A stretch of 64,000 nucleotides of DNA. It comes from Ornithinimicrobium sp. CNJ-824 (GTDB lineage: Bacteria; Actinomycetota; Actinomycetes; Actinomycetales; Dermatophilaceae). Position numbers and translations under genes: made by a program. This document shows, one piece after another, positions 1 to 64,000 of the stretch (position 1 is the stretch's first letter; every line of letters starts with the position of its first letter). Under the pieces are notes generated by a model. It searched no databases, was not told the DNA's origin, and was given only the letters and a program-made list of their open reading frames with translations. Location: contig NZ_MKKA01000012.1 of NCBI RefSeq assembly GCF_001942405.1, forward strand, positions 1-64,000, written 5' to 3'.

Positions 1-235
1 ACATGAAGCCGAGCATGATGATGGCCATCGCCGAGCCCATGAGCAGGGCCATGTAGACCCGCTCCTCGCTGAACGTCATGTGCGCCCAGGTCCAGGCGTT
101 GGTGTAGGTCAGCAGGAACATCGTCACCGTCGAGGTGGTGATCATCGCGGCGAAGATCAGGTACATCTTCCGCTCGTGCTTCTTGTGCTGGTCGTGGTCC
201 TGCTCGGACTGGCTGTGCTGGTCGTGCTGGGACAT
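1..235 (-). CDS. DUF305-type membrane protein, N-terminal part (runs off window)
   Basis: The reading frame enters from the left edge; only the first 78 codons are present. The start is ATG at 235-233, preceded by a strong GGAGGAAGG ribosome site. The N-terminus is rich in His, Gln and Asp (about residues 1-20). Two hydrophobic segments follow (about 24-43 and 60-78), with the MYLIFAAMITTSTVTMFLL and MALLMGSAMAIIMLGF patterns typical of the membrane region in front of DUF305 domains. Such proteins sit in copper-resistance loci, which fits the multicopper oxidase and SHOCT genes downstream on the same strand. The DUF305 domain itself would lie outside the window, so the family call is an inference. 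Confidence 0.55.
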   Translation of the reverse strand, partial: MSQHDQHSQSEQDHDQHKKHERKMYLIFAAMITTSTVTMFLLTYTNAWTWAHMTFSEERVYMALLMGSAMAIIMLGFM

Positions 236-292
236 CAGGGGATCCTTCCTCCAGGGGTGAGGGCGGGGGTATGACGTGAGGCTAGGACGCCC

Positions 293-535
293 TCAGCCGT
301 CCGGCTCCTCGAGCCGTCGGCGGCGGGTCTGGTAGTCCTGCTCGTCGATCTCGCCGCGGGCGTAGCGCTCGTCGAGGATCCGGCGTGCCGCGGACCGGCC
401 GCCGGAGGCGCTCGTCCGGCCGCCGCTGGAGCGGACCAGCAGCGCCACGACGGCGACGACGGCGACGAGCACCAGGAGCCACACCAGCAGCATCCAGATC
501 GACCCAGCGCCCATGCCCCATCCGTTGCCCATCAT
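293..535 (-). CDS. SHOCT-domain small membrane protein
   Basis: This is an 80-residue protein with Met/Gly/Trp-rich residues 1-12, one membrane helix at about 13-34, a short linker and a C-terminal SHOCT motif (ARRILDERYARGEIDEQDY). SHOCT domains are short C-terminal modules thought to help oligomerisation; the exact role is unknown. A tandem ATG start at 535-530 is preceded by GGAAGGAGAGG. It lies between the multicopper oxidase and the DUF305-type gene on the same strand, and a second SHOCT protein lies at 2121-2363, so it is probably part of the same metal-stress locus. Confidence 0.85.
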   Translation of the reverse strand: MMGNGWGMGAGSIWMLLVWLLVLVAVVAVVALLVRSSGGRTSASGGRSAARRILDERYARGEIDEQDYQTRRRRLEEPDG

Positions 536-580
536 CGTTCCTCTCCTTCCGGTGGCGGTCGTCGGCTCTCGCCCCGTGGG

Positions 581-2124
581 TCACCCGGCGACGATCGTGC
601 CCATCATGCCGAGGTCCTCGTGGTCCAGGATGTGGCAGTGGTAGACGGTCCGCCCACCGAAGTCGGCGAACCTGATCCGCACGGTGACGGTGCCGCCGGC
701 GGGGACGTTGACCACGTCCAGCCACAGCGGCTCCTCGGGGCGCCGTCCGTCCACGTCCATGACCTGCATGGGCCACACGTGCAGGTGGAAGGGGTGGTCC
801 AGCGGGCCCACGTTGCCGATGGTCCACTCCTCGACGGTGTCCAGCCGCACCTGCTGGTCGGTGCGGTCGGGGTCGAAGGACCGACCGTCGATGGTGAAGT
901 CCATCATCCCGCCCGGTCGGCGGCCCCCACCCCCGCCACCGGGGCCCCTGCCAGGACCACCGCGCCGCCCATCATCCCGCCCATGCCCATCTCCATGGTC
1001 AGCTCCCGGCGCCGGTCGACGTCGACGTCGCGCAGGTCGGCGAGGGGACCGTCCGGACCACCGGGGAGCCCACCGGCGACGCCTCCGTCGGACCCGCCGG
1101 CCGAGGACCCGCCCCGGTCGACCTCCAGGTGGGCCAGGACCCGTTCGGTGTCCTCCGGGCCGACCGCGCCGCCCATCATCCCGCCCATCATCTGGCCGCG
1201 GTCCACGGGCACGGCGACCAGCTCGGCCTGGCCCTCGGCCAGGTCCACGAGCAGGTCCATCCGGTTGCCCGGAGCCAGCACGACCTCATCCAGGCCCACC
1301 GGCGCAGGCAGCCGGCCCACGTTCCGGCCCACGACCTGCCCGTCGGTGCCCTCACCGCGCAGTCGCAGCGACAGGAAACGGGACGAGCAGGCGTTGACCA
1401 CCCGCCACCGCTCCCGCTCGCCCGCCCGGCCGCGCAGCCGGGGCTCCAGCTGCCCGTCGAGCAGGAGGAGCTCGCCCTCCCGGCCCATCATCCGCTCCGG
1501 CATCGAGGGACCCACGACGGAACCGTCCTCGGCCAGGGTGATGTCGGAGACGACCAGCACCCGCTCGCGGTCCACGGCCGGCGGGTCGTCCTCCTCGACG
1601 ACGATGGCGCCGTAGAGGCCGGCGAACAGCTGGTCGGCCACGCTGCCGTGGTGGTGGGGGTGATACCAGTACACCCCCGGCGGGTGGTCCTCGGGCAGCT
1701 GGTACTCGTACTGGTGCCTCTCCCCGGGCCCGACCTCGACGAAGACGTCGTCGCCCTTCCCCTCGGGGGTGACGTGCAAGCCGTGCACGTGCAGGTTGGT
1801 GACGTGGTCCAGCTGGTTGTCCAGCTCGATCCGCAGCAGGTCCCCGGGCCGCAGCCGCAGCGTCGGACCCGGCACGCCGCCGTTGTAGCCCATCGTGGTG
1901 GCCGACCGTCCGGCGACCTCGTGCGTGTCGAGCCGGGCCTGGAGCTGCACGTCCAGCCGGCCGTCGCTGCTGACCAGCGCCTCCGGCTCCACCAGCTCGC
2001 CCCCGGGATCGCCAGGAGCGCCCGGGGTCGTCAGCTCGCGCCACAGGCCGGTCCCGCCCGCGACCGCGCTCACCACGCCCGGACCGCCCAGGGTCAGGGC
2101 GGTCCGCCGGCTGACCGGCCTCAC
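581..2124 (-). CDS. multicopper oxidase, split by one frameshift
   Basis: This is a three-cupredoxin-type copper oxidase, probably exported by a Tat-like signal (SRRTALTLGG at about residues 4-13) and acting on Cu(I) or phenols outside the membrane. The first domain carries copper ligands LHVHGLHV and YWYHPHHHGS; the last carries HPFHLHVWP and YHCHILDHEDLGMMG. The start is GTG at 2124, overlapping the stop of the SHOCT gene (GTGA). The frame stops at 904 and the last 108 residues lie in another frame from 907. One lost base in the C/G runs near 925-945 explains this, because 1544 bases plus one gives 515 codons. A genuine two-chain enzyme joined by ATGA coupling is the less likely alternative. 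The linker is unusually rich in Met-Gly-Gly-Met. Confidence 0.85.
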
Positions 2125-2363
2125 GGTCCGTCCTCCCCCCGGGCCAGCACGGCCCGACGCTCCTCGTACTCCTGCGTGCTCAGCTCCCCGGCCGCATACC
2201 GCTCGTCCAGGATCTCCCGCGCCCGGGAACGGGAGGCGGGGGGTGCCGACCCCTCGGAGGCATCCGTCAGGCCACCGACCAGCACGCGCACGGCGGTGTA
2301 GCCGAGCAGCGCGACCCCGACGACCAGCAGGACGATCCAGAACCACACCATGGGTCCCATCAT
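2121..2363 (-). CDS. SHOCT-domain small membrane protein
   Basis: This is an 80-residue protein with one membrane helix (about 6-28) and a C-terminal SHOCT motif (AREILDERYAAGELSTQEY). It starts at a tandem ATG (2363) after GGCAGGAG and overlaps the multicopper oxidase start by four bases, so the two are translationally coupled. It resembles the 293-535 protein in length and layout, probably through an old duplication. Its role is unknown; the setting suggests it assists the oxidase or a metal-stress response. Confidence 0.85.
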   Translation of the reverse strand: MMGPMVWFWIVLLVVGVALLGYTAVRVLVGGLTDASEGSAPPASRSRAREILDERYAAGELSTQEYEERRAVLARGEDGP

Positions 2364-2390
2364 GCTCCTGCCGGGCCGGTGCGGACCGTG

Positions 2391-3430
2391 TCAGGTGAGC
2401 CACAACGGCGCCAGCCACCCGGTGAGGCACGCGGACACGAGCAGCGTCCCGACGACGAGGGCGACGACGCGCCAGCGGGCCACGACGAGCATCCCGGTCA
2501 GGCCCCGACGCTCGTGCCGGCCCCGGTGATGAGGAACGCCAGCGCCGGACCGGCCCCCATGCCACCGTCCATCAATGAGGCGACCAACGGCAGCGACCCG
2601 TCCGTGTTGAGGTAGACCGGCACGCCGAGCAGCGCCGCCAGCGGGACCGCCGTGAGCGCGTTGCCGTCGCCCAGGTGCTGCTCGAAGAACGACGACGGGA
2701 CGAGCTCGACGACCAGGTAGCCCAGGGTGGCGAACGCCAGGAAGTAGACCGTCAGCCGCCGGCCGTTGGCCAGCACCACCCGGCCGAACTCCCGGTGCCG
2801 GTCCGACGGCGGGGCCTCGACCTCGTCGTTGGCGCAGGTCGGTGCGCCACCGCCCTCGAGGAGGTATGCCGTCGCGCCCGTCGGCGCGTCGGGTGCCCCG
2901 CACCCTGCACCGCCGCCCCCCACCAGTGCCGGCTCCGGCACCTCAACCTCCCTCCGCGCCGGCGAGGACGCCACCACCCTCGCCTGGCCGGTCAGCCAGC
3001 CGTGCCGCTCCAGCACCCACGCGGCGGTCCCGCCCAGCAGGCCCACACCGACCGCGGCGAGGAGGAAGGTCGTGGCGAAGGCCGGCCCGAAGAGCCCGAC
3101 TGACCAGGCGTACTCGCCGGGGCTGGTCAGCGGGGAGGAGGCCAGGAACGCGACCACCGGGGCCCACGGGACGGAGGCCGCCAGCGACCCGAGGACCACA
3201 GCCATCGTGCCGCAGGAGCAGAAGGGCGTCAGTGCACCCAGGGCCACGGCGCCCAGAACCGCGATCGGCGTGCTGCGCCGCAGCCATCCGCCCAGGCGGT
3301 CGGTGCCGACGTAGACCTGGATGGCCGAGGCCAGCAGGACGCTGAGCACGAGGTAGGGCCAGGTCGCCTCGACCGTGTCGAGGACCCGCTCGAGGACCCG
3401 CAGGAGAAGATGGGAGGAGGTGGTGGACAT
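2391..3430 (-). CDS. YraQ/DUF318-type permease, one frameshift near 2500
   Basis: This is a polytopic membrane permease of the YraQ/SO_0444/ArsP superfamily, with the hallmark TPFCSCGT motif at about residues 68-75 and a second half containing VYLNTDGSLPLV and ITGAGTSVG. A Cys-containing cytoplasmic loop (about 150-200) may bind metal. The start is ATG at 3430 after AAAGGAGCC. The frame stops prematurely at 2498. Adding one C in the GGGGCC run joins it to the conserved tail LTGMLVVARWRVVALVVG and a stop at 2391 (346 residues). It is divergent from an ArsR gene across a palindromic operator, so efflux of a metal or metalloid under ArsR repression is the likely role. The substrate is not readable from sequence. 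Confidence 0.75.
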
Positions 3431-3443
3431 CGAGGCTCCTTTG

Positions 3444-3480
3444 CATAGATGTCTATCTAATGATTAGATGACTGTCTATG
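3444..3480. promoter_or_regulatory. ArsR-type operator between permease and arsR
   Basis: The 47-base gap between divergent genes holds a perfect inverted repeat ATCTAAT-G-ATTAGAT (3455-3469), flanked by outer arms CATAGA (3444-3449) and TCTATG (3475-3480). It is strikingly AT-rich in this genome. The repeat is centred between the two starts and its right arm overlaps the arsR ATG, as expected for a site that represses both genes. The identity of the binding protein is inferred from position. Confidence 0.75.
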
Positions 3481-3855
3481 AAAGGCCTCGCGGTGTCAAC
3501 TTCTTCCCCTGCCGAGCAGCTGCGCGAGCTGTGCTGCTCGCCGGTGCTGGCCGGTGAGCTGGACGGACCCGAGGCCGACCTGCTCGCGCGCACCCTGCGG
3601 ACCCTGGGCGACCCGGTGCGGCTGCGCATCCTGGGCCGGATCCGGACCAGCGACGGGGCCCGGACGACGACGAAGGAGCTCGCCGACCACCTCGGGCTGA
3701 CCCAGCCGACCGTCTCCCACCACCTCGGCGTCCTGCACGACACCGGGTTCCTCACCCGCAGCCGCGACGGGCGCCAGACCTGGTACGTCATCGAACCGAC
3801 GGCCTTCGAGTCCCTGCAGCAGCTGCTAGACCCCGCGCCCGCCGCCGGAGGGTAG
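3478..3855 (+). CDS. ArsR/SmtB-family metalloregulator
   Basis: This is a 125-residue winged-helix repressor. The HTH is visible at about residues 62-90 (TTTKELADHLGLTQPTVSHHLGVL), followed by the wing (TRSRDGRQTWYVI). A Cys pair near the N-terminus (LRELCCSPV) resembles the thiol ligands of arsenic- or soft-metal-sensing ArsR proteins. ATG 3478 has no ribosome site and lies on the operator, so the message may be leaderless; GTG 3493 is an alternative. It faces the YraQ-type permease and the copper oxidase genes and probably controls them. The effector could be arsenite, antimonite or a divalent metal. Confidence 0.85.
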   Translation: MKGLAVSTSSPAEQLRELCCSPVLAGELDGPEADLLARTLRTLGDPVRLRILGRIRTSDGARTTTKELADHLGLTQPTVSHHLGVLHDTGFLTRSRDGRQTWYVIEPTAFESLQQLLDPAPAAGG

Positions 3856-3952
3856 ACGGCCAGGACTCGTCGTGGTCCCGTCCCGTTGCCGTGAGCGTCG
3901 GCCAACCGCTTTACTTGACCCACCAGCACCTCCGGTGCGAGAGAGGTGGCTC

Positions 3953-4579
3953 ATGCGCCCATACCCAGCAGCTCCTCGGCGGTTCCTCGCCGCCACGACC
4001 GCGGCCCTGGTCGTGCTCCTGACCGCCTGCGGTGGGGACGACGACGCCGGCGAGGCCGGGGTGGAGGAGGACCAGCCGGTGGCGGCGGCCGAGACGGACC
4101 CGTCGGACGAGGAGATGGACGTTGAGGAGGTTGCGGCCCAGCAGCAGACGGACGAGGCCGCTGCCGGTGAGGCGGCCGAGGCGACCAGGATCTGCGACGC
4201 ACTCACCGCGGTGGACCCCGACACGGCCTTCGCCGACCTGACGTTCAGCCCGCCCGAGCCCGGCGACGGGGTCACCTCCTGCCGGATGTCCCTGACGAAC
4301 GCCGAGGGGGAGGGGCTGGCCGCCGCCCTCGACCAGAACGACCTCTTCTCGGTCTACCAGGAGCAGTACGCCGAGGACGAGGACCTCTACCGCGAGCTCG
4401 ACGGGCTGGGGGAGGAGGCCTTCATCCTCAACAACTCCCAGCTGCACGTGCGGCAGGGTCAGGAACGGTGGATGGTCAGCCTGCAGGCGATCGTCTTCGG
4501 TGACGACCCGGCGGTGCCGGACGCCGACGCGACCGAGGCGGGCCTCACCGAGATCGCACGCAGCCTGCTCAGCCAGTAG
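3953..4579 (+). CDS. hypothetical lipoprotein
   Basis: This is a 208-residue protein with a lipoprotein signal ending in lipobox LTAC (Cys at about 26). A long acidic, low-complexity stretch (about 28-75) is followed by a compact domain with two Cys (ICDAL and TSCRMSL) that could form a disulphide. The layout resembles DUF3558-type actinobacterial lipoproteins, but I do not recognise a family with certainty. ATG 3953 follows GAGAGG. It lies five bases ahead of the MFS gene and is probably co-transcribed with it. Confidence 0.7.
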   Translation: MRPYPAAPRRFLAATTAALVVLLTACGGDDDAGEAGVEEDQPVAAAETDPSDEEMDVEEVAAQQQTDEAAAGEAAEATRICDALTAVDPDTAFADLTFSPPEPGDGVTSCRMSLTNAEGEGLAAALDQNDLFSVYQEQYAEDEDLYRELDGLGEEAFILNNSQLHVRQGQERWMVSLQAIVFGDDPAVPDADATEAGLTEIARSLLSQ

Positions 4580-4583
4580 GACC

Positions 4584-5772
4584 GTGCCGGGGCACGCCCG
4601 CGGCAGCACGGCATACCGACGTCTCCTCGCCGCCCTCGTGCTGGCGGGGGTGGCCACCTTCGCCCAGCTCTACTCGCCCCAGGGCGTGCTCCCGCAGATC
4701 GCCGACGACCTGGGCGCCACCGCCCACCGGGCCGCGCTCGCGGTGTCCGCCGCCACCCTCGGCCTCGCGCTCGCGGTCGTGCCCTGGTCGTTCGTGGGGG
4801 ACCGCTACGGGCGCCTGCGGGCGATGGTCGCGGCCGTCGTCGGCGCGACCGTCCTGGGCCTGGCGGCGGCGTGGGCGCCCACCTTCGAGCTGGTCCTGCT
4901 GGCCCGCCTCCTCGAGGGCGCCTTCCTGGGCGGGGTGCCGGTGCTGGCGATGGCCTACCTCAACGACGAGGTCGACGCACGGTCGGCCTCGGTGGCCGCC
5001 GGCTGGTTCGTCGGCGGGACGACGGTCGGTGGGCTGCTCGGCCGGGTCGTGGCCACCCCGGTCGCCGACCTGACCTCGTGGCGCGTGGGGATGACGGCCG
5101 TCTCGGCGATGGCCGCGGCCGCCGCCGTCGGCTTCGTCCTGCTGGCCCCGCGCGAACGCCGTTTCGTCCGGGTCCGCGGCGAGAGCTTCCTCGACCGGAC
5201 GACGGGTGCTGACCAACCTGCAGGACCGGGCCCTCCTGGGCCTCTACATCGTCGCCTTCCTGCTCATGGGCGGGTTCGTCGCCGTCTACAACTACCTGGC
5301 CTTCCGCCTCGTGGCCGCGCCCTACCTGCTGCCGGCCTGGGCGGTCGGGCTCGTGTTCCTCGCCTACCTGGCGGGCACCGTCTCCGCGCCGCGGGCGGGG
5401 GTCCTGGCCGCCCGTCACAGCAGGTATGCCGTGCTCGTCGCCTCCGTGCTCGTCATGCTGGCCGGCCTGCTCGCCACGCTGACCGGGCCGCTGTGGCTGG
5501 TGCTGCTCGGCCTGGTCGTGATGACGGCCGGCTTCTTCGGCGCCCACGCGGTGGCCTCCGGGTGGGCGGGGGCCCGGGCGGTGACCGCGAGGGCCCAGTC
5601 GACAGGGCTGTACAACCTGGCCTACTACGGCGGGTCCAGCCTGCTGGGCTGGGCCGGCGGCCTGGCCCTCGAGGCGAGGGGCTGGACCGGGGTGGTCGGC
5701 TTCGTGGCGGTGGCGATCCTGCTGTCCCTGGTGGTTCTCCGGTTGCTCGTGGGACGAGCGGGAGTAGCGTGA
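4584..5772 (+). CDS. MFS transporter (YnfM-like), frameshifted
   Basis: This is a 12-helix major facilitator. The first half (GTG 4584) shows the RY/DRYGRLR loop between helices 2 and 3 and GRLLEGAFLGG-like helix packing. The second half (from about 5206) contains FLLMGGFVAVYNYLAFRL and GFFGAHAVASGW, typical of the YnfM/AraJ-like branch that exports small organic molecules. The two halves are in different frames, with the break at about 5165-5210. The shift needs one extra base or two lost bases; two lost G/C bases would fit the pattern elsewhere and give 396 residues. The start codon follows a weak TAGGACC. The substrate is unknown. Confidence 0.75.
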
Positions 5773-5810
5773 CTGCGACCGGTCCGTGACGAGGGGAAGA
5801 GGATCCCGCC

Positions 5811-7433
5811 ATGAGCCACCAACCACCGCAGGTCCCCGGCGACCACCTGCACCGGTTCGCACCCGACCCGGACCGAGGGGCGGAGATCGAGCAGAAGTCC
5901 CCCGGCGAGCGGGACCCGGGCCTGGAGCCCCGTGCCAACACGGTCCGCTGGGGCGGCCTGGCGGCCGGTCTTGTCGCCGCCCTCGCCATCTACCTGCTCA
6001 TGGGGGACGTGGCGCACCCGGCCAAGCTGACCGCCGCCGTCGCCGTGCTCATGGGCATCTGGTGGATGACCGAGGCCCTCCCGATCCCGGCGACCGCCCT
6101 GGTGCCCCTCGTGGTGTTCCCGGTCCTGGGGGAGGCCAGCGTCAACGACGTCGGCGCGTCCTACGGCAACAACATCATCTTCCTCTTCATGGGCGGGTTC
6201 ATGCTCGCCCTGGCGATGCAGCGGTGGAACCTGCACCGCCGCATCGCCTTGGTCACCGTGCGGGCGATGGGCACCAACCCGGCGATGGTGGTGGCCGGCT
6301 TCATGATCGCCACCGGCTTCCTGTCCATGTGGGTCTCCAACACCGCCACCGCCGTCATGATGCTGCCCATCGGCGTCTCGGTGCTCATGCTCGTGACCAC
6401 GCTCGGCGAGAAGGTCGGCGAGCCGGCCGCGGCCGGTGCCGAGGGGGGCGAGCCCGACCTGCAGTCGGAGGCGGTCAAGGACGCCGTCATCGAGTCCAAC
6501 TTCGGCACCGCCCTCATGCTCGGCATCGCCTACGCCGCCTCGATCGGCTCCCTGGGCACCATCATCGGCACGCCGCCGAACACGCTGATGGTCGGCTACC
6601 TCGCCGAGAACCACGACATCGATGTCGGCTTCGGCCAGTGGATGCTGGTCGGCGTCCCGCTCGCGGTGGTCTTCCTCGTGATCGCCTGGTTCCTGCTGAC
6701 CAAGGTGATCTTCAAGCCCGAGATCGACGAGATCCCCGGCGGCCGCGAGCTCATGGACGAGGAGGTCGCCAAGCTGGGCGGCATGTCCCAGGGCGAGATC
6801 CGGGTGCTGGCCCTGTTCGTCCTCGCCGCGCTGGCCTGGGTGACCGTGCCGCTGATCTGGGAGGAGCCGCCGATCAGCGACGCCGGCATCGCGATGGCCG
6901 TGGCGCTCCTGCTCTTCCTGCTGCCCGCCGGTGCCGCCCGCGGCGTGCGCCTGCTCGACTGGGAGAGCGCGGTAGAGCTCCCGTGGGGCGTGCTGCTCCT
7001 CTTCGGCGGCGGGCTGGCGTTGTCCGCCCAGTTCGGCGCCTCCGGCCTGACCGAGTGGATCGGCGGCCAGGCCGAGGGCCTCGGCGGTCTGCCGGTCGTG
7101 CTGCTCGTCGTGGTCTTCGCCGCCGGGATCATCTTCCTCACCGAGCTGACGAGCAACACCGCGACGGCGGCCACCTTCCTGCCCGTGGCCGGCGGCGTCG
7201 CCCTCGGGATCGGGGTCGACCCGATGCTGCTGGTCATCCCGGTGGCGCTGGCCGCCACGTGCGCGTTCATGCTGCCGGTGGCCACCCCGCCCAACGCCAT
7301 CGCGTTCGGCTCCGGCTACGTCACCATCCCCCAGATGATGAAGGGTGGCCTCTGGCTCAACCTCATCGGCATCGTCCTGGTGACCATCACGGTGATGACG
7401 CTGGCGGTCTGGGTGTTCTCGATCGTCTACTGA
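5811..7433 (+). CDS. DASS/SLC13-family anion symporter
   Basis: This is a 540-residue membrane protein of the divalent anion:sodium symporter family. Both signature SNT repeats are visible, SNTATAVMMLP (about 179-189) and TSNTATAATFLP (about 445-456), plus the matching GTPPNTL and ATPPNAIAFGSGY loops. A 45-residue hydrophilic N-terminus precedes the first helix. Members carry dicarboxylates, citrate, sulfate or similar anions with sodium; the substrate cannot be read here. ATG 5811 follows GGGGAAGAGGA. It may be co-transcribed with the MFS gene 38 bases upstream. Confidence 0.9.
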   Translation: MSHQPPQVPGDHLHRFAPDPDRGAEIEQKSPGERDPGLEPRANTVRWGGLAAGLVAALAIYLLMGDVAHPAKLTAAVAVLMGIWWMTEALPIPATALVPLVVFPVLGEASVNDVGASYGNNIIFLFMGGFMLALAMQRWNLHRRIALVTVRAMGTNPAMVVAGFMIATGFLSMWVSNTATAVMMLPIGVSVLMLVTTLGEKVGEPAAAGAEGGEPDLQSEAVKDAVIESNFGTALMLGIAYAASIGSLGTIIGTPPNTLMVGYLAENHDIDVGFGQWMLVGVPLAVVFLVIAWFLLTKVIFKPEIDEIPGGRELMDEEVAKLGGMSQGEIRVLALFVLAALAWVTVPLIWEEPPISDAGIAMAVALLLFLLPAGAARGVRLLDWESAVELPWGVLLLFGGGLALSAQFGASGLTEWIGGQAEGLGGLPVVLLVVVFAAGIIFLTELTSNTATAATFLPVAGGVALGIGVDPMLLVIPVALAATCAFMLPVATPPNAIAFGSGYVTIPQMMKGGLWLNLIGIVLVTITVMTLAVWVFSIVY

Positions 7434-7463
7434 CCGGACCGCAGCCTTTGGGAGGATGGAGCC

Positions 7464-7619
7464 ATGAAGACGCTCATCGTCGCCCTGCTCATCCTCTGGC
7501 TCGTGCTCTCCGTCCTCGGCGCCCTGCTCGAGGGGCTCTTCTGGCTCCTGGTGATCGGTGTCATCGCGTTCCTGGCCACCGCCGCCTGGGGATGGTTCAA
7601 GCTGCGCAGCACGCCCTGA
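7464..7619 (+). CDS. small membrane protein (51 residues)
   Basis: This is a 51-residue, almost entirely hydrophobic protein (two possible helices at about 3-22 and 25-44) with a basic tail (WFKLRSTP). A strong ribosome site GGGAGGATGGAGCC precedes ATG 7464, and a hairpin terminator follows 11 bases after the stop. It lies 30 bases after the DASS transporter and is probably the last gene of that operon. The family is not recognised. Confidence 0.65.
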   Translation: MKTLIVALLILWLVLSVLGALLEGLFWLLVIGVIAFLATAAWGWFKLRSTP

Positions 7620-7630
7620 GGACGGAGGCA

Positions 7631-7663
7631 GACGGGCCCCGGCGGTTTCCCGCCGGGCCCGTC
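7631..7663 (+). terminator. GC-rich hairpin after the DASS operon
   Basis: GACGGGCCCCGGCGG pairs with CCGCCGGGCCCGTC around a TTTC loop, with one bulged C. There is no T-tract, as is usual in high-GC actinobacteria. It separates the DASS operon from the riboswitch-controlled terC gene. Confidence 0.7.
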
Positions 7664-7684
7664 CTGCCGTACCATCGTCGCCAG

Positions 7685-7776
7685 CGAGGGGAGTACTTCC
7701 CAGCGCCGCTCCGGTCACTACGTCACCCCAGGGGTGTCCCGGACGGCGGCCCGTGGCCCGGGTGAAGGAGACCTCG
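7685..7776 (+). ncRNA. yybP-ykoY manganese riboswitch
   Basis: The leader of terC contains the hallmark GGGGAGTA near its 5' end (7688-7695), the internal CCGGTCACTACGTC segment, and the 3' GTGAAGGAGACCTCG. CGAGG at 7685-7689 pairs with CCTCG at 7772-7776 to close P1. This class binds Mn2+ and often controls TerC/Alx or MntP-type exporters, which matches the gene that follows. Whether it acts on transcription or translation cannot be told; no clear terminator lies between the aptamer and the ATG at 7816. Confidence 0.88.
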
Positions 7777-7815
7777 ATCCGATCGACCTGATCTGACCGA
7801 GAGGCCCTTCCCCTG

Positions 7816-8928
7816 ATGCTGACCATCCCCGCTGCCGCCGTGCCGTCGGCCATCTCCACCGTCGCCACCCCCGGCCTATGGGCCGTCACCGTGACCGCCG
7901 TGCTGGCCCTGCTCGCGCTGGACTTCGCCCTGACCCGCACGCCCCACGAGGTGTCGATGCGGGAGGCGGTGGGCTGGAGCGTGTTCTACATCGCCCTCCC
8001 GCTGGCCTTCGGCGCCTACGTCTGGACCCGCTTCGGCTCCACCACGGGGCTGGAGTACCTCACCGGCTACCTCGTCGAGAAGTCCCTGTCCGTGGACAAC
8101 CTGTTCGTCTTCATGCTCCTGCTGTCGGCCTTCGCCGTGCACAAGGAGCTGCAGCAGCGGGTCCTGCTCTTCGGCATCGCCGCCGCCCTGGTGCTGCGGG
8201 CCGTCTTCATCGCCCTTGGGGCGGCCGTGCTGGCCAACTTCACCTGGGCCTTCCTGCTCTTCGGGGTCATCCTGCTGGCCACGGCGGTCAAGGTCCTGCG
8301 CGACCAGCTCAGCGGGGGAAGCCACGACCTCGACGTGTCGTCGATGCGCTCCGTCCGGCTGATCCGCCGGTTCGTCCCCGTCACCGAGGACTACCGCGGC
8401 ACCCGGCTGGTCGTGCGGGAGGCCGGCCGGCGGGCGCTCACCCCCCTGGCCGTGGTCGTGGTGGCGATCTTCGCCACCGACATCGTCTTCGCCGTCGACT
8501 CGGTGCCGGCCGTCTACGGCATCACCGGCGACCCGTTCCTCGTCTTCGCCACCAACGCGTTCGCGCTCCTGGGCCTGCGCGCGCTCTACTTCGTGCTCCA
8601 GGGCGCGCTGAGCAAGCTCGTGCACCTCGGCTACGGCCTGGCGGCGATCCTGGGCTTCATCGGCGTCAAGCTGGTGCTGCACTGGGCGCACGGCCTCTGG
8701 CCCGGCGTCCCCGAGGTGCCGACCCTGGCCTCGCTCCTGGTCATCGTCGGCGTGCTCGCCCTCGTCACCGTCACGAGCCTGTACGCCACCCGGGGCGGGG
8801 GAGACCCCGTCGGCTCGGCCCACCTGGCCCACCTGGGCACGCCCACCGAGGAGGGCTCCGACGTGCCGGCGGAGGAGGCGGACCGTTCCGTGGACACCCG
8901 GCCCGGACACCCGTCGGACCGGGCCTGA
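7816..8928 (+). CDS. TerC/Alx-family membrane protein
   Basis: This is a 370-residue integral membrane protein. TerC hallmarks are EKSLSVDNLFVF (about 93-104) and FATDIVFAVDSVPAVYGITGDPFLVFATNAFALLGLRALYF (about 218-258); the acidic residues in the helices are the presumed metal site. The last 45 residues are hydrophilic. TerC/Alx proteins export Mn2+, in some bacteria during co-translational metallation of exported enzymes. The manganese riboswitch upstream supports that role here. No ter genes flank it; the TelA-containing cluster lies 40 kb away. Confidence 0.9.
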   Translation: MLTIPAAAVPSAISTVATPGLWAVTVTAVLALLALDFALTRTPHEVSMREAVGWSVFYIALPLAFGAYVWTRFGSTTGLEYLTGYLVEKSLSVDNLFVFMLLLSAFAVHKELQQRVLLFGIAAALVLRAVFIALGAAVLANFTWAFLLFGVILLATAVKVLRDQLSGGSHDLDVSSMRSVRLIRRFVPVTEDYRGTRLVVREAGRRALTPLAVVVVAIFATDIVFAVDSVPAVYGITGDPFLVFATNAFALLGLRALYFVLQGALSKLVHLGYGLAAILGFIGVKLVLHWAHGLWPGVPEVPTLASLLVIVGVLALVTVTSLYATRGGGDPVGSAHLAHLGTPTEEGSDVPAEEADRSVDTRPGHPSDRA

Positions 8929-8947
8929 CGCCCCGGCCGGTCAGGCC
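8922..8947. terminator. bidirectional hairpin containing both stop codons
   Basis: GGCCTGAC (8922-8929) and GTCAGGCC (8940-8947) form a perfect 8-bp stem with a 10-base loop. The terC stop (TGA 8926-8928) and the stop of the convergent yceI gene (8943-8941) are both inside the stem, so one palindrome serves both genes. Confidence 0.6.
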
Positions 8948-9615
8948 GACTTGATCGCGGAGATGTCCAGGACGAGCTTGATCTTCTCGCCGACGAGCAC
9001 GCCGCCGGTCTCCAGGGCGGCGTTCCACGTCAGGCCCCAGTCCTTGCGGTTGATGCTGGTCTCGCCCTCGAAGCCGGCGCGCAGGTTGCCGAACGGGTCC
9101 TTGGCAAGGCCCGTGCTGGTCAGCTCGACCGACAGCGGGCGGGTGACGTCCTTGATGGTCAGCTCGCCGTCCAGCCGGAAGGTCTCCTCGTCGACGCGCT
9201 CGACGGAGGTGGTGCTGAAGCGCACCTCCGGGTAGGTCTTCACGTCGAAGAAGTCGGCCGAGCGCAGGTGGGCGTCCCGGTCGGCCGCGCCGGTGTTGAT
9301 GCTCGCCGCCTGCATGACGACGGTGGCGTGCGAGGCGGACAGGTCTTCGGTGTCCACGACGCCGCTGCCCTCGAACTCGTCGAAGGTGCCGCGGACGTTG
9401 GTCACCATCGCGTGCCTCGCGACGAAGCCGAGGCTGCTGTGGCTAGGGTCGATCGTCCACGTGCCGTCGAGCTCGGCAGCGGCAGTCTCGGTCTCCGCCG
9501 CGGCCGGGACCGACCTGTCGGTGGCCGGCGACGCGGCGGTGGCCACCGGGGCCGTGGTCTTGGTGCCGGTCGAGGCGGCGTCGGACTTCTTGGTGAACCA
9601 GTCGAAGAGACCCAT
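8941..9615 (-). CDS. YceI-family protein
   Basis: This is a 224-residue protein. After a short start (MGLFDWFTKKS) and a Thr/Ala-rich linker, a complete YceI beta-barrel domain runs from about residue 48 (GTWTIDPSHSSLGFVARHAM) to the end, with FDVKTYPEVRF and GLTWNAALETGGVLVGEKIKL. YceI lipocalin-like barrels bind polyisoprenoid-type lipids; many are periplasmic, but no signal peptide is seen here, so it is probably cytoplasmic. ATG 9615 follows AGGAG. A well-spaced promoter lies upstream. Confidence 0.9.
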   Translation of the reverse strand: MGLFDWFTKKSDAASTGTKTTAPVATAASPATDRSVPAAAETETAAAELDGTWTIDPSHSSLGFVARHAMVTNVRGTFDEFEGSGVVDTEDLSASHATVVMQAASINTGAADRDAHLRSADFFDVKTYPEVRFSTTSVERVDEETFRLDGELTIKDVTRPLSVELTSTGLAKDPFGNLRAGFEGETSINRKDWGLTWNAALETGGVLVGEKIKLVLDISAIKSA

Positions 9616-9655
9616 GCGAAAACTCCTGAAGATCGGGTGGTGGGGATTCGGCTCC

Positions 9656-9684
9656 ACCCTAGGGGCAGTTATGTGACAAGTCAA
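9656..9684 (-). promoter_or_regulatory. sigma70-type promoter of yceI
   Basis: Reading the minus strand, TTGACT (9684-9679) and TAGGGT (9661-9656) are separated by 17 bases, 40 bases upstream of the yceI ATG. The spacing and AT content stand out from the surrounding sequence. A start of transcription near 9649 is inferred. Confidence 0.65.
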
Positions 9685-9719
9685 CTATCGACGGAGGCGG
9701 CCCTCCCCGAGGCGGGGCG

Positions 9720-10757
9720 TCACACCAGGCGGGTGGCCAGCTCCTGGACCGTCCGCTGCCGATGCACGTCGCGGTCCAGCTGCTCGGCGGCATACGCCCC
9801 CGCCACCGGCTGGACCATGACCTCGTCCACGCCGAACTGCGACGCCAGCGCCCTCACCTGGTCGGCCACCTCGTCGGCGGTCCCCAGCAGCCAGGGGTCG
9901 GTGACGGCGTCGAAGGCCGGCTGCGGGATCGGCAGCGGCTCCTCGAGCGCCTCGTCGACCGTCAGCAGCGGCCGCATCCGCAGCGGGCCTGGCGCCTGCA
10001 GGCTGGCCATCATCAGGTGGAACGGCAGCGCCAGCCGCCCGGCCTCCTCGCGGGAGTCGGCGACCACGGCGTTGACGGTGAGGAAGGTGCGCGGCTCGCC
10101 GGGGCCGGCGAAGCCGGACCGGTAGAGCTCCAGCGCCGCGGCCGTCCCGCGCCCGGCGAAGTGGTGGGCGAAGACGTAGGGCAGTCCCAGCTCGGCCGCC
10201 AGCCGCGCCGAGTAGTCGGAGGAGCCCAGCAGCCACACCGGCGGGGCCGTGCGCGCCGACGGCGTCGCGCGGATCGCATGCTGGCGCTGCCCGATCTGCA
10301 CGGCGGCACCCTCAGGGTCCATGAACGCCATCACCTGCTGGACGTACTCCGGGAACCGCTGCACCGCGTCGGCGTCCGACTGCCCGGCGCGCAGGGCCCA
10401 GCTGGTCACGGGGTCGGTCCCGGGGGCCCGCCCGATCCCCAGGTCGATCCGACCGGGGTATGCCGCCTCCAGCAGCGCGAACTGCTCCGCCACCGCGAGG
10501 GGGGCGTGGTTGGGCAGCATCACCCCGCCGGAGCCGATCCGCATCCGCTCCGTCGCCGCCGCCAGCATCCCGATCGCCACCGGCGGGCTGGTCGAGGCCA
10601 CCGACATCGTGTTGTGGTGCTCGGCCAGCCAGTAGCGGGTCACCCCGCCGCGGTCGGCCACGACGGCCAGGGACCGGGCGGCGTCGAGGGCCTGGGCGGT
10701 GGTCTGGCCGGTGCGGACGGGCAGGAGGTCGAGCACGGACAGGGCGATGGGTGACAT
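9720..10757 (-). CDS. LLM-class flavin-dependent oxidoreductase (MsnO8-like)
   Basis: This is a TIM-barrel flavin oxidoreductase of the bacterial luciferase-like superfamily, about 345 residues. Motifs typical of the alkanal monooxygenase-like branch are RYWLAEHHN (about 41-49), GSGGVMLPNHAPLAVAEQF (about 75-93), DLGIGRAPG and WLLGSSDYSARLAAELGLPYVFAHHF. It uses reduced FMN to oxidise an unknown small substrate. A TAGACT box at 10769-10764 puts the transcript start at about ATG 10757, suggesting a leaderless message; GTG 10763 is the alternative start. It is divergent from the APC permease gene. Confidence 0.88.
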   Translation of the reverse strand: MSPIALSVLDLLPVRTGQTTAQALDAARSLAVVADRGGVTRYWLAEHHNTMSVASTSPPVAIGMLAAATERMRIGSGGVMLPNHAPLAVAEQFALLEAAYPGRIDLGIGRAPGTDPVTSWALRAGQSDADAVQRFPEYVQQVMAFMDPEGAAVQIGQRQHAIRATPSARTAPPVWLLGSSDYSARLAAELGLPYVFAHHFAGRGTAAALELYRSGFAGPGEPRTFLTVNAVVADSREEAGRLALPFHLMMASLQAPGPLRMRPLLTVDEALEEPLPIPQPAFDAVTDPWLLGTADEVADQVRALASQFGVDEVMVQPVAGAYAAEQLDRDVHRQRTVQELATRLV

Positions 10758-10865
10758 GTCCACAGTCTAGGGAGCGTGCCAGGATGATCCCGCCCGACCC
10801 CCGGTGGCGCCGTACCGGCACCCGCCGCCCGCCCCTTGACCACGCCATACCCGCAGGAGCAGCCG

Positions 10866-12188
10866 GTGACCGACCACCCGACCCTGGCCCGGCGGCTGGG
10901 CACCGCCGACGCCGTCGTCATCGGCCTGGGCTCGATGATCGGCGCCGGGGTCTTCGCGGCGTTCGCCCCCGCGGCGCAGGCGGCCGGCACGTGGCTGCTC
11001 GTCGGCCTGGCGGTCGCCGCGCTCGTCGCCTACGCCAACGCGACCTCCTCGGCCCAGCTCGCGGCGCAGTACCCGACCTCCGGCGGCACCTACGTCTACG
11101 GCCGGGAGCGGCTGGGGGCCTGGTGGGGCTTCGCCGCCGGGTGGGCGTTCGTCGTCGGCAAGACCGCCAGCTGCGCCGCGATGGCGCTGACCTTCGCCGC
11201 GTATGCCGCACCGCCCGGCTGGGAGCGTCCCGTCGCCGCCACCGCCGTGGTGGCGCTGGCGGCGGTCAACTACCACGGGGTCACCCGGACCGCCGGGCTG
11301 GCCAGGGTCATCGTCACGGTCGTCCTCGTCTCGCTCGGGCTGGTCGTGCTGGCCGGGGTCGTCGGCGGCGACCCGGACTGGACCCGTGTGCTGCCCGCCG
11401 GGGCACCCGGTGCGGGCAGCGGCTTGGTGGGCGCGGGCACGGACGGTCTGGCGGCAGTCCCCGGCTACGGTGTCCTCCAGTCGGCCGGCCTGCTCTTCTT
11501 CGCCTTCGCCGGCTACGCCCGCATCGCGACGATGGGGGAGGAGGTGCGCGACCCCGCCCGGACGATCCCCCGGGCCATCCAGCTCGCCCTCGGCGGTGCC
11601 GTCCTCGTGTATGCCGTGGTCGCCGCCACCCTGCTCGCGGTCCTGGGTGCGGAGGGGACGGCCTCCTCGGCCGCGCCGCTGGCCGACCTGGCCGCGGCCG
11701 GCCCGTGGGCCTGGGCGGGCGTCGTCGTCCGGGTCGGGGCCGCTGCCGCCTCCCTCGGCGCCCTCCTCGCGCTCATCGCCGGGATCGGCCGGACCAGCCT
11801 GGCGATGGCGCGGCAGGACGACCTGCCCGGCTGGCTGGCCGCCGTGCACCCCCGGCACCGGGTGCCGCACCGGGCGGAGGTCGCGCTCGCGGGCGTCGTG
11901 GTCGTGCTGGTCCTCACGGTCGACCTGCGGGAGGCGATCGGCTTCTCCTCGTTCGGGGTGCTGCTCTACTACCTGGTCGCCAACCTCTCGGCCTGGACCC
12001 AGGACGAGGACCACCGTCGCTTCTCCCGAGCCCTCCAGGCCGTCGGGGCCGTCGGTTGCCTCGTCCTCGTCGTCACCCTTCCGCCCACGGCGGTGCTGGC
12101 GGGGACGGCCGTGCTGGCGTCGGGCCTGGCCCTGCGGGCCGCCCGCCTGCACCACCGTCGACCGCGGGGGCGGCGTCGCCGTCGCTGA
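10866..12188 (+). CDS. APC-superfamily amino acid permease
   Basis: This is a 440-residue membrane protein with 12 predicted helices. The first helix carries the glycine-rich GLGSMIGAGVF motif that binds substrate in APC transporters. FAFAGYARIATMGEEVRDPARTIPRAI is the conserved loop around helix 6. GTG 10866 is chosen because CAGGAG lies eight bases ahead; a TTG at 10836 in frame is less likely. Substrate is unknown, probably an amino acid or amine. It lies directly upstream of the FMN riboswitch but has no link to riboflavin that I can see. Confidence 0.88.
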   Translation: MTDHPTLARRLGTADAVVIGLGSMIGAGVFAAFAPAAQAAGTWLLVGLAVAALVAYANATSSAQLAAQYPTSGGTYVYGRERLGAWWGFAAGWAFVVGKTASCAAMALTFAAYAAPPGWERPVAATAVVALAAVNYHGVTRTAGLARVIVTVVLVSLGLVVLAGVVGGDPDWTRVLPAGAPGAGSGLVGAGTDGLAAVPGYGVLQSAGLLFFAFAGYARIATMGEEVRDPARTIPRAIQLALGGAVLVYAVVAATLLAVLGAEGTASSAAPLADLAAAGPWAWAGVVVRVGAAAASLGALLALIAGIGRTSLAMARQDDLPGWLAAVHPRHRVPHRAEVALAGVVVVLVLTVDLREAIGFSSFGVLLYYLVANLSAWTQDEDHRRFSRALQAVGAVGCLVLVVTLPPTAVLAGTAVLASGLALRAARLHHRRPRGRRRRR

Positions 12189-12200
12189 CCGACGGCTCCT

Positions 12201-12216
12201 CGCGCCGGTCGGCGCG
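12201..12216 (+). terminator. possible hairpin terminator of the APC permease gene
   Basis: CGCGCC-GGTC-GGCGCG forms a perfect 6-bp stem 12 bases after the permease stop. It is short and lacks a T-tract, so the call is tentative. A TACCGT box at 12232-12237 could be the -10 of the riboflavin operon just ahead of the riboswitch. Confidence 0.4.
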
Positions 12217-12250
12217 GCCCGCCGCCCCTGATACCGTGGGAGGAGAGCAC

Positions 12251-12378
12251 ACGCGCTCCGGGGTCGGTGCAATTCCGAGCCGGCGGTGACAGTCCGCGAC
12301 CCGACCGCAGCCAGCGGCCGGTTGACCTGGTGAAACTCCAGGACCGACGGTGAAAGTCCGGAAGGGAGGCAGCGCGCG
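12251..12378 (+). ncRNA. FMN riboswitch (RFN element)
   Basis: This is a complete RFN aptamer. P1 is formed by ACGCGCT (12251) and AGCGCGC (12371). All conserved blocks are present in order: GGGGTCGGTGCAATTCCGA, CCGGCGGTGACAGTCCGCGAC, CCTGGTGAAACTCCAGGACCGACGGTGAAAGTCC (split by the variable arm) and GGATGGGAGGCAG-like GGAAGGGAGGCAGCG. It senses FMN and represses the riboflavin genes that follow. Confidence 0.97.
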
Positions 12379-12440
12379 GTGGACCACGCGTCGGCGTGAC
12401 CCGGTCCCTCGGACCGGATCCGGCCTCCGGCGGTCCTCTG

Positions 12441-12481
12441 CCGTCGTCCCCCTCGTCCCGGGCAGGACCGACGACGGAGAG
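12441..12481 (+). promoter_or_regulatory. hairpin abutting the ribD ribosome site
   Basis: CCGTCGTC (12441-12448) is an exact complement of GACGACGG (12470-12477), and the second arm runs into the ribosome site GGAGAG (12476-12481), seven bases before ATG 12488. There is no obvious terminator in the 60 bases after the aptamer. This suggests that FMN control may work by hiding the ribosome site. The switching partner is not established. Confidence 0.5.
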
Positions 12482-12487
12482 ACGCCG

Positions 12488-13597
12488 ATGAGCACCGACA
12501 CCCGCTGGCTGGACCAGGCGGTCGACGCTGCGCTGCACGGACCCGCCGTCGACCCCAACCCCCGGGTCGGCTGCCTCGTCGTCGCGCCCGACGGCACCGT
12601 GGTGGGCCGCGGCCACCACCGCGGGGCCGGCAGCCCCCACGCCGAGGCCGTGGCCCTTGCCGCCGCCGGTGACCGCGCGAGGGGCGCGACCGCATACGTG
12701 ACCCTCGAGCCGTGCAACCACCAGGGCCGCACCGGCCCCTGCACGCACGCCCTGCGGGACGCCGGGGTGGAGCGGGTGGTCTTCGCCGTCCCGGACCCCA
12801 CCCCCCAGGCCGCCGGCGGGGCGGAATGGTTGCGCGAGCGGGGGATCGAGGTCGAGGTGCACCCCCACCGCGACGCCGAGGCGCTCGTGGCCGACTGGAC
12901 CGCGGCCGCCCGCCTGGGCCGGCCCGTCGTGGTCTGGAAGGCGGCGATGACGCTGGACGGCCGGGTCGCCGCGGCCGACGGCTCCAGCCGCTGGATCACC
13001 TCCGCCGAGGCCAGGGCCGACGCGCACCTGCTGCGTTCGCGGGTCGGGGCCGTGGTCGTCGGCACGGGCACCGCGCTGCGGGACGACCCCAGCCTGACGG
13101 CGCGCACCGCCGAGGGTGAGCTGCTGCCCGACCAGCCCCTGCGCGTGGTCGTCGGCCGCCGGGACCTGCCGGTGGACGCGCGGCTGCGGACCGGCCCCGG
13201 CGAGCTGCTGCACCTGCGCACCTCCGAACCACGCCAGGTCCTGGCCGAGCTGTCCCGCCGCGGCGTCCACCGGGTGCTGCTGGAGGGCGGGCCCACGCTG
13301 GCCGCCGCCTTCTGGCGGGCCGGGTGCGTCGACGAAGTGCTCGTCTACCTGGCCCCGGCGCTGCTCGGTGCCGGGGCCGCCGGCGTGGGCGACCTGGGCA
13401 TCGCCTCGATCGAGGACGTCGCCCGCCTGGACCTCGTCGACGTGACCCGGGTGGGACCCGACCTGCGGCTCTCCCTCGTCCCGCAGGCGCCGCCCCGCGA
13501 GCGTGGGGCGCGGTCCACCCCGTCCGTCGGGCACGCCCGACCGGCACCGCCGACCACCACCGACCAGCGGACGCTCGCCCCGTCCCCGACCCCCTGA
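12488..13597 (+). CDS. ribD: bifunctional riboflavin deaminase/reductase RibD
   Basis: This is a 369-residue enzyme for the second and third steps of riboflavin synthesis. The N-terminal deaminase (about 1-145) shows the zinc and catalytic motifs HAEAVAL and [18 protein letters not shown]. The C-terminal reductase (about 148-335) has [40 protein letters not shown] and [13 protein letters not shown]. The last 40 residues are a Pro/Thr/Arg-rich tail that looks unstructured. ATG 12488 follows GGAGAG. It heads the ribD-ribE-ribB-ribH operon under the FMN riboswitch. Confidence 0.95.
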
Positions 13598-13605
13598 GGA
13601 GCCCC

Positions 13606-14230
13606 ATGTTCACCGGCATCGTCGAGGAGCTCGGCCGCCTGGCCCGACGGACCGACGGGCAGGACAGCAGCCGCGTCGAGATCTCCGGACCGACGGTCGT
13701 CCCCGGTCTCTCCCACGGCGACTCGGTCGCGTCGACGGGGTCTGCCTGACCGTGACCGAGGTCGTCGGTGACGGCTTCGTCGCCGACGTCATGGCCGAGA
13801 CGCTGGCCCGCACCACGCTGGGCCGCCTCATCGAGGGGGACCCGGTTAACCTCGAGCGGGCCGTCCGGGTGGACGACCGGCTCGGCGGCCACATCGTGCA
13901 GGGCCACGTCGACGGCACCGCCCGGGTGATCTCCCGGACGCGGGGGACCGGTGGGAGGTGGTCCGGTTCTCGCTGCCGCCGGAGCTGGCCCGGTACGTCG
14001 TGCACAAGGGCTCGGTCTGCCTGGACGGGGTCTCGCTCACCGTCTCCGCGCTCGACGAGGACGCCTTCGAGGTGAGCCTCATCCCGACCACCCTGGAGCT
14101 GACCACCCTGGGCCGCCGGCAGCCCGGCGACGAGGTCAACGTCGAGGTGGACGTGCTGGCCAAGTACGTCGAGCGGCTCGTCGCCGCAGGGGCGGGCGGG
14201 ACGACCGGGTCGACGGGGACGACGTCATGA
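13606..14230 (+). CDS. ribE: riboflavin synthase alpha subunit, two frameshifts
   Basis: This enzyme dismutates lumazine to riboflavin. The start [12 protein letters not shown] is diagnostic, and both lumazine-binding repeats are visible: the first ([28 protein letters not shown]) and the second ([33 protein letters not shown]), with [11 protein letters not shown]. Two single-base losses break the frame: one G near 13731 (GCG[G]TCGAC restores SVAVDGVCL) and one G in the run near 13943 (restoring [21 protein letters not shown]). With both restored, 625 bases become 209 codons. The gene belongs to an essential pathway, so errors are more likely than real inactivation. Its stop overlaps the ribB start (ATGA). 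Confidence 0.92.
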
Positions 14231-14895
14231 CGAGCAGCGCCGTGGTCCCCGGCCTGTCCTCGGTGGAGGCGGCGCTCGAGGCGCTGCGCGACGGGCTGCC
14301 GGTGCTCGTGCTGGACGACGTCGACCGGGAGAACGAGGGGGACGTCATCCTCGCCGCGCAGACGATCACGCCCCGGTGGACCGGGTGGACGATCCGGCAC
14401 TCCTCGGGATACCTGTGCGCCCCGATGCCCGCCGACTGGGCCGACCGGCTCGCGCTGCCGCCGATGGTGGAGCAGAACGAGGACGCCCTGCGGACGGCCT
14501 ACGCGATCACGGTCGACGTGGCCGAGGGCGTGACCACGGGGATCAGCGCCACCGACCGGTGCCGCACCGTCGCCGCCCTGGGCGACCCGGCCACGGGGGC
14601 GACCGACCTGCGCCGGCCGGGCCACGTCGTGCCCCTGCGGGCCCGCGCCGGGGGCGTGCTGGAGCGTCGCGGCCACACCGAGGCGGCCGTCGACCTGTGC
14701 GCCCTCGCCGGCCTGACGCCGGTGGCGGCCATCGCCGAGCTCGTCGACGACGAGGGCGAGATGCTGCGCACCACCCAGGTGCTCGAGCTGGGCGCCGAGC
14801 ACGGGCTGCCCGTGCTGACCATCGACCAGCTCGTGACCCACCGCCGCGAGCTGGACCAGGACACGGCCGACGGACCGACGAGGAGCAGGACATGA
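14227..14895 (+). CDS. ribB: 3,4-dihydroxy-2-butanone 4-phosphate synthase
   Basis: This is a 222-residue enzyme that makes the four-carbon precursor of lumazine from ribulose 5-phosphate. [15 protein letters not shown] (about 28-42) is the catalytic loop; [18 protein letters not shown] and [18 protein letters not shown] are conserved. The protein ends here: there is no C-terminal GTP cyclohydrolase II domain, although many actinobacterial homologues are RibBA fusions. The first pathway enzyme must therefore be encoded elsewhere. ATG 14227 overlaps the ribE stop and its stop overlaps the ribH start, so the operon is tightly coupled. Confidence 0.93.
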
Positions 14896-15362
14896 GCAGG
14901 AGCGGAGCCCCCGCCGTGGCGGCCGACGGCAGCGGGATGCGGGTGGCCGTGGTCGCCGCGTCCTGGCACACCGTCGTCATGGACGGGCTGCTGGACGGTG
15001 CCCGCCGGGCCCTGGCCGAGGCCGGGGTCACCGAGGTCGACGAGGTGCGGGTGCCCGGCAGCTTCGAGCTGCCCGTCGCCGCGGCCCGGCTCGCGCGGAC
15101 CGGCCGCTACGACGCGCTCGTGGCCCTCGGGGTCGTCATCCGGGGTGGCACGCCGCACTTCGACTACGTCTGCTCGGCGGCCACCGACGGCCTGACCACC
15201 GTCTCGGTCACCACCGGCGTCCCCGTGGGCTTCGGCGTGCTGACCTGCGACGACGAGCAGCAGGCGCTCGACCGGGCCGGCCTGCCCGGGTCGCAGGAGG
15301 ACAAGGGCCACGAGGCGGCCGGTGCCGCCGTCGCGACGGCGGCGGTCCTGCGCGACGTGTAG
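14892..15362 (+). CDS. ribH: 6,7-dimethyl-8-ribityllumazine synthase
   Basis: This is a 156-residue enzyme of the penultimate riboflavin step. Motifs are [10 protein letters not shown] (about 19-28), [14 protein letters not shown] (about 51-64), [19 protein letters not shown] (about 78-96, with the catalytic His) and [22 protein letters not shown]. The usual phenylalanine of the ligand loop (F-N) is replaced by SWH, as in some actinobacterial forms. ATG 14892 overlaps the ribB stop. It is the last gene of the riboswitch operon and converges on the dehydrogenase gene seven bases later. Confidence 0.95.
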
Positions 15363-15368
15363 GCACGA

Positions 15369-16450
15369 TCACGGCCGGACGATGGTCACCCCCGGGGTCG
15401 TCGGGCCGCTCATCGCGGCCAGGGCCGCCGGTGCCTCCGCCAGCGTGATCGTCCGGCCGAGGAACCGCTCCGGCGCGAGTCGCCCCGCCACCACGTCGGC
15501 CAGCATCCGCGGGTAGTCGGCCGCGGCCATCCCGTGGCTGCCCAGCACCTGCAGCTCCCGGGCGACCACCGTATGCATCGGCACGCTGGCCCGGTCGCCG
15601 ACGACGGCGGGCGGCATCAGCCCCAGCTGCAGGTGACGGCCGCGCACGCGCAGCACCGAGGTGGCGGCCCGGGCGGTGGCGACGCTGCCCAGGGCGCGAC
15701 GCCGACGTCGACCCCGCCCGGCACGAGCTCCCGCACCCGCGCGACCGCGCTCTCCAGGGCAGGGTCGGTGGCGACGTCCACCCGCACGGTCTGCTCGGCG
15801 CCGACCGTGCGCGCCAGGTCGAGCGCCTCGGGGCTGACGTCCACCGCGACCACGTGCGCGCCGCGCGACCGGGCGACCATGACCGCCGCCAGCCCGACCC
15901 CACCGCATCCGAGGACGGCCACGTGCTCCCCGTCGGTCACCCGGGCCACGTCGACGATCCCGCGGTATGCCGTCGCGAACCGGCACCCCAGGCCCGCCGC
16001 GACGTCCGCCCCGATCTCGTCGGGCAGGTGGACGACGTTGTGGTCGGCCCACGGCACCGCGACCAGCTCGGCGAACGACCCTGGTCCGCTGAACCCCGGC
16101 TGCCACTGGTGCGGGCACACCTGGGAGGCGCCGGCACGGCATACCTCGCAGGTGCCGCACCCGCAGACGAACGGGACGACGACCCGGTCGCCGACGGCCA
16201 CCGTGCGGACGTCCGCCCCGACCTCGTGGACCACGCCGGCGAACTCGTGGCCGGGCACGTGCGGCAGCTCGGTGATGTCGTCGTCGTGCCCCTGCCACGC
16301 GTGCCAGTCCGAGCGGCAGACCCCCGTCGCCTCGACGCGGACGACGACACCGTCCGGCCGGGGACGGGGGACCGGCACCTGCGTCACGTAGGGCTGCGCG
16401 CCGAACGCGTCGTAGCGCACGGCCCGCATGGTGGGGCGGTCGTCGGCCAT
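15369..16450 (-). CDS. zinc-dependent alcohol dehydrogenase, one frameshift
   Basis: This is an MDR-family dehydrogenase. The catalytic zinc region is GVCRSDWHAWQGH and GHEFAGVV; the structural zinc Cys are in CGCGTCEVCRAGASQVC (about 99-115). The Rossmann motif is VLGCGGVGLAAV. ATG 16450 follows GAGGAG. The frame breaks near 15700; one added base joins GVDVGV to ALGSVATARAATSVLRVRG and gives 360 residues ending GPTTPGVTIVRP. It acts on an unknown alcohol or aldehyde with NAD(P). It is divergent from the small membrane protein gene at 16572. Confidence 0.88.
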
Positions 16451-16571
16451 GGGGCTCCTCGGGCTGTGGTGCGTGTGCGCCCTCAGTCTGGCGTCCCCCG
16501 CGCAGGCAGGACGCAGGTGGGTCACCGCCGGAGGATGGCGCGACGGTGCCCGCCAGGTCTGGGTTCGGCGC

Positions 16572-16739
16572 GTGCGCATCCAGGTCTGGCACCTGGCGGT
16601 CCTGCTGCTGATGGCCGTGCCCGTCGTCCTGATCTACCTCGCGGTGCGCCTCGGCGTGCGCCACGGGCGGCGGGACAGCGGCGACGGGCGCGGTGCGGGC
16701 GGGCAGGATGCACGCCACGACCGGGCCCCTCAGGGCTGA
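16572..16739 (+). CDS. possible small single-helix membrane protein
   Basis: A 55-residue frame from GTG 16572 begins MRIQVWHLAVLLLMAVPVVLIYLAV, one clear membrane helix, followed by a basic, Gly/Asp-rich tail. No good ribosome site is seen and the frame is open further upstream, so the start is uncertain. It lies 27 bases ahead of the L7/L12-like gene on the same strand. Confidence 0.4.
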   Translation: MRIQVWHLAVLLLMAVPVVLIYLAVRLGVRHGRRDSGDGRGAGGQDARHDRAPQG

Positions 16740-16766
16740 GGCCGCTGCGGTCCGTAGGGTCGGGCC

Positions 16767-17047
16767 ATGGGTCTCTTCACCAGCGACGAACAGATCGCCC
16801 GGCTCTCCCGGAAGGTCGACTCCCTCTCGGGGCAGGTGCGCCACCTGACCCGCCTCGTCGAGCACCTCGCCCGAGGTCAGGGCGTCGACGAGGCGGTCCT
16901 CGAGGCTTCACGCCGCAGGAGGAGCCGTTCTGGGAGGAGGCCCGCCGGCTCAAGCGGGCCGGCTCGCCCATCGCTGCGATCAAGCTCGTCCGAGAGCACA
17001 CGGGCATGGGCCTGCGCGAGGCCAAGGAGGCCGTCGACCGGTTGTGA
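16767..17047 (+). CDS. protein with ribosomal L7/L12 C-terminal domain, one frameshift
   Basis: The N-terminus (ATG 16767) is a short coiled coil (EQIARLSRKVDSLSGQVRHLTRLVEHL). After the break at about 16908, the tail EEARRLKRAGSPIAAIKLVREHTGMGLREAKEAVDRL is the helix-turn-helix-like half of the L7/L12 C-terminal fold, with the GLREAKEAVD signature. Restoring one G in GAGG[G]CTTC gives 93 residues. It is not the ribosomal stalk protein, which is longer and sits with rplJ. Free-standing copies are found in actinobacteria with unknown role. Confidence 0.75.
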
Positions 17048-17048
17048 G

Positions 17049-18524
17049 TCAGAACCGCGACGAGCTGCCCGCCCCGCTGAAGCTGCCGCCGCCGCTGTAG
17101 CCGGAGCCGGACCCGCCGGAGGCGGCCGACCGCGCCTGCTCGACCTCGCCCTTGCCGGCCGACCAGCCGGAGACGAACGCGTGGGTGCCGAACCACGTCC
17201 AGGTCGGGTAGGCCGTCGCGACGATCGTCGGCTCGGACCGCCGCCGGTCGCGCTCGGTCCTCAGCGCCGTGTCCAGCGTCTTCCGCTCGTCCTCGTCCTC
17301 CCCGAACGTCCGGGCCACGGCCCCGGCCAGCGCGTCGAGCCGTTCGCTGAGGCCGTCCCGCGTCGCCCGCAGGTGGTCGAGGGCGTCGTCGGGCGAGACC
17401 TGCCGGTGCTCCAGCTCGCCACGGAGGCGGTCCAGCCCGGCCAGCTCCTCGGAGGCGAACTGCCGCAACCGGTCCGCCTCCGGAAGTCCGCGCATCTCCT
17501 CGGGCAGCTCGGTCCCCAGGAGGTCCTCGACCCCCTCGAGGTCCTCCCGGACGGGGGCGACCTGGCGGTGCCAGGCCTCCACCCACGCGCGGTCCCGGTT
17601 GAGGAAGGCGGCGGTGTCGGCGATGACGTCGTCCAGCTGGTCCAGCGAGGTGGCCTTCTCCTCGTAGGCGGCGAGCCGCTCGACGGCCTCGGGCGTGTCG
17701 TAGTCCTTCTCCGGGATGCCGCGGGCCGCGTTGCCCAGCTCGGTCAGCTCCCGGACGCCGCGGCTGTAGTCGTCGTAGCGCCGCAGCATCTGACCGCCGT
17801 AGCGCGAGTCCTCCGGAATGAGCCGGGCGTGCAGCTCGGTCACCTCCTGGTCCCGCACGACGCTGGCCATCGCCGTGTCGCCGGCCGCCCGGCTCCGGCG
17901 GCTCCTCCTCGCCCGGTGCATCCCCACGCCGAGCCAGGTGCCGGCCCCCGCGAGCGTGGCCAGCGAGGCGACCCCGGCAACGGCGATCCCGCCGGCGGTG
18001 CGGACGAAGGGTGCGTTCATCCGGGCGGCGGCCTCCTCGACCCCGACGACCGCGCCGTCGGTCCAGCGGCCGGCGCGCAGGTCGTCCTTGGTGGCGTCCT
18101 GGATCGCCAGCTGGGCGTCCTCGCCGACCGCCCGGTCGTCGCCGAAGTAGGTCCCGACGAGCCGCCCCTCGGGGTCGACCGCCCAGACGTAGAGCCCGTC
18201 GGCCCACCGCTGCCCGTCGTCGCTGAGCCAGTCGGTCCGGTCCTGGCGGGCGTGCTCCAGGACGGCGTCGTTGAGGGCGAGGTCGTCGGTCAGCGCCTCC
18301 TCGCCGCCGCGGGTGGTGAACACCGCCACCGTGGTGGGCTCGTGGAAGCGCACGTCCTCGACCCCGGACAGCAGGTCGGGCTCGTGGATGACCCCGGCGG
18401 TGTCCTCCAGCTGGACCTGCGTGGCGGGGTGCCCGGGCGCCTCGGCGAGGAACCATCCCACGCTGGCCCCCACCACCCCGAGCGTCGCCACGCCCCCGAC
18501 GAGCACCCGCTGACGGATCGACAT
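17049..18524 (-). CDS. DUF5129-like membrane protein
   Basis: This is a 491-residue protein: membrane helix at about 8-26, an extracytoplasmic domain (about 30-165) with FTTRGG and LYVWAVDPEGRLVGTYFGDD resembling the TPM/DUF5129 fold, a second helix (about 172-192), a long helical cytoplasmic region (about 215-430), and a Ser/Gly-rich end (SGGGSFSGAGSSSRF). The last pattern is typical of TPM-domain proteins. ATG 18524 follows GAGGAG. Function is unknown; the family assignment is by resemblance. Confidence 0.65.
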   Translation of the reverse strand: MSIRQRVLVGGVATLGVVGASVGWFLAEAPGHPATQVQLEDTAGVIHEPDLLSGVEDVRFHEPTTVAVFTTRGGEEALTDDLALNDAVLEHARQDRTDWLSDDGQRWADGLYVWAVDPEGRLVGTYFGDDRAVGEDAQLAIQDATKDDLRAGRWTDGAVVGVEEAAARMNAPFVRTAGGIAVAGVASLATLAGAGTWLGVGMHRARRSRRSRAAGDTAMASVVRDQEVTELHARLIPEDSRYGGQMLRRYDDYSRGVRELTELGNAARGIPEKDYDTPEAVERLAAYEEKATSLDQLDDVIADTAAFLNRDRAWVEAWHRQVAPVREDLEGVEDLLGTELPEEMRGLPEADRLRQFASEELAGLDRLRGELEHRQVSPDDALDHLRATRDGLSERLDALAGAVARTFGEDEDERKTLDTALRTERDRRRSEPTIVATAYPTWTWFGTHAFVSGWSAGKGEVEQARSAASGGSGSGYSGGGSFSGAGSSSRF

Positions 18525-18626
18525 ACCCCGAGCTCCTCTCCGCGGCCGACGCTCGCCCGCAGCTGCGGGTGCGACGGCGCCGCGCACCTCCATGGTTCCA
18601 CGCCACCCGGGAGTAGCCTCGGGCGC

Positions 18627-19082
18627 ATGAGGTCGTTGCGGGCCGGTGCAGCCGCCGGGCTCGCCGTGCTGCTCACGGTGCTCGTGGCGGCTGCGGGCTG
18701 CGGGCTGCTCGGCGGTGGCCGGAACGAGGCCCTCGACGGGCCGTGGGAGCTCGCCTCCTTCGGGGACGCGGCCGGTCCGGTGGTCGACGACGCGGGGATG
18801 GTCCCGACGATGACCCTGGACGCGGGCGAGGTGACCGGGCACTCCGGGGTCAACCAGTTCGGCGGGTCCTACACCTGGAGCAGCGACGGGACGTTCCAGC
18901 TCGAGGACGTCACGAGGACCGCCGTGGGCGGGACGGAGGAGCAGATGGCGGTCGAGCAGAAGTTCTTCGACGCGCTCGAGGCGGTGCGGCGCTACGAGGT
19001 GGCCGACACCAGGCTGCGGCTCTCGGACGATCAGGGCGGGGACCTGCTGATCTTCGACCCGAAGGGACCGGGGGGTCGGTGA
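18627..19082 (+). CDS. META-domain lipoprotein
   Basis: This is a 151-residue protein with a lipoprotein signal (lipobox AAGC, Cys at about 25) followed by a single META domain (DGPWELASF, HSGVNQFGGSYTW, MAVEQKFFDAL, RLRLSDDQGGDLLIF). META/HslJ domains occur in heat-shock or antibiotic-tolerance proteins; no enzyme activity is known. ATG 18627 has a GGGAG 13 bases upstream. It is divergent from the DUF5129-like gene. Confidence 0.8.
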   Translation: MRSLRAGAAAGLAVLLTVLVAAAGCGLLGGGRNEALDGPWELASFGDAAGPVVDDAGMVPTMTLDAGEVTGHSGVNQFGGSYTWSSDGTFQLEDVTRTAVGGTEEQMAVEQKFFDALEAVRRYEVADTRLRLSDDQGGDLLIFDPKGPGGR

Positions 19083-19124
19083 GCATGCCGGTCTGACGCC
19101 TCAGGAACCGCGGTGCCCAGGGCG

Positions 19125-20009
19125 TCAGCCGCGCGGCCGCCCGAGGATCCAGTAGGCGCAGAAGTACACCGACGTGGCGGGCACGCCGCGCTCGCGGACC
19201 AGGTGCCGGCGGACCCCGGCGGCCAGCTCCTGCTCCCCGGCGACCCAGCCGTAGTCGGGGTCCGGCAGGTCGGCGTCCGCGAGCACCTCGAGGAGGGCGT
19301 CGCCCGGCCGTCCGTCCCGCTCGACCACGGTGAGGCTGCCGCGCTCCGGGGCCGGCAGGTCGGGCAGCGCACCGGGCGTGGCCTCGAGCAGGACGTGCAG
19401 CTCGACGTCACGCCCGCGTGCGCGCTCGATCATCCCCACCATGGACGGGTATGCCGTCTCGTCGCCGGCGACCACCTGCACCCGGGCGTCGGCGGGCGGG
19501 TGGTAGCAGGTCGTGCCGGTCTGCACCGCGAGCTCGTCGCCCGGTGCGGCGGCGCGCACCCATCGGGCGCCGGGTCCCTCGTCGACCTCGCCGTCCGGGT
19601 GGAGCACGACCTCGAGGTCGAGCTCGGCGACCTCGGGCCGGTAGGCGCGGACGGTGTACCAGCGCACGTCGGGGCGCACGTCCTCCGGCATCTGCGCCAG
19701 GACCGGCCGCGGGTTGGGGCCGCTGACCCCCGACAGGTCAGGCAGTGCCGTCCCGGACTGCGGCATGACCAGGCCCACGAACTCGTCGGGCCCGAACGGC
19801 TCCCACCGGCCCACGAGGCCGGGCACGTGCACGGTGAGCCGGCGCAGCTGGGGGGCGACCCACCGCGCCGCCCGCACGGTCGCGAGGACGCAGGCGTGCT
19901 CGCTGCGCTCCAGCGGCATCGCCGTCGTGCGGGCGTCGGCCTCGGCGGCCGCCCGCTCGGCGACCTGCCGCGCGCCGCGGGCGAGGGTGTCGCTCAGGGG
20001 GGCGTTCAT
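19125..20009 (-). CDS. siderophore-interacting protein (ferric-siderophore reductase)
   Basis: This is a 294-residue flavoprotein of the SIP/ViuB family, which releases iron from imported siderophores by reduction. The FAD-binding block WYTVRAYRP (about 137-145), the GDE loop VVAGDETAYPSMVGMIE (about 190-206) and the C-terminal VYFCAYWILGRPRG are characteristic. ATG 20009 overlaps the ATPase stop (ATGA). It is the last gene of the siderophore uptake operon. Confidence 0.92.
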   Translation of the reverse strand: MNAPLSDTLARGARQVAERAAAEADARTTAMPLERSEHACVLATVRAARWVAPQLRRLTVHVPGLVGRWEPFGPDEFVGLVMPQSGTALPDLSGVSGPNPRPVLAQMPEDVRPDVRWYTVRAYRPEVAELDLEVVLHPDGEVDEGPGARWVRAAAPGDELAVQTGTTCYHPPADARVQVVAGDETAYPSMVGMIERARGRDVELHVLLEATPGALPDLPAPERGSLTVVERDGRPGDALLEVLADADLPDPDYGWVAGEQELAAGVRRHLVRERGVPATSVYFCAYWILGRPRG

Positions 20010-20869
20010 CGCAGGACCTCCAGCTCGGGGGCGAGCTCCGGGGCGATCCGCGGGGTGCCCGCGGTGCCCAGGGCGTGCCCGACCGGCCGGTGCCGGCCGA
20101 GCGGGATGACGGACAGGTCGCCGGTGGCCTCCTGCCACAGCACGCGGCAGGTGATGCCGAAGACGTCGCAGACGGTCTCGGCCGTCACGACCTCGCGGGG
20201 GTTGCCCTGGGCGACGACCCGGCCGCCGCGCATCGCGACCAGGTGGTCGGCGTAGCGGGCCGCCATCGCCAGGTCGTGCAGCACCATGACCACCGTCGTG
20301 CCGCGGTCGACGGACAGGTCGCGGACCAGGTCGAGCACCTCCACCTGGTGGGCGATGTCGAGGAAGCTCGTCGGCTCGTCGAGCAGCAGCAGATCGGTGC
20401 GCTGGGCCAGCACCATCGCGATCCACACGCGCTGCCGCTGCCCGCCGGAGAGCTCGCCGACCTCACGGCCGACCAGGTGGCTGGTGGAGGTCAGCTCCAG
20501 CGCCTCGGCGACCACCTCGTCGTCCTCGCGGGTCCACCGGCGCAGCAGGCCGTGGTGGGGGTGGCGGCCGCGGGCGACCAGCTCGCCGACCGTGATGCCC
20601 TCGGGCACGACCGGGTGCTGGGGCAGCAGCGCCATTGAGCGCGCCACCTGCTTGGTCGGCATCCGGTGGACGTCGCGGTCGCCGAGCAGCACGCGCCCGT
20701 CCTTGGGCCGCAGCAGGCGGGAGAGCCCGCGCAGCAGCGTGGACTTGCCGCACCCGTTGGGGCCGACGATGGCGGTGACCCTGCCCTCGGGGACGGTGAG
20801 GTCGAGGTCGTGCACGATCGTCTGCTCGCCGTAGCCGAGGCTGAGACGTTCGGCGGTCAGGGAGGTCAT
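20006..20869 (-). CDS. iron-siderophore ABC transporter ATP-binding protein
   Basis: This is a 287-residue FecE/FepC-type ATPase. Walker A is GPNGCGKST (about 36-44), Q-loop LLPQHP, signature LSGGQRQRVWIA (about 140-151), Walker B DLLLLDEPTSFLD, and switch His in LHDLAMA. The tail after about 255 is longer than usual. The start abuts the permease stop without a gap. Confidence 0.95.
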   Translation of the reverse strand: MTSLTAERLSLGYGEQTIVHDLDLTVPEGRVTAIVGPNGCGKSTLLRGLSRLLRPKDGRVLLGDRDVHRMPTKQVARSMALLPQHPVVPEGITVGELVARGRHPHHGLLRRWTREDDEVVAEALELTSTSHLVGREVGELSGGQRQRVWIAMVLAQRTDLLLLDEPTSFLDIAHQVEVLDLVRDLSVDRGTTVVMVLHDLAMAARYADHLVAMRGGRVVAQGNPREVVTAETVCDVFGITCRVLWQEATGDLSVIPLGRHRPVGHALGTAGTPRIAPELAPELEVLR

Positions 20870-21925
20870 CTAGGAAGCCCTTTCACGGGTGAGGAGCCAC
20901 AGGAGGAAGGGGGCGCCGACGAGGCCGGTGACGACACCGACGGGAAGGTTCACGTCAGGTATGGCGTAGGCGCCGGCATGGTCGGCCAGCACCACGATGA
21001 CCGAGCCGACGAGGGCCGCCGCGGCGATCGAGGCCCGGCCGCCGAGGAGCCTCCGGGCGATCGGGCCGGAGAGGAAGGCGACGAAGGCGATCGGCCCGCA
21101 GACCGAGGTGGTCGCCGCGACGAGGAGCACGACCAGCAGCAGCGCCCGGGCGCGGACGAGGCCGGGCGGGGCGCCGACGCCGGCGGCGACGTCGTCGCCG
21201 AGCTCGACGAGGTGCAGCTCGCGGGCGGTGGCGAGCAGCAGCGGGAGGGCCAGCGCCACGACCACGGCGAGCAGCCCGATCTGGCGCCAGGTGACGCCGT
21301 TGAGGCTGCCGGTCAGCCAGACCATCGCCTCGTGCGCCCGGTAGACGTCGGCGCGCAGCAGCACCCAGTGCACGACCGAGGTGAGCATCGCCGACAGCGC
21401 GATCCCGACGAGGATCATCCGCGTCGGGGCCGCGCCGGGGCGGGAGGCCGACAGCGTCAGCAGGGCCACGGCCACGAGGGCGGCGCCGACCAGGGCCGCC
21501 ACCGTGACGGCCGCCCCCGACCCGCCGAGGACCACGAGCGTGAAGACGGCCGCCGCGCTCGCGCCCATGGTCAGGCCGAGGACGTCGGGGCTGGCCAGGG
21601 GGTTGCGGGCCATGAGCTGGAAGGTTGCCCCGCTCGCGCCCAGCGCCATGCCGGCGAGGGTGCCGACGACGGCGCGCGGCAGCTTGGACTCCAGCAGGAT
21701 GAACTCGGCGCCGCCGGGCACCTCGCCCGTGCCTAGGACGATGCGCCAGAAGTCGGGGACGGTGATCGTGAAGTCGCCCAGCAGGGTCCGCACCACCATG
21801 GCCACCAGCCAGGCGGCGAGCAGGCCGCCGAGGACGAGCTGCCCGCGCCGGCCGGCCCGGCGGCGGGAGGAGCGGACCTGCTCGACCCGGTCGACGACCC
21901 TCCCCGGGGCGACGTCCACGCTCAT
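20870..21925 (-). CDS. iron-siderophore ABC transporter permease
   Basis: This is a 351-residue FecCD-family permease with about ten helices. RNPLASPDVLGLTMGASAAAV (split over the conserved RNPLA..P..LG loop) and AFVAFLSGPIARRLLGG mark the coupling region for the ATPase. The N-terminal 30 residues are basic. ATG 21925 overlaps the stop of the other permease gene (ATGA). Confidence 0.93.
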   Translation of the reverse strand: MSVDVAPGRVVDRVEQVRSSRRRAGRRGQLVLGGLLAAWLVAMVVRTLLGDFTITVPDFWRIVLGTGEVPGGAEFILLESKLPRAVVGTLAGMALGASGATFQLMARNPLASPDVLGLTMGASAAAVFTLVVLGGSGAAVTVAALVGAALVAVALLTLSASRPGAAPTRMILVGIALSAMLTSVVHWVLLRADVYRAHEAMVWLTGSLNGVTWRQIGLLAVVVALALPLLLATARELHLVELGDDVAAGVGAPPGLVRARALLLVVLLVAATTSVCGPIAFVAFLSGPIARRLLGGRASIAAAALVGSVIVVLADHAGAYAIPDVNLPVGVVTGLVGAPFLLWLLTRERAS

Positions 21926-22929
21926 CGCACGGCCGTCCTGCGCACGAGCCAGATGAGGCCGGGGGCGCCGAGCACCGCGGTCATGAGGCCGACCTGGATC
22001 TCCGAGGGCGGCATGACGATCCGGCCGAGCGTGTCGGTCAGCAGCACCAGCACCGGCCCGACGATCGCGCTGCCGAGGAGGATGCGGCGGTAGTCGGGGC
22101 CGGTGACGAGCCGCACCAGGTGCGGCACGACCAGGCCGACGAAGCCGACCGGACCGGCCAGCGCCACGGCGCCGGCGGCCAGGCCGACGGCGCCGAGGGC
22201 GACGACGCCGCGCGCCAGGTGGACCCGCTGGCCGAGCGCCCGCTCGAGGTCGTCGCCCAGGGCGGTGGCGTTGAGCACCGGGCCGGACAGGGCGACGACG
22301 AGGAGGGAGACGACCAGCAGCGGCAGGACGTCGAGGACCAGGCCCACCGGTCGTCCGGCGACGCTGCCGACCTGCCAGAAGCGGAAGGTGTCCAGGGCGC
22401 TGCGGTCGCTGATGAGCAGTCCGGCCACGACGCTGACCGCCCCGGCCGTGAGGGCGGCGCCGGCCAGGGCCATGGTGAGCGGGGCGGGGCCGCCGGGCGC
22501 GGCGGCGGAGACGGCATACACGACGACGGCGGCGACGACCCCGCCCCCCAGGGCGAGCCAGCCGAACGCCGCTGCGGAACCGACGCCGAGCAGCTGGATG
22601 CCGAGCACGACCCCGAGCGCCGCTCCGGCGTTGACGCCGAGGATCCCCGGGTCCGCCAGCGGGTTGCGGGTCAGCCCCTGCATGGCTGCCCCCGACAGCG
22701 CGACCGCGAGTCCGACGACGGCGCCGACGACCGTGCGGTCGACCCGGGCGGCGACGATCGCGGCGGCCGGGTCGGTGGTGCCGCCGCGCAGGAGGGCCTC
22801 GACCCCGGAGAGCACCTCGCCGGGGCCGAGGGTGCGCGAGCCGACCGCGACCGAGATCGCGACGGCCAGCACGACGGCACCGAGCCCGACGGCCAGGGGC
22901 TCCCAGGTCCGACGGCGCCCTGCCGGCAC
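21922..22929 (-). CDS. iron-siderophore ABC transporter permease
   Basis: This is a FecCD-family permease, 335 residues from GTG 22929. TRNPLADPGILGVNAGAALGV and VGFVGLVVPHLVRLVTGPDYR are diagnostic. The GTG start has no ribosome site. A GGAGAG at 22990-22985 lies seven bases before an in-frame ATC (22977) that would add MATRTSTLPGTPRTRG-like residues, so either a rare start or a lost base hides the true start. It follows the binding-protein gene by about 80 bases. Confidence 0.9.
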   Translation of the reverse strand: MPAGRRRTWEPLAVGLGAVVLAVAISVAVGSRTLGPGEVLSGVEALLRGGTTDPAAAIVAARVDRTVVGAVVGLAVALSGAAMQGLTRNPLADPGILGVNAGAALGVVLGIQLLGVGSAAAFGWLALGGGVVAAVVVYAVSAAAPGGPAPLTMALAGAALTAGAVSVVAGLLISDRSALDTFRFWQVGSVAGRPVGLVLDVLPLLVVSLLVVALSGPVLNATALGDDLERALGQRVHLARGVVALGAVGLAAGAVALAGPVGFVGLVVPHLVRLVTGPDYRRILLGSAIVGPVLVLLTDTLGRIVMPPSEIQVGLMTAVLGAPGLIWLVRRTAVR

Positions 22930-23011
22930 GCCGCGGGTGCGCGGCGTGCCGGGGAGGGTGCTGGTGCGCGTGGCGATCGCGGCTCTCCGATCAGCAGGGG
23001 GGATGGGTCGC

Positions 23012-24133
23012 TCAGCGGGCGTCGGCCTCCGCCGCGGTGGCGGCGGCCTCGGCGACCTGCGGGACGAAACGGTCGAGTGCGACCGGGATGGACAGCGGGG
23101 TCGGCGAGCTCATGCCCACGACGTCCTGCGGCTCGTCGGCCTCGACGTAGGCCCCGGAGGCCATCGCGGGGATCTGCGAGAGCAGCGGGTCCTCGAGCAG
23201 CATGTCCGCGGTGAAGCCGCCGTCGGTGTAGAAGATGAAGACGTCGGCCTCGAGGGTGTCCGCCTGCTCGGCGGACAGGTTGGCCGAGAAGTTCTCCTCG
23301 CCGCTCATCTCCTCCACGACCGGGGCGTTGACCATGCCGAGCTCGGTGAGGAACTGCGGGCGCAGGTCGATGACGTTGTAGAGGCCGATGGTCGAGGTGT
23401 CGGTCGGGCTGAACCAGCCCCACGCGAAGGAGGTTCCCTCGAGCTGGGGGAACTCCTCACGGGCCGCCTCGAACGCGGCCTCGGTCTCGGCGACGGCCTC
23501 CTGCGCCTGCTCCGGCCGGCCGATCGCCTGGCCGACGAGCTCGACGGACTCACGCCACGGGGTCGCCCACGCCGTCTCCGGGTAGGCGACGGTCGGCGCG
23601 ATCCGGGAGAGGCGGTCGTAGTCCTCCTCGCTCATGCCCGAGTTGGTGCCGATGATCAGGTCGGGCTCCATCGCGGCGATCTCGTCGACCGGGATGCCGT
23701 CGGAGTCGTCGTAGCGGGTGATGTCGGCCGGGTCGTGGCCGAGCTCGGTGACCGCCTCGTCGAACCAGTCGGTCGAGCCGGCCTCGTTGCCGCCCCAGTT
23801 GATCGTCACCGCGCCGACCGGCACCTCGCCGAGGGCGGCCATGACCTCGTGGTCGGTCCAGCCGACGGTGACCACGCGCTGGGGGTCCGCGGTGATCTCG
23901 GTGCTGCCGAAGGCGTGGTCGACGGTGACCGGGAAGGCGCCGGTGTCCTCGCCGCCGGCAGCCGATCCGTCGTCGCCGGTCGCGGTGCCCGTGCCCTGCC
24001 CGGCGTCGCCGGTGTCGTTGGCGGTGTCCCCGCTCTCCGCGTCGGAGGTCGGGCCGGTGGAGCAGGCGGTCAGGGTGAGCAGGGCGGCGGCGGCCAGGGC
24101 GGTCGTGCGGAGGACGGCGGGACGTCGGGACAT
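23012..24133 (-). CDS. iron-siderophore substrate-binding lipoprotein
   Basis: This is a 373-residue class III binding protein. Lipobox LTAC (Cys at about 24) is followed by an acidic Gly/Thr/Asp-rich linker (25-65) and the two lobes; RVVTVGWTDHEVMAALG, EPDLIIGTNSGMSEEDYDRL and APTVAYP are typical of ferric-siderophore binders. ATG 24133 follows AGGAG. It heads the operon, which reads through two permeases, the ATPase and the siderophore-interacting reductase. An IdeR-like box lies 51 bases upstream. Confidence 0.93.
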   Translation of the reverse strand: MSRRPAVLRTTALAAAALLTLTACSTGPTSDAESGDTANDTGDAGQGTGTATGDDGSAAGGEDTGAFPVTVDHAFGSTEITADPQRVVTVGWTDHEVMAALGEVPVGAVTINWGGNEAGSTDWFDEAVTELGHDPADITRYDDSDGIPVDEIAAMEPDLIIGTNSGMSEEDYDRLSRIAPTVAYPETAWATPWRESVELVGQAIGRPEQAQEAVAETEAAFEAAREEFPQLEGTSFAWGWFSPTDTSTIGLYNVIDLRPQFLTELGMVNAPVVEEMSGEENFSANLSAEQADTLEADVFIFYTDGGFTADMLLEDPLLSQIPAMASGAYVEADEPQDVVGMSSPTPLSIPVALDRFVPQVAEAAATAAEADAR

Positions 24134-24183
24134 CGAGGACTCCTCGGGCGGGGACCCCGTGGGGTCCGGAACGCGGACCGAAG

Positions 24184-24202
24184 TGAGGTTAGGGTGTCCT
24201 TA
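24184..24202 (-). promoter_or_regulatory. IdeR/DtxR-like iron box
   Basis: TGAGGTTAGGGTGTCCTTA matches 14 of 19 positions of the IdeR consensus TTAGGTTAGGCTAACCTAA by eye. It lies upstream of the siderophore-binding lipoprotein gene in an otherwise AT-richer gap. Iron-loaded IdeR would be expected to repress the operon here. Confidence 0.7.
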
Positions 24203-24278
24203 CCCGATTATGCAAACACCGACGGGCGGGTATGGCGTGGCGCCGCCCGCGCCTGGGCGTGCCCCTCAGGCGTGCCCG

Positions 24279-25736
24279 TCAGTCGCGGCCCGCCTCCTGC
24301 CACAGCAGCCCGTCGACCGCGTCCCGGCCCAGGGCCTGGGTGACCTCGTCCGCGGCGGCCGCGCGCTCCATGCCCCTCACCCTCAGGTAGGCCAGCGCGA
24401 CCGCAGGCGTGCGGTGGTGGGCGGCCACGCAGTGCAGCAGCACCCGCCGGCCCTCGGCGCGGAGGGTGGCCACCGCCCGGGCCGCCTCGGCGAGGGCGAA
24501 CCGCAGGTGCTGGTGGCTGGCCGGGTCGTCGGAGTCGACGAGCCACACCTCGGCGTGGTCGCGGGGCTCGACCGGGGAGGGGGCGTGCTCGTCCTGGCCC
24601 AGCCGGCACAGCGAGACAACGGCGTCGACGCCGAGTTCGCGGACGCGGCCCAGGTCGGCGATGGTGCCCAGCAGCACGTCCGGGTCGGAGGGCAGCGCCG
24701 CCGCCAGCGGCCGCTGCGCCCCGTCGTCCATGCGGGGGACGCCCGGCCAGCCCTGGGCGCCGCGCCCACCGCCCGCGGCGGTGCGGACCGCCAGGGAGAC
24801 CAGGCCCCGGGACCGCAGCCCCGGCCAGCCGTGCACCTCCCGCGTCCAGGCGAACGGCAGCGCCGAGGCGCCGTAGCGCGCCCCGAGCAGCCCGCCCGCG
24901 ATCGCGGCCACCGTGTCGGTGTCGTGCCCGATGCCGACCGCCCAGTGCAGCGCGGCCACGACGTGGTCCGGGCCGGTCCCGACCTCCCGGGTGTGCCAGA
25001 TCGCCGACCAGGCGGCCTGGAGGGCGGTGGCCGTCCAGCCGTTGCCCGCGAACGTCTCCGGCGGCCGGGTCTGCGCCTCCTCGAGCCGCTCGGCCCACCA
25101 GGTGCGCCGGTCCGTCGGCAGCAGGTCGAGCCCCGCCGCCACGTCGAGCACCCCGTCGAGCACGGCCCGGCGGACCGCCTCGGACCACAGCACGCACGAG
25201 TCGCCCGCGACCGGGTCGGCGTGCGTCAGGGTCGCCACGGCCCGGGCCGCCCCGGCGGTGGCCTCCCGGTCGTCGAGACGGGTCAGGCCGACCACGGAGG
25301 TGCGCATCAGCGCGCCGTTGCCGGCGGTCCGGCCGGTGCGACGGTGCAGGTCGGCGGCCAGCTCACGCAGGGCGACGTGGTCCCGGTCCGAGGGGTGGTG
25401 CGGGCGGTCGGCCAGGATCTGCCGGGTCTGGACGCCGATGTCGGCCGGGCCGTGGGCGTGCCAGCGCAGGAAGCCGGCCGCGACCTGCTCCAGGCCGTCG
25501 TCCCCGGCCAGGTCGGCCCCGGTGGCGGCCACCTGGGCGACCGCGACGGCCATCTGGGTGTCGTCGGACCACTCGCCCGGCGCGTAGCCCCCCAGCCCAC
25601 CCCCCGCCATCCGGGGGCCGCTGGTCGGGTCGAGCCGGGCCGTGCCGAACTCGTAGGGGACGCCGAGGGCGTCGCCGCAGGCCTGCCCGAGGAGGACGCC
25701 GGCGGTGCGGTCGTGCTGGACGGTGCTGAGGTGCAT
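24279..25736 (-). CDS. ADP-ribosylglycohydrolase fused to a dual-specificity-type phosphatase
   Basis: This is a 485-residue two-domain protein. Residues about 1-315 are a DraG/ARH-type hydrolase with metal motifs GEWSDDTQMA (about 53-62) and GIGHDTDTVAAIAGGLLGARYG (about 262-283). Residues about 335-485 are a phosphatase domain with the active-site loop HCVAAHHRT, a C-x5-R motif, preceded by a usable general acid region (DSDDPAS). The first removes ADP-ribose from proteins or small molecules; the second would remove phosphate. ATG 25736 is divergent from an NrtR-type Nudix regulator, which in many bacteria controls NAD and ADP-ribose metabolism. The natural substrate is not known. Confidence 0.88.
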   Translation of the reverse strand: MHLSTVQHDRTAGVLLGQACGDALGVPYEFGTARLDPTSGPRMAGGGLGGYAPGEWSDDTQMAVAVAQVAATGADLAGDDGLEQVAAGFLRWHAHGPADIGVQTRQILADRPHHPSDRDHVALRELAADLHRRTGRTAGNGALMRTSVVGLTRLDDREATAGAARAVATLTHADPVAGDSCVLWSEAVRRAVLDGVLDVAAGLDLLPTDRRTWWAERLEEAQTRPPETFAGNGWTATALQAAWSAIWHTREVGTGPDHVVAALHWAVGIGHDTDTVAAIAGGLLGARYGASALPFAWTREVHGWPGLRSRGLVSLAVRTAAGGGRGAQGWPGVPRMDDGAQRPLAAALPSDPDVLLGTIADLGRVRELGVDAVVSLCRLGQDEHAPSPVEPRDHAEVWLVDSDDPASHQHLRFALAEAARAVATLRAEGRRVLLHCVAAHHRTPAVALAYLRVRGMERAAAADEVTQALGRDAVDGLLWQEAGRD

Positions 25737-25795
25737 GGGGACCTTCTTTCTTCGTGTCAGAGTGACTACATGCGAGCCCACCGACAAAGGGTGTC

Positions 25796-25815
25796 GTTGA
25801 CCCTTAAGGGGTTAC
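25796..25815. promoter_or_regulatory. putative NrtR operator
   Basis: The palindrome CCCTTAAGGG (25801-25810), within TTGACCCTTAAGGGGTTAC, sits in the 88-base gap between the divergent fusion gene and the Nudix regulator, 14 bases from the regulator's GTG. Position suggests autoregulation plus control of the fusion gene. The binding protein is inferred. Confidence 0.55.
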
Positions 25816-25824
25816 GCTGGGGCC

Positions 25825-26514
25825 GTGGCCGCCTACCCCGCCTTCGCCGTCACCGTCGACGTCGTCGCCCTCACCATCCGCGACGAGGTCCTCCACGTGC
25901 TCCTGGTCCGACGGGGAGGTGAGCCGTTCGCCGGCCGCTGGGCCCTCCCGGGCGGCTTCACCCGGGTCGAGGAGGACCTCGAGGAGGCGGCCTACCGCGA
26001 GCTCGCCGAGGAGTGCCGGGTCACCCGGGACGACCTGCGGCTGGAGCAGCTGCGCACCTACGGCGCGCCCGGCCGCGACCCTCGGCCCGAGCGCGTCGTC
26101 AGCGTGGCCTGGCTCGCCCTGGGCGCCCACCTGCCCGAGCCGGCGGCCGGCACCGACGCCGCCGAGGCCAGGTGGTGGCCGGTCGAGGAGGCCCTGGCGA
26201 TGCCGCTGGCCTTCGACCACCACCAGATCCTCACCGACGGGCTCGAGCGGGCCAGAGCCAAGCTGGAGTACACCACCCTGGCCACCAGCTTCTGCCCCCG
26301 GGAGTTCACCCTGCGCGACCTGCGGCACGTCTACGAGACGGTGTGGGGCAGCACGCTCGACCGGTCCAACTTCCAGCGCAAGGTCCTGGGCACCGAGGGG
26401 TTCGTCGAGGACACCGGCAGGTATGCCGAGGGGCGCCGGGGTCGGCCCGCCCGGCTCTACCGGGCCGCGGCCGGGGAGGGCACGGTGCTGCACCCGCCGC
26501 TGCTGCGGGGCTGA
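25825..26514 (+). CDS. NrtR-type Nudix transcriptional regulator
   Basis: This is a 229-residue protein. The N-terminal Nudix domain (about 1-140) has box GGFTRVEEDLEEAAYRELAEEC, in which the catalytic RE..EE is kept, so it may bind or even cleave ADP-ribose compounds. The C-terminal winged helix (about 155-225) shows FTLRDLRHVYETVWG and RSNFQRKVL, the usual NrtR DNA-binding part. GTG 25825 has no ribosome site and is likely leaderless. NrtR proteins repress NAD salvage or related genes and respond to ADP-ribose; here the divergent ADP-ribosylglycohydrolase fusion is the obvious target. Confidence 0.87.
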   Translation: MAAYPAFAVTVDVVALTIRDEVLHVLLVRRGGEPFAGRWALPGGFTRVEEDLEEAAYRELAEECRVTRDDLRLEQLRTYGAPGRDPRPERVVSVAWLALGAHLPEPAAGTDAAEARWWPVEEALAMPLAFDHHQILTDGLERARAKLEYTTLATSFCPREFTLRDLRHVYETVWGSTLDRSNFQRKVLGTEGFVEDTGRYAEGRRGRPARLYRAAAGEGTVLHPPLLRG

Positions 26515-26589
26515 CCGGCTCCTCCGCAGCTCTGTTCAGGCGATCCCGGCGCCGGTAGCGTGATTCCCCCCTACGTCGTGGAGGTGCCC

Positions 26590-27240
26590 GTGAATCGACC
26601 GTCCAGCCCCCGCCCCGGTCCCGGACCGGTCTCCGCCACGCTCGCCGTCGCGCTGGCGGTCGTCCTCGCCGGGTGCGGGGGCGGCACCACCGACCCGGTG
26701 GACTCGCCCGAGTCCGCCGCCGACGCGACGACCGACGCCGGCACCGACGGCGCCTCGACGGAGGACGCCGGCACCGACGACGGGACCGATGCCGATGCCG
26801 ACGTCGCGGACAGCCTGGCCGGGGCAACGTCCACGGAGGAGCTCGAGGAGATGGTCGAGGGCATGGTCGACGACCTGGCGGAGCAGCAGGAGGCCCAAGG
26901 GGGTGGCTCGGCCACGCTCACCGTCGGTGACGAGGAGTGGACCTTCGACTCCGTGCTCTGCGCCTTCGGCGAGGAGGAGATCGGCCAGGAGGGCGCCGAG
27001 GTCGTGGTCTCCTCGATCCAGGACGGCCTGCAGTTCTACGTCTCCATCGACGACTTCGGACACTCCGTCTCGCTGAACGACGTGGAGAACTTCGAGGACC
27101 CGTCGGTGGCGATCTCCTCCGACTTCGCGGCCGACGACTTCATCGAGGTCGACGGCAAGGACGTGAGCGGCGAGGTCCTGTTCGTCGACGAGGAGGGGGG
27201 CCCGGTGGGGGAGGGAAGCTTCGAGGCCACCTGTCCCTGA
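26590..27240 (+). CDS. hypothetical lipoprotein
   Basis: This is a 216-residue protein from GTG 26590, after GGAGG. Lipobox LAGC lies at about residue 29. Residues 30-80 are Asp/Thr/Ala-rich and low complexity. A compact beta-rich domain follows (GSATLTVGDEEWTFDSVLCAFG, then SGEVLFVDEEGGPVGEGSFEATCP) with two Cys that may pair. The domain resembles small ligand-binding lipoprotein domains of actinobacteria, but no named family is certain. Confidence 0.7.
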   Translation: MNRPSSPRPGPGPVSATLAVALAVVLAGCGGGTTDPVDSPESAADATTDAGTDGASTEDAGTDDGTDADADVADSLAGATSTEELEEMVEGMVDDLAEQQEAQGGGSATLTVGDEEWTFDSVLCAFGEEEIGQEGAEVVVSSIQDGLQFYVSIDDFGHSVSLNDVENFEDPSVAISSDFAADDFIEVDGKDVSGEVLFVDEEGGPVGEGSFEATCP

Positions 27241-27265
27241 ACCGTGCCGGCGGGGGACGCCCTGC

Positions 27266-28299
27266 TCAGCCGTCCGGGTCCCACCCGTGGCCGCAGTGCT
27301 CGCGGTGCGTTGCGTCACACCGGGCTCGACGACGCAGCCCAGCTGGTCCACCCACGCCACCGGGCAGGGGACGGCCGGCATCCCCAGGACGTGGTGGCGG
27401 ACGTCGAGGCTGTGGCACTCAGGGCAGGTGCCCCGGGCTCCGGGCAGGTCCAGCCTCCCTCCCCGGGCCGCGAGCAGCTCGACGGCCCGGTCGTCCAGGA
27501 GGGCGAGCGGTGGAGGTGGGTCCGGCCAGCCGGAGGCCGGGCCGGGCTGGGGGAGGCGGTGCACGCCGTCCGGGTCCACGGCGAAGGGCAGCGCGAGCCG
27601 CACGTCCTCGTGGGCGCGTCGCCGGACCAGGGCGGTGGTCCCGGCCCCGGGCCGTCGTGGTTCGGCGATGTCGATCCGCAGGTGGGGCCGCCACCGGCCC
27701 ATCCTGGTCGCGGCACCGCTGGTGACCACGACCGCCCGGGACAGGGCGGCGTAGCGACGCAGGCTGTCCTCGACGGCCGCACCACGCTGCCAGCCGGGAC
27801 CGGCGGCGAGCGAGGTCGACAGCGCGCCCAGGTCGGCCCAGGGATCGTCGGCGACCAGCAGCTCGACCTGCATCATGGTCAGCTGGTGCGAGGCCACCAT
27901 GGACGACGGGGTCATCGCCCGGAGGGTCACCCGCCGGAGGATCTCGTCGAGGGCCTCCCGGCGCGCTCCCGGCCAGCCGTCCTCGGGACGGACCACCTCC
28001 TGCGCCGTCAGCCCCGTCGCCGACGTCACGCACCGCACCTGCAGCTGCTCGGGCGTCTCCTGCAACCCGACGAGGAGGGTCGTCGCCCCGGCGGCCGCGC
28101 CCCACAGGGCGATGCTGACGGTCACCGCCCGCCGCAGCTCCTCGGGGCCGGTGACCACCGTGACCCGGCCCCGCCCGACCCCGCCGCCGACCAGGTCGTC
28201 CAGCTCGAACCAGCCGGTCGGCCACCGTCTCCCGTAGCGCTCGGCCCGCTCCTCGATGCCGCGCAGCAGCGAGTTCTCGAAGCGTCCCTGCCCGTCCAC
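27266..28299 (-). CDS. DnaB/KaiC-like ATPase homologue with degenerate P-loop and zinc ribbon, one frameshift
   Basis: The start GTG 28299 opens a RecA-like domain: PTGWFELDDLVGGGVGRGRVTVVTG looks like the DnaB/KaiC entry, but the P-loop reads GPEELRRAV and lacks the GK[ST] needed for ATP. LLVADDPWADLGALS stands where Walker B would be. After about residue 270 a zinc-ribbon-like part has CPECHSLDVRHH and a later Cys. The frame otherwise runs on through the convergent lipoprotein gene. One base missing near 27315 instead gives the natural end REHCGHGWDPDG and stop 27266 (344 residues). Probably a non-catalytic relative; function is unknown. Confidence 0.6.
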
Positions 28300-28402
28300 A
28301 CCTCACGGTCTACCCCCAGGCACCGACAGACCCTTCGTCGGAGGGCCCGGCACGCCCGCCACGGCCGGACTACGGTGGGAGGACCGCGACGAGAGGATTC
28401 CC

Positions 28403-29512
28403 ATGCCGACGCAGATCAGTGCCCACGTCCTCCGCGAGCCCCAGGGCTCCTTCGAACTGGTGGACGGCCTGGAGCTGGGCGATCCGCAGGCGGGGGAGGT
28501 CCGGGTCCGCTACACCTCCACGGGCCTGTGCCACACCGACCTGTTCGCCCGCGACGTCTTCCACCAGCCGGACTTCCCGCCCGCCGTCTACGGCCACGAG
28601 GGCACGGGAGTGGTCGAGGCCGTCGGGGCCGGGGTGACCGACGTCGTCGAGGGCGACCGGGTCATGGCCTCCTACGCCTCCTGCGGCCGGTGCCGCACCT
28701 GCCTGACCGGGCGGCCGTTCAACTGCCAGCAGTTCAACGACCTCAACTTCGCCCTCACCCGGGCGGACGGCAGCCCCAAGGTCACCCTGGACGGGGACCC
28801 CGTGGGGGCCAGCTTCTTCGGCCAGTCCTCCTTCGCCACGCACGGACTGGTGTCCGCCCGCAACCTGGCCAAGGTCCCCGACTGGGTCGCCGCGGAGGAC
28901 GAGCACCTGCTGGGCCCGCTGGGGTGCGGCGTCCAGACCGGCGCGGGCGCGGTGCTCAACGTCCTGCGCCCCGGGCCCACGGACAGCATCGTCGTGGCCG
29001 GGACCGGTGCCGTCGGCCTGAGCGCGCTCATGGCCGCCATCGCCTCCGGCGTCGGCACGATCGTGGCCGTCGACATCGTCGAGGAACGGCTCCGGCTCGC
29101 CACCGAGCTGGGCGCCACGCACACGATCGACGGCGACGACGAAGACCAGGTCGCCCAGATCCAGGAACTGACCGGCGGCGGGGCCACCCACGCCTTCGAC
29201 ACCACCGGCGTCGCGCCGGTGCTCTCCCGCCTGGTCGACTCGCTCGCCTGGGGCGGCCGCCTGGGCATCGTGGGGGCGGCGCCGGACATGACGCTGGACC
29301 TGATGCCGCTGATGCAGCTGGGCCGCCAGGTGCAGGGCATCGTCGAGGGCAACTCGGTGCCGCGGGTCTTCATCCCCCAGCTGCTCGAGCTGCGACGGGC
29401 CGGCCGGTTCCCGCTCGAGAAGATCGTGCGCACCTTCCCCTTCGCCGAGCTGGAGTCCGCGATCGAGGCGACCGGGTCGGGCGAGGTGGTCAAGGCCGTC
29501 CTGGTGCACTGA
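28403..29512 (+). CDS. zinc-dependent NAD(P) alcohol dehydrogenase (aryl-alcohol type)
   Basis: This is a 369-residue MDR dehydrogenase. TGLCHTDLFARD (about 38-49) and GHEGTGVVE bind the catalytic zinc; structural zinc Cys lie in CGRCRTCLTGRPFNC (about 93-107). FFGQSSFATHGLVSARNLAKV is the pattern of the aryl/benzyl-alcohol branch, and VVAGTGAVGLSALMAA binds the cofactor. ATG 28403 follows GAGAGGATT. It is divergent from the ATPase-like gene and four bases ahead of the Vsr gene. Confidence 0.92.
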   Translation: MPTQISAHVLREPQGSFELVDGLELGDPQAGEVRVRYTSTGLCHTDLFARDVFHQPDFPPAVYGHEGTGVVEAVGAGVTDVVEGDRVMASYASCGRCRTCLTGRPFNCQQFNDLNFALTRADGSPKVTLDGDPVGASFFGQSSFATHGLVSARNLAKVPDWVAAEDEHLLGPLGCGVQTGAGAVLNVLRPGPTDSIVVAGTGAVGLSALMAAIASGVGTIVAVDIVEERLRLATELGATHTIDGDDEDQVAQIQELTGGGATHAFDTTGVAPVLSRLVDSLAWGGRLGIVGAAPDMTLDLMPLMQLGRQVQGIVEGNSVPRVFIPQLLELRRAGRFPLEKIVRTFPFAELESAIEATGSGEVVKAVLVH

Positions 29513-29515
29513 CCC

Positions 29516-29962
29516 GTGGGCGTCCCACCCCACCCGGGAGCCTCCTCGGCGCAGGTGTCGGCCCGGATGTCCCGGGCGCCCCGCCGTGAGACGGCGCCGG
29601 AGCTGGCCCTGAGGCGCGCTCTGCACGCCGCGGGTCACCGCTTCCGCGTGGTCTACCCGGTGCCCGGCAACCGACGGCGGACGGTCGACATCGCCCTCAC
29701 CCGCGCGCGGCTGGCCGTCTTCGTCGACGGGTGCTTCTGGCACTCCTGCCCCGAGCACGGCACCAGGCCCCGGGCGAACGAGGCGTGGTGGGCCGGCAAG
29801 CTCGAGGCCAACCGCTCCCGCGACGCCGACACCGACCGGCTGCTGCGGGAGGCCGGCTGGTCCGTCGTGCGCATCTGGGAGCACGAGGACGTGGCGAGCG
29901 CGGCGGCGGTCGTCGAGGCAGCCCTGCGGGAGGCCCGGGGCGGGGCCGGAACAGCCTGCTGA
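29516..29962 (+). CDS. very short patch repair (Vsr-like) endonuclease
   Basis: This is a 148-residue nuclease of the Vsr family, which nicks T:G mismatches left by deamination of methylcytosine. ETAPELALRRALHAAGHRFR, TVDIALTRARLAVFVDGCFWHSCPEHG and the later WSVVRIWEHE are diagnostic, including the zinc Cys/His. GTG 29516 lies four bases after the dehydrogenase stop. No cytosine methylase gene is in the window, though Vsr usually accompanies one. Confidence 0.9.
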   Translation: MGVPPHPGASSAQVSARMSRAPRRETAPELALRRALHAAGHRFRVVYPVPGNRRRTVDIALTRARLAVFVDGCFWHSCPEHGTRPRANEAWWAGKLEANRSRDADTDRLLREAGWSVVRIWEHEDVASAAAVVEAALREARGGAGTAC

Positions 29963-29964
29963 CG

Positions 29965-30600
29965 TCAGGACCCGTCGCCGACGATCTCGCGCAGCCACTC
30001 CACCAGCGGCCGCAGGCGTCGCCAGTCCGCCCTGACCTCCTCCACGAGCCGCGGCGTCGTCACCACGTCGCCGTCCTCGATCCACCGCATCGCCGCCAGG
30101 GACCGCCGCCGCAGCAGCCCGATCCGCGGATGGTCCCGGGAAAATCCTCGGGGTGCCGTCCGCAACGACTCGCCGACGACCTCCCACCCGGCCTGCCCGA
30201 GCTGCCCGACCACGGTCTCCAGCCGGGCCCCGCGGGGCCCGTCCACCCCGTGCCGGAACGCGCGCAGGTCCTCCGGCTCCAGGTGGTAGCACCCGCCGCC
30301 CAGCCGGAACCCGTCGGCCGACACCTCGGCATACCACCCCGTCCGGCGCCCGACCGGCACGAAGATCCCCTGGTGGGTCTTGAAGGGGCTCTTGTCGGCG
30401 CTGAAGCGCACGTCGCGGTGCGGACGGAAGATGCGCCCCTCGCCGAACTCCCCGGTGAGCTCCTCCAGCAGCGCCGCCATCGGCCCGCGCACGTCCCGCT
30501 CGTAGCGCTCGCGGTTCCGGGCCCAGAACTCCCGTGAGTTGTCCTCCTCCAGCTCGGCGTAGAAGGCGGGCGCGGCGTGCGGGACCCCGGTGAACGGCAT
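29965..30600 (-). CDS. DUF2461 family protein
   Basis: This is a 211-residue cytoplasmic protein. YAELEEDNSREFWARNRERYE (about 14-34), RIFRPHRDVRFSADKSPFKTHQGIFV (about 56-81) and GWYAEVSADGFRLGGG are hallmarks of DUF2461 (TIGR02453). No activity is established. ATG 30600 lies inside a copy of the GGTATGCC-type word and has only a weak ribosome site. Its stop and that of vsr are both inside the palindrome TGACGTCA (29960-29967). Confidence 0.88.
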   Translation of the reverse strand: MPFTGVPHAAPAFYAELEEDNSREFWARNRERYERDVRGPMAALLEELTGEFGEGRIFRPHRDVRFSADKSPFKTHQGIFVPVGRRTGWYAEVSADGFRLGGGCYHLEPEDLRAFRHGVDGPRGARLETVVGQLGQAGWEVVGESLRTAPRGFSRDHPRIGLLRRRSLAAMRWIEDGDVVTTPRLVEEVRADWRRLRPLVEWLREIVGDGS

Positions 30601-30649
30601 ACCCGCAGTGCAGGCCCTCGCCCGCGCCGGTGTCAACCGGACCGGGCCG

Positions 30650-31390
30650 TCAGACGGGGGACCGCTCGATCCTGCGCAGGCGCTCCAGCAGGGACTCCGT
30701 CCCGGCCAGGAACTCCTCCTCGCACCGGTCGCCCTCCAGGAGGGGACGCAGGTCCACCAGGGTGGGGTATGCGGTGAGATCGAGCCCGCGGTCCCGTCCA
30801 CGGGGGTCGTCGGGGCCTCCCTCGTCCAGGGGGACGTCCGGCGGCGCCGTGCCCACCCCGAGCCGTGCGGTCTCCATCAGCAGGAAGCCCAGCAGGAACC
30901 CGGCGAACGCCTGGTAGGCCTCCACCGAGGACTCCCGGTCCCAGCCCAGCGTGCGCAGGTCGACGAAGAACTGGTCGACGAGCGCCAGGCTGCGCAGCGG
31001 CGGGCAGAGCCAGGGGGCCGCCGGGTGGGTGGTGGCGACCAGGGGGAACGCCTGGGGGTGGCGGTGCGCCAGCCCGCGCATGGCGTCGGCGAAACCGCGC
31101 AGGTAGTCCTCCCAGGAGCCCGTCGCAGATGGCAGCTCGAGCGTGGCCAGCAGGTGGTCGACCACCGCCTCGAGGATGCCCTCCCGGCCGTCGACGTGCC
31201 GGTAGAGCGCCATGGCCTCGTAGCCCAGGTGACGGCCGAGGCTGCGCATGCTCAGGCTCTCGAGCCCACCCTCGTCGAGGATCTCCAGCGCACCGCGCAC
31301 GATCGTGCCGCGGTCCAGGTGGGGGCGGTCGAGGTGCCGGCGCCGGACCCGACCAGCGGGGGGCGCGCCGCCCGGGCCGGGGTCGTCCAT
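30650..31390 (-). CDS. TetR-family transcriptional regulator
   Basis: This is a 246-residue repressor. The HTH at about 45-72 reads LSMRSLGRHLGYEAMALYRHVDGREGIL; the rest is the helical ligand-binding part of the TetR_C class, with HPQAFPLVATTHPAAPWL. ATG 31390 follows GAGGGG directly and a TAGACT -10-like box at 31402-31397. The divergent neighbour is the PRC-barrel/DUF2382 gene, whose promoter region holds a GC-rich palindrome (31419-31430). The ligand is unknown. Confidence 0.85.
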   Translation of the reverse strand: MDDPGPGGAPPAGRVRRRHLDRPHLDRGTIVRGALEILDEGGLESLSMRSLGRHLGYEAMALYRHVDGREGILEAVVDHLLATLELPSATGSWEDYLRGFADAMRGLAHRHPQAFPLVATTHPAAPWLCPPLRSLALVDQFFVDLRTLGWDRESSVEAYQAFAGFLLGFLLMETARLGVGTAPPDVPLDEGGPDDPRGRDRGLDLTAYPTLVDLRPLLEGDRCEEEFLAGTESLLERLRRIERSPV

Positions 31391-31516
31391 CCCCTCAGTC
31401 TAGCCATTCCCCCACCCCACCCCTGGGGGTGAGGACGGTCTATTCGAGATGCGATGCCCCCAGGTGCTCTGCCATGGTCGGTCGGGTAGTGCCCCAGACG
31501 GAAGGAGTTCGCAACC

Positions 31517-32500
31517 ATGCGCATCACCCAGGAGCACATCGACCAGCTGTACAACGCCGACGTCGTCGACCGCGACGGCGACAGCCTCGGGGGAGTGGGC
31601 CAGGTCTACCTGGACGACAACACCGGCGACCCGGCGTGGGTCACGGTCAAGACCGGGTTCTTCGGCACCAAGGAGACCTTCGTGCCGCTGACCGAGGCCG
31701 ACTACGGCGACGGCACGATCCGGCTGCCCTACGAGAAGGACTTCATCAAGGACGCCCCCAACATGGAGGCCGACCAGCACCTCAGCGAGAGCGAGCAGGA
31801 CGAGCTCTACCGCTACTACGAGGTGCAGGGCCTGGGCGGCGGCACCGGCCGTGGCGACGTCGACCGCGAGGGCTTCGTCGACCGCGACCGTGACGGTCGC
31901 GCCGACGACGTCGAGAGCAACGCCATGCCGCGCGGCGCCGCGATGTCCGGCGGTCTCGACGAGGACCGGCAGGACCTGAACGCCGGGGGTGACGTCGCCC
32001 GGCAGGAGTACGCCGGCGACCCCCGCGGCGATGAGGTGCGTGCCGGCGCAGACCGTGACGCCGTCGCCGGCGACGCCGCGGACCGCGGCACCGACGAGGG
32101 TCGGATGACCCTCCACGAGGAGCGGGTCGACGTAGGCACCGAGCGGGTCGAGACCGGCCGGGTCCGGCTGCGCAAGCACGTGGTCACCGACCAGAAGACC
32201 GTCACCGTCCCCGTCGAGCGCGAGGAGTACGAGGTCGTCCGCGAGCCCGTCACCGACGGCGGCACCGCCGACCGTGGTGACCTGGGGGACGACGAGGTCG
32301 AGGTGGCCGTCCACGAGGAGCGTCCGGTCATCGACAAGGATGTGGTCGCCACCGAGGAGGTCGGGGTGCAGCGCACCACCGTCACCGACGAGCGCGACGT
32401 GACCACCGACGTGGCCCACGAGGAGGTCGACGTCGTCCGGGACGGCGACGACCGCGAGGGCCTGCGCGACGGCGACGTCGACCCCGGTCGTCGCACCTGA
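31517..32500 (+). CDS. PRC-barrel and DUF2382 domain protein
   Basis: This is a 327-residue acidic protein. Residues about 1-85 form a PRC-barrel (YNADVVDRDGDSLGGVGQVYLDD, WVTVKTGFFGTKETFVPL). After an Asp/Arg-rich linker, the DUF2382 domain (about 195-310) has LHEERVDVGTERVETGRVRLRKHVVT and VPVEREEYEVVREPV. This domain pair is common in actinobacteria and Deinococcus and is linked with stress, without a known activity. ATG 31517 follows AAGGAG. A strong hairpin terminator follows. Confidence 0.92.
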   Translation: MRITQEHIDQLYNADVVDRDGDSLGGVGQVYLDDNTGDPAWVTVKTGFFGTKETFVPLTEADYGDGTIRLPYEKDFIKDAPNMEADQHLSESEQDELYRYYEVQGLGGGTGRGDVDREGFVDRDRDGRADDVESNAMPRGAAMSGGLDEDRQDLNAGGDVARQEYAGDPRGDEVRAGADRDAVAGDAADRGTDEGRMTLHEERVDVGTERVETGRVRLRKHVVTDQKTVTVPVEREEYEVVREPVTDGGTADRGDLGDDEVEVAVHEERPVIDKDVVATEEVGVQRTTVTDERDVTTDVAHEEVDVVRDGDDREGLRDGDVDPGRRT

Positions 32501-32554
32501 TCGGCGTACCGCGTCGGCCCTGAGCCCGACGCCCGGGCCCCGGGACAGTAGACG

Positions 32555-32578
32555 GCCCGCCCCCACGAGGGGGCGGGC
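32555..32578. terminator. perfect 10-bp hairpin, probably bidirectional
   Basis: GCCCGCCCCC and GGGGGCGGGC pair perfectly around the tetraloop ACGA, between the convergent PRC-barrel and M1 peptidase genes. There is no T-tract. Confidence 0.8.
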
Positions 32579-32599
32579 GTCCGCGCGTGACGCCCGGGG

Positions 32600-34029
32600 T
32601 CACCAGTCGGTGGGCTTCTCCGGGGTGAACAGCCACACCTCGAAGAAGTGGTCGAGGTCCTCTCCGGAGATCTCCTCGGCCATCTCCATGTACTCCTGCG
32701 TCGAGGCCGTCCCACCGGCGTGCTCCTGGAGCCAGGTGCGGGTCAGCGTGAAGAAGTGGTCGTCCCCGATCTCGGTGCGCAGCGCGTGCAGCATCGCGGC
32801 GGAGCGGCTGTAGATCGCCGAGTGGAAGAGGTTGAGGGGCCCCGGGTCACCGATCTCGAGCTGCCAGAAGTCACTCGTGGCGGGCCGGTCCATCACGGCC
32901 TGGAACGCCTCGTCGGCGGTGGCCCTGCCCTGCTCCTCGTTCCACAGCCAGGTGCCGTAGGTGGCCCACCCCTCGTTGTGCCAGATGTCGGCCCAGCGCT
33001 CCACGGCGACGTCGTCCCCGATCCACTGGTGGACCAGCTCGTGCGCGACAGTGCCCTCCCGTGCGGTGCGGCTGAAGAAGGACCGTGTCTGCGTCTCCAG
33101 GGCGTAGCCGACGCTGTCGTCGTCCACGATGGCGCCGTAGGCCACGAACGGGTAGGGGCCGAAGACGCCCTCGTAGAACGTCATCATCTCGTCCGTCAGG
33201 GCCAGGTTCGCCGAGGCCGATTCCGGCAGGTCGGCATCCACGGCGTCGATGACGGGCACACCGCTGGCCGTCGTGTACTCGTGCAGCTCGAAGTTGCCGA
33301 CCGTCGCGGTAGCCAGGTAGGCCGCCATCGGGTCCGGGGCGTCCCACCACCACGTGGTGCGCCCGTCGGCGGTCCTCGAGCCCCCGAGCAGCCCGTTGGC
33401 CACGGCGACCAGCCCCTCGGGCACGGTGATGGCGAAGTCGTAGGTCGCCTTGTCCGTCGGGTGGTCGCTGGTGGGGAACCACGTCGCCGCGCCGTCGGGC
33501 TGGCTGGTCACCATCGCACCGTCGCGCGTGGTCACCCAGCCGTACAGCGCACCTTCCAGGTCCAAGGGGCGGGTCGTGGTGCCTTCGTAGTCGACGACGA
33601 CCTCGACCGTCCGCCCGGTCTTGAGCATCGGGCGGGGCTGGACGACCAGCTCGTTGCCCTGCTCCTGGGCGAAGGACATCGGTTTGCCGTCCACCCGGAC
33701 CTCCGTGGCCGTGAGCCCTCGCAGGTCGAGGTTGAAGGACCGCAGGTCCTGGGTCGCCGTGAGGGTCAGCGTCGCCGTGCCCTCCAGCCACCCCTCGAGC
33801 GGCGCCGGGTCCGGTCCGGGCGGTGTGTAGTCGAGGTCCAGCGAGTAGTGCCGGACGTCGATCCCGCCGTTGCCGGCGAGCGGCAGGTAGGGATCTCCCG
33901 CCCCGTCCGCGCCTCGGTGTAGCGAGGGCCGGGCCCGTCCGGCGCGGCGGTGGCGGTGGTCAGTGCGGGCGCGAGCGTCAGGACGCCCAGGGCCGCGCCT
34001 GCGGTCAGCCGTCGGTGAAGAGTGCTCAT
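32600..34029 (-). CDS. M1-family zinc metallopeptidase, one frameshift
   Basis: This is a secreted aminopeptidase-like enzyme. A signal peptide (MSTLHRRLTAGAALGVLTLAPALTTATAA split around its Ala-rich core) starts at ATG 34029 after AAGGAG. The zinc site is HELVHQW with the third ligand in HNEGWATYG; the usual GAMEN loop is replaced by GYALETQ, which keeps the Glu. The frame breaks near 33900; one added base joins the signal region to DGAGDPYLPLAGNGGIDVRHYSLDL and gives 476 residues. The usual C-terminal HEAT/ARM half is absent, as in the shorter actinobacterial members. Confidence 0.88.
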
Positions 34030-34091
34030 CGGTGCTCCTTCGTGCCGTCGTGTCTTCGGTGCTGACGAGTCGTGATCCGGGGCGCGGCGGC

Positions 34092-34814
34092 TCAGCCGCC
34101 CAGGATGTCCCCCAGGCCGCCGCTGCGGCCGGTCCGCTCGCCGGCACCCGTCTCTGCTGGTTCTCGGCCGGCTGGACCAGCACGTGCCCGTTGCCGGTGA
34201 AGGCCATCTGGATGGACTCCCCGGTGCCGCCCCGCAGCATCGAGCCGATGCCCCCGGTGTCGACCTTGATGTCCATCCGCGCCCCGGCCGTCCACAGCAC
34301 GACGCGTGCGCGTCGGCGAAGGTCGGCGCCTGGCCCACGTCGAGGGCGACGGGCTCGCCGCGGCTGGTGACCGCGACATACCCCGACCCGCGGAGCGAGA
34401 CGTTGAACAGGCCGCCGGCCATCATCCCGCCACGCGCCGCCACCCGGTGGATGTCCCAGTCGATCGAGGCGCTGAAGGCCAGCACGTTGGCGCCGTTGAC
34501 CGAGATCATGTCGTTGTCGAGGTAGAGCACCTGCACGTCGGCGGCGTCGTTTGCCAGGAACAGCTCACCCGCGCCGGCGCACTCCATGATCGGCACGCCC
34601 TCGCCGGTCAGCTTGGACTTCAGCAGCTTGTCCAGGCCGCCGGAGCCGCGGTTGGTGAACCGCACGTCGCCTGGTAGGCCACCATCGAGCCGAGCCGGGC
34701 GTTGACCGGGCCGTAGTCCATGCGGATCTTGAGCAGCTTGGAGTTCTGCCGGGTGAACTGGTCGCGGGACTCGGTCTCGCGGAAGTCCTCGAACAGCGAA
34801 CCGTGGATGGCCAT
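34092..34814 (-). CDS. AIM24-family protein, three frameshifts
   Basis: ATG 34814 follows AGAGGAGATG. The protein is a TRAP-like beta-helix of the AIM24/DUF124 family: NSKLLKIRMDYGPVNARLGSMVAYQ, GVPIMECAGAGELFLA, VNGANVLAFSASIDWDI and GNGHVLVQPAE. Three lost G bases break it: CAGG[G]CGAC near 34672, GCG[G]TCGTG near 34309 and CAGCAG[G]AG near 34155. With all three restored, the product is 241 residues, ending RSGGLGDILGG at 34092. Function is not established in bacteria; the yeast homologue is mitochondrial. Confidence 0.82.
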
Positions 34815-34930
34815 ACGTCATCTCCTCTGGTCGGTCCCATCTCCTTCGGACCTGTCCCGAGCTCCCCGAGCGGCCCACGACCCGAGTATGGTCTGGATCA
34901 CAGTCGCTGTCACCCATCCGGAGGTGGACC

Positions 34931-35341
34931 GTGGGATTCCTGGACAAGGCCATGCGCACCGCGAACGAGCTCGCGGGGAAGGCCGAGACGGCCCTCAACC
35001 AGAGCGGTATGACGCTGCCCGGCGGCTCGGGCGGGGTGCCGGGCGCCGAGCGGCTCTACGCCCAGCTGGGGAGGCTCGTCCACGACGAGCACCGGGGAGA
35101 GCCGGCGGACCCGGCCCGACGGGACCAGCTGCTCGCCCAGCTCGACGAGCTGGCCGACCGGGCCTCCTCGGCCCCTCCGCCCCCCGGAGGTGGTCCCTCG
35201 CCGCAGCCTCCCCCCGGTCCGGGCGCGTCGTCACCACCTGGCCCGGGCGCGTCCCCACCACCGGGCCCGGGCGCGTCCCCACCACCGGGCCCCGGCCCGT
35301 CCGCGACGCCTCCTCCGCCACCGCCCCCGCCCGGACGCTAG
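34931..35341 (+). CDS. hypothetical protein with proline-rich repeat tail
   Basis: This is a 136-residue protein from GTG 34931, after GGAGGTGG. Residues 1-80 are helical and hydrophilic (MGFLDKAMRTANELAGKAETALNQ, then a LYAQLGRLVHDEHRGEP helix), similar to short actinobacterial proteins in which such a helical unit binds or spans a partner. Residues about 85-136 are Pro/Gly/Ala-Ser repeats encoded by a 24-base tandem repeat. There is no membrane helix or signal. Function is unknown. Confidence 0.65.
   Translation: MGFLDKAMRTANELAGKAETALNQSGMTLPGGSGGVPGAERLYAQLGRLVHDEHRGEPADPARRDQLLAQLDELADRASSAPPPPGGGPSPQPPPGPGASSPPGPGASPPPGPGASPPPGPGPSATPPPPPPPPGR
35216..35311 (+). repeat. 24-base tandem repeat in a coding region
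   Basis: Units start at 35216, 35240 and 35264, with a partial fourth at 35288. The core unit is GGCCCGGGCGCGTCCCCACC plus ACCG. It encodes GPGASPPP repeats. Because the unit is a multiple of three, copy number changes would keep the frame. Confidence 0.85.
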
Positions 35342-35387
35342 GTCCCGAGGCGGGGGGACGACGCCTGCTGGTGGAGCACCATCCGCG

Positions 35388-36206
35388 TCAGGCCCTGCGC
35401 CGCAGCATCAGCCGGGTCCACGCGCCGAGGAAGACCCGGTCGTCCTCGTCGATCTGCACCCGCACGCCACGCTCGATCGGCTCGGTCGGCAGCGGCAGTC
35501 CCACGGTCGAGACGTAGGTGCCGTTGGAGGTGTCGAGGTCCTCGACCCACCACCGGTGCCCGTCGCTGGTCAGCTGGGCGTGCCGGACGGACACGCCCGC
35601 GTCGGTGCCGGCGTCCAGGTCCGGGCGCAGCCCGCGCTCGACGTTGGTCCGGCCCACGACCACGTTGTCCTGCGTGAGGGTCACCAGCTCCGGGGGCCCC
35701 GCCTCGGGCGCCGGCTGGTCGGTGTCGCGGGTGGCGTACCAGGCGTGGTCCACCCAGATCTCGGCCACCCACCCCGCGTCCTGCTCCCGCGAGGGCGGCC
35801 GCCGCTGCGGGGGGTCGTGGGCGATCTCCATCTGGCCGGCCGCCGGCGGCGTGGGGGGCGGCACGTCCGGCCGGTGGGGCAGGTCCGCGGGGTCGAGGGC
35901 CACCTCGGCCGGGGTGGTCTGCAGCTCGATGTCGTCGGCGTCCCGCCGCGGGTCGATGTAGGCCTCCAGCGGCTCGGCGGACTGCTCCGCCGTGGGGCGC
36001 CGCTCGTCCGCCTGCGGCAGCTCCTCGGGCGCCACCGGCGGGGTGCCGGTGACGAAGTCGTAGCCGCAGGACCCGCAGAAGCTGACGTCCCCGACGCTGG
36101 TCGCGTGGCAGTGGGGGCACTCCCGGCTGGTCTCCTCGACCTCCGCCTCCGGGTCGACCGGACGGGCCGGCTCGGTGCGGCGGCCGGTGACCTCCTCCTC
36201 GTTCAC
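35388..36206 (-). CDS. FHA-domain protein with one zinc ribbon (satellite module)
   Basis: This is a 272-residue protein from GTG 36206, which overlaps the stop of the coiled-coil gene (GTGA). A zinc ribbon (CPHCHATSVGDVSFCGSCGYDF, about 29-50 with four Cys) is followed by an acidic Pro-rich linker and a C-terminal FHA domain (about 170-272) with VVGRTNVERG, VSVRHAQL and DLDTSNGTYV, the residues that bind phosphothreonine. It is a clear paralogue of the larger 45623-46714 protein. It probably reads phosphorylated partners; no kinase gene lies beside it. Confidence 0.9.
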   Translation of the reverse strand: MNEEEVTGRRTEPARPVDPEAEVEETSRECPHCHATSVGDVSFCGSCGYDFVTGTPPVAPEELPQADERRPTAEQSAEPLEAYIDPRRDADDIELQTTPAEVALDPADLPHRPDVPPPTPPAAGQMEIAHDPPQRRPPSREQDAGWVAEIWVDHAWYATRDTDQPAPEAGPPELVTLTQDNVVVGRTNVERGLRPDLDAGTDAGVSVRHAQLTSDGHRWWVEDLDTSNGTYVSTVGLPLPTEPIERGVRVQIDEDDRVFLGAWTRLMLRRRA

Positions 36207-37301
36207 GACTCCGGCCTCAGCTGGGCCAGGTAGGCCTCCTGCGCGGCGACCAGCGCCGCCGCCCGCCGGACGTCGGCCGGCTTGTTGTGCAGGGACTCCT
36301 TGGCGGCGGTGAGCATCCCGGACAGGTCCACGCTGGTCGGGGCGCCGCACCCGGCCAGGGTCGAGGCGAGCCGCTCCGCGCGGTCGGCCAGGTCGGCGTA
36401 CTCCGCCAGCGCCGCCGCATACGTCGCGTGCGCCTGGTCCAGCGCCCTGCCCACGCGCTCGAGATTGCGACGTATGCCGTCAGCTCGGACTCCTCGGCCG
36501 GCACCTCCCCGAGGGCGCTCACGTCGGGGATGCCCAGGGTCGGCGCGGGCGTGACGCTCTCCAGCACCCGGGCCGCCAGGGCCCGGACGGCCTCGCCCTT
36601 GGCGACGAGGTGCTCGCGCTCGGCCCGCGCCTGGTCGAGGTCGGCGGTGCCGTGGGCCTCCTCGGCGGCGGCCACGAGCAGCGCCCGCTCCAGCCCGGCC
36701 AGCTCGGACTCCAGCTCGCCGATCTCGACCAGCGCCTCCTCGTCGGCGCGCCGCCCCAGCGCGTCGAGCCTGCGACCGGCCTGCTCGAGGCGCTCGGTGC
36801 CGTCGTCGCCGGCCACCGCGTCCGCCAGCCGTTCCAGGTCGGCCCGCAGCGCCGCCACCCGCTGACGCACCGGCAGCTCCTCGCCGTCGGCACCGGTGCG
36901 GGCCCGCAGCGAGGCGGCCAGGCGTCCGACATGCGCAGCGCGTCCGGCAGCGCCAGCGCCAGCGCCTGGGGGTCGCCGTCGGGCATCTCCAGCACACCCC
37001 ACAGCAGGGTGGAGACCCACTCGCGCTCGCCGTCCCCGTCGCGCACGTCCTCCCACGTGGCCATCAGCAGGTCGTGCCGCTGGGCGATCGCGTGGTAGAG
37101 CGTCATCGAGGCGGTGACGTCCTCGTTGAGGGTGTCCCGGTCGGGATGGGTGCGGGTGACCTCGTCCAGCGCGCTGAGCTCGTGCTCGCGACGCATCCGC
37201 CACCGGGCCAGCTCGGAGAGGTAGTGGTCCACCGCCCGGTCCTCGGGGTGCTCCCCGGGCCCCGCCGGCGGGGTCGGCGCCACCGCATACCTGCTGCTCA
37301 C
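36203..37301 (-). CDS. helical coiled-coil protein, two frameshifts (satellite module)
   Basis: The start is GTG 37301, overlapping the stop of the upstream gene. The N-terminal 120 residues (LSELARWRMRREHELSALDEV, ASMTLYHAIAQRHDLLMATWED) and a long helical middle and end are shared with the 51586-52710 protein, including VTPAPTLGIPDVSALG and ELTAY. Two lost C bases break it: GAC[C]GCCTGG near 36927 and TAC[C]GTCGC near 36477. With both restored it has 366 residues. No enzyme motif is seen; it is probably a scaffold or adaptor. Confidence 0.8.
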
Positions 37302-37954
37302 GTGTCCTCCTGGGTCTGCCCGTCCTGGGCGTGGTGCGGGTCGGGCTGCTCGGGCACCGGCAACCGGGGTATGCCGTCCTCGCCCACCTGGAGCCCGTGG
37401 TCGTCGAGGACCTGCTCGTCCAGGTGCTCGGGCCGGACCCCGGTCTCGTCGACGAGGCGGTCCGGCCGGGTGGTGGTGCCGAACCGGGTCAGCAGCACCT
37501 CACGCTGGCGGCGAGCGTGGTCAGGATCGGCCCGGTGGACGGCGTCGTAGGCGTGGTCCACGGTCAGGCCCAGCAGGTCGAGGTCGTCGACGAGGGCCAG
37601 CAGCGGCGGGTGCTCCCCCTCGACGGCGTGCCCCGCCGCGAACCGGGACGGCAGGCGCAGGTGCGCGCCGACGGACTCCACCACCCAGGTGACCGCGCGG
37701 GCGACCGTGTCGCGGGCGAGCAGATCCAGGTCGTCGACGGGTCCGGTGGTGCGCGCCCCGGCCGGACGGCCGGAGATGTCCTCGTCCAGGAGCTCCAGCA
37801 GGTCGGCGGCGGCCCCGAGCACCCGGCGCACCCGGACCGTGACCGAGTCGTGGAGGGGAGGACCTGTCAGCAGGGGCTCCTGCTCGGCGACGGTGCGCCG
37901 CAGTGCCTCGACGGAGGGGACGTCGAGGAGGGCGGGGTCGGGCGCGTCGGGCAT
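37298..37954 (-). CDS. conserved helical protein (satellite module)
   Basis: This is a 218-residue, largely helical protein, a paralogue of the 55667-56275 protein; compare LALVDDLDLLGLTVDHAYDAVHRAD here with MVLVDQLDLLGLTMDRVFDAVYRDD there. The last 50 residues, rich in Asp, Gln and Pro, are not shared. ATG 37954 is preferred over GTG 37957. It heads a three-gene operon with overlapping stops and starts (coiled coil, then FHA). I do not recognise a named domain. Confidence 0.78.
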   Translation of the reverse strand: MPDAPDPALLDVPSVEALRRTVAEQEPLLTGPPLHDSVTVRVRRVLGAAADLLELLDEDISGRPAGARTTGPVDDLDLLARDTVARAVTWVVESVGAHLRLPSRFAAGHAVEGEHPPLLALVDDLDLLGLTVDHAYDAVHRADPDHARRQREVLLTRFGTTTRPDRLVDETGVRPEHLDEQVLDDHGLQVGEDGIPRLPVPEQPDPHHAQDGQTQEDT

Positions 37955-38023
37955 CACGGGTCCTGGGTCGAGGTCACGGTCGTGTCATTCTGCCCACCCC
38001 CTGGGATGGTGGCTACTCGACGG

Positions 38024-39918
38024 CTACTGGTAGGAGATGAAGTCGGGGGTCGGCTCGACCTGCATCGTCGCTTCCGGGGTGAAAGGCCCCGGGACGTCCT
38101 CGTCGTAGAAGTTCTTCCAGCCCCAGTGCTCCACGCCCGGCGCGTGGCCCTGCAGCGCCGTCCAGGTGTCCATCTTGCTCCCGTGGGGCCCCTGCCCGTC
38201 GGCATGGATGAGCACGGCGACCTCGGGGCGGGACCGGTCGACGTCGTCGGCACCGGGGATCATCCGGATCTGGAACTGGTGCAGCACGAGCATCTTCTGG
38301 GGCAGGTCGTGCTCGCGCACCAGCTCGGCCATCCAGTCGACCACCCGGTCGACCTCCTCGGTCTCCACCGACCCGATCCGGACCATGTGCACCTCGTCGG
38401 GGCCCAGCCGCCACTCCGGGTCCAGCGCGAGACCCACGTGGGGCAGTCGGAGCAGCTCCTCGTAGATCTGCGCCTGCTCCACGAAGTCGGTCCGGCCCGG
38501 CTGGAGGTCGAGCACGACGTAGACGCCGTTCTCGGCGGCCAGCTCGACCAGGGGCCGCAGGTCCTCGACCGGCAGCTCGTTGGAGTAGTTGCCGTCCGGC
38601 CCGGCCTCCGCGCTGGCGACCGTGGCGATGATCTCCAGGGTCGGGACCACGGGCTCGTCGGTCAGCGGCTCGTACCAGGACGCGTGCTCCTGCGCCCTGG
38701 TGATCGTGTCCTCGATGGGCTGCTCGCCGAGAACGCCGAGGGCCCCGGTGCTCGGCGTGCCGTAGAGGGCCACGTAGGTCTTGCCCGGCAGGGTCGTCAG
38801 GCCTCCGCCGGGCAGCTCCACGCCGGTGGCGGCCACGCGGGCCTGCCAGTCGAGGGTGTCCGGGTCGCCGAACTGCGCACCGAGCCCCACTAGTGAGGTC
38901 GCCCCGGCGGCCGCGTCGGCGAAGGCGGACAGCGAGTCGGACGAGGCACCGGGGTCACCGCCGGGCAGCACGACCACCTGCGCGCCCGCGGCCCTCGCCG
39001 TGCCGACAGCGGCCGTCTGCGCGGGGTCGCCGGTCGAGAGCACGAGCACGTCGTCCAGCGGGGGCGGGGGCGCGGTCGCGGGCAGCTCGTCCCGGTCGGA
39101 CTCCAGGGGAGCCGGAGCCTGCGGTCCGGCGGTGGCCGTCGCGGCGTCCTGGTCGGCCCCTTCCGGCGCCGGTGCCGGGGCGGCCTCTGCGGTCGCGCTG
39201 CCCTCGTCCCCGGCCGGGGCGGCGGTCGCCGCGTCCGCGTCGGTGGACCCACCCGTGGGGCCGTCCGGCACGAGGACCTCGGGGGAGGCCGGGTCGAGGT
39301 CGGCCACCTGCTGCAACTGGTCCTCGGGACCCACGGCCACCGGCTCGCCCGTGGCACCCGCCAGGGAGGCCAGCTCGGCGTCGTCGGCGGCCATGACCAC
39401 GTCGATGCCGGGGTCCGCCACGGCACCGACGACGAGGGCCACCTCGGTGCCGAGCCGGTCCAGCTGCGCCGAGGTGTCCGGGCCGTCGACGAGGACGGGC
39501 ACCCCGAGGGCCACGGCGGCGGACGCGGCCCGCAGCTGCTCGTCGGCCGAGGTGAGCACGACGACCGGGGCGTCCGTGAAGAAGTGCTCGGCCGTCGCCA
39601 GGGCGAGGGCCGCGGGGTCGTCGCCCTCGGCCGGGTCGTCGTCCTCGGCCCCCAGCACGACCGTGCCCTCCTGACCCGCGGAGACGGTCGCCACGAGGCG
39701 TCCGGGTCGGTGGGCGGGGCGACGGCCGAGCCGTCCGTGCCGCGGGCCCCGTCGGTCCCGCTCCGGTCGTCCCCGTCGGACCCGGGCGAGCAGGCGGCCA
39801 GGAGGAGCGTCAGGGCGGCCGTGGCGGCCACCCCGCGGCGCCGGCCGCGACCGGCGGGCCGTCGGGCGGGCCGGTCGTCGCTGGACGGGACAGGGAAGAA
39901 GGACAGGCGGTCTGACAT
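38024..39918 (-). CDS. large lipoprotein with cell-wall-binding-like repeats, one frameshift
   Basis: ATG 39918 follows GGAGCCCGC. The lipobox is LAAC (about residue 38). One base lost near 39695 joins DPDA to LVATVSAGQEGTVVLG and gives 631 residues. Residues about 75-330 hold two repeats like the PF04122 cell-wall-binding repeat, each of the type ALATAEHFFTDAPVVVLTSA followed by AVALGVPVLVDG, with an Ala/Pro/Glu-rich linker. The last 290 residues resemble a TIM barrel (YVALYGTPSTGALGVLGEQP, VYVVLDLQPG, VGLALDPEWRL). It lies 70 bases upstream of the satellite module on the same strand. Function is unknown. Confidence 0.68.
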
Positions 39919-40068
39919 GCGGGCTCCCGAGCTCGTGGACCTCCCCAGGCTAGGCGAGCGGCGGACGAGCGGTGCGGTGCCACGCCTGCCGGCGCGACGG
40001 CATACCCCTGCGGGTGGGGCAGGACGCCTCGGCTGGCGCACCACGGACCGTGGTGGTGGCATGAACCC

Positions 40069-40976
40069 ATGGCCAGGACGAAGCACAAGGACCACCTGAC
40101 GTTCGACAACCCGGTGACCAGGCACCCGGACATCACGCCGCCCAAGCAGGACCAGGACATGCCCGGCCTGGACGCCGAGCTGGAGCCGCAGACCGACCGG
40201 GGGGAGAGGACCTACCGGGGGACCGGGCGGCTCGAGGGCCGCAAGGCCCTGGTCACCGGGGGCGACTCCGGGATCGGCGGGGCCGTGGCGATCGCCTACG
40301 CCCGGGAGGGGGCGGACGTGGCGATCAACTACCTGCCGGCCGAGGAGGAGGACGCCGACCGGATCGCCGAGCTCGTCGAGGCCGAGGGGCGCACCTGCAT
40401 CCGGATCCCGGCCGACGTGACCGACCGGGAGTCCTGCGACCGGATCGTCAAGGAGGCCGTCGACGGTCTGGGCGGGCTCGACGCGCTCGTCGTCAACGCC
40501 GGGCGCAGGTGGCCACCGAGTCCATCGAGCAGATCAGCGACGAGCAGTTCGACGAGACCGTCAAGACCAACGTCTACGCGATGTTCTGGATCGTCCGGGC
40601 CGCGGTGAAGCACCTGGAGCCCGGGTCCACGATCGTGCTCAGCTCCTCGGTGCAGGCCTACAGCCCGAGCGAGACGCTCCTGGACTACGCGATGACCAAG
40701 TCGGCGATGAACACCTTCGGCAAGGGACTGGCCAAGCAGCTGGCCCCCAGGGGCGTGCGGGTCAACATCGTCGCCCCCGGCCCCGTGTGGACGCCGCTGC
40801 AGGTCGTGGAGGGCCAGCCCAAGAACAAGCTGCCGGACTTCGGCAAGGGGCAGCCGATCGGCCGGGCCGCCCAGCCGGTCGAGCTGGCCCCGGCCTATGT
40901 CTTCCTCGCCTCGCCGGAGAGCTCCTACGTCGTGGGGGAGACGCTCAACGTCAACGGTGGTGCCGACTCGCCGTGA
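40069..40976 (+). CDS. SDR-family oxidoreductase, one frameshift
   Basis: This is a short-chain dehydrogenase of the long-N-terminus group related to YhdF/GsiB-linked stress SDRs. Cofactor motif is TGGDSGIGGAVA (about 63-74), catalytic YAMTK with the upstream Ser in LSSSVQAYSPSE, and PGPVWTPLQ. The first 55 residues (DHLTFDNPVTRHP, QDQDMPGLD) are typical of this group. One C lost near 40505 (CGC[C]AGGTG) breaks NAGRQVATES; restored length is 302 residues. ATG 40069 has no clear ribosome site. Substrate is unknown. Confidence 0.88.
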
Positions 40977-41117
40977 ACCGGCGGGACGACCGACGACGGT
41001 GACCGGACGAGGCCGACCCGAGGATCGCGACCCTGGTCGACGCGCCCGGGCCGGACGCGTCCTCCCCGGCGCCGACGGGCCGGTGCGTCACAATCGACGG
41101 GACACCAGGAGGCCTTC

Positions 41118-42305
41118 ATGTCGCTACCCCGCCGGCTCGACGAGCTGCAGCGCCGGCACCGCTGGGTGGGCTTCCCGATCGCGGTGGTCTACAAGTTCAT
41201 CGACGACCACGGTGTCTACCTGTCGGTGCTCATCACCTACTACGGCTTCCTCGCGCTGTTCCCGATGATCCTGCTGCTGACCTCCGTGCTGGGGTTCGTC
41301 CTCGACGGGGAGCCGGAGTGGCGCGAGCGGATCCTGGAGACCGCCGTCGGCCAGTTCCCCGTCCTGGGCAGCCAGATCGGGGACGAGGGCTTCGGCGGGT
41401 CGACGACCGCGGTGGTCATCGGAGTCGTCATCGCCATCTGGGCGGCCGTGCGCGCCTCGCAGGCCACGCTGCACATGATGAACATCTGCTGGGCGGTGCC
41501 CCGGCACCAGCGCCCGGACCCGATCCGCTCGCCGATCCGGTCGCTGCCGCTCATCGCCATCGCCGGGCTGATGCTGCTGGGGACCACGGTCGGGTCGGTC
41601 CTGGCGCACTCCGCGGGGGCCTACGGGGTCGAGCTGCGGCAGATGGTGCCGTTGATGGTGATCGCGGCCAGCTTTGTCGTGGCCGTGCTCGTCTTCAGCC
41701 TCGGCATGTGGGTCGGCACGACCTACCGCGTGCGCCTGGTCGAGGTGCTGCCCGGTGCCGTCGTCGCGGCGGTCGGCTGGCTCCTGCTGCAGCGGTTCGG
41801 CATCACCTACGCCAACCAGATCGTCAGCCGCTCCGGCGACACCTACGGCGTGTTCGCGGTGGTCCTCGGCCTCATCGGGTTCATCTTCGTGGCCGCCCAG
41901 ATCGTCGTGCTCGGGGTCGAGGTCAACGTGGTGCGGGTCAAGAAGCTGTGGCCCCGGGCCCTCCTCGGTCCCTTCACGAGCTCGGTCGCCCTCACCCCGG
42001 CCGACGTACGGACCTACCAGGACGCGACGGTCTCGACACGGATCAAGGACTTCCAGGACGTGGCGGTGACCTTCGACCAGTCCGACCACCTGGAGCAGGC
42101 CGAGGCACGGGCGGCCGAACGCGCCGCGGACCGGGAGTCCCGCCGGGCGGCCGCCGCGGGGGAGACCGAGGACGGCACCCGGCGGCGCCGCCTCATGCGC
42201 CGACGCCGCAACGGAGAGGCGACGGGCGAGGGGGAGATGACGGAGGACGGGGTGCCGACGGAGGACGGGGGCGACCCCGAGGACCGCCCGCTCAGTCCGC
42301 GGTGA
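41118..42305 (+). CDS. YihY/BrkB-family membrane protein
   Basis: This is a 395-residue protein with six or seven helices in the first 290 residues. LSVLITYYGFLALFPMILLL (about 36-55) and ILLL..FGITYANQIVSRSGDTYGVFAVVLGLIGFIFVAAQIVVLGVEVN are hallmarks of the family. The last 90 residues are charged and unstructured. ATG 41118 follows AGGAGG. Members are annotated as virulence factor BrkB or RNase BN by history only; the role is not established. Confidence 0.9.
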   Translation: MSLPRRLDELQRRHRWVGFPIAVVYKFIDDHGVYLSVLITYYGFLALFPMILLLTSVLGFVLDGEPEWRERILETAVGQFPVLGSQIGDEGFGGSTTAVVIGVVIAIWAAVRASQATLHMMNICWAVPRHQRPDPIRSPIRSLPLIAIAGLMLLGTTVGSVLAHSAGAYGVELRQMVPLMVIAASFVVAVLVFSLGMWVGTTYRVRLVEVLPGAVVAAVGWLLLQRFGITYANQIVSRSGDTYGVFAVVLGLIGFIFVAAQIVVLGVEVNVVRVKKLWPRALLGPFTSSVALTPADVRTYQDATVSTRIKDFQDVAVTFDQSDHLEQAEARAAERAADRESRRAAAAGETEDGTRRRRLMRRRRNGEATGEGEMTEDGVPTEDGGDPEDRPLSPR

Positions 42306-42654
42306 GCCCCGACGCCGCGTCGAGCCGCTGCAGCAGTTCGTGGGCGGCCAGCTCGACCGCCTTGTGCCGCCACTGCGCGGCCCGGAAGACGCAGGCGATG
42401 AGCGCCGACCGGTGCACCCGCCGGAAGTCGCCGAACACGAACGCGTAGCGGCTCTTGGTGCCCTCGGTGGCACCCGCCGTCAGGCCGAGGTGCCACCCGG
42501 CGTACTCCTCGAAGGAGTGGCGCTCCAGGTAGGCGTTCTCGGCGTCGGCGTCCGGCTGGACGTCCGACCACTCGCTGTCGAGGACGTACTGCCGGGCGTC
42601 GATGAGGGCGCGGCAGCGGGCCACGCCGGCCTCGTTCACCGCGTAGGTGGCCAC
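42292..42654 (-). CDS. conserved hypothetical protein (120 residues)
   Basis: This is a 120-residue soluble protein from GTG 42654. It is rich in aromatics and well-formed helices (ALIDARQYVLDSEWSDVQPDAD, WHLGLTAGATEGTKSRYAFVFGDFRRVHR, AACVFRAAQWRHKAVELAAHELL-like end). I recall similar proteins across actinobacteria and other phyla, all of unknown role. Its 3' end overlaps the end of the convergent YihY gene by 14 bases. Confidence 0.7.
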   Translation of the reverse strand: MATYAVNEAGVARCRALIDARQYVLDSEWSDVQPDADAENAYLERHSFEEYAGWHLGLTAGATEGTKSRYAFVFGDFRRVHRSALIACVFRAAQWRHKAVELAAHELLQRLDAASGLTAD

Positions 42655-42667
42655 GGCCGACCGGTCG

Positions 42668-43496
42668 TCAGCGACGGTCGTCGTCGGTGCCCTGGTCCGG
42701 GGAGGTGCCGGGGGGCGGCGGCGCGGCCCACGGGTTGTCGGTGGACCCCTGCGACGGCGGCTGCTGCCCCGGGGTGCCCCACTGCTGGTTCCCGTCGGCG
42801 GACCCGGGCTGGCCGTAGCCCTGCTGCCCGTAGCCGGAACCTTGCTGGCCGTACCCGGGGGAGGGCGGTGCGCCATACCCCTGGCCCTGGCCGTAGCCGG
42901 AGGAGGTGCTGTAGCCGTAGCCGCCGGGGCCGTTCGTGGCCTTCTTGTCGCGGCTACGCCCGACCAGCCACAGGATCAGGCCGATCAGGGTCAGGAAGCC
43001 GAAGCCGAGGAGCGCGAGCAGGCCCAGGCCGGCGGCGAGCACGCCCATGGCCGAGGAGGCGCTCAGCTCGGGGGTGAGCTGCGCGGGGGCGTCGCAGGTG
43101 ATGGTGTGGTCGCCGCTCTGCACGGCGGTGAAGGAACCCACGAGCTGGACCTGGGCGTCCCCGAGGTCCGAGAACGCCGCGTCCTGGGTGACCGCCACGT
43201 CCGAGCCGTCGGGGGCGGTCACGGTGCAGGTCGGCTCCTGCCCGCCCTCGGTGAGGATCATCCGGGAGCCGCCCTGGCTCATCGGCACGGTGGTGTCGCC
43301 GGAGACCGTGATGGTGTCGTCCATCATGTTCTGCGCGACGCGGACCGTCTGGGTCGTGCCCCACACCACCGCGATCAGGGAGAGGACGGACAGGACGAGT
43401 CCGACGAAGAACATGATCTTGCCGGCCTTGGTCATCCCGCTGCTGCGGCGGGGGAGGGACTGGCCGGGCCCGTACGGATTGGGTGCGGTGCTCACA
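42668..43496 (-). CDS. two-helix membrane protein with Gly/Tyr/Gln-rich tail
   Basis: This is a 275-residue protein from GTG 43496. One helix lies at about 26-46, an extracytoplasmic domain of about 105 residues has two Cys (TCTVTAP and HTITCDAP), a second helix lies at about 150-175, and the tail has GYGQ-type repeats ending PPPPGTSPDQG. The 44604-45565 protein has the same plan and similar domain text (VPMSQGG against VPLSQGD; GSFTAVQSGDHTITCDAP against GSFRADSSGEHTIDCSG), so the two are paralogues. Function is unknown. Confidence 0.75.
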
Positions 43497-43549
43497 GGCC
43501 CCACGGTATGCCGTCGGGCGCATCTCGCGCAGGTTGACATGCCCGGGGC

Positions 43550-43635
43550 AGCACTCCTGTCCGGTTCTTGACGCGGCCCTGGACGCTTCCGCAGGTCGCG
43601 GAGGAGGGGTCGGTCAAGAACCGGACGAGAGTGCT
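43550..43635. repeat. 23-bp imperfect inverted repeat around a 40-base spacer
   Basis: AGCACTCCTGTCCGGTTCTTGAC (43550-43572, shown in part as AGCACTC then GTCCGGTTCTTGAC) is matched in inverse orientation at 43613-43635 with two mismatches; 14 bases next to the spacer are perfect. A short inner hairpin TCCGC-AGGTC-GCGGA lies in the spacer. It fills the 143-base gap between the SGNH hydrolase stop and the start of the two-helix protein gene. Confidence 0.75.
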
Positions 43636-43639
43636 TCCG

Positions 43640-44473
43640 TCACTCCACGGGCAACCCGAGGGCCTCCAGGAAGGCGTCGCCCATGACCTCGTAGCCGGCG
43701 TCCTTGGGGTGGATGTCGCGGGCCGCGCACATCCAGGTCAGGAGGCAGATGGCTTGGTCGTCGGAACCGAACGCGGCCGCTACCTCGGCGACGTCAACGT
43801 TCCACATCAGCGCCGCAGTCTCGATGTGCTGGTTCAACGATGCTGCTGGAAGTGCGGTCATGGCCGCCAGTGCTTCGTCGATGACGAACGGGTTGTAGTA
43901 GGTGTTGATCGCGATGTCGGCCTCGGGGGAGGCGGCGCGCAGGCGGTCGAGGATCAACGGCAGGTTGGTCCCCACGCTCCCCAGTCCGTCGTCGATGCAC
44001 TGCTGCAGGTCGATGGTTGGATCCCCCAAGTACGCCGAGACGCACCCCGCCACGTCGTTGGCGCCGATGTCGATCGTCACCGTCGACACCTTGTCCTTGT
44101 GGGCCCTGAGGAACTGCTCGGCCGCGTCGAGCTGGCTGCCGTGGGGGTAGGAGCACCGCCCGCCGTCGATCATCGTGTCCGACGTCTCCCCGGAGCAGGC
44201 GAGGTTGACCAGCTTGGTCTTGGCGTAGTTGTCCCGCAGCCCGTCGAGCACGTGCCCGACGTAACCGCCGTCGAGGTCGTCACCCATCCCGGGCTGGTAG
44301 CCGGCGGCCAACGAGTCGCCGAGCGCGAGGTACCACTGCACGCTCCGGGACGAGGTGTCGGGACGTTCCTGAGGAGGCCCCTTGCCGTCCGGCGGACCGG
44401 CGACCGCGGGGAGCGCGGCGAGCGGCACGGCGAGGGTCAGGGCTGCGGCGGCGGTCGCCATCCTGCGGAACAT
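43640..44473 (-). CDS. secreted SGNH/GDSL hydrolase
   Basis: This is a 277-residue exported esterase/lipase-like enzyme with a signal peptide (about 1-26, ending AVAG). The four SGNH blocks are visible: ALGDSLAAGY (catalytic Ser), NLACSGETS, IGANDV and DIHPKDAGY (catalytic Asp/His). Paired Cys in each block suggest disulphides, as in Streptomyces-type SGNH lipases. ATG 44473 follows GAGGAGG. Base use looks slightly less GC-rich than in its neighbours. The substrate is unknown. Confidence 0.92.
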   Translation of the reverse strand: MFRRMATAAAALTLAVPLAALPAVAGPPDGKGPPQERPDTSSRSVQWYLALGDSLAAGYQPGMGDDLDGGYVGHVLDGLRDNYAKTKLVNLACSGETSDTMIDGGRCSYPHGSQLDAAEQFLRAHKDKVSTVTIDIGANDVAGCVSAYLGDPTIDLQQCIDDGLGSVGTNLPLILDRLRAASPEADIAINTYYNPFVIDEALAAMTALPAASLNQHIETAALMWNVDVAEVAAAFGSDDQAICLLTWMCAARDIHPKDAGYEVMGDAFLEALGLPVE

Positions 44474-44603
44474 GGGTCCTCCTCTGAGAAGGACCACCGG
44501 CGCGACGGTGCGCCGATGGCGCTGAGAGCCATGATGCCGCCGTTGGGCCGTCCAGGGAAGACCCCGGACGAATCCGGGGGAGGGGCGACCGCCGGGGTCC
44601 GGG

Positions 44604-45565
44604 TCAGCGGTAGGTGTCCCGCCGCTCCGTGCCGCCGTCATCCCCGTCGACGGTGGGATCGTGCACGACCTCGCCGTCCTCGTCGACGAAGACCAGGCGC
44701 CCGACTCCACGAGCTGGGCGATCTCCTCGTCCGACAGCGCGGCCAGCTCCTCGTCGGTCAGGTCGACGTAGTCGTCCTCGGTGACCACGTCGAAGTCCAC
44801 CGGGCCGGCGGCCTCCGGGACGTCGGCGGCGACGTCGCCGGGGCCCTCCACGCCGTCGGGCACCGCCGCGGGGCTCGCGGTCTCCTCCTCCCACCACTCG
44901 TCGGCACCCTCCGAGGGTGGCTGGGCAGACACGTCGAGGTCCTGCCCGTCGTCGTCCTCCTCGTCGGTGCCGTGCCGCACGACGAGCAGAAGGACGCCGC
45001 CGATGAGCGCCAGCGTGGCACCGCCGAAGACCCCGAGGCTGCCGAGCATGAGACCGCCCACCCGCAACAGGCCGTCGGCCGGGCTCACCTCGGGGGCGAC
45101 GACCACGCCGAGGCCCGAGCAGTCGATCGTGTGCTCCCCCGAGGAGTCCGCACGGAACGATCCGACGACCTGGAAGCGGGCCAGCGGGTTGTCCACGCCG
45201 ACGCGCTGGCCCTCGTCGGACAGGTGCGCGACCGGCACCTCGCCCTCGGGCCCGTCCACCGTGCAGCGGATGTCCTCGACCGGCGTGGGCACGATCTCAC
45301 CGGGCGCGACCAGCCCGCCCGTGACGTAGAGGCTGCGCTGGTCGCCCTGGGACAGCGGCACCGCGGCGGTCCCGTCGAGCAGCTCGGCCGAGTTGTCGCG
45401 CAGGTTCTTCACCAGGTTTCTCGTGGCCAGGCCGGCCACGAGGGTGACGACCAGGGAGACGAGCAGCAGGACGACACCCACACGGGTCATGGCGCGGCCC
45501 GACCGGCGCAGCCGCCCGCGGCTCGAGGGCGCGTGGCTGGACCTGTCGGACTGCGCGGTGGACAT
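44604..45565 (-). CDS. two-helix membrane protein with acidic tail, one frameshift
   Basis: ATG 45565 has a TAGAGT box right upstream and may be leaderless. One helix lies at about 24-47, an extracytoplasmic domain (about 50-145) has two Cys (DIRCTVDGP and HTIDCSG), a second helix lies at about 155-180, and then a strongly acidic cytoplasmic tail (VDLTDEELAALSDEEIAQLVESG). One lost base near 44702 separates this from the end RLVFVDEDGEVVHDPTVDG; restored length is 320. It is a paralogue of the 42668-43496 protein. It lies 58 bases downstream of the FHA gene that ends the large signalling cluster. Confidence 0.72.
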
Positions 45566-45622
45566 GGTGCTGACTCTAGGCGTCGCGAGAGACAGGAGCC
45601 AGGGCGCGGCGCGTCGCGCCGG

Positions 45623-46714
45623 TCAGCCCCGACCCTGCTTCTCCGCGTCCGTCGCGTGCCGCAGCGCGAGCCGGGTCCAGGCGCCCACGAAGATCCGGTC
45701 GTCGCGGTCGATCTCCACCCGCTGGCCGGGGGTCAGGGGTGCGGTCGGCAGCGGCTCGCCGACGGTGCCGACGAACGTGCCGTTGCTGCTGCCCAGGTCC
45801 TCGATCCACCACCGCTGGCCGTCGCTGCTCAGCTGGGCGTGCCGCCTGGACACCGCGCTGTCCCCGCCGGCGTCGATCTCCGGGCGCGCGGCCAGGCTGC
45901 TGGACGGACGGCCGACGAGCGCGTTGCTGCGCGTCAGCAGGACCACGTCCGGGATTCCGGCGCTCGGGCAGGTCTCGTCGGTCTGCTGCACGGCGTACCA
46001 GTCGGGGTCCACCCAGACCTCGACGACCCACGCGTCCGCGAGCTCCCGGGAGGGAGGGGTATGCCGTGGCGCCCGGTGCGCCCGCGGTGCGGGCTCCGCG
46101 GGACTCGGCTCGGGCTCGGGCTCGGGCTCGGGCGTGACCTCGGCCTCAGGGCCGGGGGCGGCCTCCTGTGCGGGCTCGGGGTCGGGCTGGTGCTCGGGAC
46201 TCGGCTCCGGCTCGGGCTCGGGGTCCGGCTCCGGCTCGACCGGCTCGACCGGCTCGACCTCGACCTGGGCCTCGTGCTCGTCCCCGGCCTCCTCCTGCTC
46301 GTCTGCCGGCTCCTCCGGCTCGCCCGCCTCCGCCCCACCCTCGGGCGGCCTGCCGTCCTCCGGCTCCGAACTCTCCGGTCCGGTCCGGTCGACCTCCGGG
46401 GCAGGACTGTCCATCGGCGGCGTCCCGGTCGTGAAGTCGTAGCCGCACGCCTCGCAGAACAGCGCCTCCTCGACGTTGGTCGCCCCGCAGTGCGGACAGG
46501 TGATCGTCGCGGGGGCCGGGGACGAGGGGGCGGGCGCACCTGCGGAACCACCCGCCCCGGGGCCCGGCAGCGAGGGCCCGAGGTCGAGCCCGCTCCCGGC
46601 CGGGGCCGGCGCGGGCGGCATACCGGCACCGCCGGACGCGTCCATGGGGGTGCCGCAGACGTCGCAGTAGTCCAACGCCTCGCTGAGGTGCCCCTCGGGG
46701 CAGCGGGCGCTCAC
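45623..46714 (-). CDS. FHA-domain protein with two zinc ribbons
   Basis: This is a 363-residue protein. Two zinc ribbons lie at about 4-21 (CPEGHLSEALDYCDVCG) and 70-91 (CPHCGATNVEEALFCEACGYDF). A Pro/Glu-rich linker (about 100-225) contains EP repeats. The C-terminal FHA domain (about 255-363) has ALVGRPSSSL, VSRRHAQL and DLGSSNGTFV, so it should bind phosphothreonine. GTG 46714 overlaps the VWA stop (GTGA). It is the last gene of the cluster and a paralogue of 35388-36206, with an extra ribbon. It is a candidate substrate or reader of the PknG-like kinase, as OdhI/GarA are for PknG. Confidence 0.9.
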   Translation of the reverse strand: MSARCPEGHLSEALDYCDVCGTPMDASGGAGMPPAPAPAGSGLDLGPSLPGPGAGGSAGAPAPSSPAPATITCPHCGATNVEEALFCEACGYDFTTGTPPMDSPAPEVDRTGPESSEPEDGRPPEGGAEAGEPEEPADEQEEAGDEHEAQVEVEPVEPVEPEPDPEPEPEPSPEHQPDPEPAQEAAPGPEAEVTPEPEPEPEPSPAEPAPRAHRAPRHTPPSRELADAWVVEVWVDPDWYAVQQTDETCPSAGIPDVVLLTRSNALVGRPSSSLAARPEIDAGGDSAVSRRHAQLSSDGQRWWIEDLGSSNGTFVGTVGEPLPTAPLTPGQRVEIDRDDRIFVGAWTRLALRHATDAEKQGRG

Positions 46715-47997
46715 GAAGGCCGCACCCTCGTGGTCTTCGTCGAGGCGGTGTCCAGCTCCATCTCGTCCAGGCGGTCCACGTTGCGCCGCAGCCGGACCCG
46801 TCCGGTGGCGGCATCCTCGATGTCCACCACCCGCGCCAGGCGGGAGGTGGCCGCCTCGTCCCCGGTCTGCCGGGCCAGCTGCACGGCCCGCCCCAGCTTG
46901 GACGTCGCGGTCGTGTCGTCGCCGATCGCCTTGGCGCGCAACCCTTCCTGGATCGCCGAGGCCAGCTCGGTCTGCCCGGTGTAGTGCGCGACCTCGGGGC
47001 TGATCTGGGCGGTGAGCAGGCTGTCGTCGGACCACCTGGCCTTGACCAGCCCCTGGGCCCGGACCTCGCCGGCGACGGCGAGCTGGACCCGGGCGGCGAG
47101 CTGCTCCTGACCGAGCGCGCGCGGCGCCAGCCGGACGGCAACGTGGTAGTCCCGCGTCTCGTCGCCCCACGCCCCCGTGTCGTAGGCCCCCGTCAGCGCG
47201 TTGACCTCCCGCCGCCGCCCGGTGAGGTCCTCCAGGGTCGGGGCCACCTGCTTGACGAAGAGGATCTGCGCGCCCTGCGGGGCCCACACCCGCAGCTCGG
47301 CGTCGCTGACGCCCCGGCCCATCGACTGCTGCATGAGGCGGGCGAAGTCCTCCGGCAGGCCGTCCCACGTGCGGATCAGCTCGACGGTGCCCATGAGCGC
47401 CTCGGCGATCCGGCGCACCTCCTCGACCTGCCAGGCGGCGCCGAGCCCGCGGCAGTCGGCCTGGTAGCGGCCCCGCACCTGCTCGATGGCCCAGCTCAGC
47501 TCCTGGGGGGTCTCGTGCTGGTTGGCCCCGTCGGTGAGCAGGATCGCGTGGCGCTTGGTCAGCGTCGGCACGGTCCCGAACAGCTGGGCCGCCGCCAGCA
47601 GCCAGCGGCCCATCGCGGTGCCGCCCCCGGGCACCAGCCGCTGGAGGGAGCGCTTGGCCTCCAGCCGCGACTGGGCCGACATCCGCACCATCGAGGCGGT
47701 CCCCGTCGTGGGGTAGCACAGCGCGGCCTCGTGGTTGCCCGCGACGATCGCGAACCAGACCCCGTCGACGATCTGGTCCAGCGCGGCGGACGCGGCGTAG
47801 GCCGCCGCCTGCACGCCCTGCACGTCCATCGACCCGGAGACGTCGACGATGATGATCTCGCCGGCCTCCCCGGACCCGCTGCTCATCGGTGCCACCGTGC
47901 CGGCCCCGGTGCAGGTCACCGAGACGATGGCGTGCACGTCGGTCCCGCCGTCGGGCAGGTGCTCGTTCTGGTGGACGGTCGCCGTGAACTCAGCCAT
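46711..47997 (-). CDS. VWA-domain protein (TerY-like)
   Basis: This is a 428-residue cytoplasmic protein. The VWA domain (about 40-210) has a complete metal site: DVSGSMD, the Thr in GGGTAMGRWL and LLTDGANQHE. A beta-rich part (about 215-330) and a TPR-like helical end (AIQEGLRAKAIGDDTTATSKLGRAVQLA) follow. ATG 47997 (MAEF) is preferred over 48006, as related proteins begin this way; it overlaps the PP2C gene by eight bases. VWA proteins beside a kinase and PP2C make up the TerY-P triad. Confidence 0.9.
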   Translation of the reverse strand: MAEFTATVHQNEHLPDGGTDVHAIVSVTCTGAGTVAPMSSGSGEAGEIIIVDVSGSMDVQGVQAAAYAASAALDQIVDGVWFAIVAGNHEAALCYPTTGTASMVRMSAQSRLEAKRSLQRLVPGGGTAMGRWLLAAAQLFGTVPTLTKRHAILLTDGANQHETPQELSWAIEQVRGRYQADCRGLGAAWQVEEVRRIAEALMGTVELIRTWDGLPEDFARLMQQSMGRGVSDAELRVWAPQGAQILFVKQVAPTLEDLTGRRREVNALTGAYDTGAWGDETRDYHVAVRLAPRALGQEQLAARVQLAVAGEVRAQGLVKARWSDDSLLTAQISPEVAHYTGQTELASAIQEGLRAKAIGDDTTATSKLGRAVQLARQTGDEAATSRLARVVDIEDAATGRVRLRRNVDRLDEMELDTASTKTTRVRPS

Positions 47998-49144
47998 GGG
48001 TCCCATCCTGCCCCGTCGGCGTGCGCACGAGCGCGACGGTGATGTTGTCGGCGCCGCCCCGCTCGTTGGCCCAGTCGACCAGCGCCTGCGCCAGGGCGAG
48101 GGGGTCGGGGGAGGAGGAGGTATGCGGTGCCTCGCCCCCGTCCGCCTCGGGCCGGGCGAGGGTGTGGACGACCTCCCGGAGGGCCCGCGGCTCGGAGGCG
48201 TAGTTCCACAGCCCGTCCGAGCACAGCAGCAGCCAGCCGGGCGTCGTGACGTCCTGGGTGGTGACCACCGGCGTGTGGTCGGGGGAGTCGGGGCCCAGCC
48301 AGCGGGTGATGGTGTGGGCCATCGGGCCGGCCTCGGCGGTCTGTCGGTCGATGCCGGCCTGGACCTGCTCCTCGGCCATCGAGTCGTCGGTGGTCAGCCG
48401 GCGGGGCTCGCCGGAGTCCGGCAGCCAGTAGGCCCGGCTGTCGCCCACTGAGCCGACCGTCGCGGTGCCGTCCTGGACGAGGGCGGCGACGTAGGTGCAC
48501 GACGGCGCCGACTCTGGGAAGTCGCGGCCCACCTGCTCGACCGCCTCCGCGGCCGCGTCGGTGGCGGCGACGATCCGCTCGGCCGGGGCCAGGGCGTCGT
48601 CGACGAGCACCTCCAGCGCCGCGTCGGCGGCCGCCATGCTGGCCTCCGCGCTGCGGGTCGCGGTGGTCACGCCGTCGCAGACGACCAGGGCCGCCCGGCC
48701 CGTGCCGTCGGCCCAGACGGCCATCGCGTCCTCGTTGTCCTCGTGCCGGATCCCCCGGTCGCAGACGGCGGCGACGTGGTCGTCCGGCCGGGCGCTGAAG
48801 TGGTGCCGCGGGTCCGGCCGGCGCGACCCGCACTCGGTGCACCAGCCGTCCTCGTCGTAGGCGCCGCCGCACACCGCGCAGGTCCCGTGGTCCGGGGCCT
48901 GCTCGTCGGCGGGGGCGGGGTGCTCGGGCAGCGTCCCGTCGAGGACGAGCATCGGCTCAGGCAGGGGAGGAGGGCCGTCGGAGAAGGGCTCGGGCTCCTC
49001 GGCCTCGGGTTCTTCCGCCTCGGCCGGGTCGGTTCGGGGTCCGGCGGCGTCGGGCTCGGCAGCCTCGACCGGGTCGGCCTCCTGCCGGTCGGCCGGCTCG
49101 GGCAGGCCGTCCGGAGGCGGGGGGACGGGAGGGGTCGTCGTCAT
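47990..49144 (-). CDS. PP2C-family Ser/Thr protein phosphatase
   Basis: This is a 384-residue protein. After a Pro/Glu/Asp-rich start, a small zinc ribbon (CAVCGGAYDEDGWCTECG, about 89-106) precedes the PP2C domain (about 115-380). Metal-binding and catalytic motifs are RHEDNEDA, VVCDGVTT, GSVGDSRAYW, LLCSDGLWNY and GGADNITVAL. ATG 49144 overlaps the kinase stop (ATGA), so kinase and phosphatase are made together. It is expected to reverse phosphorylation by the kinase. Confidence 0.93.
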   Translation of the reverse strand: MTTTPPVPPPPDGLPEPADRQEADPVEAAEPDAAGPRTDPAEAEEPEAEEPEPFSDGPPPLPEPMLVLDGTLPEHPAPADEQAPDHGTCAVCGGAYDEDGWCTECGSRRPDPRHHFSARPDDHVAAVCDRGIRHEDNEDAMAVWADGTGRAALVVCDGVTTATRSAEASMAAADAALEVLVDDALAPAERIVAATDAAAEAVEQVGRDFPESAPSCTYVAALVQDGTATVGSVGDSRAYWLPDSGEPRRLTTDDSMAEEQVQAGIDRQTAEAGPMAHTITRWLGPDSPDHTPVVTTQDVTTPGWLLLCSDGLWNYASEPRALREVVHTLARPEADGGEAPHTSSSPDPLALAQALVDWANERGGADNITVALVRTPTGQDGTHG

Positions 49145-51539
49145 GTCCAGCTCCAGGGTCGGACGGCGTTGGCCCGGTCGATGAGGGCCGCGCGCTCGGC
49201 GGGGTCGGGGGTGTAGTCGGCCAGGAAGCGGTACTCCTGCTCCAGCGCCCGGCGGAGCGCGTCGCGGGTCAGGCGCACCTCGCCCAGGCGCCAGTCCGGC
49301 CGTTCGCCGTGCTCGCGCACCTGCTCCAGGGCCTGCTCGTAGACGCCGGCGGAGAAGTGGGCCCGCTGCCGGGGGTCCAGGGTCAGCCGGGAGACCGAGT
49401 GGACCGACTCGCGCAGGTCGGCCAGCCCGCCCCGGCGGCGGAGCAGCTCGGCGCGCAGCCAGCGGGCCCGGGGGTGCGCCCGGCTGCCGGGCGGGACGGA
49501 GTCGAGGGCCGTGATGGCCCCGTCGACGTCCCCGCGGCCCAGCCGCACCCGGTAGAGCCCGAAGGCGGCGGGCGCGACGTACGCCGCGTCCGTGCGCCAC
49601 GCCCGGTCGTAGTCGAGCTCGGCCGCCTTGGCGTAGCCCCCGATCTCGCTGGCCAGCGCCAGCGCCAGCCGCGGCGCGATCTCGCCGGGGAGGGCGTCGC
49701 GCACGACCGCCAGGTGGCTGGCGGCGGCGTGGCCCGCGGCGCGGTCTGCGTCGTGGTCGGTCGGCTGCGCGGTCCCGACCCGGCTCAGCGCCCACAGGCC
49801 CCGCATCCAGGAGGCCCGCCAGTCCCAGGGGTCCTCCGCCAGCAGGCCCCGGACGGCGTCCTCCACCCACGTCTGCTGGCCGACCCGGATGCCCGCCCGG
49901 GCCTGGGCGAGCAGCACCTCGGGGGTGCGCTCGGAGGCTCCCTGCAGGGCGGCGTGCAGCGCCACGGGGTCCGAGGTGGGCAGGTTGGCGACCCAGTCCA
50001 GCATCGGGTCGGCGTCGTCGTGCTTGAGCTCGGGCAGCTCCCACCAGGCGAGGGTCTCGGTCGTCGACACCGGCGGGTCGAAGACCGGGGAGTGCGAGGA
50101 CAGCGTCGCCGGGTGGTCCGACCCCGCGGCCACGACCTGCCGCAGCACGCCGACCATCTGGGTGCGCAGGTCCTCGACGGTGAGGAAGCGGTCGTTGGGG
50201 TCGGGGGCGCAGCAGCGGGCCACCAGCCGGTAGAACGCGTCGTGCTCGACGAACGGCGGCACCTGCGACATCGGGGGGAGGGAGTCGACGTACTCGCTCT
50301 GGTAGCCGCGGAACTCGAAGGTCAGCACCGCCAGCGTGCGGCCCACCGTGTAGATGTCGGAGGCGACCGACGGGCCCACCTCGGCGACCTCGGGCGCTGG
50401 TAGCCGACCGTGCCGTAGATCGGCGACTCCAGGTCGTCCTGCCGCCGCACGCCGCCGAGGTCGATGAGCTTGACGCCGTCGCCCTCCTGGATGAGGTTGT
50501 CCGGCTTGAAGTCGCAGTAGAGCAGCCCCAGGTCGTGCAGGTGGGTGAAGGCGGGGAGCACCTCGAGAACGTAGGCCAGCGCCTGCTCGACGGGGAAGGC
50601 GTCGTAGCGCCCGGCCGCCTGCATCCGGGCCTTGAGCATCTGCTTCAGGCTCGTGCCGCCGACGTGCTCCATCACGGTGTAGGCGTCGCCCTCGTGGGTG
50701 ACGACGTTGTAGATCTCGACGATGAGCGGGTGCTTGACCTGCGCCAGGAACTGCTGCTCGGCGACCGCGGCGTCCAGGGCGTCGGCGTCGCCGGTGTTGA
50801 GCAGGCCCTTGAGCACGACCCACCGGTCGGAGACGTTGCGGTCGCGGGCCAGGTAGATCCAGCCCATCCCGCCGTGCGCCAGTGCCCCGGCGACCTCGTA
50901 CTGCCCGGCCACGAGGTCGCCCGGGCCCAGCTTGGGGGTGAAGGAGTAGGGCGCGCCGCACTGCGGGCAGAAGCCCTGCTGCCGGCCGGTGCCCTCGCCC
51001 AGCGCCCGCCCGACGCTGGCGCCGCAGTTGGGGCAGACGCGCCGGTCCTCGGGGACCTCCGGGTCGACCATGACGGCGTCCAGAGGGTCCCCCGGGGGCA
51101 CCGGCGGGACCTGGGTCAGGCCCATGCCCAGCCGGGACCGACGTCCGGACGCCGCGCGCTGCCGGCGGACCCGGGCCGCGCGGACGGCCTGGCGGGTCTG
51201 GCCGGGGGCCGGGGTGGCGACCTGGTGGGCGCTCGAACCCTCCGCCGGCGCCTCGGCCGACGGGCTCCCCACCGCCCCGTCGCCTGCCGCCGACCCGCTG
51301 CCGGACGCCGACCCGTCGCCCCCCGCGGAGGCGCCGTCGCCGTCGGACCCGGACGGCCCGGCTGCCGAGGGACCCGCCCCGACCCCGGCGCCGGCCGGGC
51401 CGAGCGAGGGGTCCCCGTGGACGTGCCCGGTCGCGCCGGCCCCGCCGGTCGGCACCTGCGTGGGCTCGGGCGACCCGCAGACGTTGCACCAGCCGTCCTC
51501 GTAGGTCCCCGGGCAGCCCGGCTCGACGCACCTGGTCAC
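49141..51539 (-). CDS. PknG-like Ser/Thr protein kinase with TPR tail, one frameshift
   Basis: GTG 51539. The order is: short Cys motif (CVEPGCPGTYEDGWCNVCG), low-complexity linker (about 30-115), rubredoxin-like zinc site (CPNCGAS and CPQCGAPYSF), kinase domain (about 205-480), TPR-rich end (about 540-799). Kinase motifs are AHGGMGWIYLARD, VVLKGLL (Lys) and YCDFKPDNL in place of HRD. One G lost near 50396 (CAG[G]CGCCC) breaks GYQAPEVAEVGPSVASDIYTVGR; 2399 bases plus one give 799 residues. The layout and the end RANAVRPWSW match mycobacterial PknG, which regulates 2-oxoglutarate metabolism through FHA proteins. Confidence 0.92.
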
Positions 51540-51585
51540 CGCGCCTCCGTCCGTCCGCCGGCCGCCGGCGCCACGTCGTGGGGCC

Positions 51586-52710
51586 TCACGGCTGGACCCC
51601 CATCGTCCGGACCAGCGTCTCCTGCGCCTGCACCATCGCCTCCAGCCTCGTCAGGTCGGTGGGGGTCCGGGCCAGCAGCGCCTGCGCCTGCTCGGCCAGC
51701 CCGGCGCTCGCCGCCGCGCCCTGCTCGTCGGCGTCCAGCGCCGCGTGCACCCGCTCGGCCCGCCCGGCGAGGTCCTCCCGCCGCTCCAACGCGGCGGCGT
51801 AGGCCTGCTGGGCCAGGGTGAGCGCGCGGTCCACCCGCTCCAGCCGGGTCAGGTATGCCGTGAGCTCCTGGGGATCGCCCGGCACCGGTCCGAGCTGGGC
51901 CACGTCGGGCACACCGAGCGTCGGGGCGGGGGTGACCAGGGTCCGGGCCCGCTCCGCGAGGGCCCGGACCGCGTCGCCGCGGGCGGCCAGCTCGGCCACC
52001 AGCTGCGAGGCGCGGGCGTGATCGACCCGGGCGTGCGCGCGCTGGGAGGCGGCGACGATGAGGTCGCGCTCGGTCGTGGCCGCCTCCACCTCCAGGGGCC
52101 CGAGGAAGCCGCCGACGTCGCCGCCGCGCCGGGCCCGCCCGGTGACCTCCTCCAGCCGACGGTCCAGCGCGTCGTAGGCCTGCTGCGCCGAGGCCCGGCG
52201 GCTCTCCGGCACGAGGGCGACCTGGTCGGCGATCCGCTCCACCTGCTGGCGCAGGTCGTGCAGGCGGTCGGTGACGGTCGGGTCCGCGCCGTCGAGGCGC
52301 AGGCGCATCCGCAGCGCGGAGGCCAGGGAGTCCGAGAGCCGGCAGGCCTCGGGCAGCGAGACCGCCAGGGACTGTCCGCCGGCGCGCTGTCCGGGCTGCT
52401 CCAGCGACCCCCAGACCAGGGTCGTGATCCGGCGGCGCTCACCCTCCCCGACCCGGCCGGAGTCCCAGGTGGCCAGGATGAGGCCAAGTCGGTCGGAGAC
52501 GGCCTGCCACAACGTCATCGACAGCGTCACGTCAGGGGTCACGGCCGCCCGGTCCTGCGGGTCGGTCAGGTCCATCGAGGCGCGGTCGAGGGCGTCGAGC
52601 TCGACCTTGCGCCGGTCCTTCCAGGTGATCAGGTCGTCCAGGTAGCGCAGCAGCTCCCGGGGGTCGACGTCGGTGCCGAGCGCCCCGGGTGCGGGGGGGC
52701 GCCACGGCAT
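51586..52710 (-). CDS. helical coiled-coil protein, cluster component
   Basis: This is a 374-residue, almost all-helical protein with no membrane segment. Shared blocks with the 36203-37301 protein are LSMTLWQAVSDRLGLILATWD (about 62-82), VTPAPTLGVPDVAQLG and ELTAYLTRLERVDRAL. The repeated heptads suggest a coiled-coil scaffold. It lies between the GlnX-like sensor and the kinase gene, where mycobacteria and corynebacteria have GlnH. ATG 52710 overlaps a copy of the GGTATGCC-type word. Function is unknown. Confidence 0.75.
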   Translation of the reverse strand: MPWRPPAPGALGTDVDPRELLRYLDDLITWKDRRKVELDALDRASMDLTDPQDRAAVTPDVTLSMTLWQAVSDRLGLILATWDSGRVGEGERRRITTLVWGSLEQPGQRAGGQSLAVSLPEACRLSDSLASALRMRLRLDGADPTVTDRLHDLRQQVERIADQVALVPESRRASAQQAYDALDRRLEEVTGRARRGGDVGGFLGPLEVEAATTERDLIVAASQRAHARVDHARASQLVAELAARGDAVRALAERARTLVTPAPTLGVPDVAQLGPVPGDPQELTAYLTRLERVDRALTLAQQAYAAALERREDLAGRAERVHAALDADEQGAAASAGLAEQAQALLARTPTDLTRLEAMVQAQETLVRTMGVQP

Positions 52711-52728
52711 ACCTGCTCGTGGCGGGGC

Positions 52729-54057
52729 TCACCGGTAGTCCTGCAGACGACGGGTGATCCCGGCCCACGCCAGGCCGGCGGCGGACAGGCCCAGCAGCAG
52801 GGCCAGGCCGGAGCTGACGACGGCCGGCAGCCCGACGCGGGAGGCCGCGGCGTCCAGGCGGCCGTCCAGCCGCTCGGAGAGCTCGGCGTCCAGCCCGGCG
52901 TAGGCCTCCTGCGTCCCGGCGAGGACCTCCGCGGCCGCGGCGGGGTCGGGCGCGCCGGCGACGTCCTCCTGGGTGGCGGAGATCTGCTGCCAGGTGTCCG
53001 ACAGCTCCTGGTCGTCGAGCGTGGCCAGGGCCTGCGTGGCGTCCGTGCCGTCGGTGCCGAAGCTGCCGGGGGTGCCGAGCACGGGGGCGTACTGCGCCGC
53101 CCTGGCCTCCCGGACCTGCTGCAGGGCGTTCGCCACCTCGGCGGTGCCGCTGACCTGGCCGTCGACGCTGACCGGGACGGCAGCGGGGTTGAGCGAGACG
53201 TAGGCCAGCCAGCCCGTCATCGCGGTGGCGACCAGCAGGGGGACGTTGACGATCCGCCGCGTGCGCAGCGCCAGCCAGACGAGCACGCCGAGCATGAGGA
53301 GGGTCGCGAGGGTCCCGACGACCCCGGTGAGGACCGACCGGGAGCCGGTGGCCAGGTCCTCGGCGTGCGTGGCCGCCGTGGCGTCGCTGGCGTCGCCGGC
53401 GGTGCGCAGCAGGGTGCGGGCCGCGGTCAGGTCCTCGGCCACCGTGCCGCCCCCGGCGGCACCGTCCGCCGCAGCGTCGGCGGCGGGGGCCGCGAGCGTC
53501 CGACCGACGAGGACGGCCGCCTCGGCGATCTCGGCCGCGGTCTCGCTGCTGCGGCCCGGGTCGCCGCCGGAGCGGGCGTGCGCCCCGGCCGCGACCCCCA
53601 GCGCCTCGACGGGGTCCCCGGAGGTCTCGGCCGGCGCGCTGCCGGTGGCCCGGGCGGCGGCCTGCTCGGTGGCCCGCAGCTCGGCCTCGGCCAGTCCGAC
53701 GCCCGTGCGCTCGGCCGCGGTCCACTGGGCGGCGATGACGTTGGGGGTGCTGTTGACGCCCCCGGTGTCGAAGGTGCCCGTGGCCACGATCCCGGTGAGC
53801 AGGGCCGCGGCCGCCGTCACGCCGCGGGCCAGCCGGAGCAGACGGGGGGTCGAGGAGGTCGGGTGCCCCTGGGTGCCCTTCCCTGCGGTCTGCGGCTGGG
53901 CGCCCTTGCCCGGGGCCGGCTGCTGGCCTGCCTGCCCCTGCGCGGGCTTGGCCTGGGCAGCCTGCTGCCGGGCGGGCGTGGCGGCGGAGGCGGCGGTGGC
54001 GGCCCCTCCCGACGTCGCGGGCGTCCCCCCTGACGTCGCCGGCGTCGGCGTGCTCAC
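52729..54057 (-). CDS. four-helix membrane protein, GlnX-like sensor
   Basis: This is a 442-residue protein from GTG 54057, overlapping the AAA+ stop. Residues 1-72 are Ala/Gly/Gln-rich. Helices lie at about 76-96, 238-260, 266-286 and 410-432, leaving two extracytoplasmic domains (about 97-235 and 288-408) that look helical, as in four-helix-bundle sensors. This topology and the nearby pknG gene recall GlnX of mycobacteria and corynebacteria, which passes an amino-acid signal to PknG. Sequence-level kinship with GlnX is inferred, not shown. Confidence 0.6.
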   Translation of the reverse strand: MSTPTPATSGGTPATSGGAATAASAATPARQQAAQAKPAQGQAGQQPAPGKGAQPQTAGKGTQGHPTSSTPRLLRLARGVTAAAALLTGIVATGTFDTGGVNSTPNVIAAQWTAAERTGVGLAEAELRATEQAAARATGSAPAETSGDPVEALGVAAGAHARSGGDPGRSSETAAEIAEAAVLVGRTLAAPAADAAADGAAGGGTVAEDLTAARTLLRTAGDASDATAATHAEDLATGSRSVLTGVVGTLATLLMLGVLVWLALRTRRIVNVPLLVATAMTGWLAYVSLNPAAVPVSVDGQVSGTAEVANALQQVREARAAQYAPVLGTPGSFGTDGTDATQALATLDDQELSDTWQQISATQEDVAGAPDPAAAAEVLAGTQEAYAGLDAELSERLDGRLDAAASRVGLPAVVSSGLALLLGLSAAGLAWAGITRRLQDYR

Positions 54058-55670
54058 GAGGAGGCCTCCATGTCCTCGGAACCGTTCCCGTCGTCCTCGT
54101 CGCCGTCCCCGACCTCCACGGACAGGTCCACCCCGTCGCGGTCCTCGAAGTCCTGCCGCCGCAGCGTGCGCAGCTCCTCGACGTCGACGTCCTCGGTGTC
54201 CCGCAGCCGCCAGGCGTGCCGGCCGATCGCGGCCTCGAGCATGTTGCGGGCGAAGCGTCCGTTGCCGAAGCTCGGCCCCCGCGGCGTGGCGGCCAGCATC
54301 TCGCGGAACCGCTCCTGCGCCTCCGGGTCGACGTCGTAGTCCATCTTCTCGGCGAGCACGAGCAGGATCCCGGTGAGCTCGTCGTCGGTGTAGTCGTCGA
54401 ACTCGATGATCGTGCGGAACCGGCTCTCCAGGCCCGGGTTCATCCCGATGAACTCGGCCATCGGCGCCGGGTAGCCGGCGACGATGACGACCAGCTCGTC
54501 GCGGTGGTCCTCCATCTCCTTGACGAGGGTGTCGACGGCCTCCTTGCCGTACTGGTCCCCGCCCAGGCTGTACGCCTCGTCGATGAACAGCACCCCGCCC
54601 AGCGCCGACGCCACCACCTCGGCGGTCTTGGCGGCGGTCTGGCCCAGGTAGCCGGCGACCAGCTCGGAGCGGTCGACCTCGACGAGCTGCCCCTTGTCGA
54701 GCAGCCCCAGCGCCCGGTAGATGCCGCCGACCAGCCGCGCCACCGTCGTCTTGCCGGTGCCCGGGTTGCCGACGAAGACCAGGTGCCGGGTCAGCGTGGC
54801 GACCTTGAGGCCGGCCTCCTGACGGCGCGCGTCCATCTTCAGCAGGGCCACCTGCCGGTGGATCTCGGCCTTGACCCGCTCCAGCCCGATCAGCTCGTCG
54901 AGCTCTGCGAGCAGCTCCTCGACCGACCGCTGCGGGGGAGCGGGCTCGGGCGGCGGCCCGGCCTCCGCGGGCTCCTCCTGGGTGGCGGCGGCAGTGGGTT
55001 CCGGGGGGTATGCCGTGCCCGCCGGCGGCGTCCACGACGTCGGCGGGGCGGGCGGCAGCTGGCCGCCCGGGCCGCCGGCCTGGCCGAACCGGCCCATCTC
55101 GTCCAGCATCTGGCGGACCCGGCCGGACTGCTCCTGGGCACGCTCGAGCAGCTCCCGGGCCCAGGTGCGCTGGTCGGTGCCGTCCGGCCCGGCACCCTGG
55201 TGCGAGGCCGGTGCGTAGCCCTCGAGCGGGTCCGCGGCCGGCGGACGCCGCCCGGCGCGGGGGTGCCCCTGCACCCCGGCCGCGGCCAGCTGGGTCCGGG
55301 CCGCGGTGATCGCCTGACCCACCGTGGTCGCGTCCGACCCGGGCAGCGCGCTCGCCGCGGTGGCCACGTCGGCCAGCGCGACGGCATACCCCTGCGCGTG
55401 CGGGCTCGACTCGGCCAGGAGCGTCTGCAGCAGCGGCGTGGGGACGGCGCGGTAGCGGCGGCCGTGCGGGGCGGTGCCGAAGTAGTCGCTGGCGGGCAGG
55501 GCGAAGGCCTCCCCCCAGGTGCGGGCGATCCGGGCCGAGCCCACGCTGCGCTCCATGACCGCCGCGGCCAGGGCGACCCCCTCGGCGCGGGCGGACCCCT
55601 CCTCCAGGCCGGCCTGCTCGCCGACCCGGGCCAGGGTGTCGACGGCCTCGCGCAGCGGCGACGTGGTCAT
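54054..55670 (-). CDS. CbbX/SpoVK-type AAA+ ATPase
   Basis: This is a 538-residue protein. The first 270 residues are helical with a Pro-rich linker. The AAA+ domain (about 280-500) has Walker A GNPGTGKTTVA, Walker B GGVLFIDEAYSL, sensor 1 region VVIVAGYP and the arginine finger in NPGLESRFR. It belongs to the branch of CbbX, SpoVK and EccA, which remodel protein complexes. The acidic tail (GDEDDGNGSED) is probably flexible. ATG 55670 overlaps the stop of the small helical gene (ATGA). It may remodel a complex of the kinase, TelA or the scaffold proteins. Confidence 0.9.
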   Translation of the reverse strand: MTTSPLREAVDTLARVGEQAGLEEGSARAEGVALAAAVMERSVGSARIARTWGEAFALPASDYFGTAPHGRRYRAVPTPLLQTLLAESSPHAQGYAVALADVATAASALPGSDATTVGQAITAARTQLAAAGVQGHPRAGRRPPAADPLEGYAPASHQGAGPDGTDQRTWARELLERAQEQSGRVRQMLDEMGRFGQAGGPGGQLPPAPPTSWTPPAGTAYPPEPTAAATQEEPAEAGPPPEPAPPQRSVEELLAELDELIGLERVKAEIHRQVALLKMDARRQEAGLKVATLTRHLVFVGNPGTGKTTVARLVGGIYRALGLLDKGQLVEVDRSELVAGYLGQTAAKTAEVVASALGGVLFIDEAYSLGGDQYGKEAVDTLVKEMEDHRDELVVIVAGYPAPMAEFIGMNPGLESRFRTIIEFDDYTDDELTGILLVLAEKMDYDVDPEAQERFREMLAATPRGPSFGNGRFARNMLEAAIGRHAWRLRDTEDVDVEELRTLRRQDFEDRDGVDLSVEVGDGDEDDGNGSEDMEASS

Positions 55671-56275
55671 GAGGTCCTTCCCTCGGGCGGGGTCAGCGGG
55701 TCGACAGCGTCGTCGTCGGCAGACTCCTCCGACGGCTGCTCCGGGACCGGCGCGTGGTCGTCGGCCCCGATCCGCAACGACCCGCCCCCGGCCGACCCGC
55801 CGAACTTCTCGGCGATGAACCGGCCCTGGGCGACCAGCTCGCGGGCGTCGTCGCGGTAGACCGCGTCGAAGACCCGGTCCATCGTCAGCCCGAGCAGGTC
55901 GAGCTGGTCGACGAGGACCATGAGCGAGGTCTTGGCGCCGTCGACGGGGCGGGTGTCGGCGTACCGCCGGGGGAGGCGCTGGTAGGCGCCGATCGCCTCG
56001 GGCAGGTAGTCGGTGGCGGTCGCCACGACCGTGTAGCCCAGGCTGCTGCCGGAGATCCGACCCATCCGCGGCACGGTGTCCCGCACGGTGTCGACGACGC
56101 GCTGGGCCCGCGCGGTGACGACCGAGGGCAGCGCGGAGGAACCGAGCAGCTCCTCGGTGGTCGCGAGCGCCTGCTCGACGTCCTGCGCCGTCGGGGGCGC
56201 GGGCAGCTCGAGGCGGTCGTCGGCCGCCTCGGGCGCCCGGCCGAGCATCCGGTCGAGCAGGTCGGAGAACCCCAT
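55667..56275 (-). CDS. conserved helical protein, cluster component
   Basis: This is a 202-residue, largely helical soluble protein (MGFSDLLDRMLGR start, then SLMVLVDQLDLLGLTMDRVFDAVYRDDAREL). It is a paralogue of 37298-37954. It has no catalytic motif that I can see. It lies between TelA (15-base gap) and the AAA+ gene (ATGA overlap), so it is likely a structural partner of one of them. Confidence 0.8.
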   Translation of the reverse strand: MGFSDLLDRMLGRAPEAADDRLELPAPPTAQDVEQALATTEELLGSSALPSVVTARAQRVVDTVRDTVPRMGRISGSSLGYTVVATATDYLPEAIGAYQRLPRRYADTRPVDGAKTSLMVLVDQLDLLGLTMDRVFDAVYRDDARELVAQGRFIAEKFGGSAGGGSLRIGADDHAPVPEQPSEESADDDAVDPLTPPEGRTS

Positions 56276-56290
56276 GCCGTCCCCGCCCCG

Positions 56291-57535
56291 TCAGGACAGC
56301 CGGGTCGGCGGGGCGTCGCCCAGGTCGAGCTCGCCACCCACCAGCCGGGTGTCGGTGCGGCGGGAGCGGTCCAGGTAGCCCCGCGACTTGGACACCTCTC
56401 CCTCGAGCACGCCGATGGTCTGGGCCATCGAGTCCAGCGCCTGGGAGCGGAAGGCGTCGATCGCGTCCATCGTCTCGTAGATGTTGGCGAAGGCCGCCTG
56501 CAGCTGCTCCAGGCCCAGCGTCGAGGACGCCGCCTGCTCCTGGATCGCCACCGAGTTGTCCCGCAGCATCTCGCTGGTGCGCTGGATCATGTCGGAGGTC
56601 GTCTCGTTCAGCGCGGTGATCTGGTCGAGGACCAGCTTCTGGTTGTTCAGCGCCTGGGCCACGAGGACGGCGGTGCGCAGCGCCGACACGGTGGTCGTGG
56701 AGGCCCGGTCGACACCCTTGATGAGCTCGATGTTGTTCTTCATGATGATGTCGATCGCCAGGTAGTTCTGGATCGACACCGCCAGCTGGGTCAGCAGGTC
56801 CTGGTGCTTCTGCCGGACGTAGAAGAGCACGTCCTCGCGCATCGCCTTGGCCTTCTCGGGGTCGGTCTCCTCGAGCTGGGCGACGTGGGCGGCGACGCGG
56901 GCGTCGAGCTGCTCGGCGATGTAGACGTACTGGTTGAGCCGGCCCATGGAGTCCCACAGCTGCTGCTTCTCCATGTTCAGCGCGGCGTTGTCCTTGGCCA
57001 GCTCGTCCTGCCCGCTGCGCAGCGCGTGCAGGATGCCGTCGAGGTGCTTCTCGGCCGACTCGTACTTGCGGAAGTAGTCGCGCAGCCGGTCCCCGAACGG
57101 GATCATCCCCAGGAACTTCTTGGCGCCCTGGGCCTGCGCCGGGTCGAGGTCCTCGACGGTGCGGCGCAGCTCCATGAGGGTGCGGCCGACCTTGGACTCC
57201 TTGGAGACGCCGCCCTCCTGCAGGGCCCGCACCGGCGACTTGAGCAGCCGGTTGGAGGTCTCGGCCGCGGTGCGGATCTCGGCGTCGCCCATCGTGCGGA
57301 CGTCGGCGGCCTTGCGGGCGAACTCCGGCGACCGGGTCTCGGTCCGGGTCAGCCCCTGGACGAAGTCCTCGACCTTCTTGTCCAGCGCCGGGAGGGCCTG
57401 CGGGTCCACCTGAGGCGCCATGGCGGGCGCGGCGGTCTCGGCCACCGGCTGCGGCGGGGGCGGCGCGGTCAGCGTGAGCGGCTCCGGGGCGGCCAGGGGC
57501 TCGGGGGCCTGGAGCGGCTGCGGCTGGTCGGTCAT
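56291..57535 (-). CDS. TelA-family (toxic anion resistance) protein
   Basis: This is a 414-residue protein. After a Pro-rich start (about 1-50), an all-helical TelA domain fills the rest: MELRRTVEDLDPAQAQGAKKFLGMIPFGDRLRDYFRKYESAEKHLDGI (split over the conserved G-K-F-LG-IPFG loop), FYVRQKHQDLLTQLAVSIQNYLAI and NNQKLVLDQITALNETTSDMIQRTSEML. TelA proteins are linked to tellurite, envelope stress and antibiotic tolerance, with unknown chemistry. ATG 57535 follows GGAGGAGAG. It is the first gene of the nine-gene run. Confidence 0.93.
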   Translation of the reverse strand: MTDQPQPLQAPEPLAAPEPLTLTAPPPPQPVAETAAPAMAPQVDPQALPALDKKVEDFVQGLTRTETRSPEFARKAADVRTMGDAEIRTAAETSNRLLKSPVRALQEGGVSKESKVGRTLMELRRTVEDLDPAQAQGAKKFLGMIPFGDRLRDYFRKYESAEKHLDGILHALRSGQDELAKDNAALNMEKQQLWDSMGRLNQYVYIAEQLDARVAAHVAQLEETDPEKAKAMREDVLFYVRQKHQDLLTQLAVSIQNYLAIDIIMKNNIELIKGVDRASTTTVSALRTAVLVAQALNNQKLVLDQITALNETTSDMIQRTSEMLRDNSVAIQEQAASSTLGLEQLQAAFANIYETMDAIDAFRSQALDSMAQTIGVLEGEVSKSRGYLDRSRRTDTRLVGGELDLGDAPPTRLS

Positions 57536-57728
57536 CTGCTCTCCTCCGGTTGGCACCCTGCGTCGGGCGTCGTCGACGGGGCCACCTGGGCACCCGGCGG
57601 GTCTGACGTGCCCATTGTGTCCTGCCGTTCCCTCCGGCACACCTGGGGAGCCGCACGCCTGGGGAGGAGGGGTATGCCGTGGCGCGGCGCGCGCCCGGGA
57701 CGCGCCCCTGCCGCGCCCGGGGCCCGGT

Positions 57729-58220
57729 TCACAGGGCCAGCCGGTAGACCCGCAGGTCCACGCCGGGGACCGGCGTCCAGTCGCGTCCTGGCACCCGGAC
57801 GAACCCGGCGCGCTCGTACATCCGGTGGGCCGTCGACATCCACCCGTCGCTGGAGAGGACGACGGCCTGGTAGCCGTCCCGGCGGGCGCGGTCCACGATC
57901 GCGTCCAGCAGGGCCCGGCCGGCGCGACGGCCGCGCACCGCCGGGTCGACGGCGAGCATCCGGAACTCGGCCTCGCCGTCGACGGCGACCTCCCGCTGCC
58001 CGGAGCCGTGGCCTGCCCAGGTCACCGTGCCGACGACCCGGCCGTCGAGCTCGGCGATCCAGACCTCCGCGTCCGCGACCCGGGCGGCCGTGTCGCGCAG
58101 GGCCGTCCAGTAGGGCTCGTCCGGGGCCATCCCGCTCGGCCCGTAGGCCGAGACGAGGATCCGGCCGACGGCCTCGTGGTCGTCGGTGACGGCGGGCCGG
58201 AGCGAGACGTCGATGGGCAC
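57729..58220 (-). CDS. GNAT-family N-acetyltransferase
   Basis: This is a 163-residue GNAT protein. The acetyl-CoA loop is seen at MLAVDPAVRGRRAGRALLDAIVDRA (about 88-112), followed by YERAGFVRV. GTG 58220 has a TACCGT box 8-13 bases ahead and no ribosome site, so it may be leaderless. It is divergent from the DUF4397 gene across an AT-rich palindrome. The acceptor is unknown. Confidence 0.9.
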   Translation of the reverse strand: MPIDVSLRPAVTDDHEAVGRILVSAYGPSGMAPDEPYWTALRDTAARVADAEVWIAELDGRVVGTVTWAGHGSGQREVAVDGEAEFRMLAVDPAVRGRRAGRALLDAIVDRARRDGYQAVVLSSDGWMSTAHRMYERAGFVRVPGRDWTPVPGVDLRVYRLAL

Positions 58221-58239
58221 GGTGGAACGGTACCGCCAA

Positions 58240-58262
58240 AAAAGTTCGACAAACTTTTGACA
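58240..58262 (+). promoter_or_regulatory. AT-rich palindrome with a consensus -35
   Basis: AAAAGTT-CGACA-AACTTTT (58240-58258) is a perfect 7-bp inverted repeat and runs into TTGACA (58257-58262), a full -35 consensus facing the DUF4397 gene 81 bases on. A -10 is not clear. Because it lies between divergent genes, it looks like an operator. The regulator is unknown. Confidence 0.5.
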
Positions 58263-58342
58263 AGGATGAATCCAAGCATGGACATCGGCCCGTAGTAGGG
58301 GTCAGAGGGCGGAGACGCCGCCCCTCACCGAAGGAGCACACG

Positions 58343-59149
58343 ATGCGCAGGATCACCACCGCAGCCCTGGTCGCCGGCGCGACCGTCACCGCCCTCGCCG
58401 CCCCGGCGGCCGCGGACGGCCACGAGTCGGCCGTCTCCATCCTCCACGGGGTGCCCGGCCTGACCGTGGACGTCTACGTGGACGGCGAGGAGCTGCTGCC
58501 CGACTTCGAGCCCGGCACGCTGACCGACCCGATGATGCTCGAGGCCGGCACCTACGACATCGCCGTCTACGCCGACGGCGACACCCCCGACTCGGCCGAC
58601 CCGGCCATCTCCGCCGAGGGTCTCGAGGTGCCCGGCGGGGCCAACCTGACCCTGGCCGCCCACCTGGCCGAGGACGGCACCCCGATGCTGTCCGCCTTCG
58701 CCAACGACGTGTCCGAGACCGCGGCGGGCGACGCCCGCCTCACCGTCCGGCACGCCGCCGCCGCCCCCGCGGTGGACGTCCGCGCCGGTGGCGAGCCGGT
58801 CATCACCGGTCTGACCAACCCGAACGAGGAGGTCCTGGACCTGCCGGCCGGCATGGTCTCGGCCGACGTGGTGCTCGCGGGCACCGAGGACGTCGTGCTC
58901 GGCCCGGCCGACCTCGACCTGGGCGAGGGCGTCAACACCATCGTCTACGCCTGGGGCTCCGCCGAGGACGGCACCCTGGACCTCGCCGTCCAGACCATCG
59001 ACGGGCTGCACAGCGCCCCCGAGGGTGTCCCGTCCGGTCAGGGTGGCCTCATGGACAGCTCCATGCTGATGGTGCTGGCGGCGGCCGGTGCGGCCGGCGT
59101 GCTGGCCGCCGGTGGCCTCGTGGCCCGTCGCGCGACCCAGCGCGGCTGA
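58343..59149 (+). CDS. DUF4397-domain surface protein
   Basis: This is a 268-residue protein with signal peptide (about 1-24, ending APAAADG), two DUF4397 beta-sandwich repeats (SAVSILHGVPGLTVDVYVDGEEL and ARLTVRHAAAAPAVDVRAGGEPV), a short linker and a C-terminal helix (about 238-258) ending in RRATQRG. No LPXTG-type motif is seen, though a sortase gene follows, so it is probably membrane-anchored. ATG 58343 follows GAAGGAG. The same gene-sortase-sigma order recurs in actinobacteria. Confidence 0.9.
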   Translation: MRRITTAALVAGATVTALAAPAAADGHESAVSILHGVPGLTVDVYVDGEELLPDFEPGTLTDPMMLEAGTYDIAVYADGDTPDSADPAISAEGLEVPGGANLTLAAHLAEDGTPMLSAFANDVSETAAGDARLTVRHAAAAPAVDVRAGGEPVITGLTNPNEEVLDLPAGMVSADVVLAGTEDVVLGPADLDLGEGVNTIVYAWGSAEDGTLDLAVQTIDGLHSAPEGVPSGQGGLMDSSMLMVLAAAGAAGVLAAGGLVARRATQRG

Positions 59150-59182
59150 GCCCCGGTCCCTCCGGACGTCGAACCTGCTGCC

Positions 59183-60168
59183 ATGACCACTCCGCCCAGC
59201 CCCGTCCCCACCGGTGGGAACCCCACCGGTGGGGGCGGCTCCCCCCGTCGGGGGACGGCGCGCGGCGAGGGCGCGGAGCAGCAGGTCGACAGCTCCGCCG
59301 GAGGGCCCGTCCGGGCCTTCTGGCGGCGGGTCGGCGCGGTGCCCCTCGGGGTGCTGGTCGGCTCCGTCCTCCTGCTCGTCGTGGCCCTGGTCGGGCTGAC
59401 ACGCGACCCGGTCCCGGCGGCGGAGGACTTCGGTGAGGTCCCCGTGGAGGTGGCCATGACCTCCACGGGGACTCCCGCCGAGCAGGCCGGCGCGGCAGGC
59501 GAGAGCGAGGACGGCGCGGCCGGCGAGCGCAGGACTCACCGGCCGACGAGACGCAGGACGCGTCGAGAGAGCAGGGCGGGGAGGATGCGGCCGACGAGGC
59601 CGAGGAAGGCTCGGCCGACGACGCCGACAGCTCCCCGCGGCTGGCCGTCGAGCCGCCGGCCCGACGCCCCGCCGGTCTGGACGGGCTGGCCGCCGCCACC
59701 CGGGCCGCCGCCGACCGGGTGCCCGTGCGCCTGGAGGTCGGCTCGGTCGACCTGGCCGTGCCCCTGGACCAGGTCGGGGTGCAGGACGACGGCCAGATGC
59801 AGATCCCCGAGGACGCCGACCGGGCCGGCTGGTACCGCTACGGCCCCGCCCCGGGCGCCGACGCCGGGTCCACCGTCATCTCCGGCCACGTCGACGACCG
59901 CGACGGCCCCGGTGCCTTCCTGGCCCTCACCGACGTGGCCGAGGGCGACGAGGTGACGGTGGAGGCCGCGGACGGGACGCGCACCGCATACCGCATCGTG
60001 TCCCTGCGCACCGTGGCCAAGCCCGAGCTCGCGGTCCAGGAGGTCTTCCGCCGCGACGGGCCGCACGTCCTCCAGCTCATCACCTGCACCGGCCCGTGGT
60101 CCCCCGACACCCGGCGCTACACCGACAACCTCGTCATCACGGCCGAGCCGGTCGCCGACGGGTCGTGA
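59183..60168 (+). CDS. class F sortase, one frameshift
   Basis: This is a membrane-anchored transpeptidase-like enzyme. A cytoplasmic start, one helix (about 55-75), an acidic linker, then the sortase barrel (about 190-328): VRLEVGSVDLAVPLDQVG, catalytic His in VISGHVDD, catalytic Cys in LITCTG and Arg in DTRRYTDNLVI. One G lost near 59528 (GAG[G]CGCAG) breaks the linker; restored length is 328. ATG 59183 lies 33 bases after the DUF4397 gene. The sorting signal it recognises is not clear. Confidence 0.88.
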
Positions 60169-60267
60169 CCGGCGATGTCCTGGGCGGTCGCCGTGCAGGA
60201 CCGGGAGGCCGGCACCCGGAGGCCGTTCACGTTGACGCCCGGTCCTGACCTGCGGCAGGTTGGTCCC

Positions 60268-60849
60268 GTGACCGACAGCGCCGCCTCCGACGCCGCCGGT
60301 CCACCGGCTGCGACGACCACGGAGGAGAGGCTGGCGCTGGAGGCGTGGCTGGACGGGGACGAGCGGGGCCTCGAGCTGGCCTACCGCCGCTGGGGCGGCA
60401 TGGTCCACGGCCTGGCGGCCAAGGCCGTCGGTCCCGTCGAGGCCGACGACGTCACCCAGCAGGTCTTCCTGTCCGCCTGGCGCGGCCGGGACGGCTTCGA
60501 CCCGGCCCGGGGTCCCCTCGGCGCCTGGCTCGTGGGGATCACCCGACGCCGGGTCGCCGACGTCGTGCGGGCCCGCCCCTTCACCGCCGAGGTGCCGACC
60601 ACCGACGACGAGATGGCGACGGCCGACCTGACGGCCTGGGACGCCGCCGACTCCACCGACCTCATCACGGTCTACGAGGAGCTGGAGCGGATCGGGGAGC
60701 CCCAGCGGACCATCCTGCTCATGGCCTACGTGGAGGACCGCACCCAGAAGGAGATCGCCGAGCTGCTCGACCTGCCGCTCGGGACCGTCAAGACCCACAT
60801 GACCCGCACCCTGCGACGGTTGCGCGACCGGCTAGGAGGTGAGCAGTGA
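60268..60849 (+). CDS. ECF-type RNA polymerase sigma factor
   Basis: This is a 193-residue sigma factor from GTG 60268. Region 2 is seen as LELAYRRWGGMVHGLAAKA and EADDVTQQVFLSAW (about 37-75), region 4 as IAELLDLPLGTVKTHMTRTLRRL (about 163-185). A frame open from ATG 60175 would add 31 residues of poor quality. Its stop overlaps the anti-sigma start (GTGA). It probably controls the DUF4397/sortase genes beside it and itself. Confidence 0.9.
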   Translation: MTDSAASDAAGPPAATTTEERLALEAWLDGDERGLELAYRRWGGMVHGLAAKAVGPVEADDVTQQVFLSAWRGRDGFDPARGPLGAWLVGITRRRVADVVRARPFTAEVPTTDDEMATADLTAWDAADSTDLITVYEELERIGEPQRTILLMAYVEDRTQKEIAELLDLPLGTVKTHMTRTLRRLRDRLGGEQ

Positions 60850-61570
60850 CCGTGCAGGACGACCGACGCCAGGAGTCCTCGGGCGAGGAGCGCGTGGTCC
60901 GGCTGCTGCGCCGGGCCGGCGACCTGAGCGCGCCGCCACCGCCGCAGGTCTGGCGAGCGGTGGAGGAGGAGCTCGGGAACCCGTCCGGTGACTGGTCCAC
61001 CCGGCGGGCGCGCGGCTCCCGGCACGTGGCAGGACCGCGGCGGGCGCACGGCTCCCGACGGGCCGGCCGTCGCTCGTGGCCGGGGGTCCTGCCGATGCTG
61101 GCCGCGGCCGCGGTGGGCGGGGTGGTCGCGCTGTCGGGCGACCGGCTGCTGCAGGGTGGGCAGGAGCAGGAGCCGGAGGCTTGCTGGTGGCCGCCGCCGG
61201 TCTCGGACCGGTCGAGGACGCCACGGACGCCACGGCCGGTGCGGACGACCTCACCGCCCGCGCCGAGGTGGTCGCCGTGGACGGGCACCGTTCCCTGCTG
61301 GTCGAGCTGGACCGGCCCGTCGAGCAGGAGGGCGACTACCTGGAGGTCTGGCTGCTGCGCCCGGACGTCAGCGGGATGGTCTCGGTCGGGGTGCTCCAGG
61401 GCACGACGGCACGGCTCGAGCTCCCCGACGACGTCTCCCTGGAGGAGTACCCCTCTCGACATCTCCGTGGAGCGTCTCGACGGAGACCCGACGCACGGCG
61501 GCCGCAGCGTGCTCCGGGGCGAGCTGTCCGACGACCCCGGGCTCACCGCCCACGGCGCGCCGGCGGGTGA
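60846..61570 (+). CDS. RskA-like anti-sigma factor, frameshifted
   Basis: GTG 60846 opens a cytoplasmic part (about 1-75, with LSAPPPPQVWRAVEEEL as in RskA-like proteins), a helix (SWPGVLPMLAAAAVGGVVAL) and an extracytoplasmic RskA C-terminal domain (GDYLEVWLLRPDVSGMVSVGVLQG, then LDISVERLDGDPTHGGRSVLRGEL). One G lost near 61181 (GAGG[G]CTTG) joins the helix to the domain; a second shift lies near 61455, and the true end is uncertain. No HxxxCxxC zinc motif is seen. It should hold the sigma factor at the membrane. Confidence 0.75.
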
Positions 61571-61580
61571 TCCTCCGGGA

Positions 61581-61937
61581 TCACCCCAGCAGCTGGACGG
61601 TCGCGCTGACCAGCTCGCCGAGGGCGAGGGACGCGGTCACGACCGTGACCACGGCCGGCACCTTGCCGTCGCCGAGGATGCGGTCGAACCGCGGGTCCTC
61701 CGGGTGGGTCCACGAGTAGCGGCCGCTGCGCAGCGTCACGCTGACGACCCAGGCCGCCAGCGCGGCGGCGATGAAGGCGGGTACGAGGACGGTGGGCCCC
61801 AGGGTCGTCATCGTCAGCCGTCCGACCGTCAGTGATCCCACGACGAGAGCCAGGCCGGTGCGGCGCCAGGCCAGGGCGGTCCGCTCCTGCTGCAGCCCCG
61901 GGTCGCGGACCGTGCCCCGGGCCGGCTCCTCGCCCAT
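61581..61937 (-). CDS. DUF202 membrane protein
   Basis: This is a 118-residue protein with three helices and the DUF202 signature near the N-terminus (QQERTALAWRRTGLALVVG). ATG 61937 overlaps the stop of the other DUF202 gene by one base (TGATG). Its function is unknown. Confidence 0.85.
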   Translation of the reverse strand: MGEEPARGTVRDPGLQQERTALAWRRTGLALVVGSLTVGRLTMTTLGPTVLVPAFIAAALAAWVVSVTLRSGRYSWTHPEDPRFDRILGDGKVPAVVTVVTASLALGELVSATVQLLG

Positions 61938-62311
61938 CAGGCCCGCAGCAGGGTGGCCACGAGCAGGACGACGCCCGCGACGGCCACGCCGATGACGACG
62001 ACGATGCCGGCGGCGTTGCCGGGCAGGGGCCGTTCGGTGCGCATCGCCTGCTCGGTGCGCACCCAGCCGCGCCAGGCGTGGTATGCCGACGCGAGCCCGG
62101 TCAGGGCCAGCACGGCCGCGAGGGCGGCCTGGGCGCGGTCGTCGATGCGCAGGGGGAGGGCGTCGACCGCGGCGGCGACGGCCAGCAGCGCCAGGGAGGT
62201 GCGGATCCAGGCGAGGAAGGTGCGCTCGTTGGCCAGCGAGAACCGGGGGTCGGGCTCGTCGCCCGAGCCGTAGACGGAGCGGGGCCAGCGGGAGTAGGGC
62301 ACGGTCGGCAT
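61937..62311 (-). CDS. YidH-type DUF202 membrane protein
   Basis: This is a 124-residue protein with three helices. LANERTFLAWIRTSLALLAVAAAV (about 26-49) is the family signature. It is paired with a second DUF202 gene, as is common (YidH/YidG). No function is established. Its upstream region is shared with the sulfide oxidoreductase gene on the other strand. Confidence 0.88.
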   Translation of the reverse strand: MPTVPYSRWPRSVYGSGDEPDPRFSLANERTFLAWIRTSLALLAVAAAVDALPLRIDDRAQAALAAVLALTGLASAYHAWRGWVRTEQAMRTERPLPGNAAGIVVVIGVAVAGVVLLVATLLRA

Positions 62312-62392
62312 GGTAGGCGACCGGGCTGCTCCGGGCCCTGCCGAAGTCCACTACCTAGTGTCGTAAGTCACGTCCTCAGAATGGCGTCAATG

Positions 62393-62410
62393 GATACCCG
62401 CAGGGGTATC
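62393..62410 (+). promoter_or_regulatory. CsoR/CstR-like operator
   Basis: GATACCC-GCAG-GGGTATC is a perfect 7-bp inverted repeat ending 10 bases before the ATG of the flavoprotein gene. The pattern ATACCC...GGGTAT is that of CsoR-family repressors, including the persulfide sensor CstR, which controls sulfide oxidation genes. No csoR/cstR gene is in the window. Confidence 0.65.
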
Positions 62411-62419
62411 GTTGGGGGC

Positions 62420-63658
62420 ATGAACAAACTCCTCATCCTGGGGGCTGGAACGGCCGGGACCATGGCCGCCAACCACCTGCTCGCGACCCTCGACAAGAGC
62501 GCCTGGTCGATCACCGTGGTGGACCAGGACACCGAGCACCGGTATCAGCCGGGCTACCTGTTCATCCCCTTCTGGATGAAGCCCGAGCGCGTGGTCAAGG
62601 ACCGGCGCGAGCTGCTGCACGACGGCATCGAGTTCGTCGAGGCCGGCATCGCCAAGGTGCACCGGGAGGAGCGTGAGGTCGAGCTGGTCGACGGCCGGCG
62701 GCTCTCCTACGACTGGCTCATCATCGCCTCCGGCACCCGGCCCGACCCGACCCTGGTCGACGGCATGGCCGACGGCTCGCTGTGGCGGGACAAGGTCCAC
62801 GAGTTCTACACCTACGAGGGCTCGGTGGCGCTGAAGAAGTCGCTCGCGGAGTTCACCGAGGGCCGCATCCTCGTGCACATCACCGAGATGCCCATCAAGT
62901 GCCCGGTCGCACCGCTGGAGTTCGCCTTCCTCGTCGAGGACCACTTCCGCAAGCAGGGGATCCGGCACAAGGTCGACATCACCTACGTCACCCCGCTGGA
63001 CGGCGCCTTCACCAAGCCGGTGGCCTCCAAGGAGCTGGGTGGCCTGCTCAAGGACCGCAGCATCCGCCTGGCCGCAGACTTCGCCGTGGAGCGGATCGAC
63101 AACGAGGCCCAGAAGCTGGTCGCCTACGACGGGCGCGAGCTGCCCTTCGACCTCCTCGTCACCATCCCGCCGAACGTCGGCCAGCAGTTCGTCATGGACT
63201 CCGGCCTGGGCAACGACGCCGGCTTCGTCCCCGTCGACAAGCACACGCTGCGGTCGGTCGTCGACGAGCGGATCTTCGTCCTCGGCGACGCCAGCGACAT
63301 CCCGACCTCCAAGGCCGGCTCGGTCGCACACTTCGCGGTCGAGGAGTTCATCGACAACTTCGTCGCCGCCGTCGACGGCCGCCCGCTGCCGAACGCCTTC
63401 GACGGGCACGCCAACTGTTTCATCGAGTCGGGTCGTGGCCAGGCCATGCTGCTCGACTTCAACTACGACACGCAGCCGCTCAAGGGCACCTTCCCGGTCC
63501 CGGTCGTCGGACCGATGACCCTGCTGAAGCCCTCGCGCGCCAACCACCTGGGCAAGCTGGCCTTCGAGCAGATCTACTGGAAGATGCTGCTCCCCGGACA
63601 CAAGCTGCCCGTCTCCAGCCACATGTCGATGGCCGGCAAGCGCCAGCCGAAGGAGTGA
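62420..63658 (+). CDS. sulfide:quinone oxidoreductase-like flavoprotein
   Basis: This is a 412-residue NAD(P)/FAD-linked protein. FAD motif is ILGAGTAGTMAAN (about 6-18); YQPGYLFIPF (about 48-57) and EMPIKCPVAPLEFAFLVEDHF (about 156-176) are typical of SQR-like enzymes, with the Cys of KCP; RIFVLGDASDIPTSKAGSVAH is the C-terminal FAD block. The second redox Cys expected in classic SQR (near residue 330-350) appears only as NCFIES, so activity needs testing. ATG 62420. It probably oxidises sulfide to persulfide and passes electrons to quinone. A DsrC gene follows. Confidence 0.88.
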   Translation: MNKLLILGAGTAGTMAANHLLATLDKSAWSITVVDQDTEHRYQPGYLFIPFWMKPERVVKDRRELLHDGIEFVEAGIAKVHREEREVELVDGRRLSYDWLIIASGTRPDPTLVDGMADGSLWRDKVHEFYTYEGSVALKKSLAEFTEGRILVHITEMPIKCPVAPLEFAFLVEDHFRKQGIRHKVDITYVTPLDGAFTKPVASKELGGLLKDRSIRLAADFAVERIDNEAQKLVAYDGRELPFDLLVTIPPNVGQQFVMDSGLGNDAGFVPVDKHTLRSVVDERIFVLGDASDIPTSKAGSVAHFAVEEFIDNFVAAVDGRPLPNAFDGHANCFIESGRGQAMLLDFNYDTQPLKGTFPVPVVGPMTLLKPSRANHLGKLAFEQIYWKMLLPGHKLPVSSHMSMAGKRQPKE

Positions 63659-63666
63659 AGAACCCC

Positions 63667-63981
63667 ATGCCCACCAACACGCTCAACGACCGGACCTTCG
63701 AGGTCGACGCCGAGGGGTTCCTGACCCGTCGTGACGACTGGAGCGAGGACCTCGCCGCCGACATGGCCGCCCTGATCGGGATCGACCTGTCGGACGAGCA
63801 CCTGGCCATCCTGCGCTTCATGCGCGAGGACTCCGCCCAGACGGGGGTCACCCCGACGCTGCGCCGCATCCAGACGGTCGGCGGCTTCGACATCAAGACC
63901 CTGTTCGCCCTGTACCCCGGCAAGCCCGCCAAAAAGATGGCCTGGCTGTCCGGTCTGCCCAAGCCCGTCGGCTGCGTCTGA
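63667..63981 (+). CDS. DsrC/TusE-family sulfur carrier
   Basis: This is a 104-residue protein. DRTFEVDAEGFLTRRDDWSEDLA (about 8-30), TPTLRRIQTVGG and the ending AWLSGLPKPVGCV show the DsrC fold and the penultimate, invariant Cys. The second Cys of true DsrC, about 11 residues earlier, is absent (KPAKKMAWL), so it belongs to the single-Cys TusE-like group. ATG 63667 follows AAGGAGTGAAG, which overlaps the flavoprotein stop. It is probably the acceptor of sulfane sulfur made by the flavoprotein. Confidence 0.92.
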   Translation: MPTNTLNDRTFEVDAEGFLTRRDDWSEDLAADMAALIGIDLSDEHLAILRFMREDSAQTGVTPTLRRIQTVGGFDIKTLFALYPGKPAKKMAWLSGLPKPVGCV

Positions 63982-64000
63982 GCGACCGGGTCGACGAGGA

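Follow-up and report, generated by a model that had tools for sequence, protein, structure and literature searches.

A conserved gene block joining GlnX- and PknG-type signalling proteins to TelA in Ornithinimicrobium and related genera, and the loss of GlnH in one lineage

The window analysed here is a stretch of 64,000 nucleotides from Ornithinimicrobium sp. CNJ-824 (contig NZ_MKKA01000012.1, positions 1 to 64,000). Nine genes lie on its minus strand between 45,623 and 57,535, with ends that overlap by a few bases or are separated by gaps within about 50 bases. Their places, strand and assignments were first read from the sequence alone, and domain and profile searches bear out this initial annotation. 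TelA, of the toxic anion resistance family (56,291–57,535; PF05816, E 8.5e-95), opens the unit in relatives. Adjoining it is SHP, a small all-helical protein (55,667–56,275), and then come an AAA+ ATPase of the SpoVK/CbbX/EccA kind (54,054–55,670), a divergent GlnX homologue of a GlnH-less type (52,729–54,057), CC, another all-helical protein (51,586–52,732), a PknG-type Ser/Thr kinase (49,141–51,539), a PP2C phosphatase (47,990–49,144), a VWA protein with VWA_3 and VWA_3_C domains (46,711–47,997) and a protein made up of a zinc ribbon, an acidic linker and an FHA domain (45,623–46,714), both of whose domains gave matches. The CC ORF opens at 52,710; judged from the N-termini of relatives, the true start is probably 52,732, with a frame discontinuity in a C-run between the two positions. 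A promoter and terminator scan picked up one terminator-like site and nothing promoter-like, a yield not above that of shuffled sequences.

The kinase carries an N-terminal zinc ribbon followed by rubredoxin (PF16919, E 5.9e-28), kinase (PF00069) and C-terminal PknG_TPR (PF16918, E 3.3e-45) domains, and the closest solved structure in the PDB is a PknG (E 1.3e-79). With PknG defined as a kinase with a C-terminal TPR domain, rubredoxin being expected outside the Corynebacteriaceae, all the features are present, though in two frames of the window. The PknG-like identity first proposed for the kinase thus stands, but the gene is not one open frame here: the N-terminal part runs to ~50,388 and the C-terminal part starts from ~50,397. 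The frame is open and stop-free, at 781–1,375 aa, in the 22 other loci compared, and it is open in 18/18 same-genus relatives that have the kinase. Further frame breaks occur in the window at ~36,466, ~36,920 and ~40,503, in ORFs that relatives keep in a single frame. As these ORFs are broken alike, the break in the kinase is more probably an error in the sequence than a sign of a dead gene.

Catalytic and binding residues of the other proteins are kept. In 95 aligned PP2C rows, the metal-site aspartate columns are retained in N.D, DG and GDS (95/95), SDG (93/95) and DN (92/95), and the VWA MIDAS motif DxSxS is found in 92/93 rows. The FHA columns GR, SR and NGT are kept in 89/89 rows and the histidine of SRxH in 73/89. 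This histidine is missing from the remaining 16 of the 89 rows. The Walker A, Walker B and SRF motifs are present in all 101 AAA+ rows.

The neighbourhood proved to be conserved in related genomes, and the kinase and membrane protein to be related to PknG and GlnX, so that neither of the refuting outcomes named in the initial annotation appeared. Gene order is kept in 22/22 relative loci as far as the sequence reaches, with all nine genes in 20 of these, and 20/20 loci from other genera of the order have all nine genes and GlnH. Among 80 named loci, all nine families occur in 56, of which 35 have GlnH as well and 21 do not; the order is broken in none, and the 24 loci with families missing mostly run into a contig or flank end. 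The fullest unit therefore has ten genes, the nine plus GlnH, and this is probably the ancestral form. It is an operon-like combination of a GlnX–GlnH–PknG cassette, a PP2C/VWA/FHA set, CC and a TelA–SHP–AAA+ set. In three loci outside the order, GlnX, GlnH, a remote CC, PknG, PP2C, VWA and FHA are already together, and the TelA–SHP–AAA+ genes are attached to the GlnX–PknG–VWA–FHA set across several families. The join of the PknG theme with the VWA/PP2C theme seen by the initial annotation is not peculiar to this genome. In locus L210, TelA and SHP were not detected within 10 kb upstream. Of the 31 genomes of the same genus (Ornithinimicrobium/Serinicoccus), 19 have both PknG and TelA, 11 have neither and one has TelA only.

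The membrane protein has the features of GlnX, with four TM segments, two large extracytoplasmic helical domains and detectable homology. The direct match is weak (NF058618; E 9.5e-7 and 28 bits, below the model cut-off of 250), but hhalign profile comparison with canonical GlnX gives a probability of 99.1% (E 1.7e-18), so that the relationship suspected from the sequence is supported. The lack of a GlnH gene in the cluster also proves right and extends to the whole genome, in which the best match reaches 161 bits and is partial, against 369–458 for PknG-linked GlnH. No PknG-bearing genome of the genus has a match above 162 bits to the profile of PknG-type GlnH; three genomes with the cluster outside the genus score 369–458 bits. 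A further 27 genomes divide in the same way, with 320–440 bits in 14/14 that have GlnH in the cluster and at most 181 in 13/13 that lack it. The absence of GlnH thus reflects a loss specific to the lineage and not the ground state. On a VWA tree the GlnH state changes twice, apparently reflecting two losses, and two such events are too few for a sign test.

GlnX differs greatly between the two kinds of locus. Against an outgroup model it scores 131–253 bits in 66 loci with GlnH and 0–79 bits in 41 loci without, and in all 41 of the latter it is divergent or unrecognised; L260 has no recognisable GlnX. Median scores of full-length PknG are 718 and 650 in loci with and without GlnH, respectively. 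GlnX is thus strongly diverged in the GlnH-less lineage and PknG has changed less. The divergence of GlnX in these clades, whose PknG also scores somewhat lower, could be due to relaxed selection rather than to a new sensor. Taken further, the GlnH-less clusters might be decaying relics kept by linkage, as the diverged GlnX, the patchy presence in the genus (19/31) and the broken kinase frame of the window would suggest. This is very improbable given an open kinase frame in the 18 same-genus relatives having the gene, the retention of catalytic and binding residues and the similar breaks in other window ORFs, which point to sequence errors. In the rest of the genus, the slot of GlnH is filled by MP2, another protein with the four-TM layout common to GlnX; the window has no MP2 in this slot. 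MP2 was considered as a GlnX paralogue, but profile comparison gave 3% against canonical GlnX and 59% (E 9e-5) against divergent GlnX, leaving homology unproven.

Zinc ribbons recur throughout the unit. They are found on the kinase and the FHA protein in 45/45 loci and on PP2C, where the ribbon of the window protein is N-terminal, in at least 31/45. The extra N-terminal ribbon on PknG is present in 45/45 loci linked to VWA and in 0/5 loci with GlnX–GlnH–PknG alone. The TerY-P triad, with which the window genes were at first equated, is reportedly due to Anantharaman 2012. As described in PMC11090510, its kinase is defined by a C-terminal zinc ribbon, and SpoVK-family AAA+ genes occur beside VWA genes. 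The unit might then be a similar stress or defence switch, in which a metal-sensing phospho-switch made up of VWA, PP2C and a zinc-ribbon kinase would work through TelA and the SpoVK-like AAA+. The adjacency of VWA, PP2C and a zinc-ribboned Ser/Thr kinase and the spread of the ribbons agree with this. However, the kinase is a PknG with N-terminal ribbons and a C-terminus occupied by the TPR domain, so that one defining feature of TerY-P is missing and membership is not supported. Furthermore, VWA, TelA and FHA have no match among the PADLOC models, the kinase, PP2C and AAA+ match only in part and only general models of kinases, phosphatases and ATPases, and no copy of CC was found in the plasmid collection. 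We regard such a switch as improbable.

SHP and CC were thought to be undescribed, and searches of Pfam, NCBIfam and the PDB found no described relatives. SHP has Pfam matches only below cut-off and no NCBIfam match, and CC has no match in either. Their predicted structures (pLDDT 84.7 and 81.6, respectively) gave no Foldseek match in the PDB at E≤0.001. A second triad lies at 35,388–37,957 on the minus strand, comprising the paralogues SHP2 (37,298–37,957; SHP model, E 8.5e-14), CC2 (36,204–37,301; in three frames in the window and one in seven relatives) and FHA2, again of the zinc-ribbon/FHA kind (35,388–36,207; FHA model, E 7.3e-61). It recurs in seven relatives, one of them without the main cluster, which suggests that SHP–CC–FHA is a sub-module that also exists on its own. 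TelA and SHP are paired without PknG in six genomes (L074–L078 and L081).

A small helical protein gene beside TelA recalls the xpaC–yaaN/telA pairs of Firmicutes. According to PMC3498285, xpaC–yaaN is among the core members of the sigma-W regulon. Induction is described for telA1 and for an XpaC-like gene (PMC3139573), and a TelA mutant of L. monocytogenes is reported to be four-fold more susceptible to nisin in PMC12791056, where the TelA mechanism is termed unknown. These reports speak for TelA as an envelope-stress output. SHP, however, lies downstream of TelA, and the window TelA is joined to a kinase unit. Identity of SHP with XpaC was rejected, as PF10112 does not match SHP and profile comparison gave a probability of 5% (seven template rows, the L263 row being a copy of L262). 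XpaC was found in 1/58 relatives and not in the window genome, and no XpaC–TelA pair was seen. In the absence of detectable homology, the parallel is one of position only. The AAA+ shares its ATPase and lid domains with SpoVK (TIGR02881, E 7.6e-84), EccA (3.2e-74) and CbbX (7.3e-67) but falls below the cut-off of each of these models, and has its own 250-residue N-terminal part outside any Pfam domain.

The PknG–GlnX–GlnH–OdhI/GarA pathway of Corynebacterium and Mycobacterium (PMC9769921, PMC8546545, PMC6069109) resembles the unit in its rubredoxin/TPR kinase, four-TM GlnX and FHA partners and, for the ten-gene form, in GlnH. The ten-gene unit differs in having seven further conserved genes and the extra ribbon on PknG, and this lineage in its lost GlnH and diverged GlnX. 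The locus could nevertheless encode the ordinary amino-acid-sensing pathway, acting on OdhI/GarA and 2-oxoglutarate dehydrogenase, with TelA, AAA+ and VWA as mere neighbours and another solute-binding protein in place of the absent GlnH. PknG and GlnX are genuine family members, as is the GlnH that most loci outside the clade of the window carry, and the genus has other solute-binding proteins, with scores of up to 162 bits. A stand-alone OdhI-like FHA gene is found in 57/58 relatives and in 24/24 further genomes, although none reaches the curated cut-off of the family (175 bits against 200 in the window genome). With this gene so widespread, metabolic control could still be among the outputs. 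What speaks against the ordinary pathway is a gene order unchanged over several families and a unit gained or lost in one piece within the genus. Moreover, members of the genus that lack PknG have OdhI just as the others do, and the TT-site motif at its N-terminus, DPATAR in the window genome, varies without a clean link to GlnH state and was dropped as a marker of rewiring. The ordinary pathway is unlikely, though less so than the two alternatives discussed above.

In this conserved unit the known GlnX–GlnH–PknG set is joined to TelA–SHP–AAA+; among the matches listed in the open-access literature, no paper joins TelA with PknG or GlnX. By way of a membrane protein and a kinase, the block seems to convey a signal from outside to a protein that protects against stress. 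We favour, with about an even chance of being right, a GlnX–PknG phospho-relay acting through reader proteins and the AAA+ on a TelA envelope-stress module, whose input we infer, as we do the output half (AAA+ and TelA) from gene order. Input would be taken by the extracytoplasmic four-helix domains of GlnX in place of GlnH loaded with aspartate or glutamate, either directly or, in the rest of the genus, with MP2. The cytoplasmic tail of GlnX would signal to the TPR domain of PknG, and the zinc ribbons would hold PknG, PP2C and FHA together, with the VWA protein as the probable platform. CC and SHP may then act as adaptors for the FHA protein as it relays the phosphorylation state to the AAA+, a remodeller that would assemble or disassemble TelA as the envelope-stress effector, with PP2C resetting the switch.

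A bolder version of this relay, which we consider possible but somewhat doubtful, is that on two independent occasions GlnX took over as the primary sensor. GlnH would have been given up, the tandem four-helix domains of GlnX refashioned to suit a different ligand or state of the envelope, and a four-TM partner added in Ornithinimicrobium, while PknG, classically tied to 2-oxoglutarate metabolism, would drive a phospho-gated AAA+ on TelA via the SHP–CC–FHA triad that also exists alone. Direct signal reading by the membrane protein, raised in the initial annotation, is in any case now a well-posed proposal. The discussion in PMC9769921 raises the possibility of ligand binding by GlnX itself, over and above what GlnH delivers. 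As GlnX and PknG are kept where GlnH has been lost, apparently twice, this suggestion is directly testable with natural proteins, and the GlnH-less lineage is a natural test of what GlnX itself can sense. For TelA, the constancy of the gene order supplies candidate partners: the kinase, phosphatase, phospho-reader and AAA+ remodeller of the unit. SHP and CC, two families for which no described relative turned up in the libraries searched, are likewise placed in a conserved context. The best-kept part of GlnX is TM4 with the C-terminus, at 27% consensus identity against 9–13% in the other segments.

The nine genes occupy 45,623-57,535 on the minus strand, where the initial annotation had placed them, and most neighbours overlap by a few bases, as it had also read them. 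They encode TelA (56,291-57,535), a small all-helical protein, SHP (55,667-56,275), an AAA+ protein (54,054-55,670) whose nearest solved structures are CbbX and EccA1, a GlnX-like membrane protein (52,729-54,057), an all-helical protein, CC (51,586-52,710, with a probable start at 52,732), a PknG-like kinase (49,141-51,539), PP2C (47,990-49,144), a VWA protein (46,711-47,997) and a zinc-ribbon/FHA protein (45,623-46,714). CC has no match in Pfam or NCBIfam; SHP has none in NCBIfam and only sub-threshold ones in Pfam. The nearest solved structure to the kinase is a PknG (E 1.3e-79), and the membrane protein aligns with GlnX in hhalign (99.1%, E 1.7e-18, 11 versus 11 sequences). Judged by these comparisons, the two are members of the PknG and GlnX families, as had been proposed.

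The kinase of the window shifts frame at ~50,388-50,397, and the frame is open, at 781 to 1,375 aa, in all 22 other PknG loci of the 58 relatives. Comparison with the ORFs of five relative loci revealed further breaks at ~36,466, 36,920 and 40,503 in ORFs that occupy a single frame in relatives. The four breaks (the kinase's taken at ~50,397), in ORFs intact elsewhere, suggest indel errors in the assembly, and a sequence error is the likelier cause of the break in the kinase.

The neighbourhood of the cluster is conserved well beyond the window. PknG_rubred is present in 23 of 58 relatives, the window's own genome counted in: 19 of 31 members of the genus (Ornithinimicrobium/Serinicoccus) and four of 27 others. 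TelA is present in 33 of the 58. Within the genus both occur in 19 genomes, TelA alone in one (G022) and neither in 11, two of which (G008, G019) are only 74-75% complete. Order and strand are kept in all 22 relative loci around PknG, with all nine genes in 20; the two exceptions stop at contig ends, L029 beginning in GlnX and L032 in VWA. When 297 genomes from across the order were sampled, a CC profile matched 33 (G518 very weakly). Four of the 33 were already covered above or are the window's own, and loci from 20 of the remaining 29 were examined. All 20 of these loci read TelA-SHP-AAA-GlnX-GlnH-CC-PknG-PP2C-VWA-FHA on one strand, adding GlnH to the nine-gene order.

A scan of named genomes gave 93 confirmed loci. 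The best 80 came from Ornithinimicrobium, Serinicoccus, Mobilicoccus, Austwickia, Agilicoccus, Phycicoccus, Pedococcus, Janibacter, Nostocoides, Nocardioides, Micropruina, Microlunatus, Pengzhenrongella and MAGs; among these 80, 56 have the complete set of nine families (GlnH accompanies it in 35), 48 have GlnH, and none departs from the order save for a second triad after FHA in L185. The other 24 of the best 80 are incomplete, mostly through a stretch that ends too early. L210 (Phycicoccus elongatus Lp2) is clearly a different case, as neither TelA nor SHP was detected within 10 kb upstream; in L260, GlnX is not recognizable at the locus. One record titled as an Acidobacteria MAG (L182) shares its CC sequence and its size, 11,788, with the genus contig L029 (G004) and is probably a mislabelled MAG. 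In many genus members the cluster is trailed by two downstream genes (42,668-45,565 in the window), for a TM protein and a GDSL lipase-domain protein; the window's 641-residue frame there looks like two proteins joined.

The locus of the window lacks GlnH, as first reported. Across the genus its slot is taken by a different four-TM protein, MP2, whose N-terminal region has a helical stretch and a conserved PMLILGxDxPDVEDTT-like motif; MP2 is present in all 18 same-genus clusters besides the window (e.g. L043:5886-7265) and in multiple copies or fragments in four (L031, L037, L039, L044); the clusters of the window and of Austwickia (L034/L197) have neither protein. Against a profile built from PknG-linked GlnH, the genomes G035, G050 and G052 reach 369-458 bits. 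In PknG-bearing genus members this profile makes only partial matches of at most 162 bits, 161 being the best in the window's genome, and in G032 it has no match. A second search of 27 genomes gave 320-440 bits in all 14 with a cluster GlnH and at most 181 in all 13 without, four of the latter being already covered by the first. From these low scores, the PknG type of GlnH was not found elsewhere in the GlnH-less genomes searched, and GlnH is read as lost in the lineage of the window.

GlnX differs with the presence of GlnH. Scored at all loci (123, or 107 after duplicate removal) by a model from eight outgroup sequences alone, GlnX gives 131-253 bits (median 195) at 66 loci with GlnH and 0-79 bits (median 19) at 41 without, and the ranges never overlap. 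Zero means nothing near CC at E 0.01, and is the score of the window; for the GlnH-less L198 and L219, with <0.9 kb upstream of CC, GlnH state was called from GlnX directly upstream. Conservation within GlnX is highest in TM4 with the short C-terminal tail, at 27% consensus identity against 9-13% elsewhere; the GlnX termini are proposed as a TPR-binding peptide (PMC6069109). Full-length PknG, under a model of seven outgroup sequences, scores 662-746 (median 718, 61 loci) with GlnH and 579-685 (median 650, 38 loci) without, so PknG has moved as well, but less than GlnX. On a VWA tree made by a quick method (94 rows, GlnH state for 91), two changes of state are needed, one in an Ornithinimicrobium plus Austwickia/Mobilicoccus/Agilicoccus clade (26 rows, support 100) and one in a Micropruina/Propionibacteriaceae clade (6 rows, support 84). 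Since the outgroups possess GlnH, each change is interpreted as a loss; two events are too few for a statistical test. Genera mostly group together on this tree, but some are mixed (Nocardioides rows among Intrasporangiaceae), so transfer between genera is possible in some cases.

Eight PknG loci from outside the order (L086-L093) bear on the make-up of the unit. Three (L086-L088) have GlnX, GlnH, PknG, PP2C, VWA and FHA, with GlnX-GlnH on the opposite strand in L086, and no TelA, SHP or AAA+ at the locus. A remote CC homologue adjoins PknG in each (E 5e-9, 7e-9 and 3e-8, with a profile from the distinct loci). The other five, from one family with mycobacterium-like gene content, have only GlnX-GlnH-PknG of the unit's families. 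A TelA-SHP pair occurs without PknG in six genomes (G022, G033, G034, G042, G045, G049); in G047 such a pair is joined by AAA+ where the contig ends. These core loci with CC, and the pairs without PknG, lead to a two-block view: the ten-gene unit looks like a seven-gene sensor-kinase core joined to a TelA-SHP-AAA+ block. In one PknG-less genome two SHP genes stand in tandem after TelA (L077:4883-6194).

The kinase carries an extra N-terminal ribbon before the PknG rubredoxin, roughly CxxPGCxG...[YW]CxxC, in all 45 VWA-linked loci examined (twice in some) and in none of the five PknG of loci with GlnX-GlnH-PknG only. In a larger set it is present in 104 of 105 rows, the sole miss being the C-terminal piece of the window's kinase, whose N-piece bears it. 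Ribbons also occur on the FHA protein in 45/45 loci and, by a conservative pattern, on PP2C in 31/45. Co-occurrence of the PknG ribbon with VWA, PP2C and FHA neighbours suggests a shared docking role. Active-site residues are well kept: Walker A, Walker B and SRF of AAA+ (101/101 rows), DxSxS of VWA (92/93), D..P.N (102/105) and DLG (100/105) of PknG, the metal-site Asp residues of PP2C (92-95 of 95, gaps in the remainder) and GR, SR and NGT of FHA (89/89). The PknG misses include the window's C-piece and truncated rows, and for DLG also L171, L172 and L197; the His of FHA SRxH is kept in 73/89 rows and is Gln in the others.

In the known pathway, GlnH binds Asp/Glu and signals via GlnX to PknG (PMC6069109, PMC9769921); GlnX, built of four TM helices and a pair of extracytoplasmic four-helix bundles, might bind ligands itself (PMC9769921); GlnX is proposed to dock on the PknG TPR domain, and autophosphorylation of the N-terminal segment of PknG serves to recruit an FHA substrate (PMC8546545). 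TelA-type genes are among those of envelope-stress responses (PMC3498285, PMC12791056, PMC3139573). The window's unit would work like this pathway, although its defining GlnH is missing here. From these papers and the gene anatomy we infer a relay in which GlnX would signal to PknG, counterbalanced by PP2C, whose joint state would pass to FHA, CC and SHP; these would act on AAA+, and AAA+ on TelA. The cluster had also been assigned to the TerY-P triad, which PMC11090510 defines by a C-terminal kinase ribbon; the ribbons of the window's kinase are N-terminal, so on this definition the assignment falls, though the cluster may work like TerY-P. No defence-library model matches VWA, TelA or FHA; for the kinase, PP2C and AAA+, the models hit are general ones and the matches partial. 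An OdhI/GarA homologue, always below the curated cut-off, is present in 57/58 relatives and 24/24 further genomes, and its Thr motif does not track GlnH state. No paper linking TelA to PknG/GlnX was among the matches listed from a mostly open-access library, and no GlnH-less GlnX-PknG was described in the passages cited, PMC6069109 being the one paper searched for it; both may be new.

Beyond the nine genes first described, the window has a second triad at 35,388-37,957, SHP2, CC2 and FHA2, paralogues ordered as in the main unit. CC2 is split over three frames in the window and is a single frame, flanked by SHP2 and FHA2, in seven relatives (G001, G003, G004, G015, G016, G024, G027), of which G015 lacks the main cluster. 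By this recurrence in the window and seven relatives, SHP, CC and FHA form a sub-module. Short ORFs at 34,100-34,850 resemble an AIM24-type protein, apparently frame-broken.
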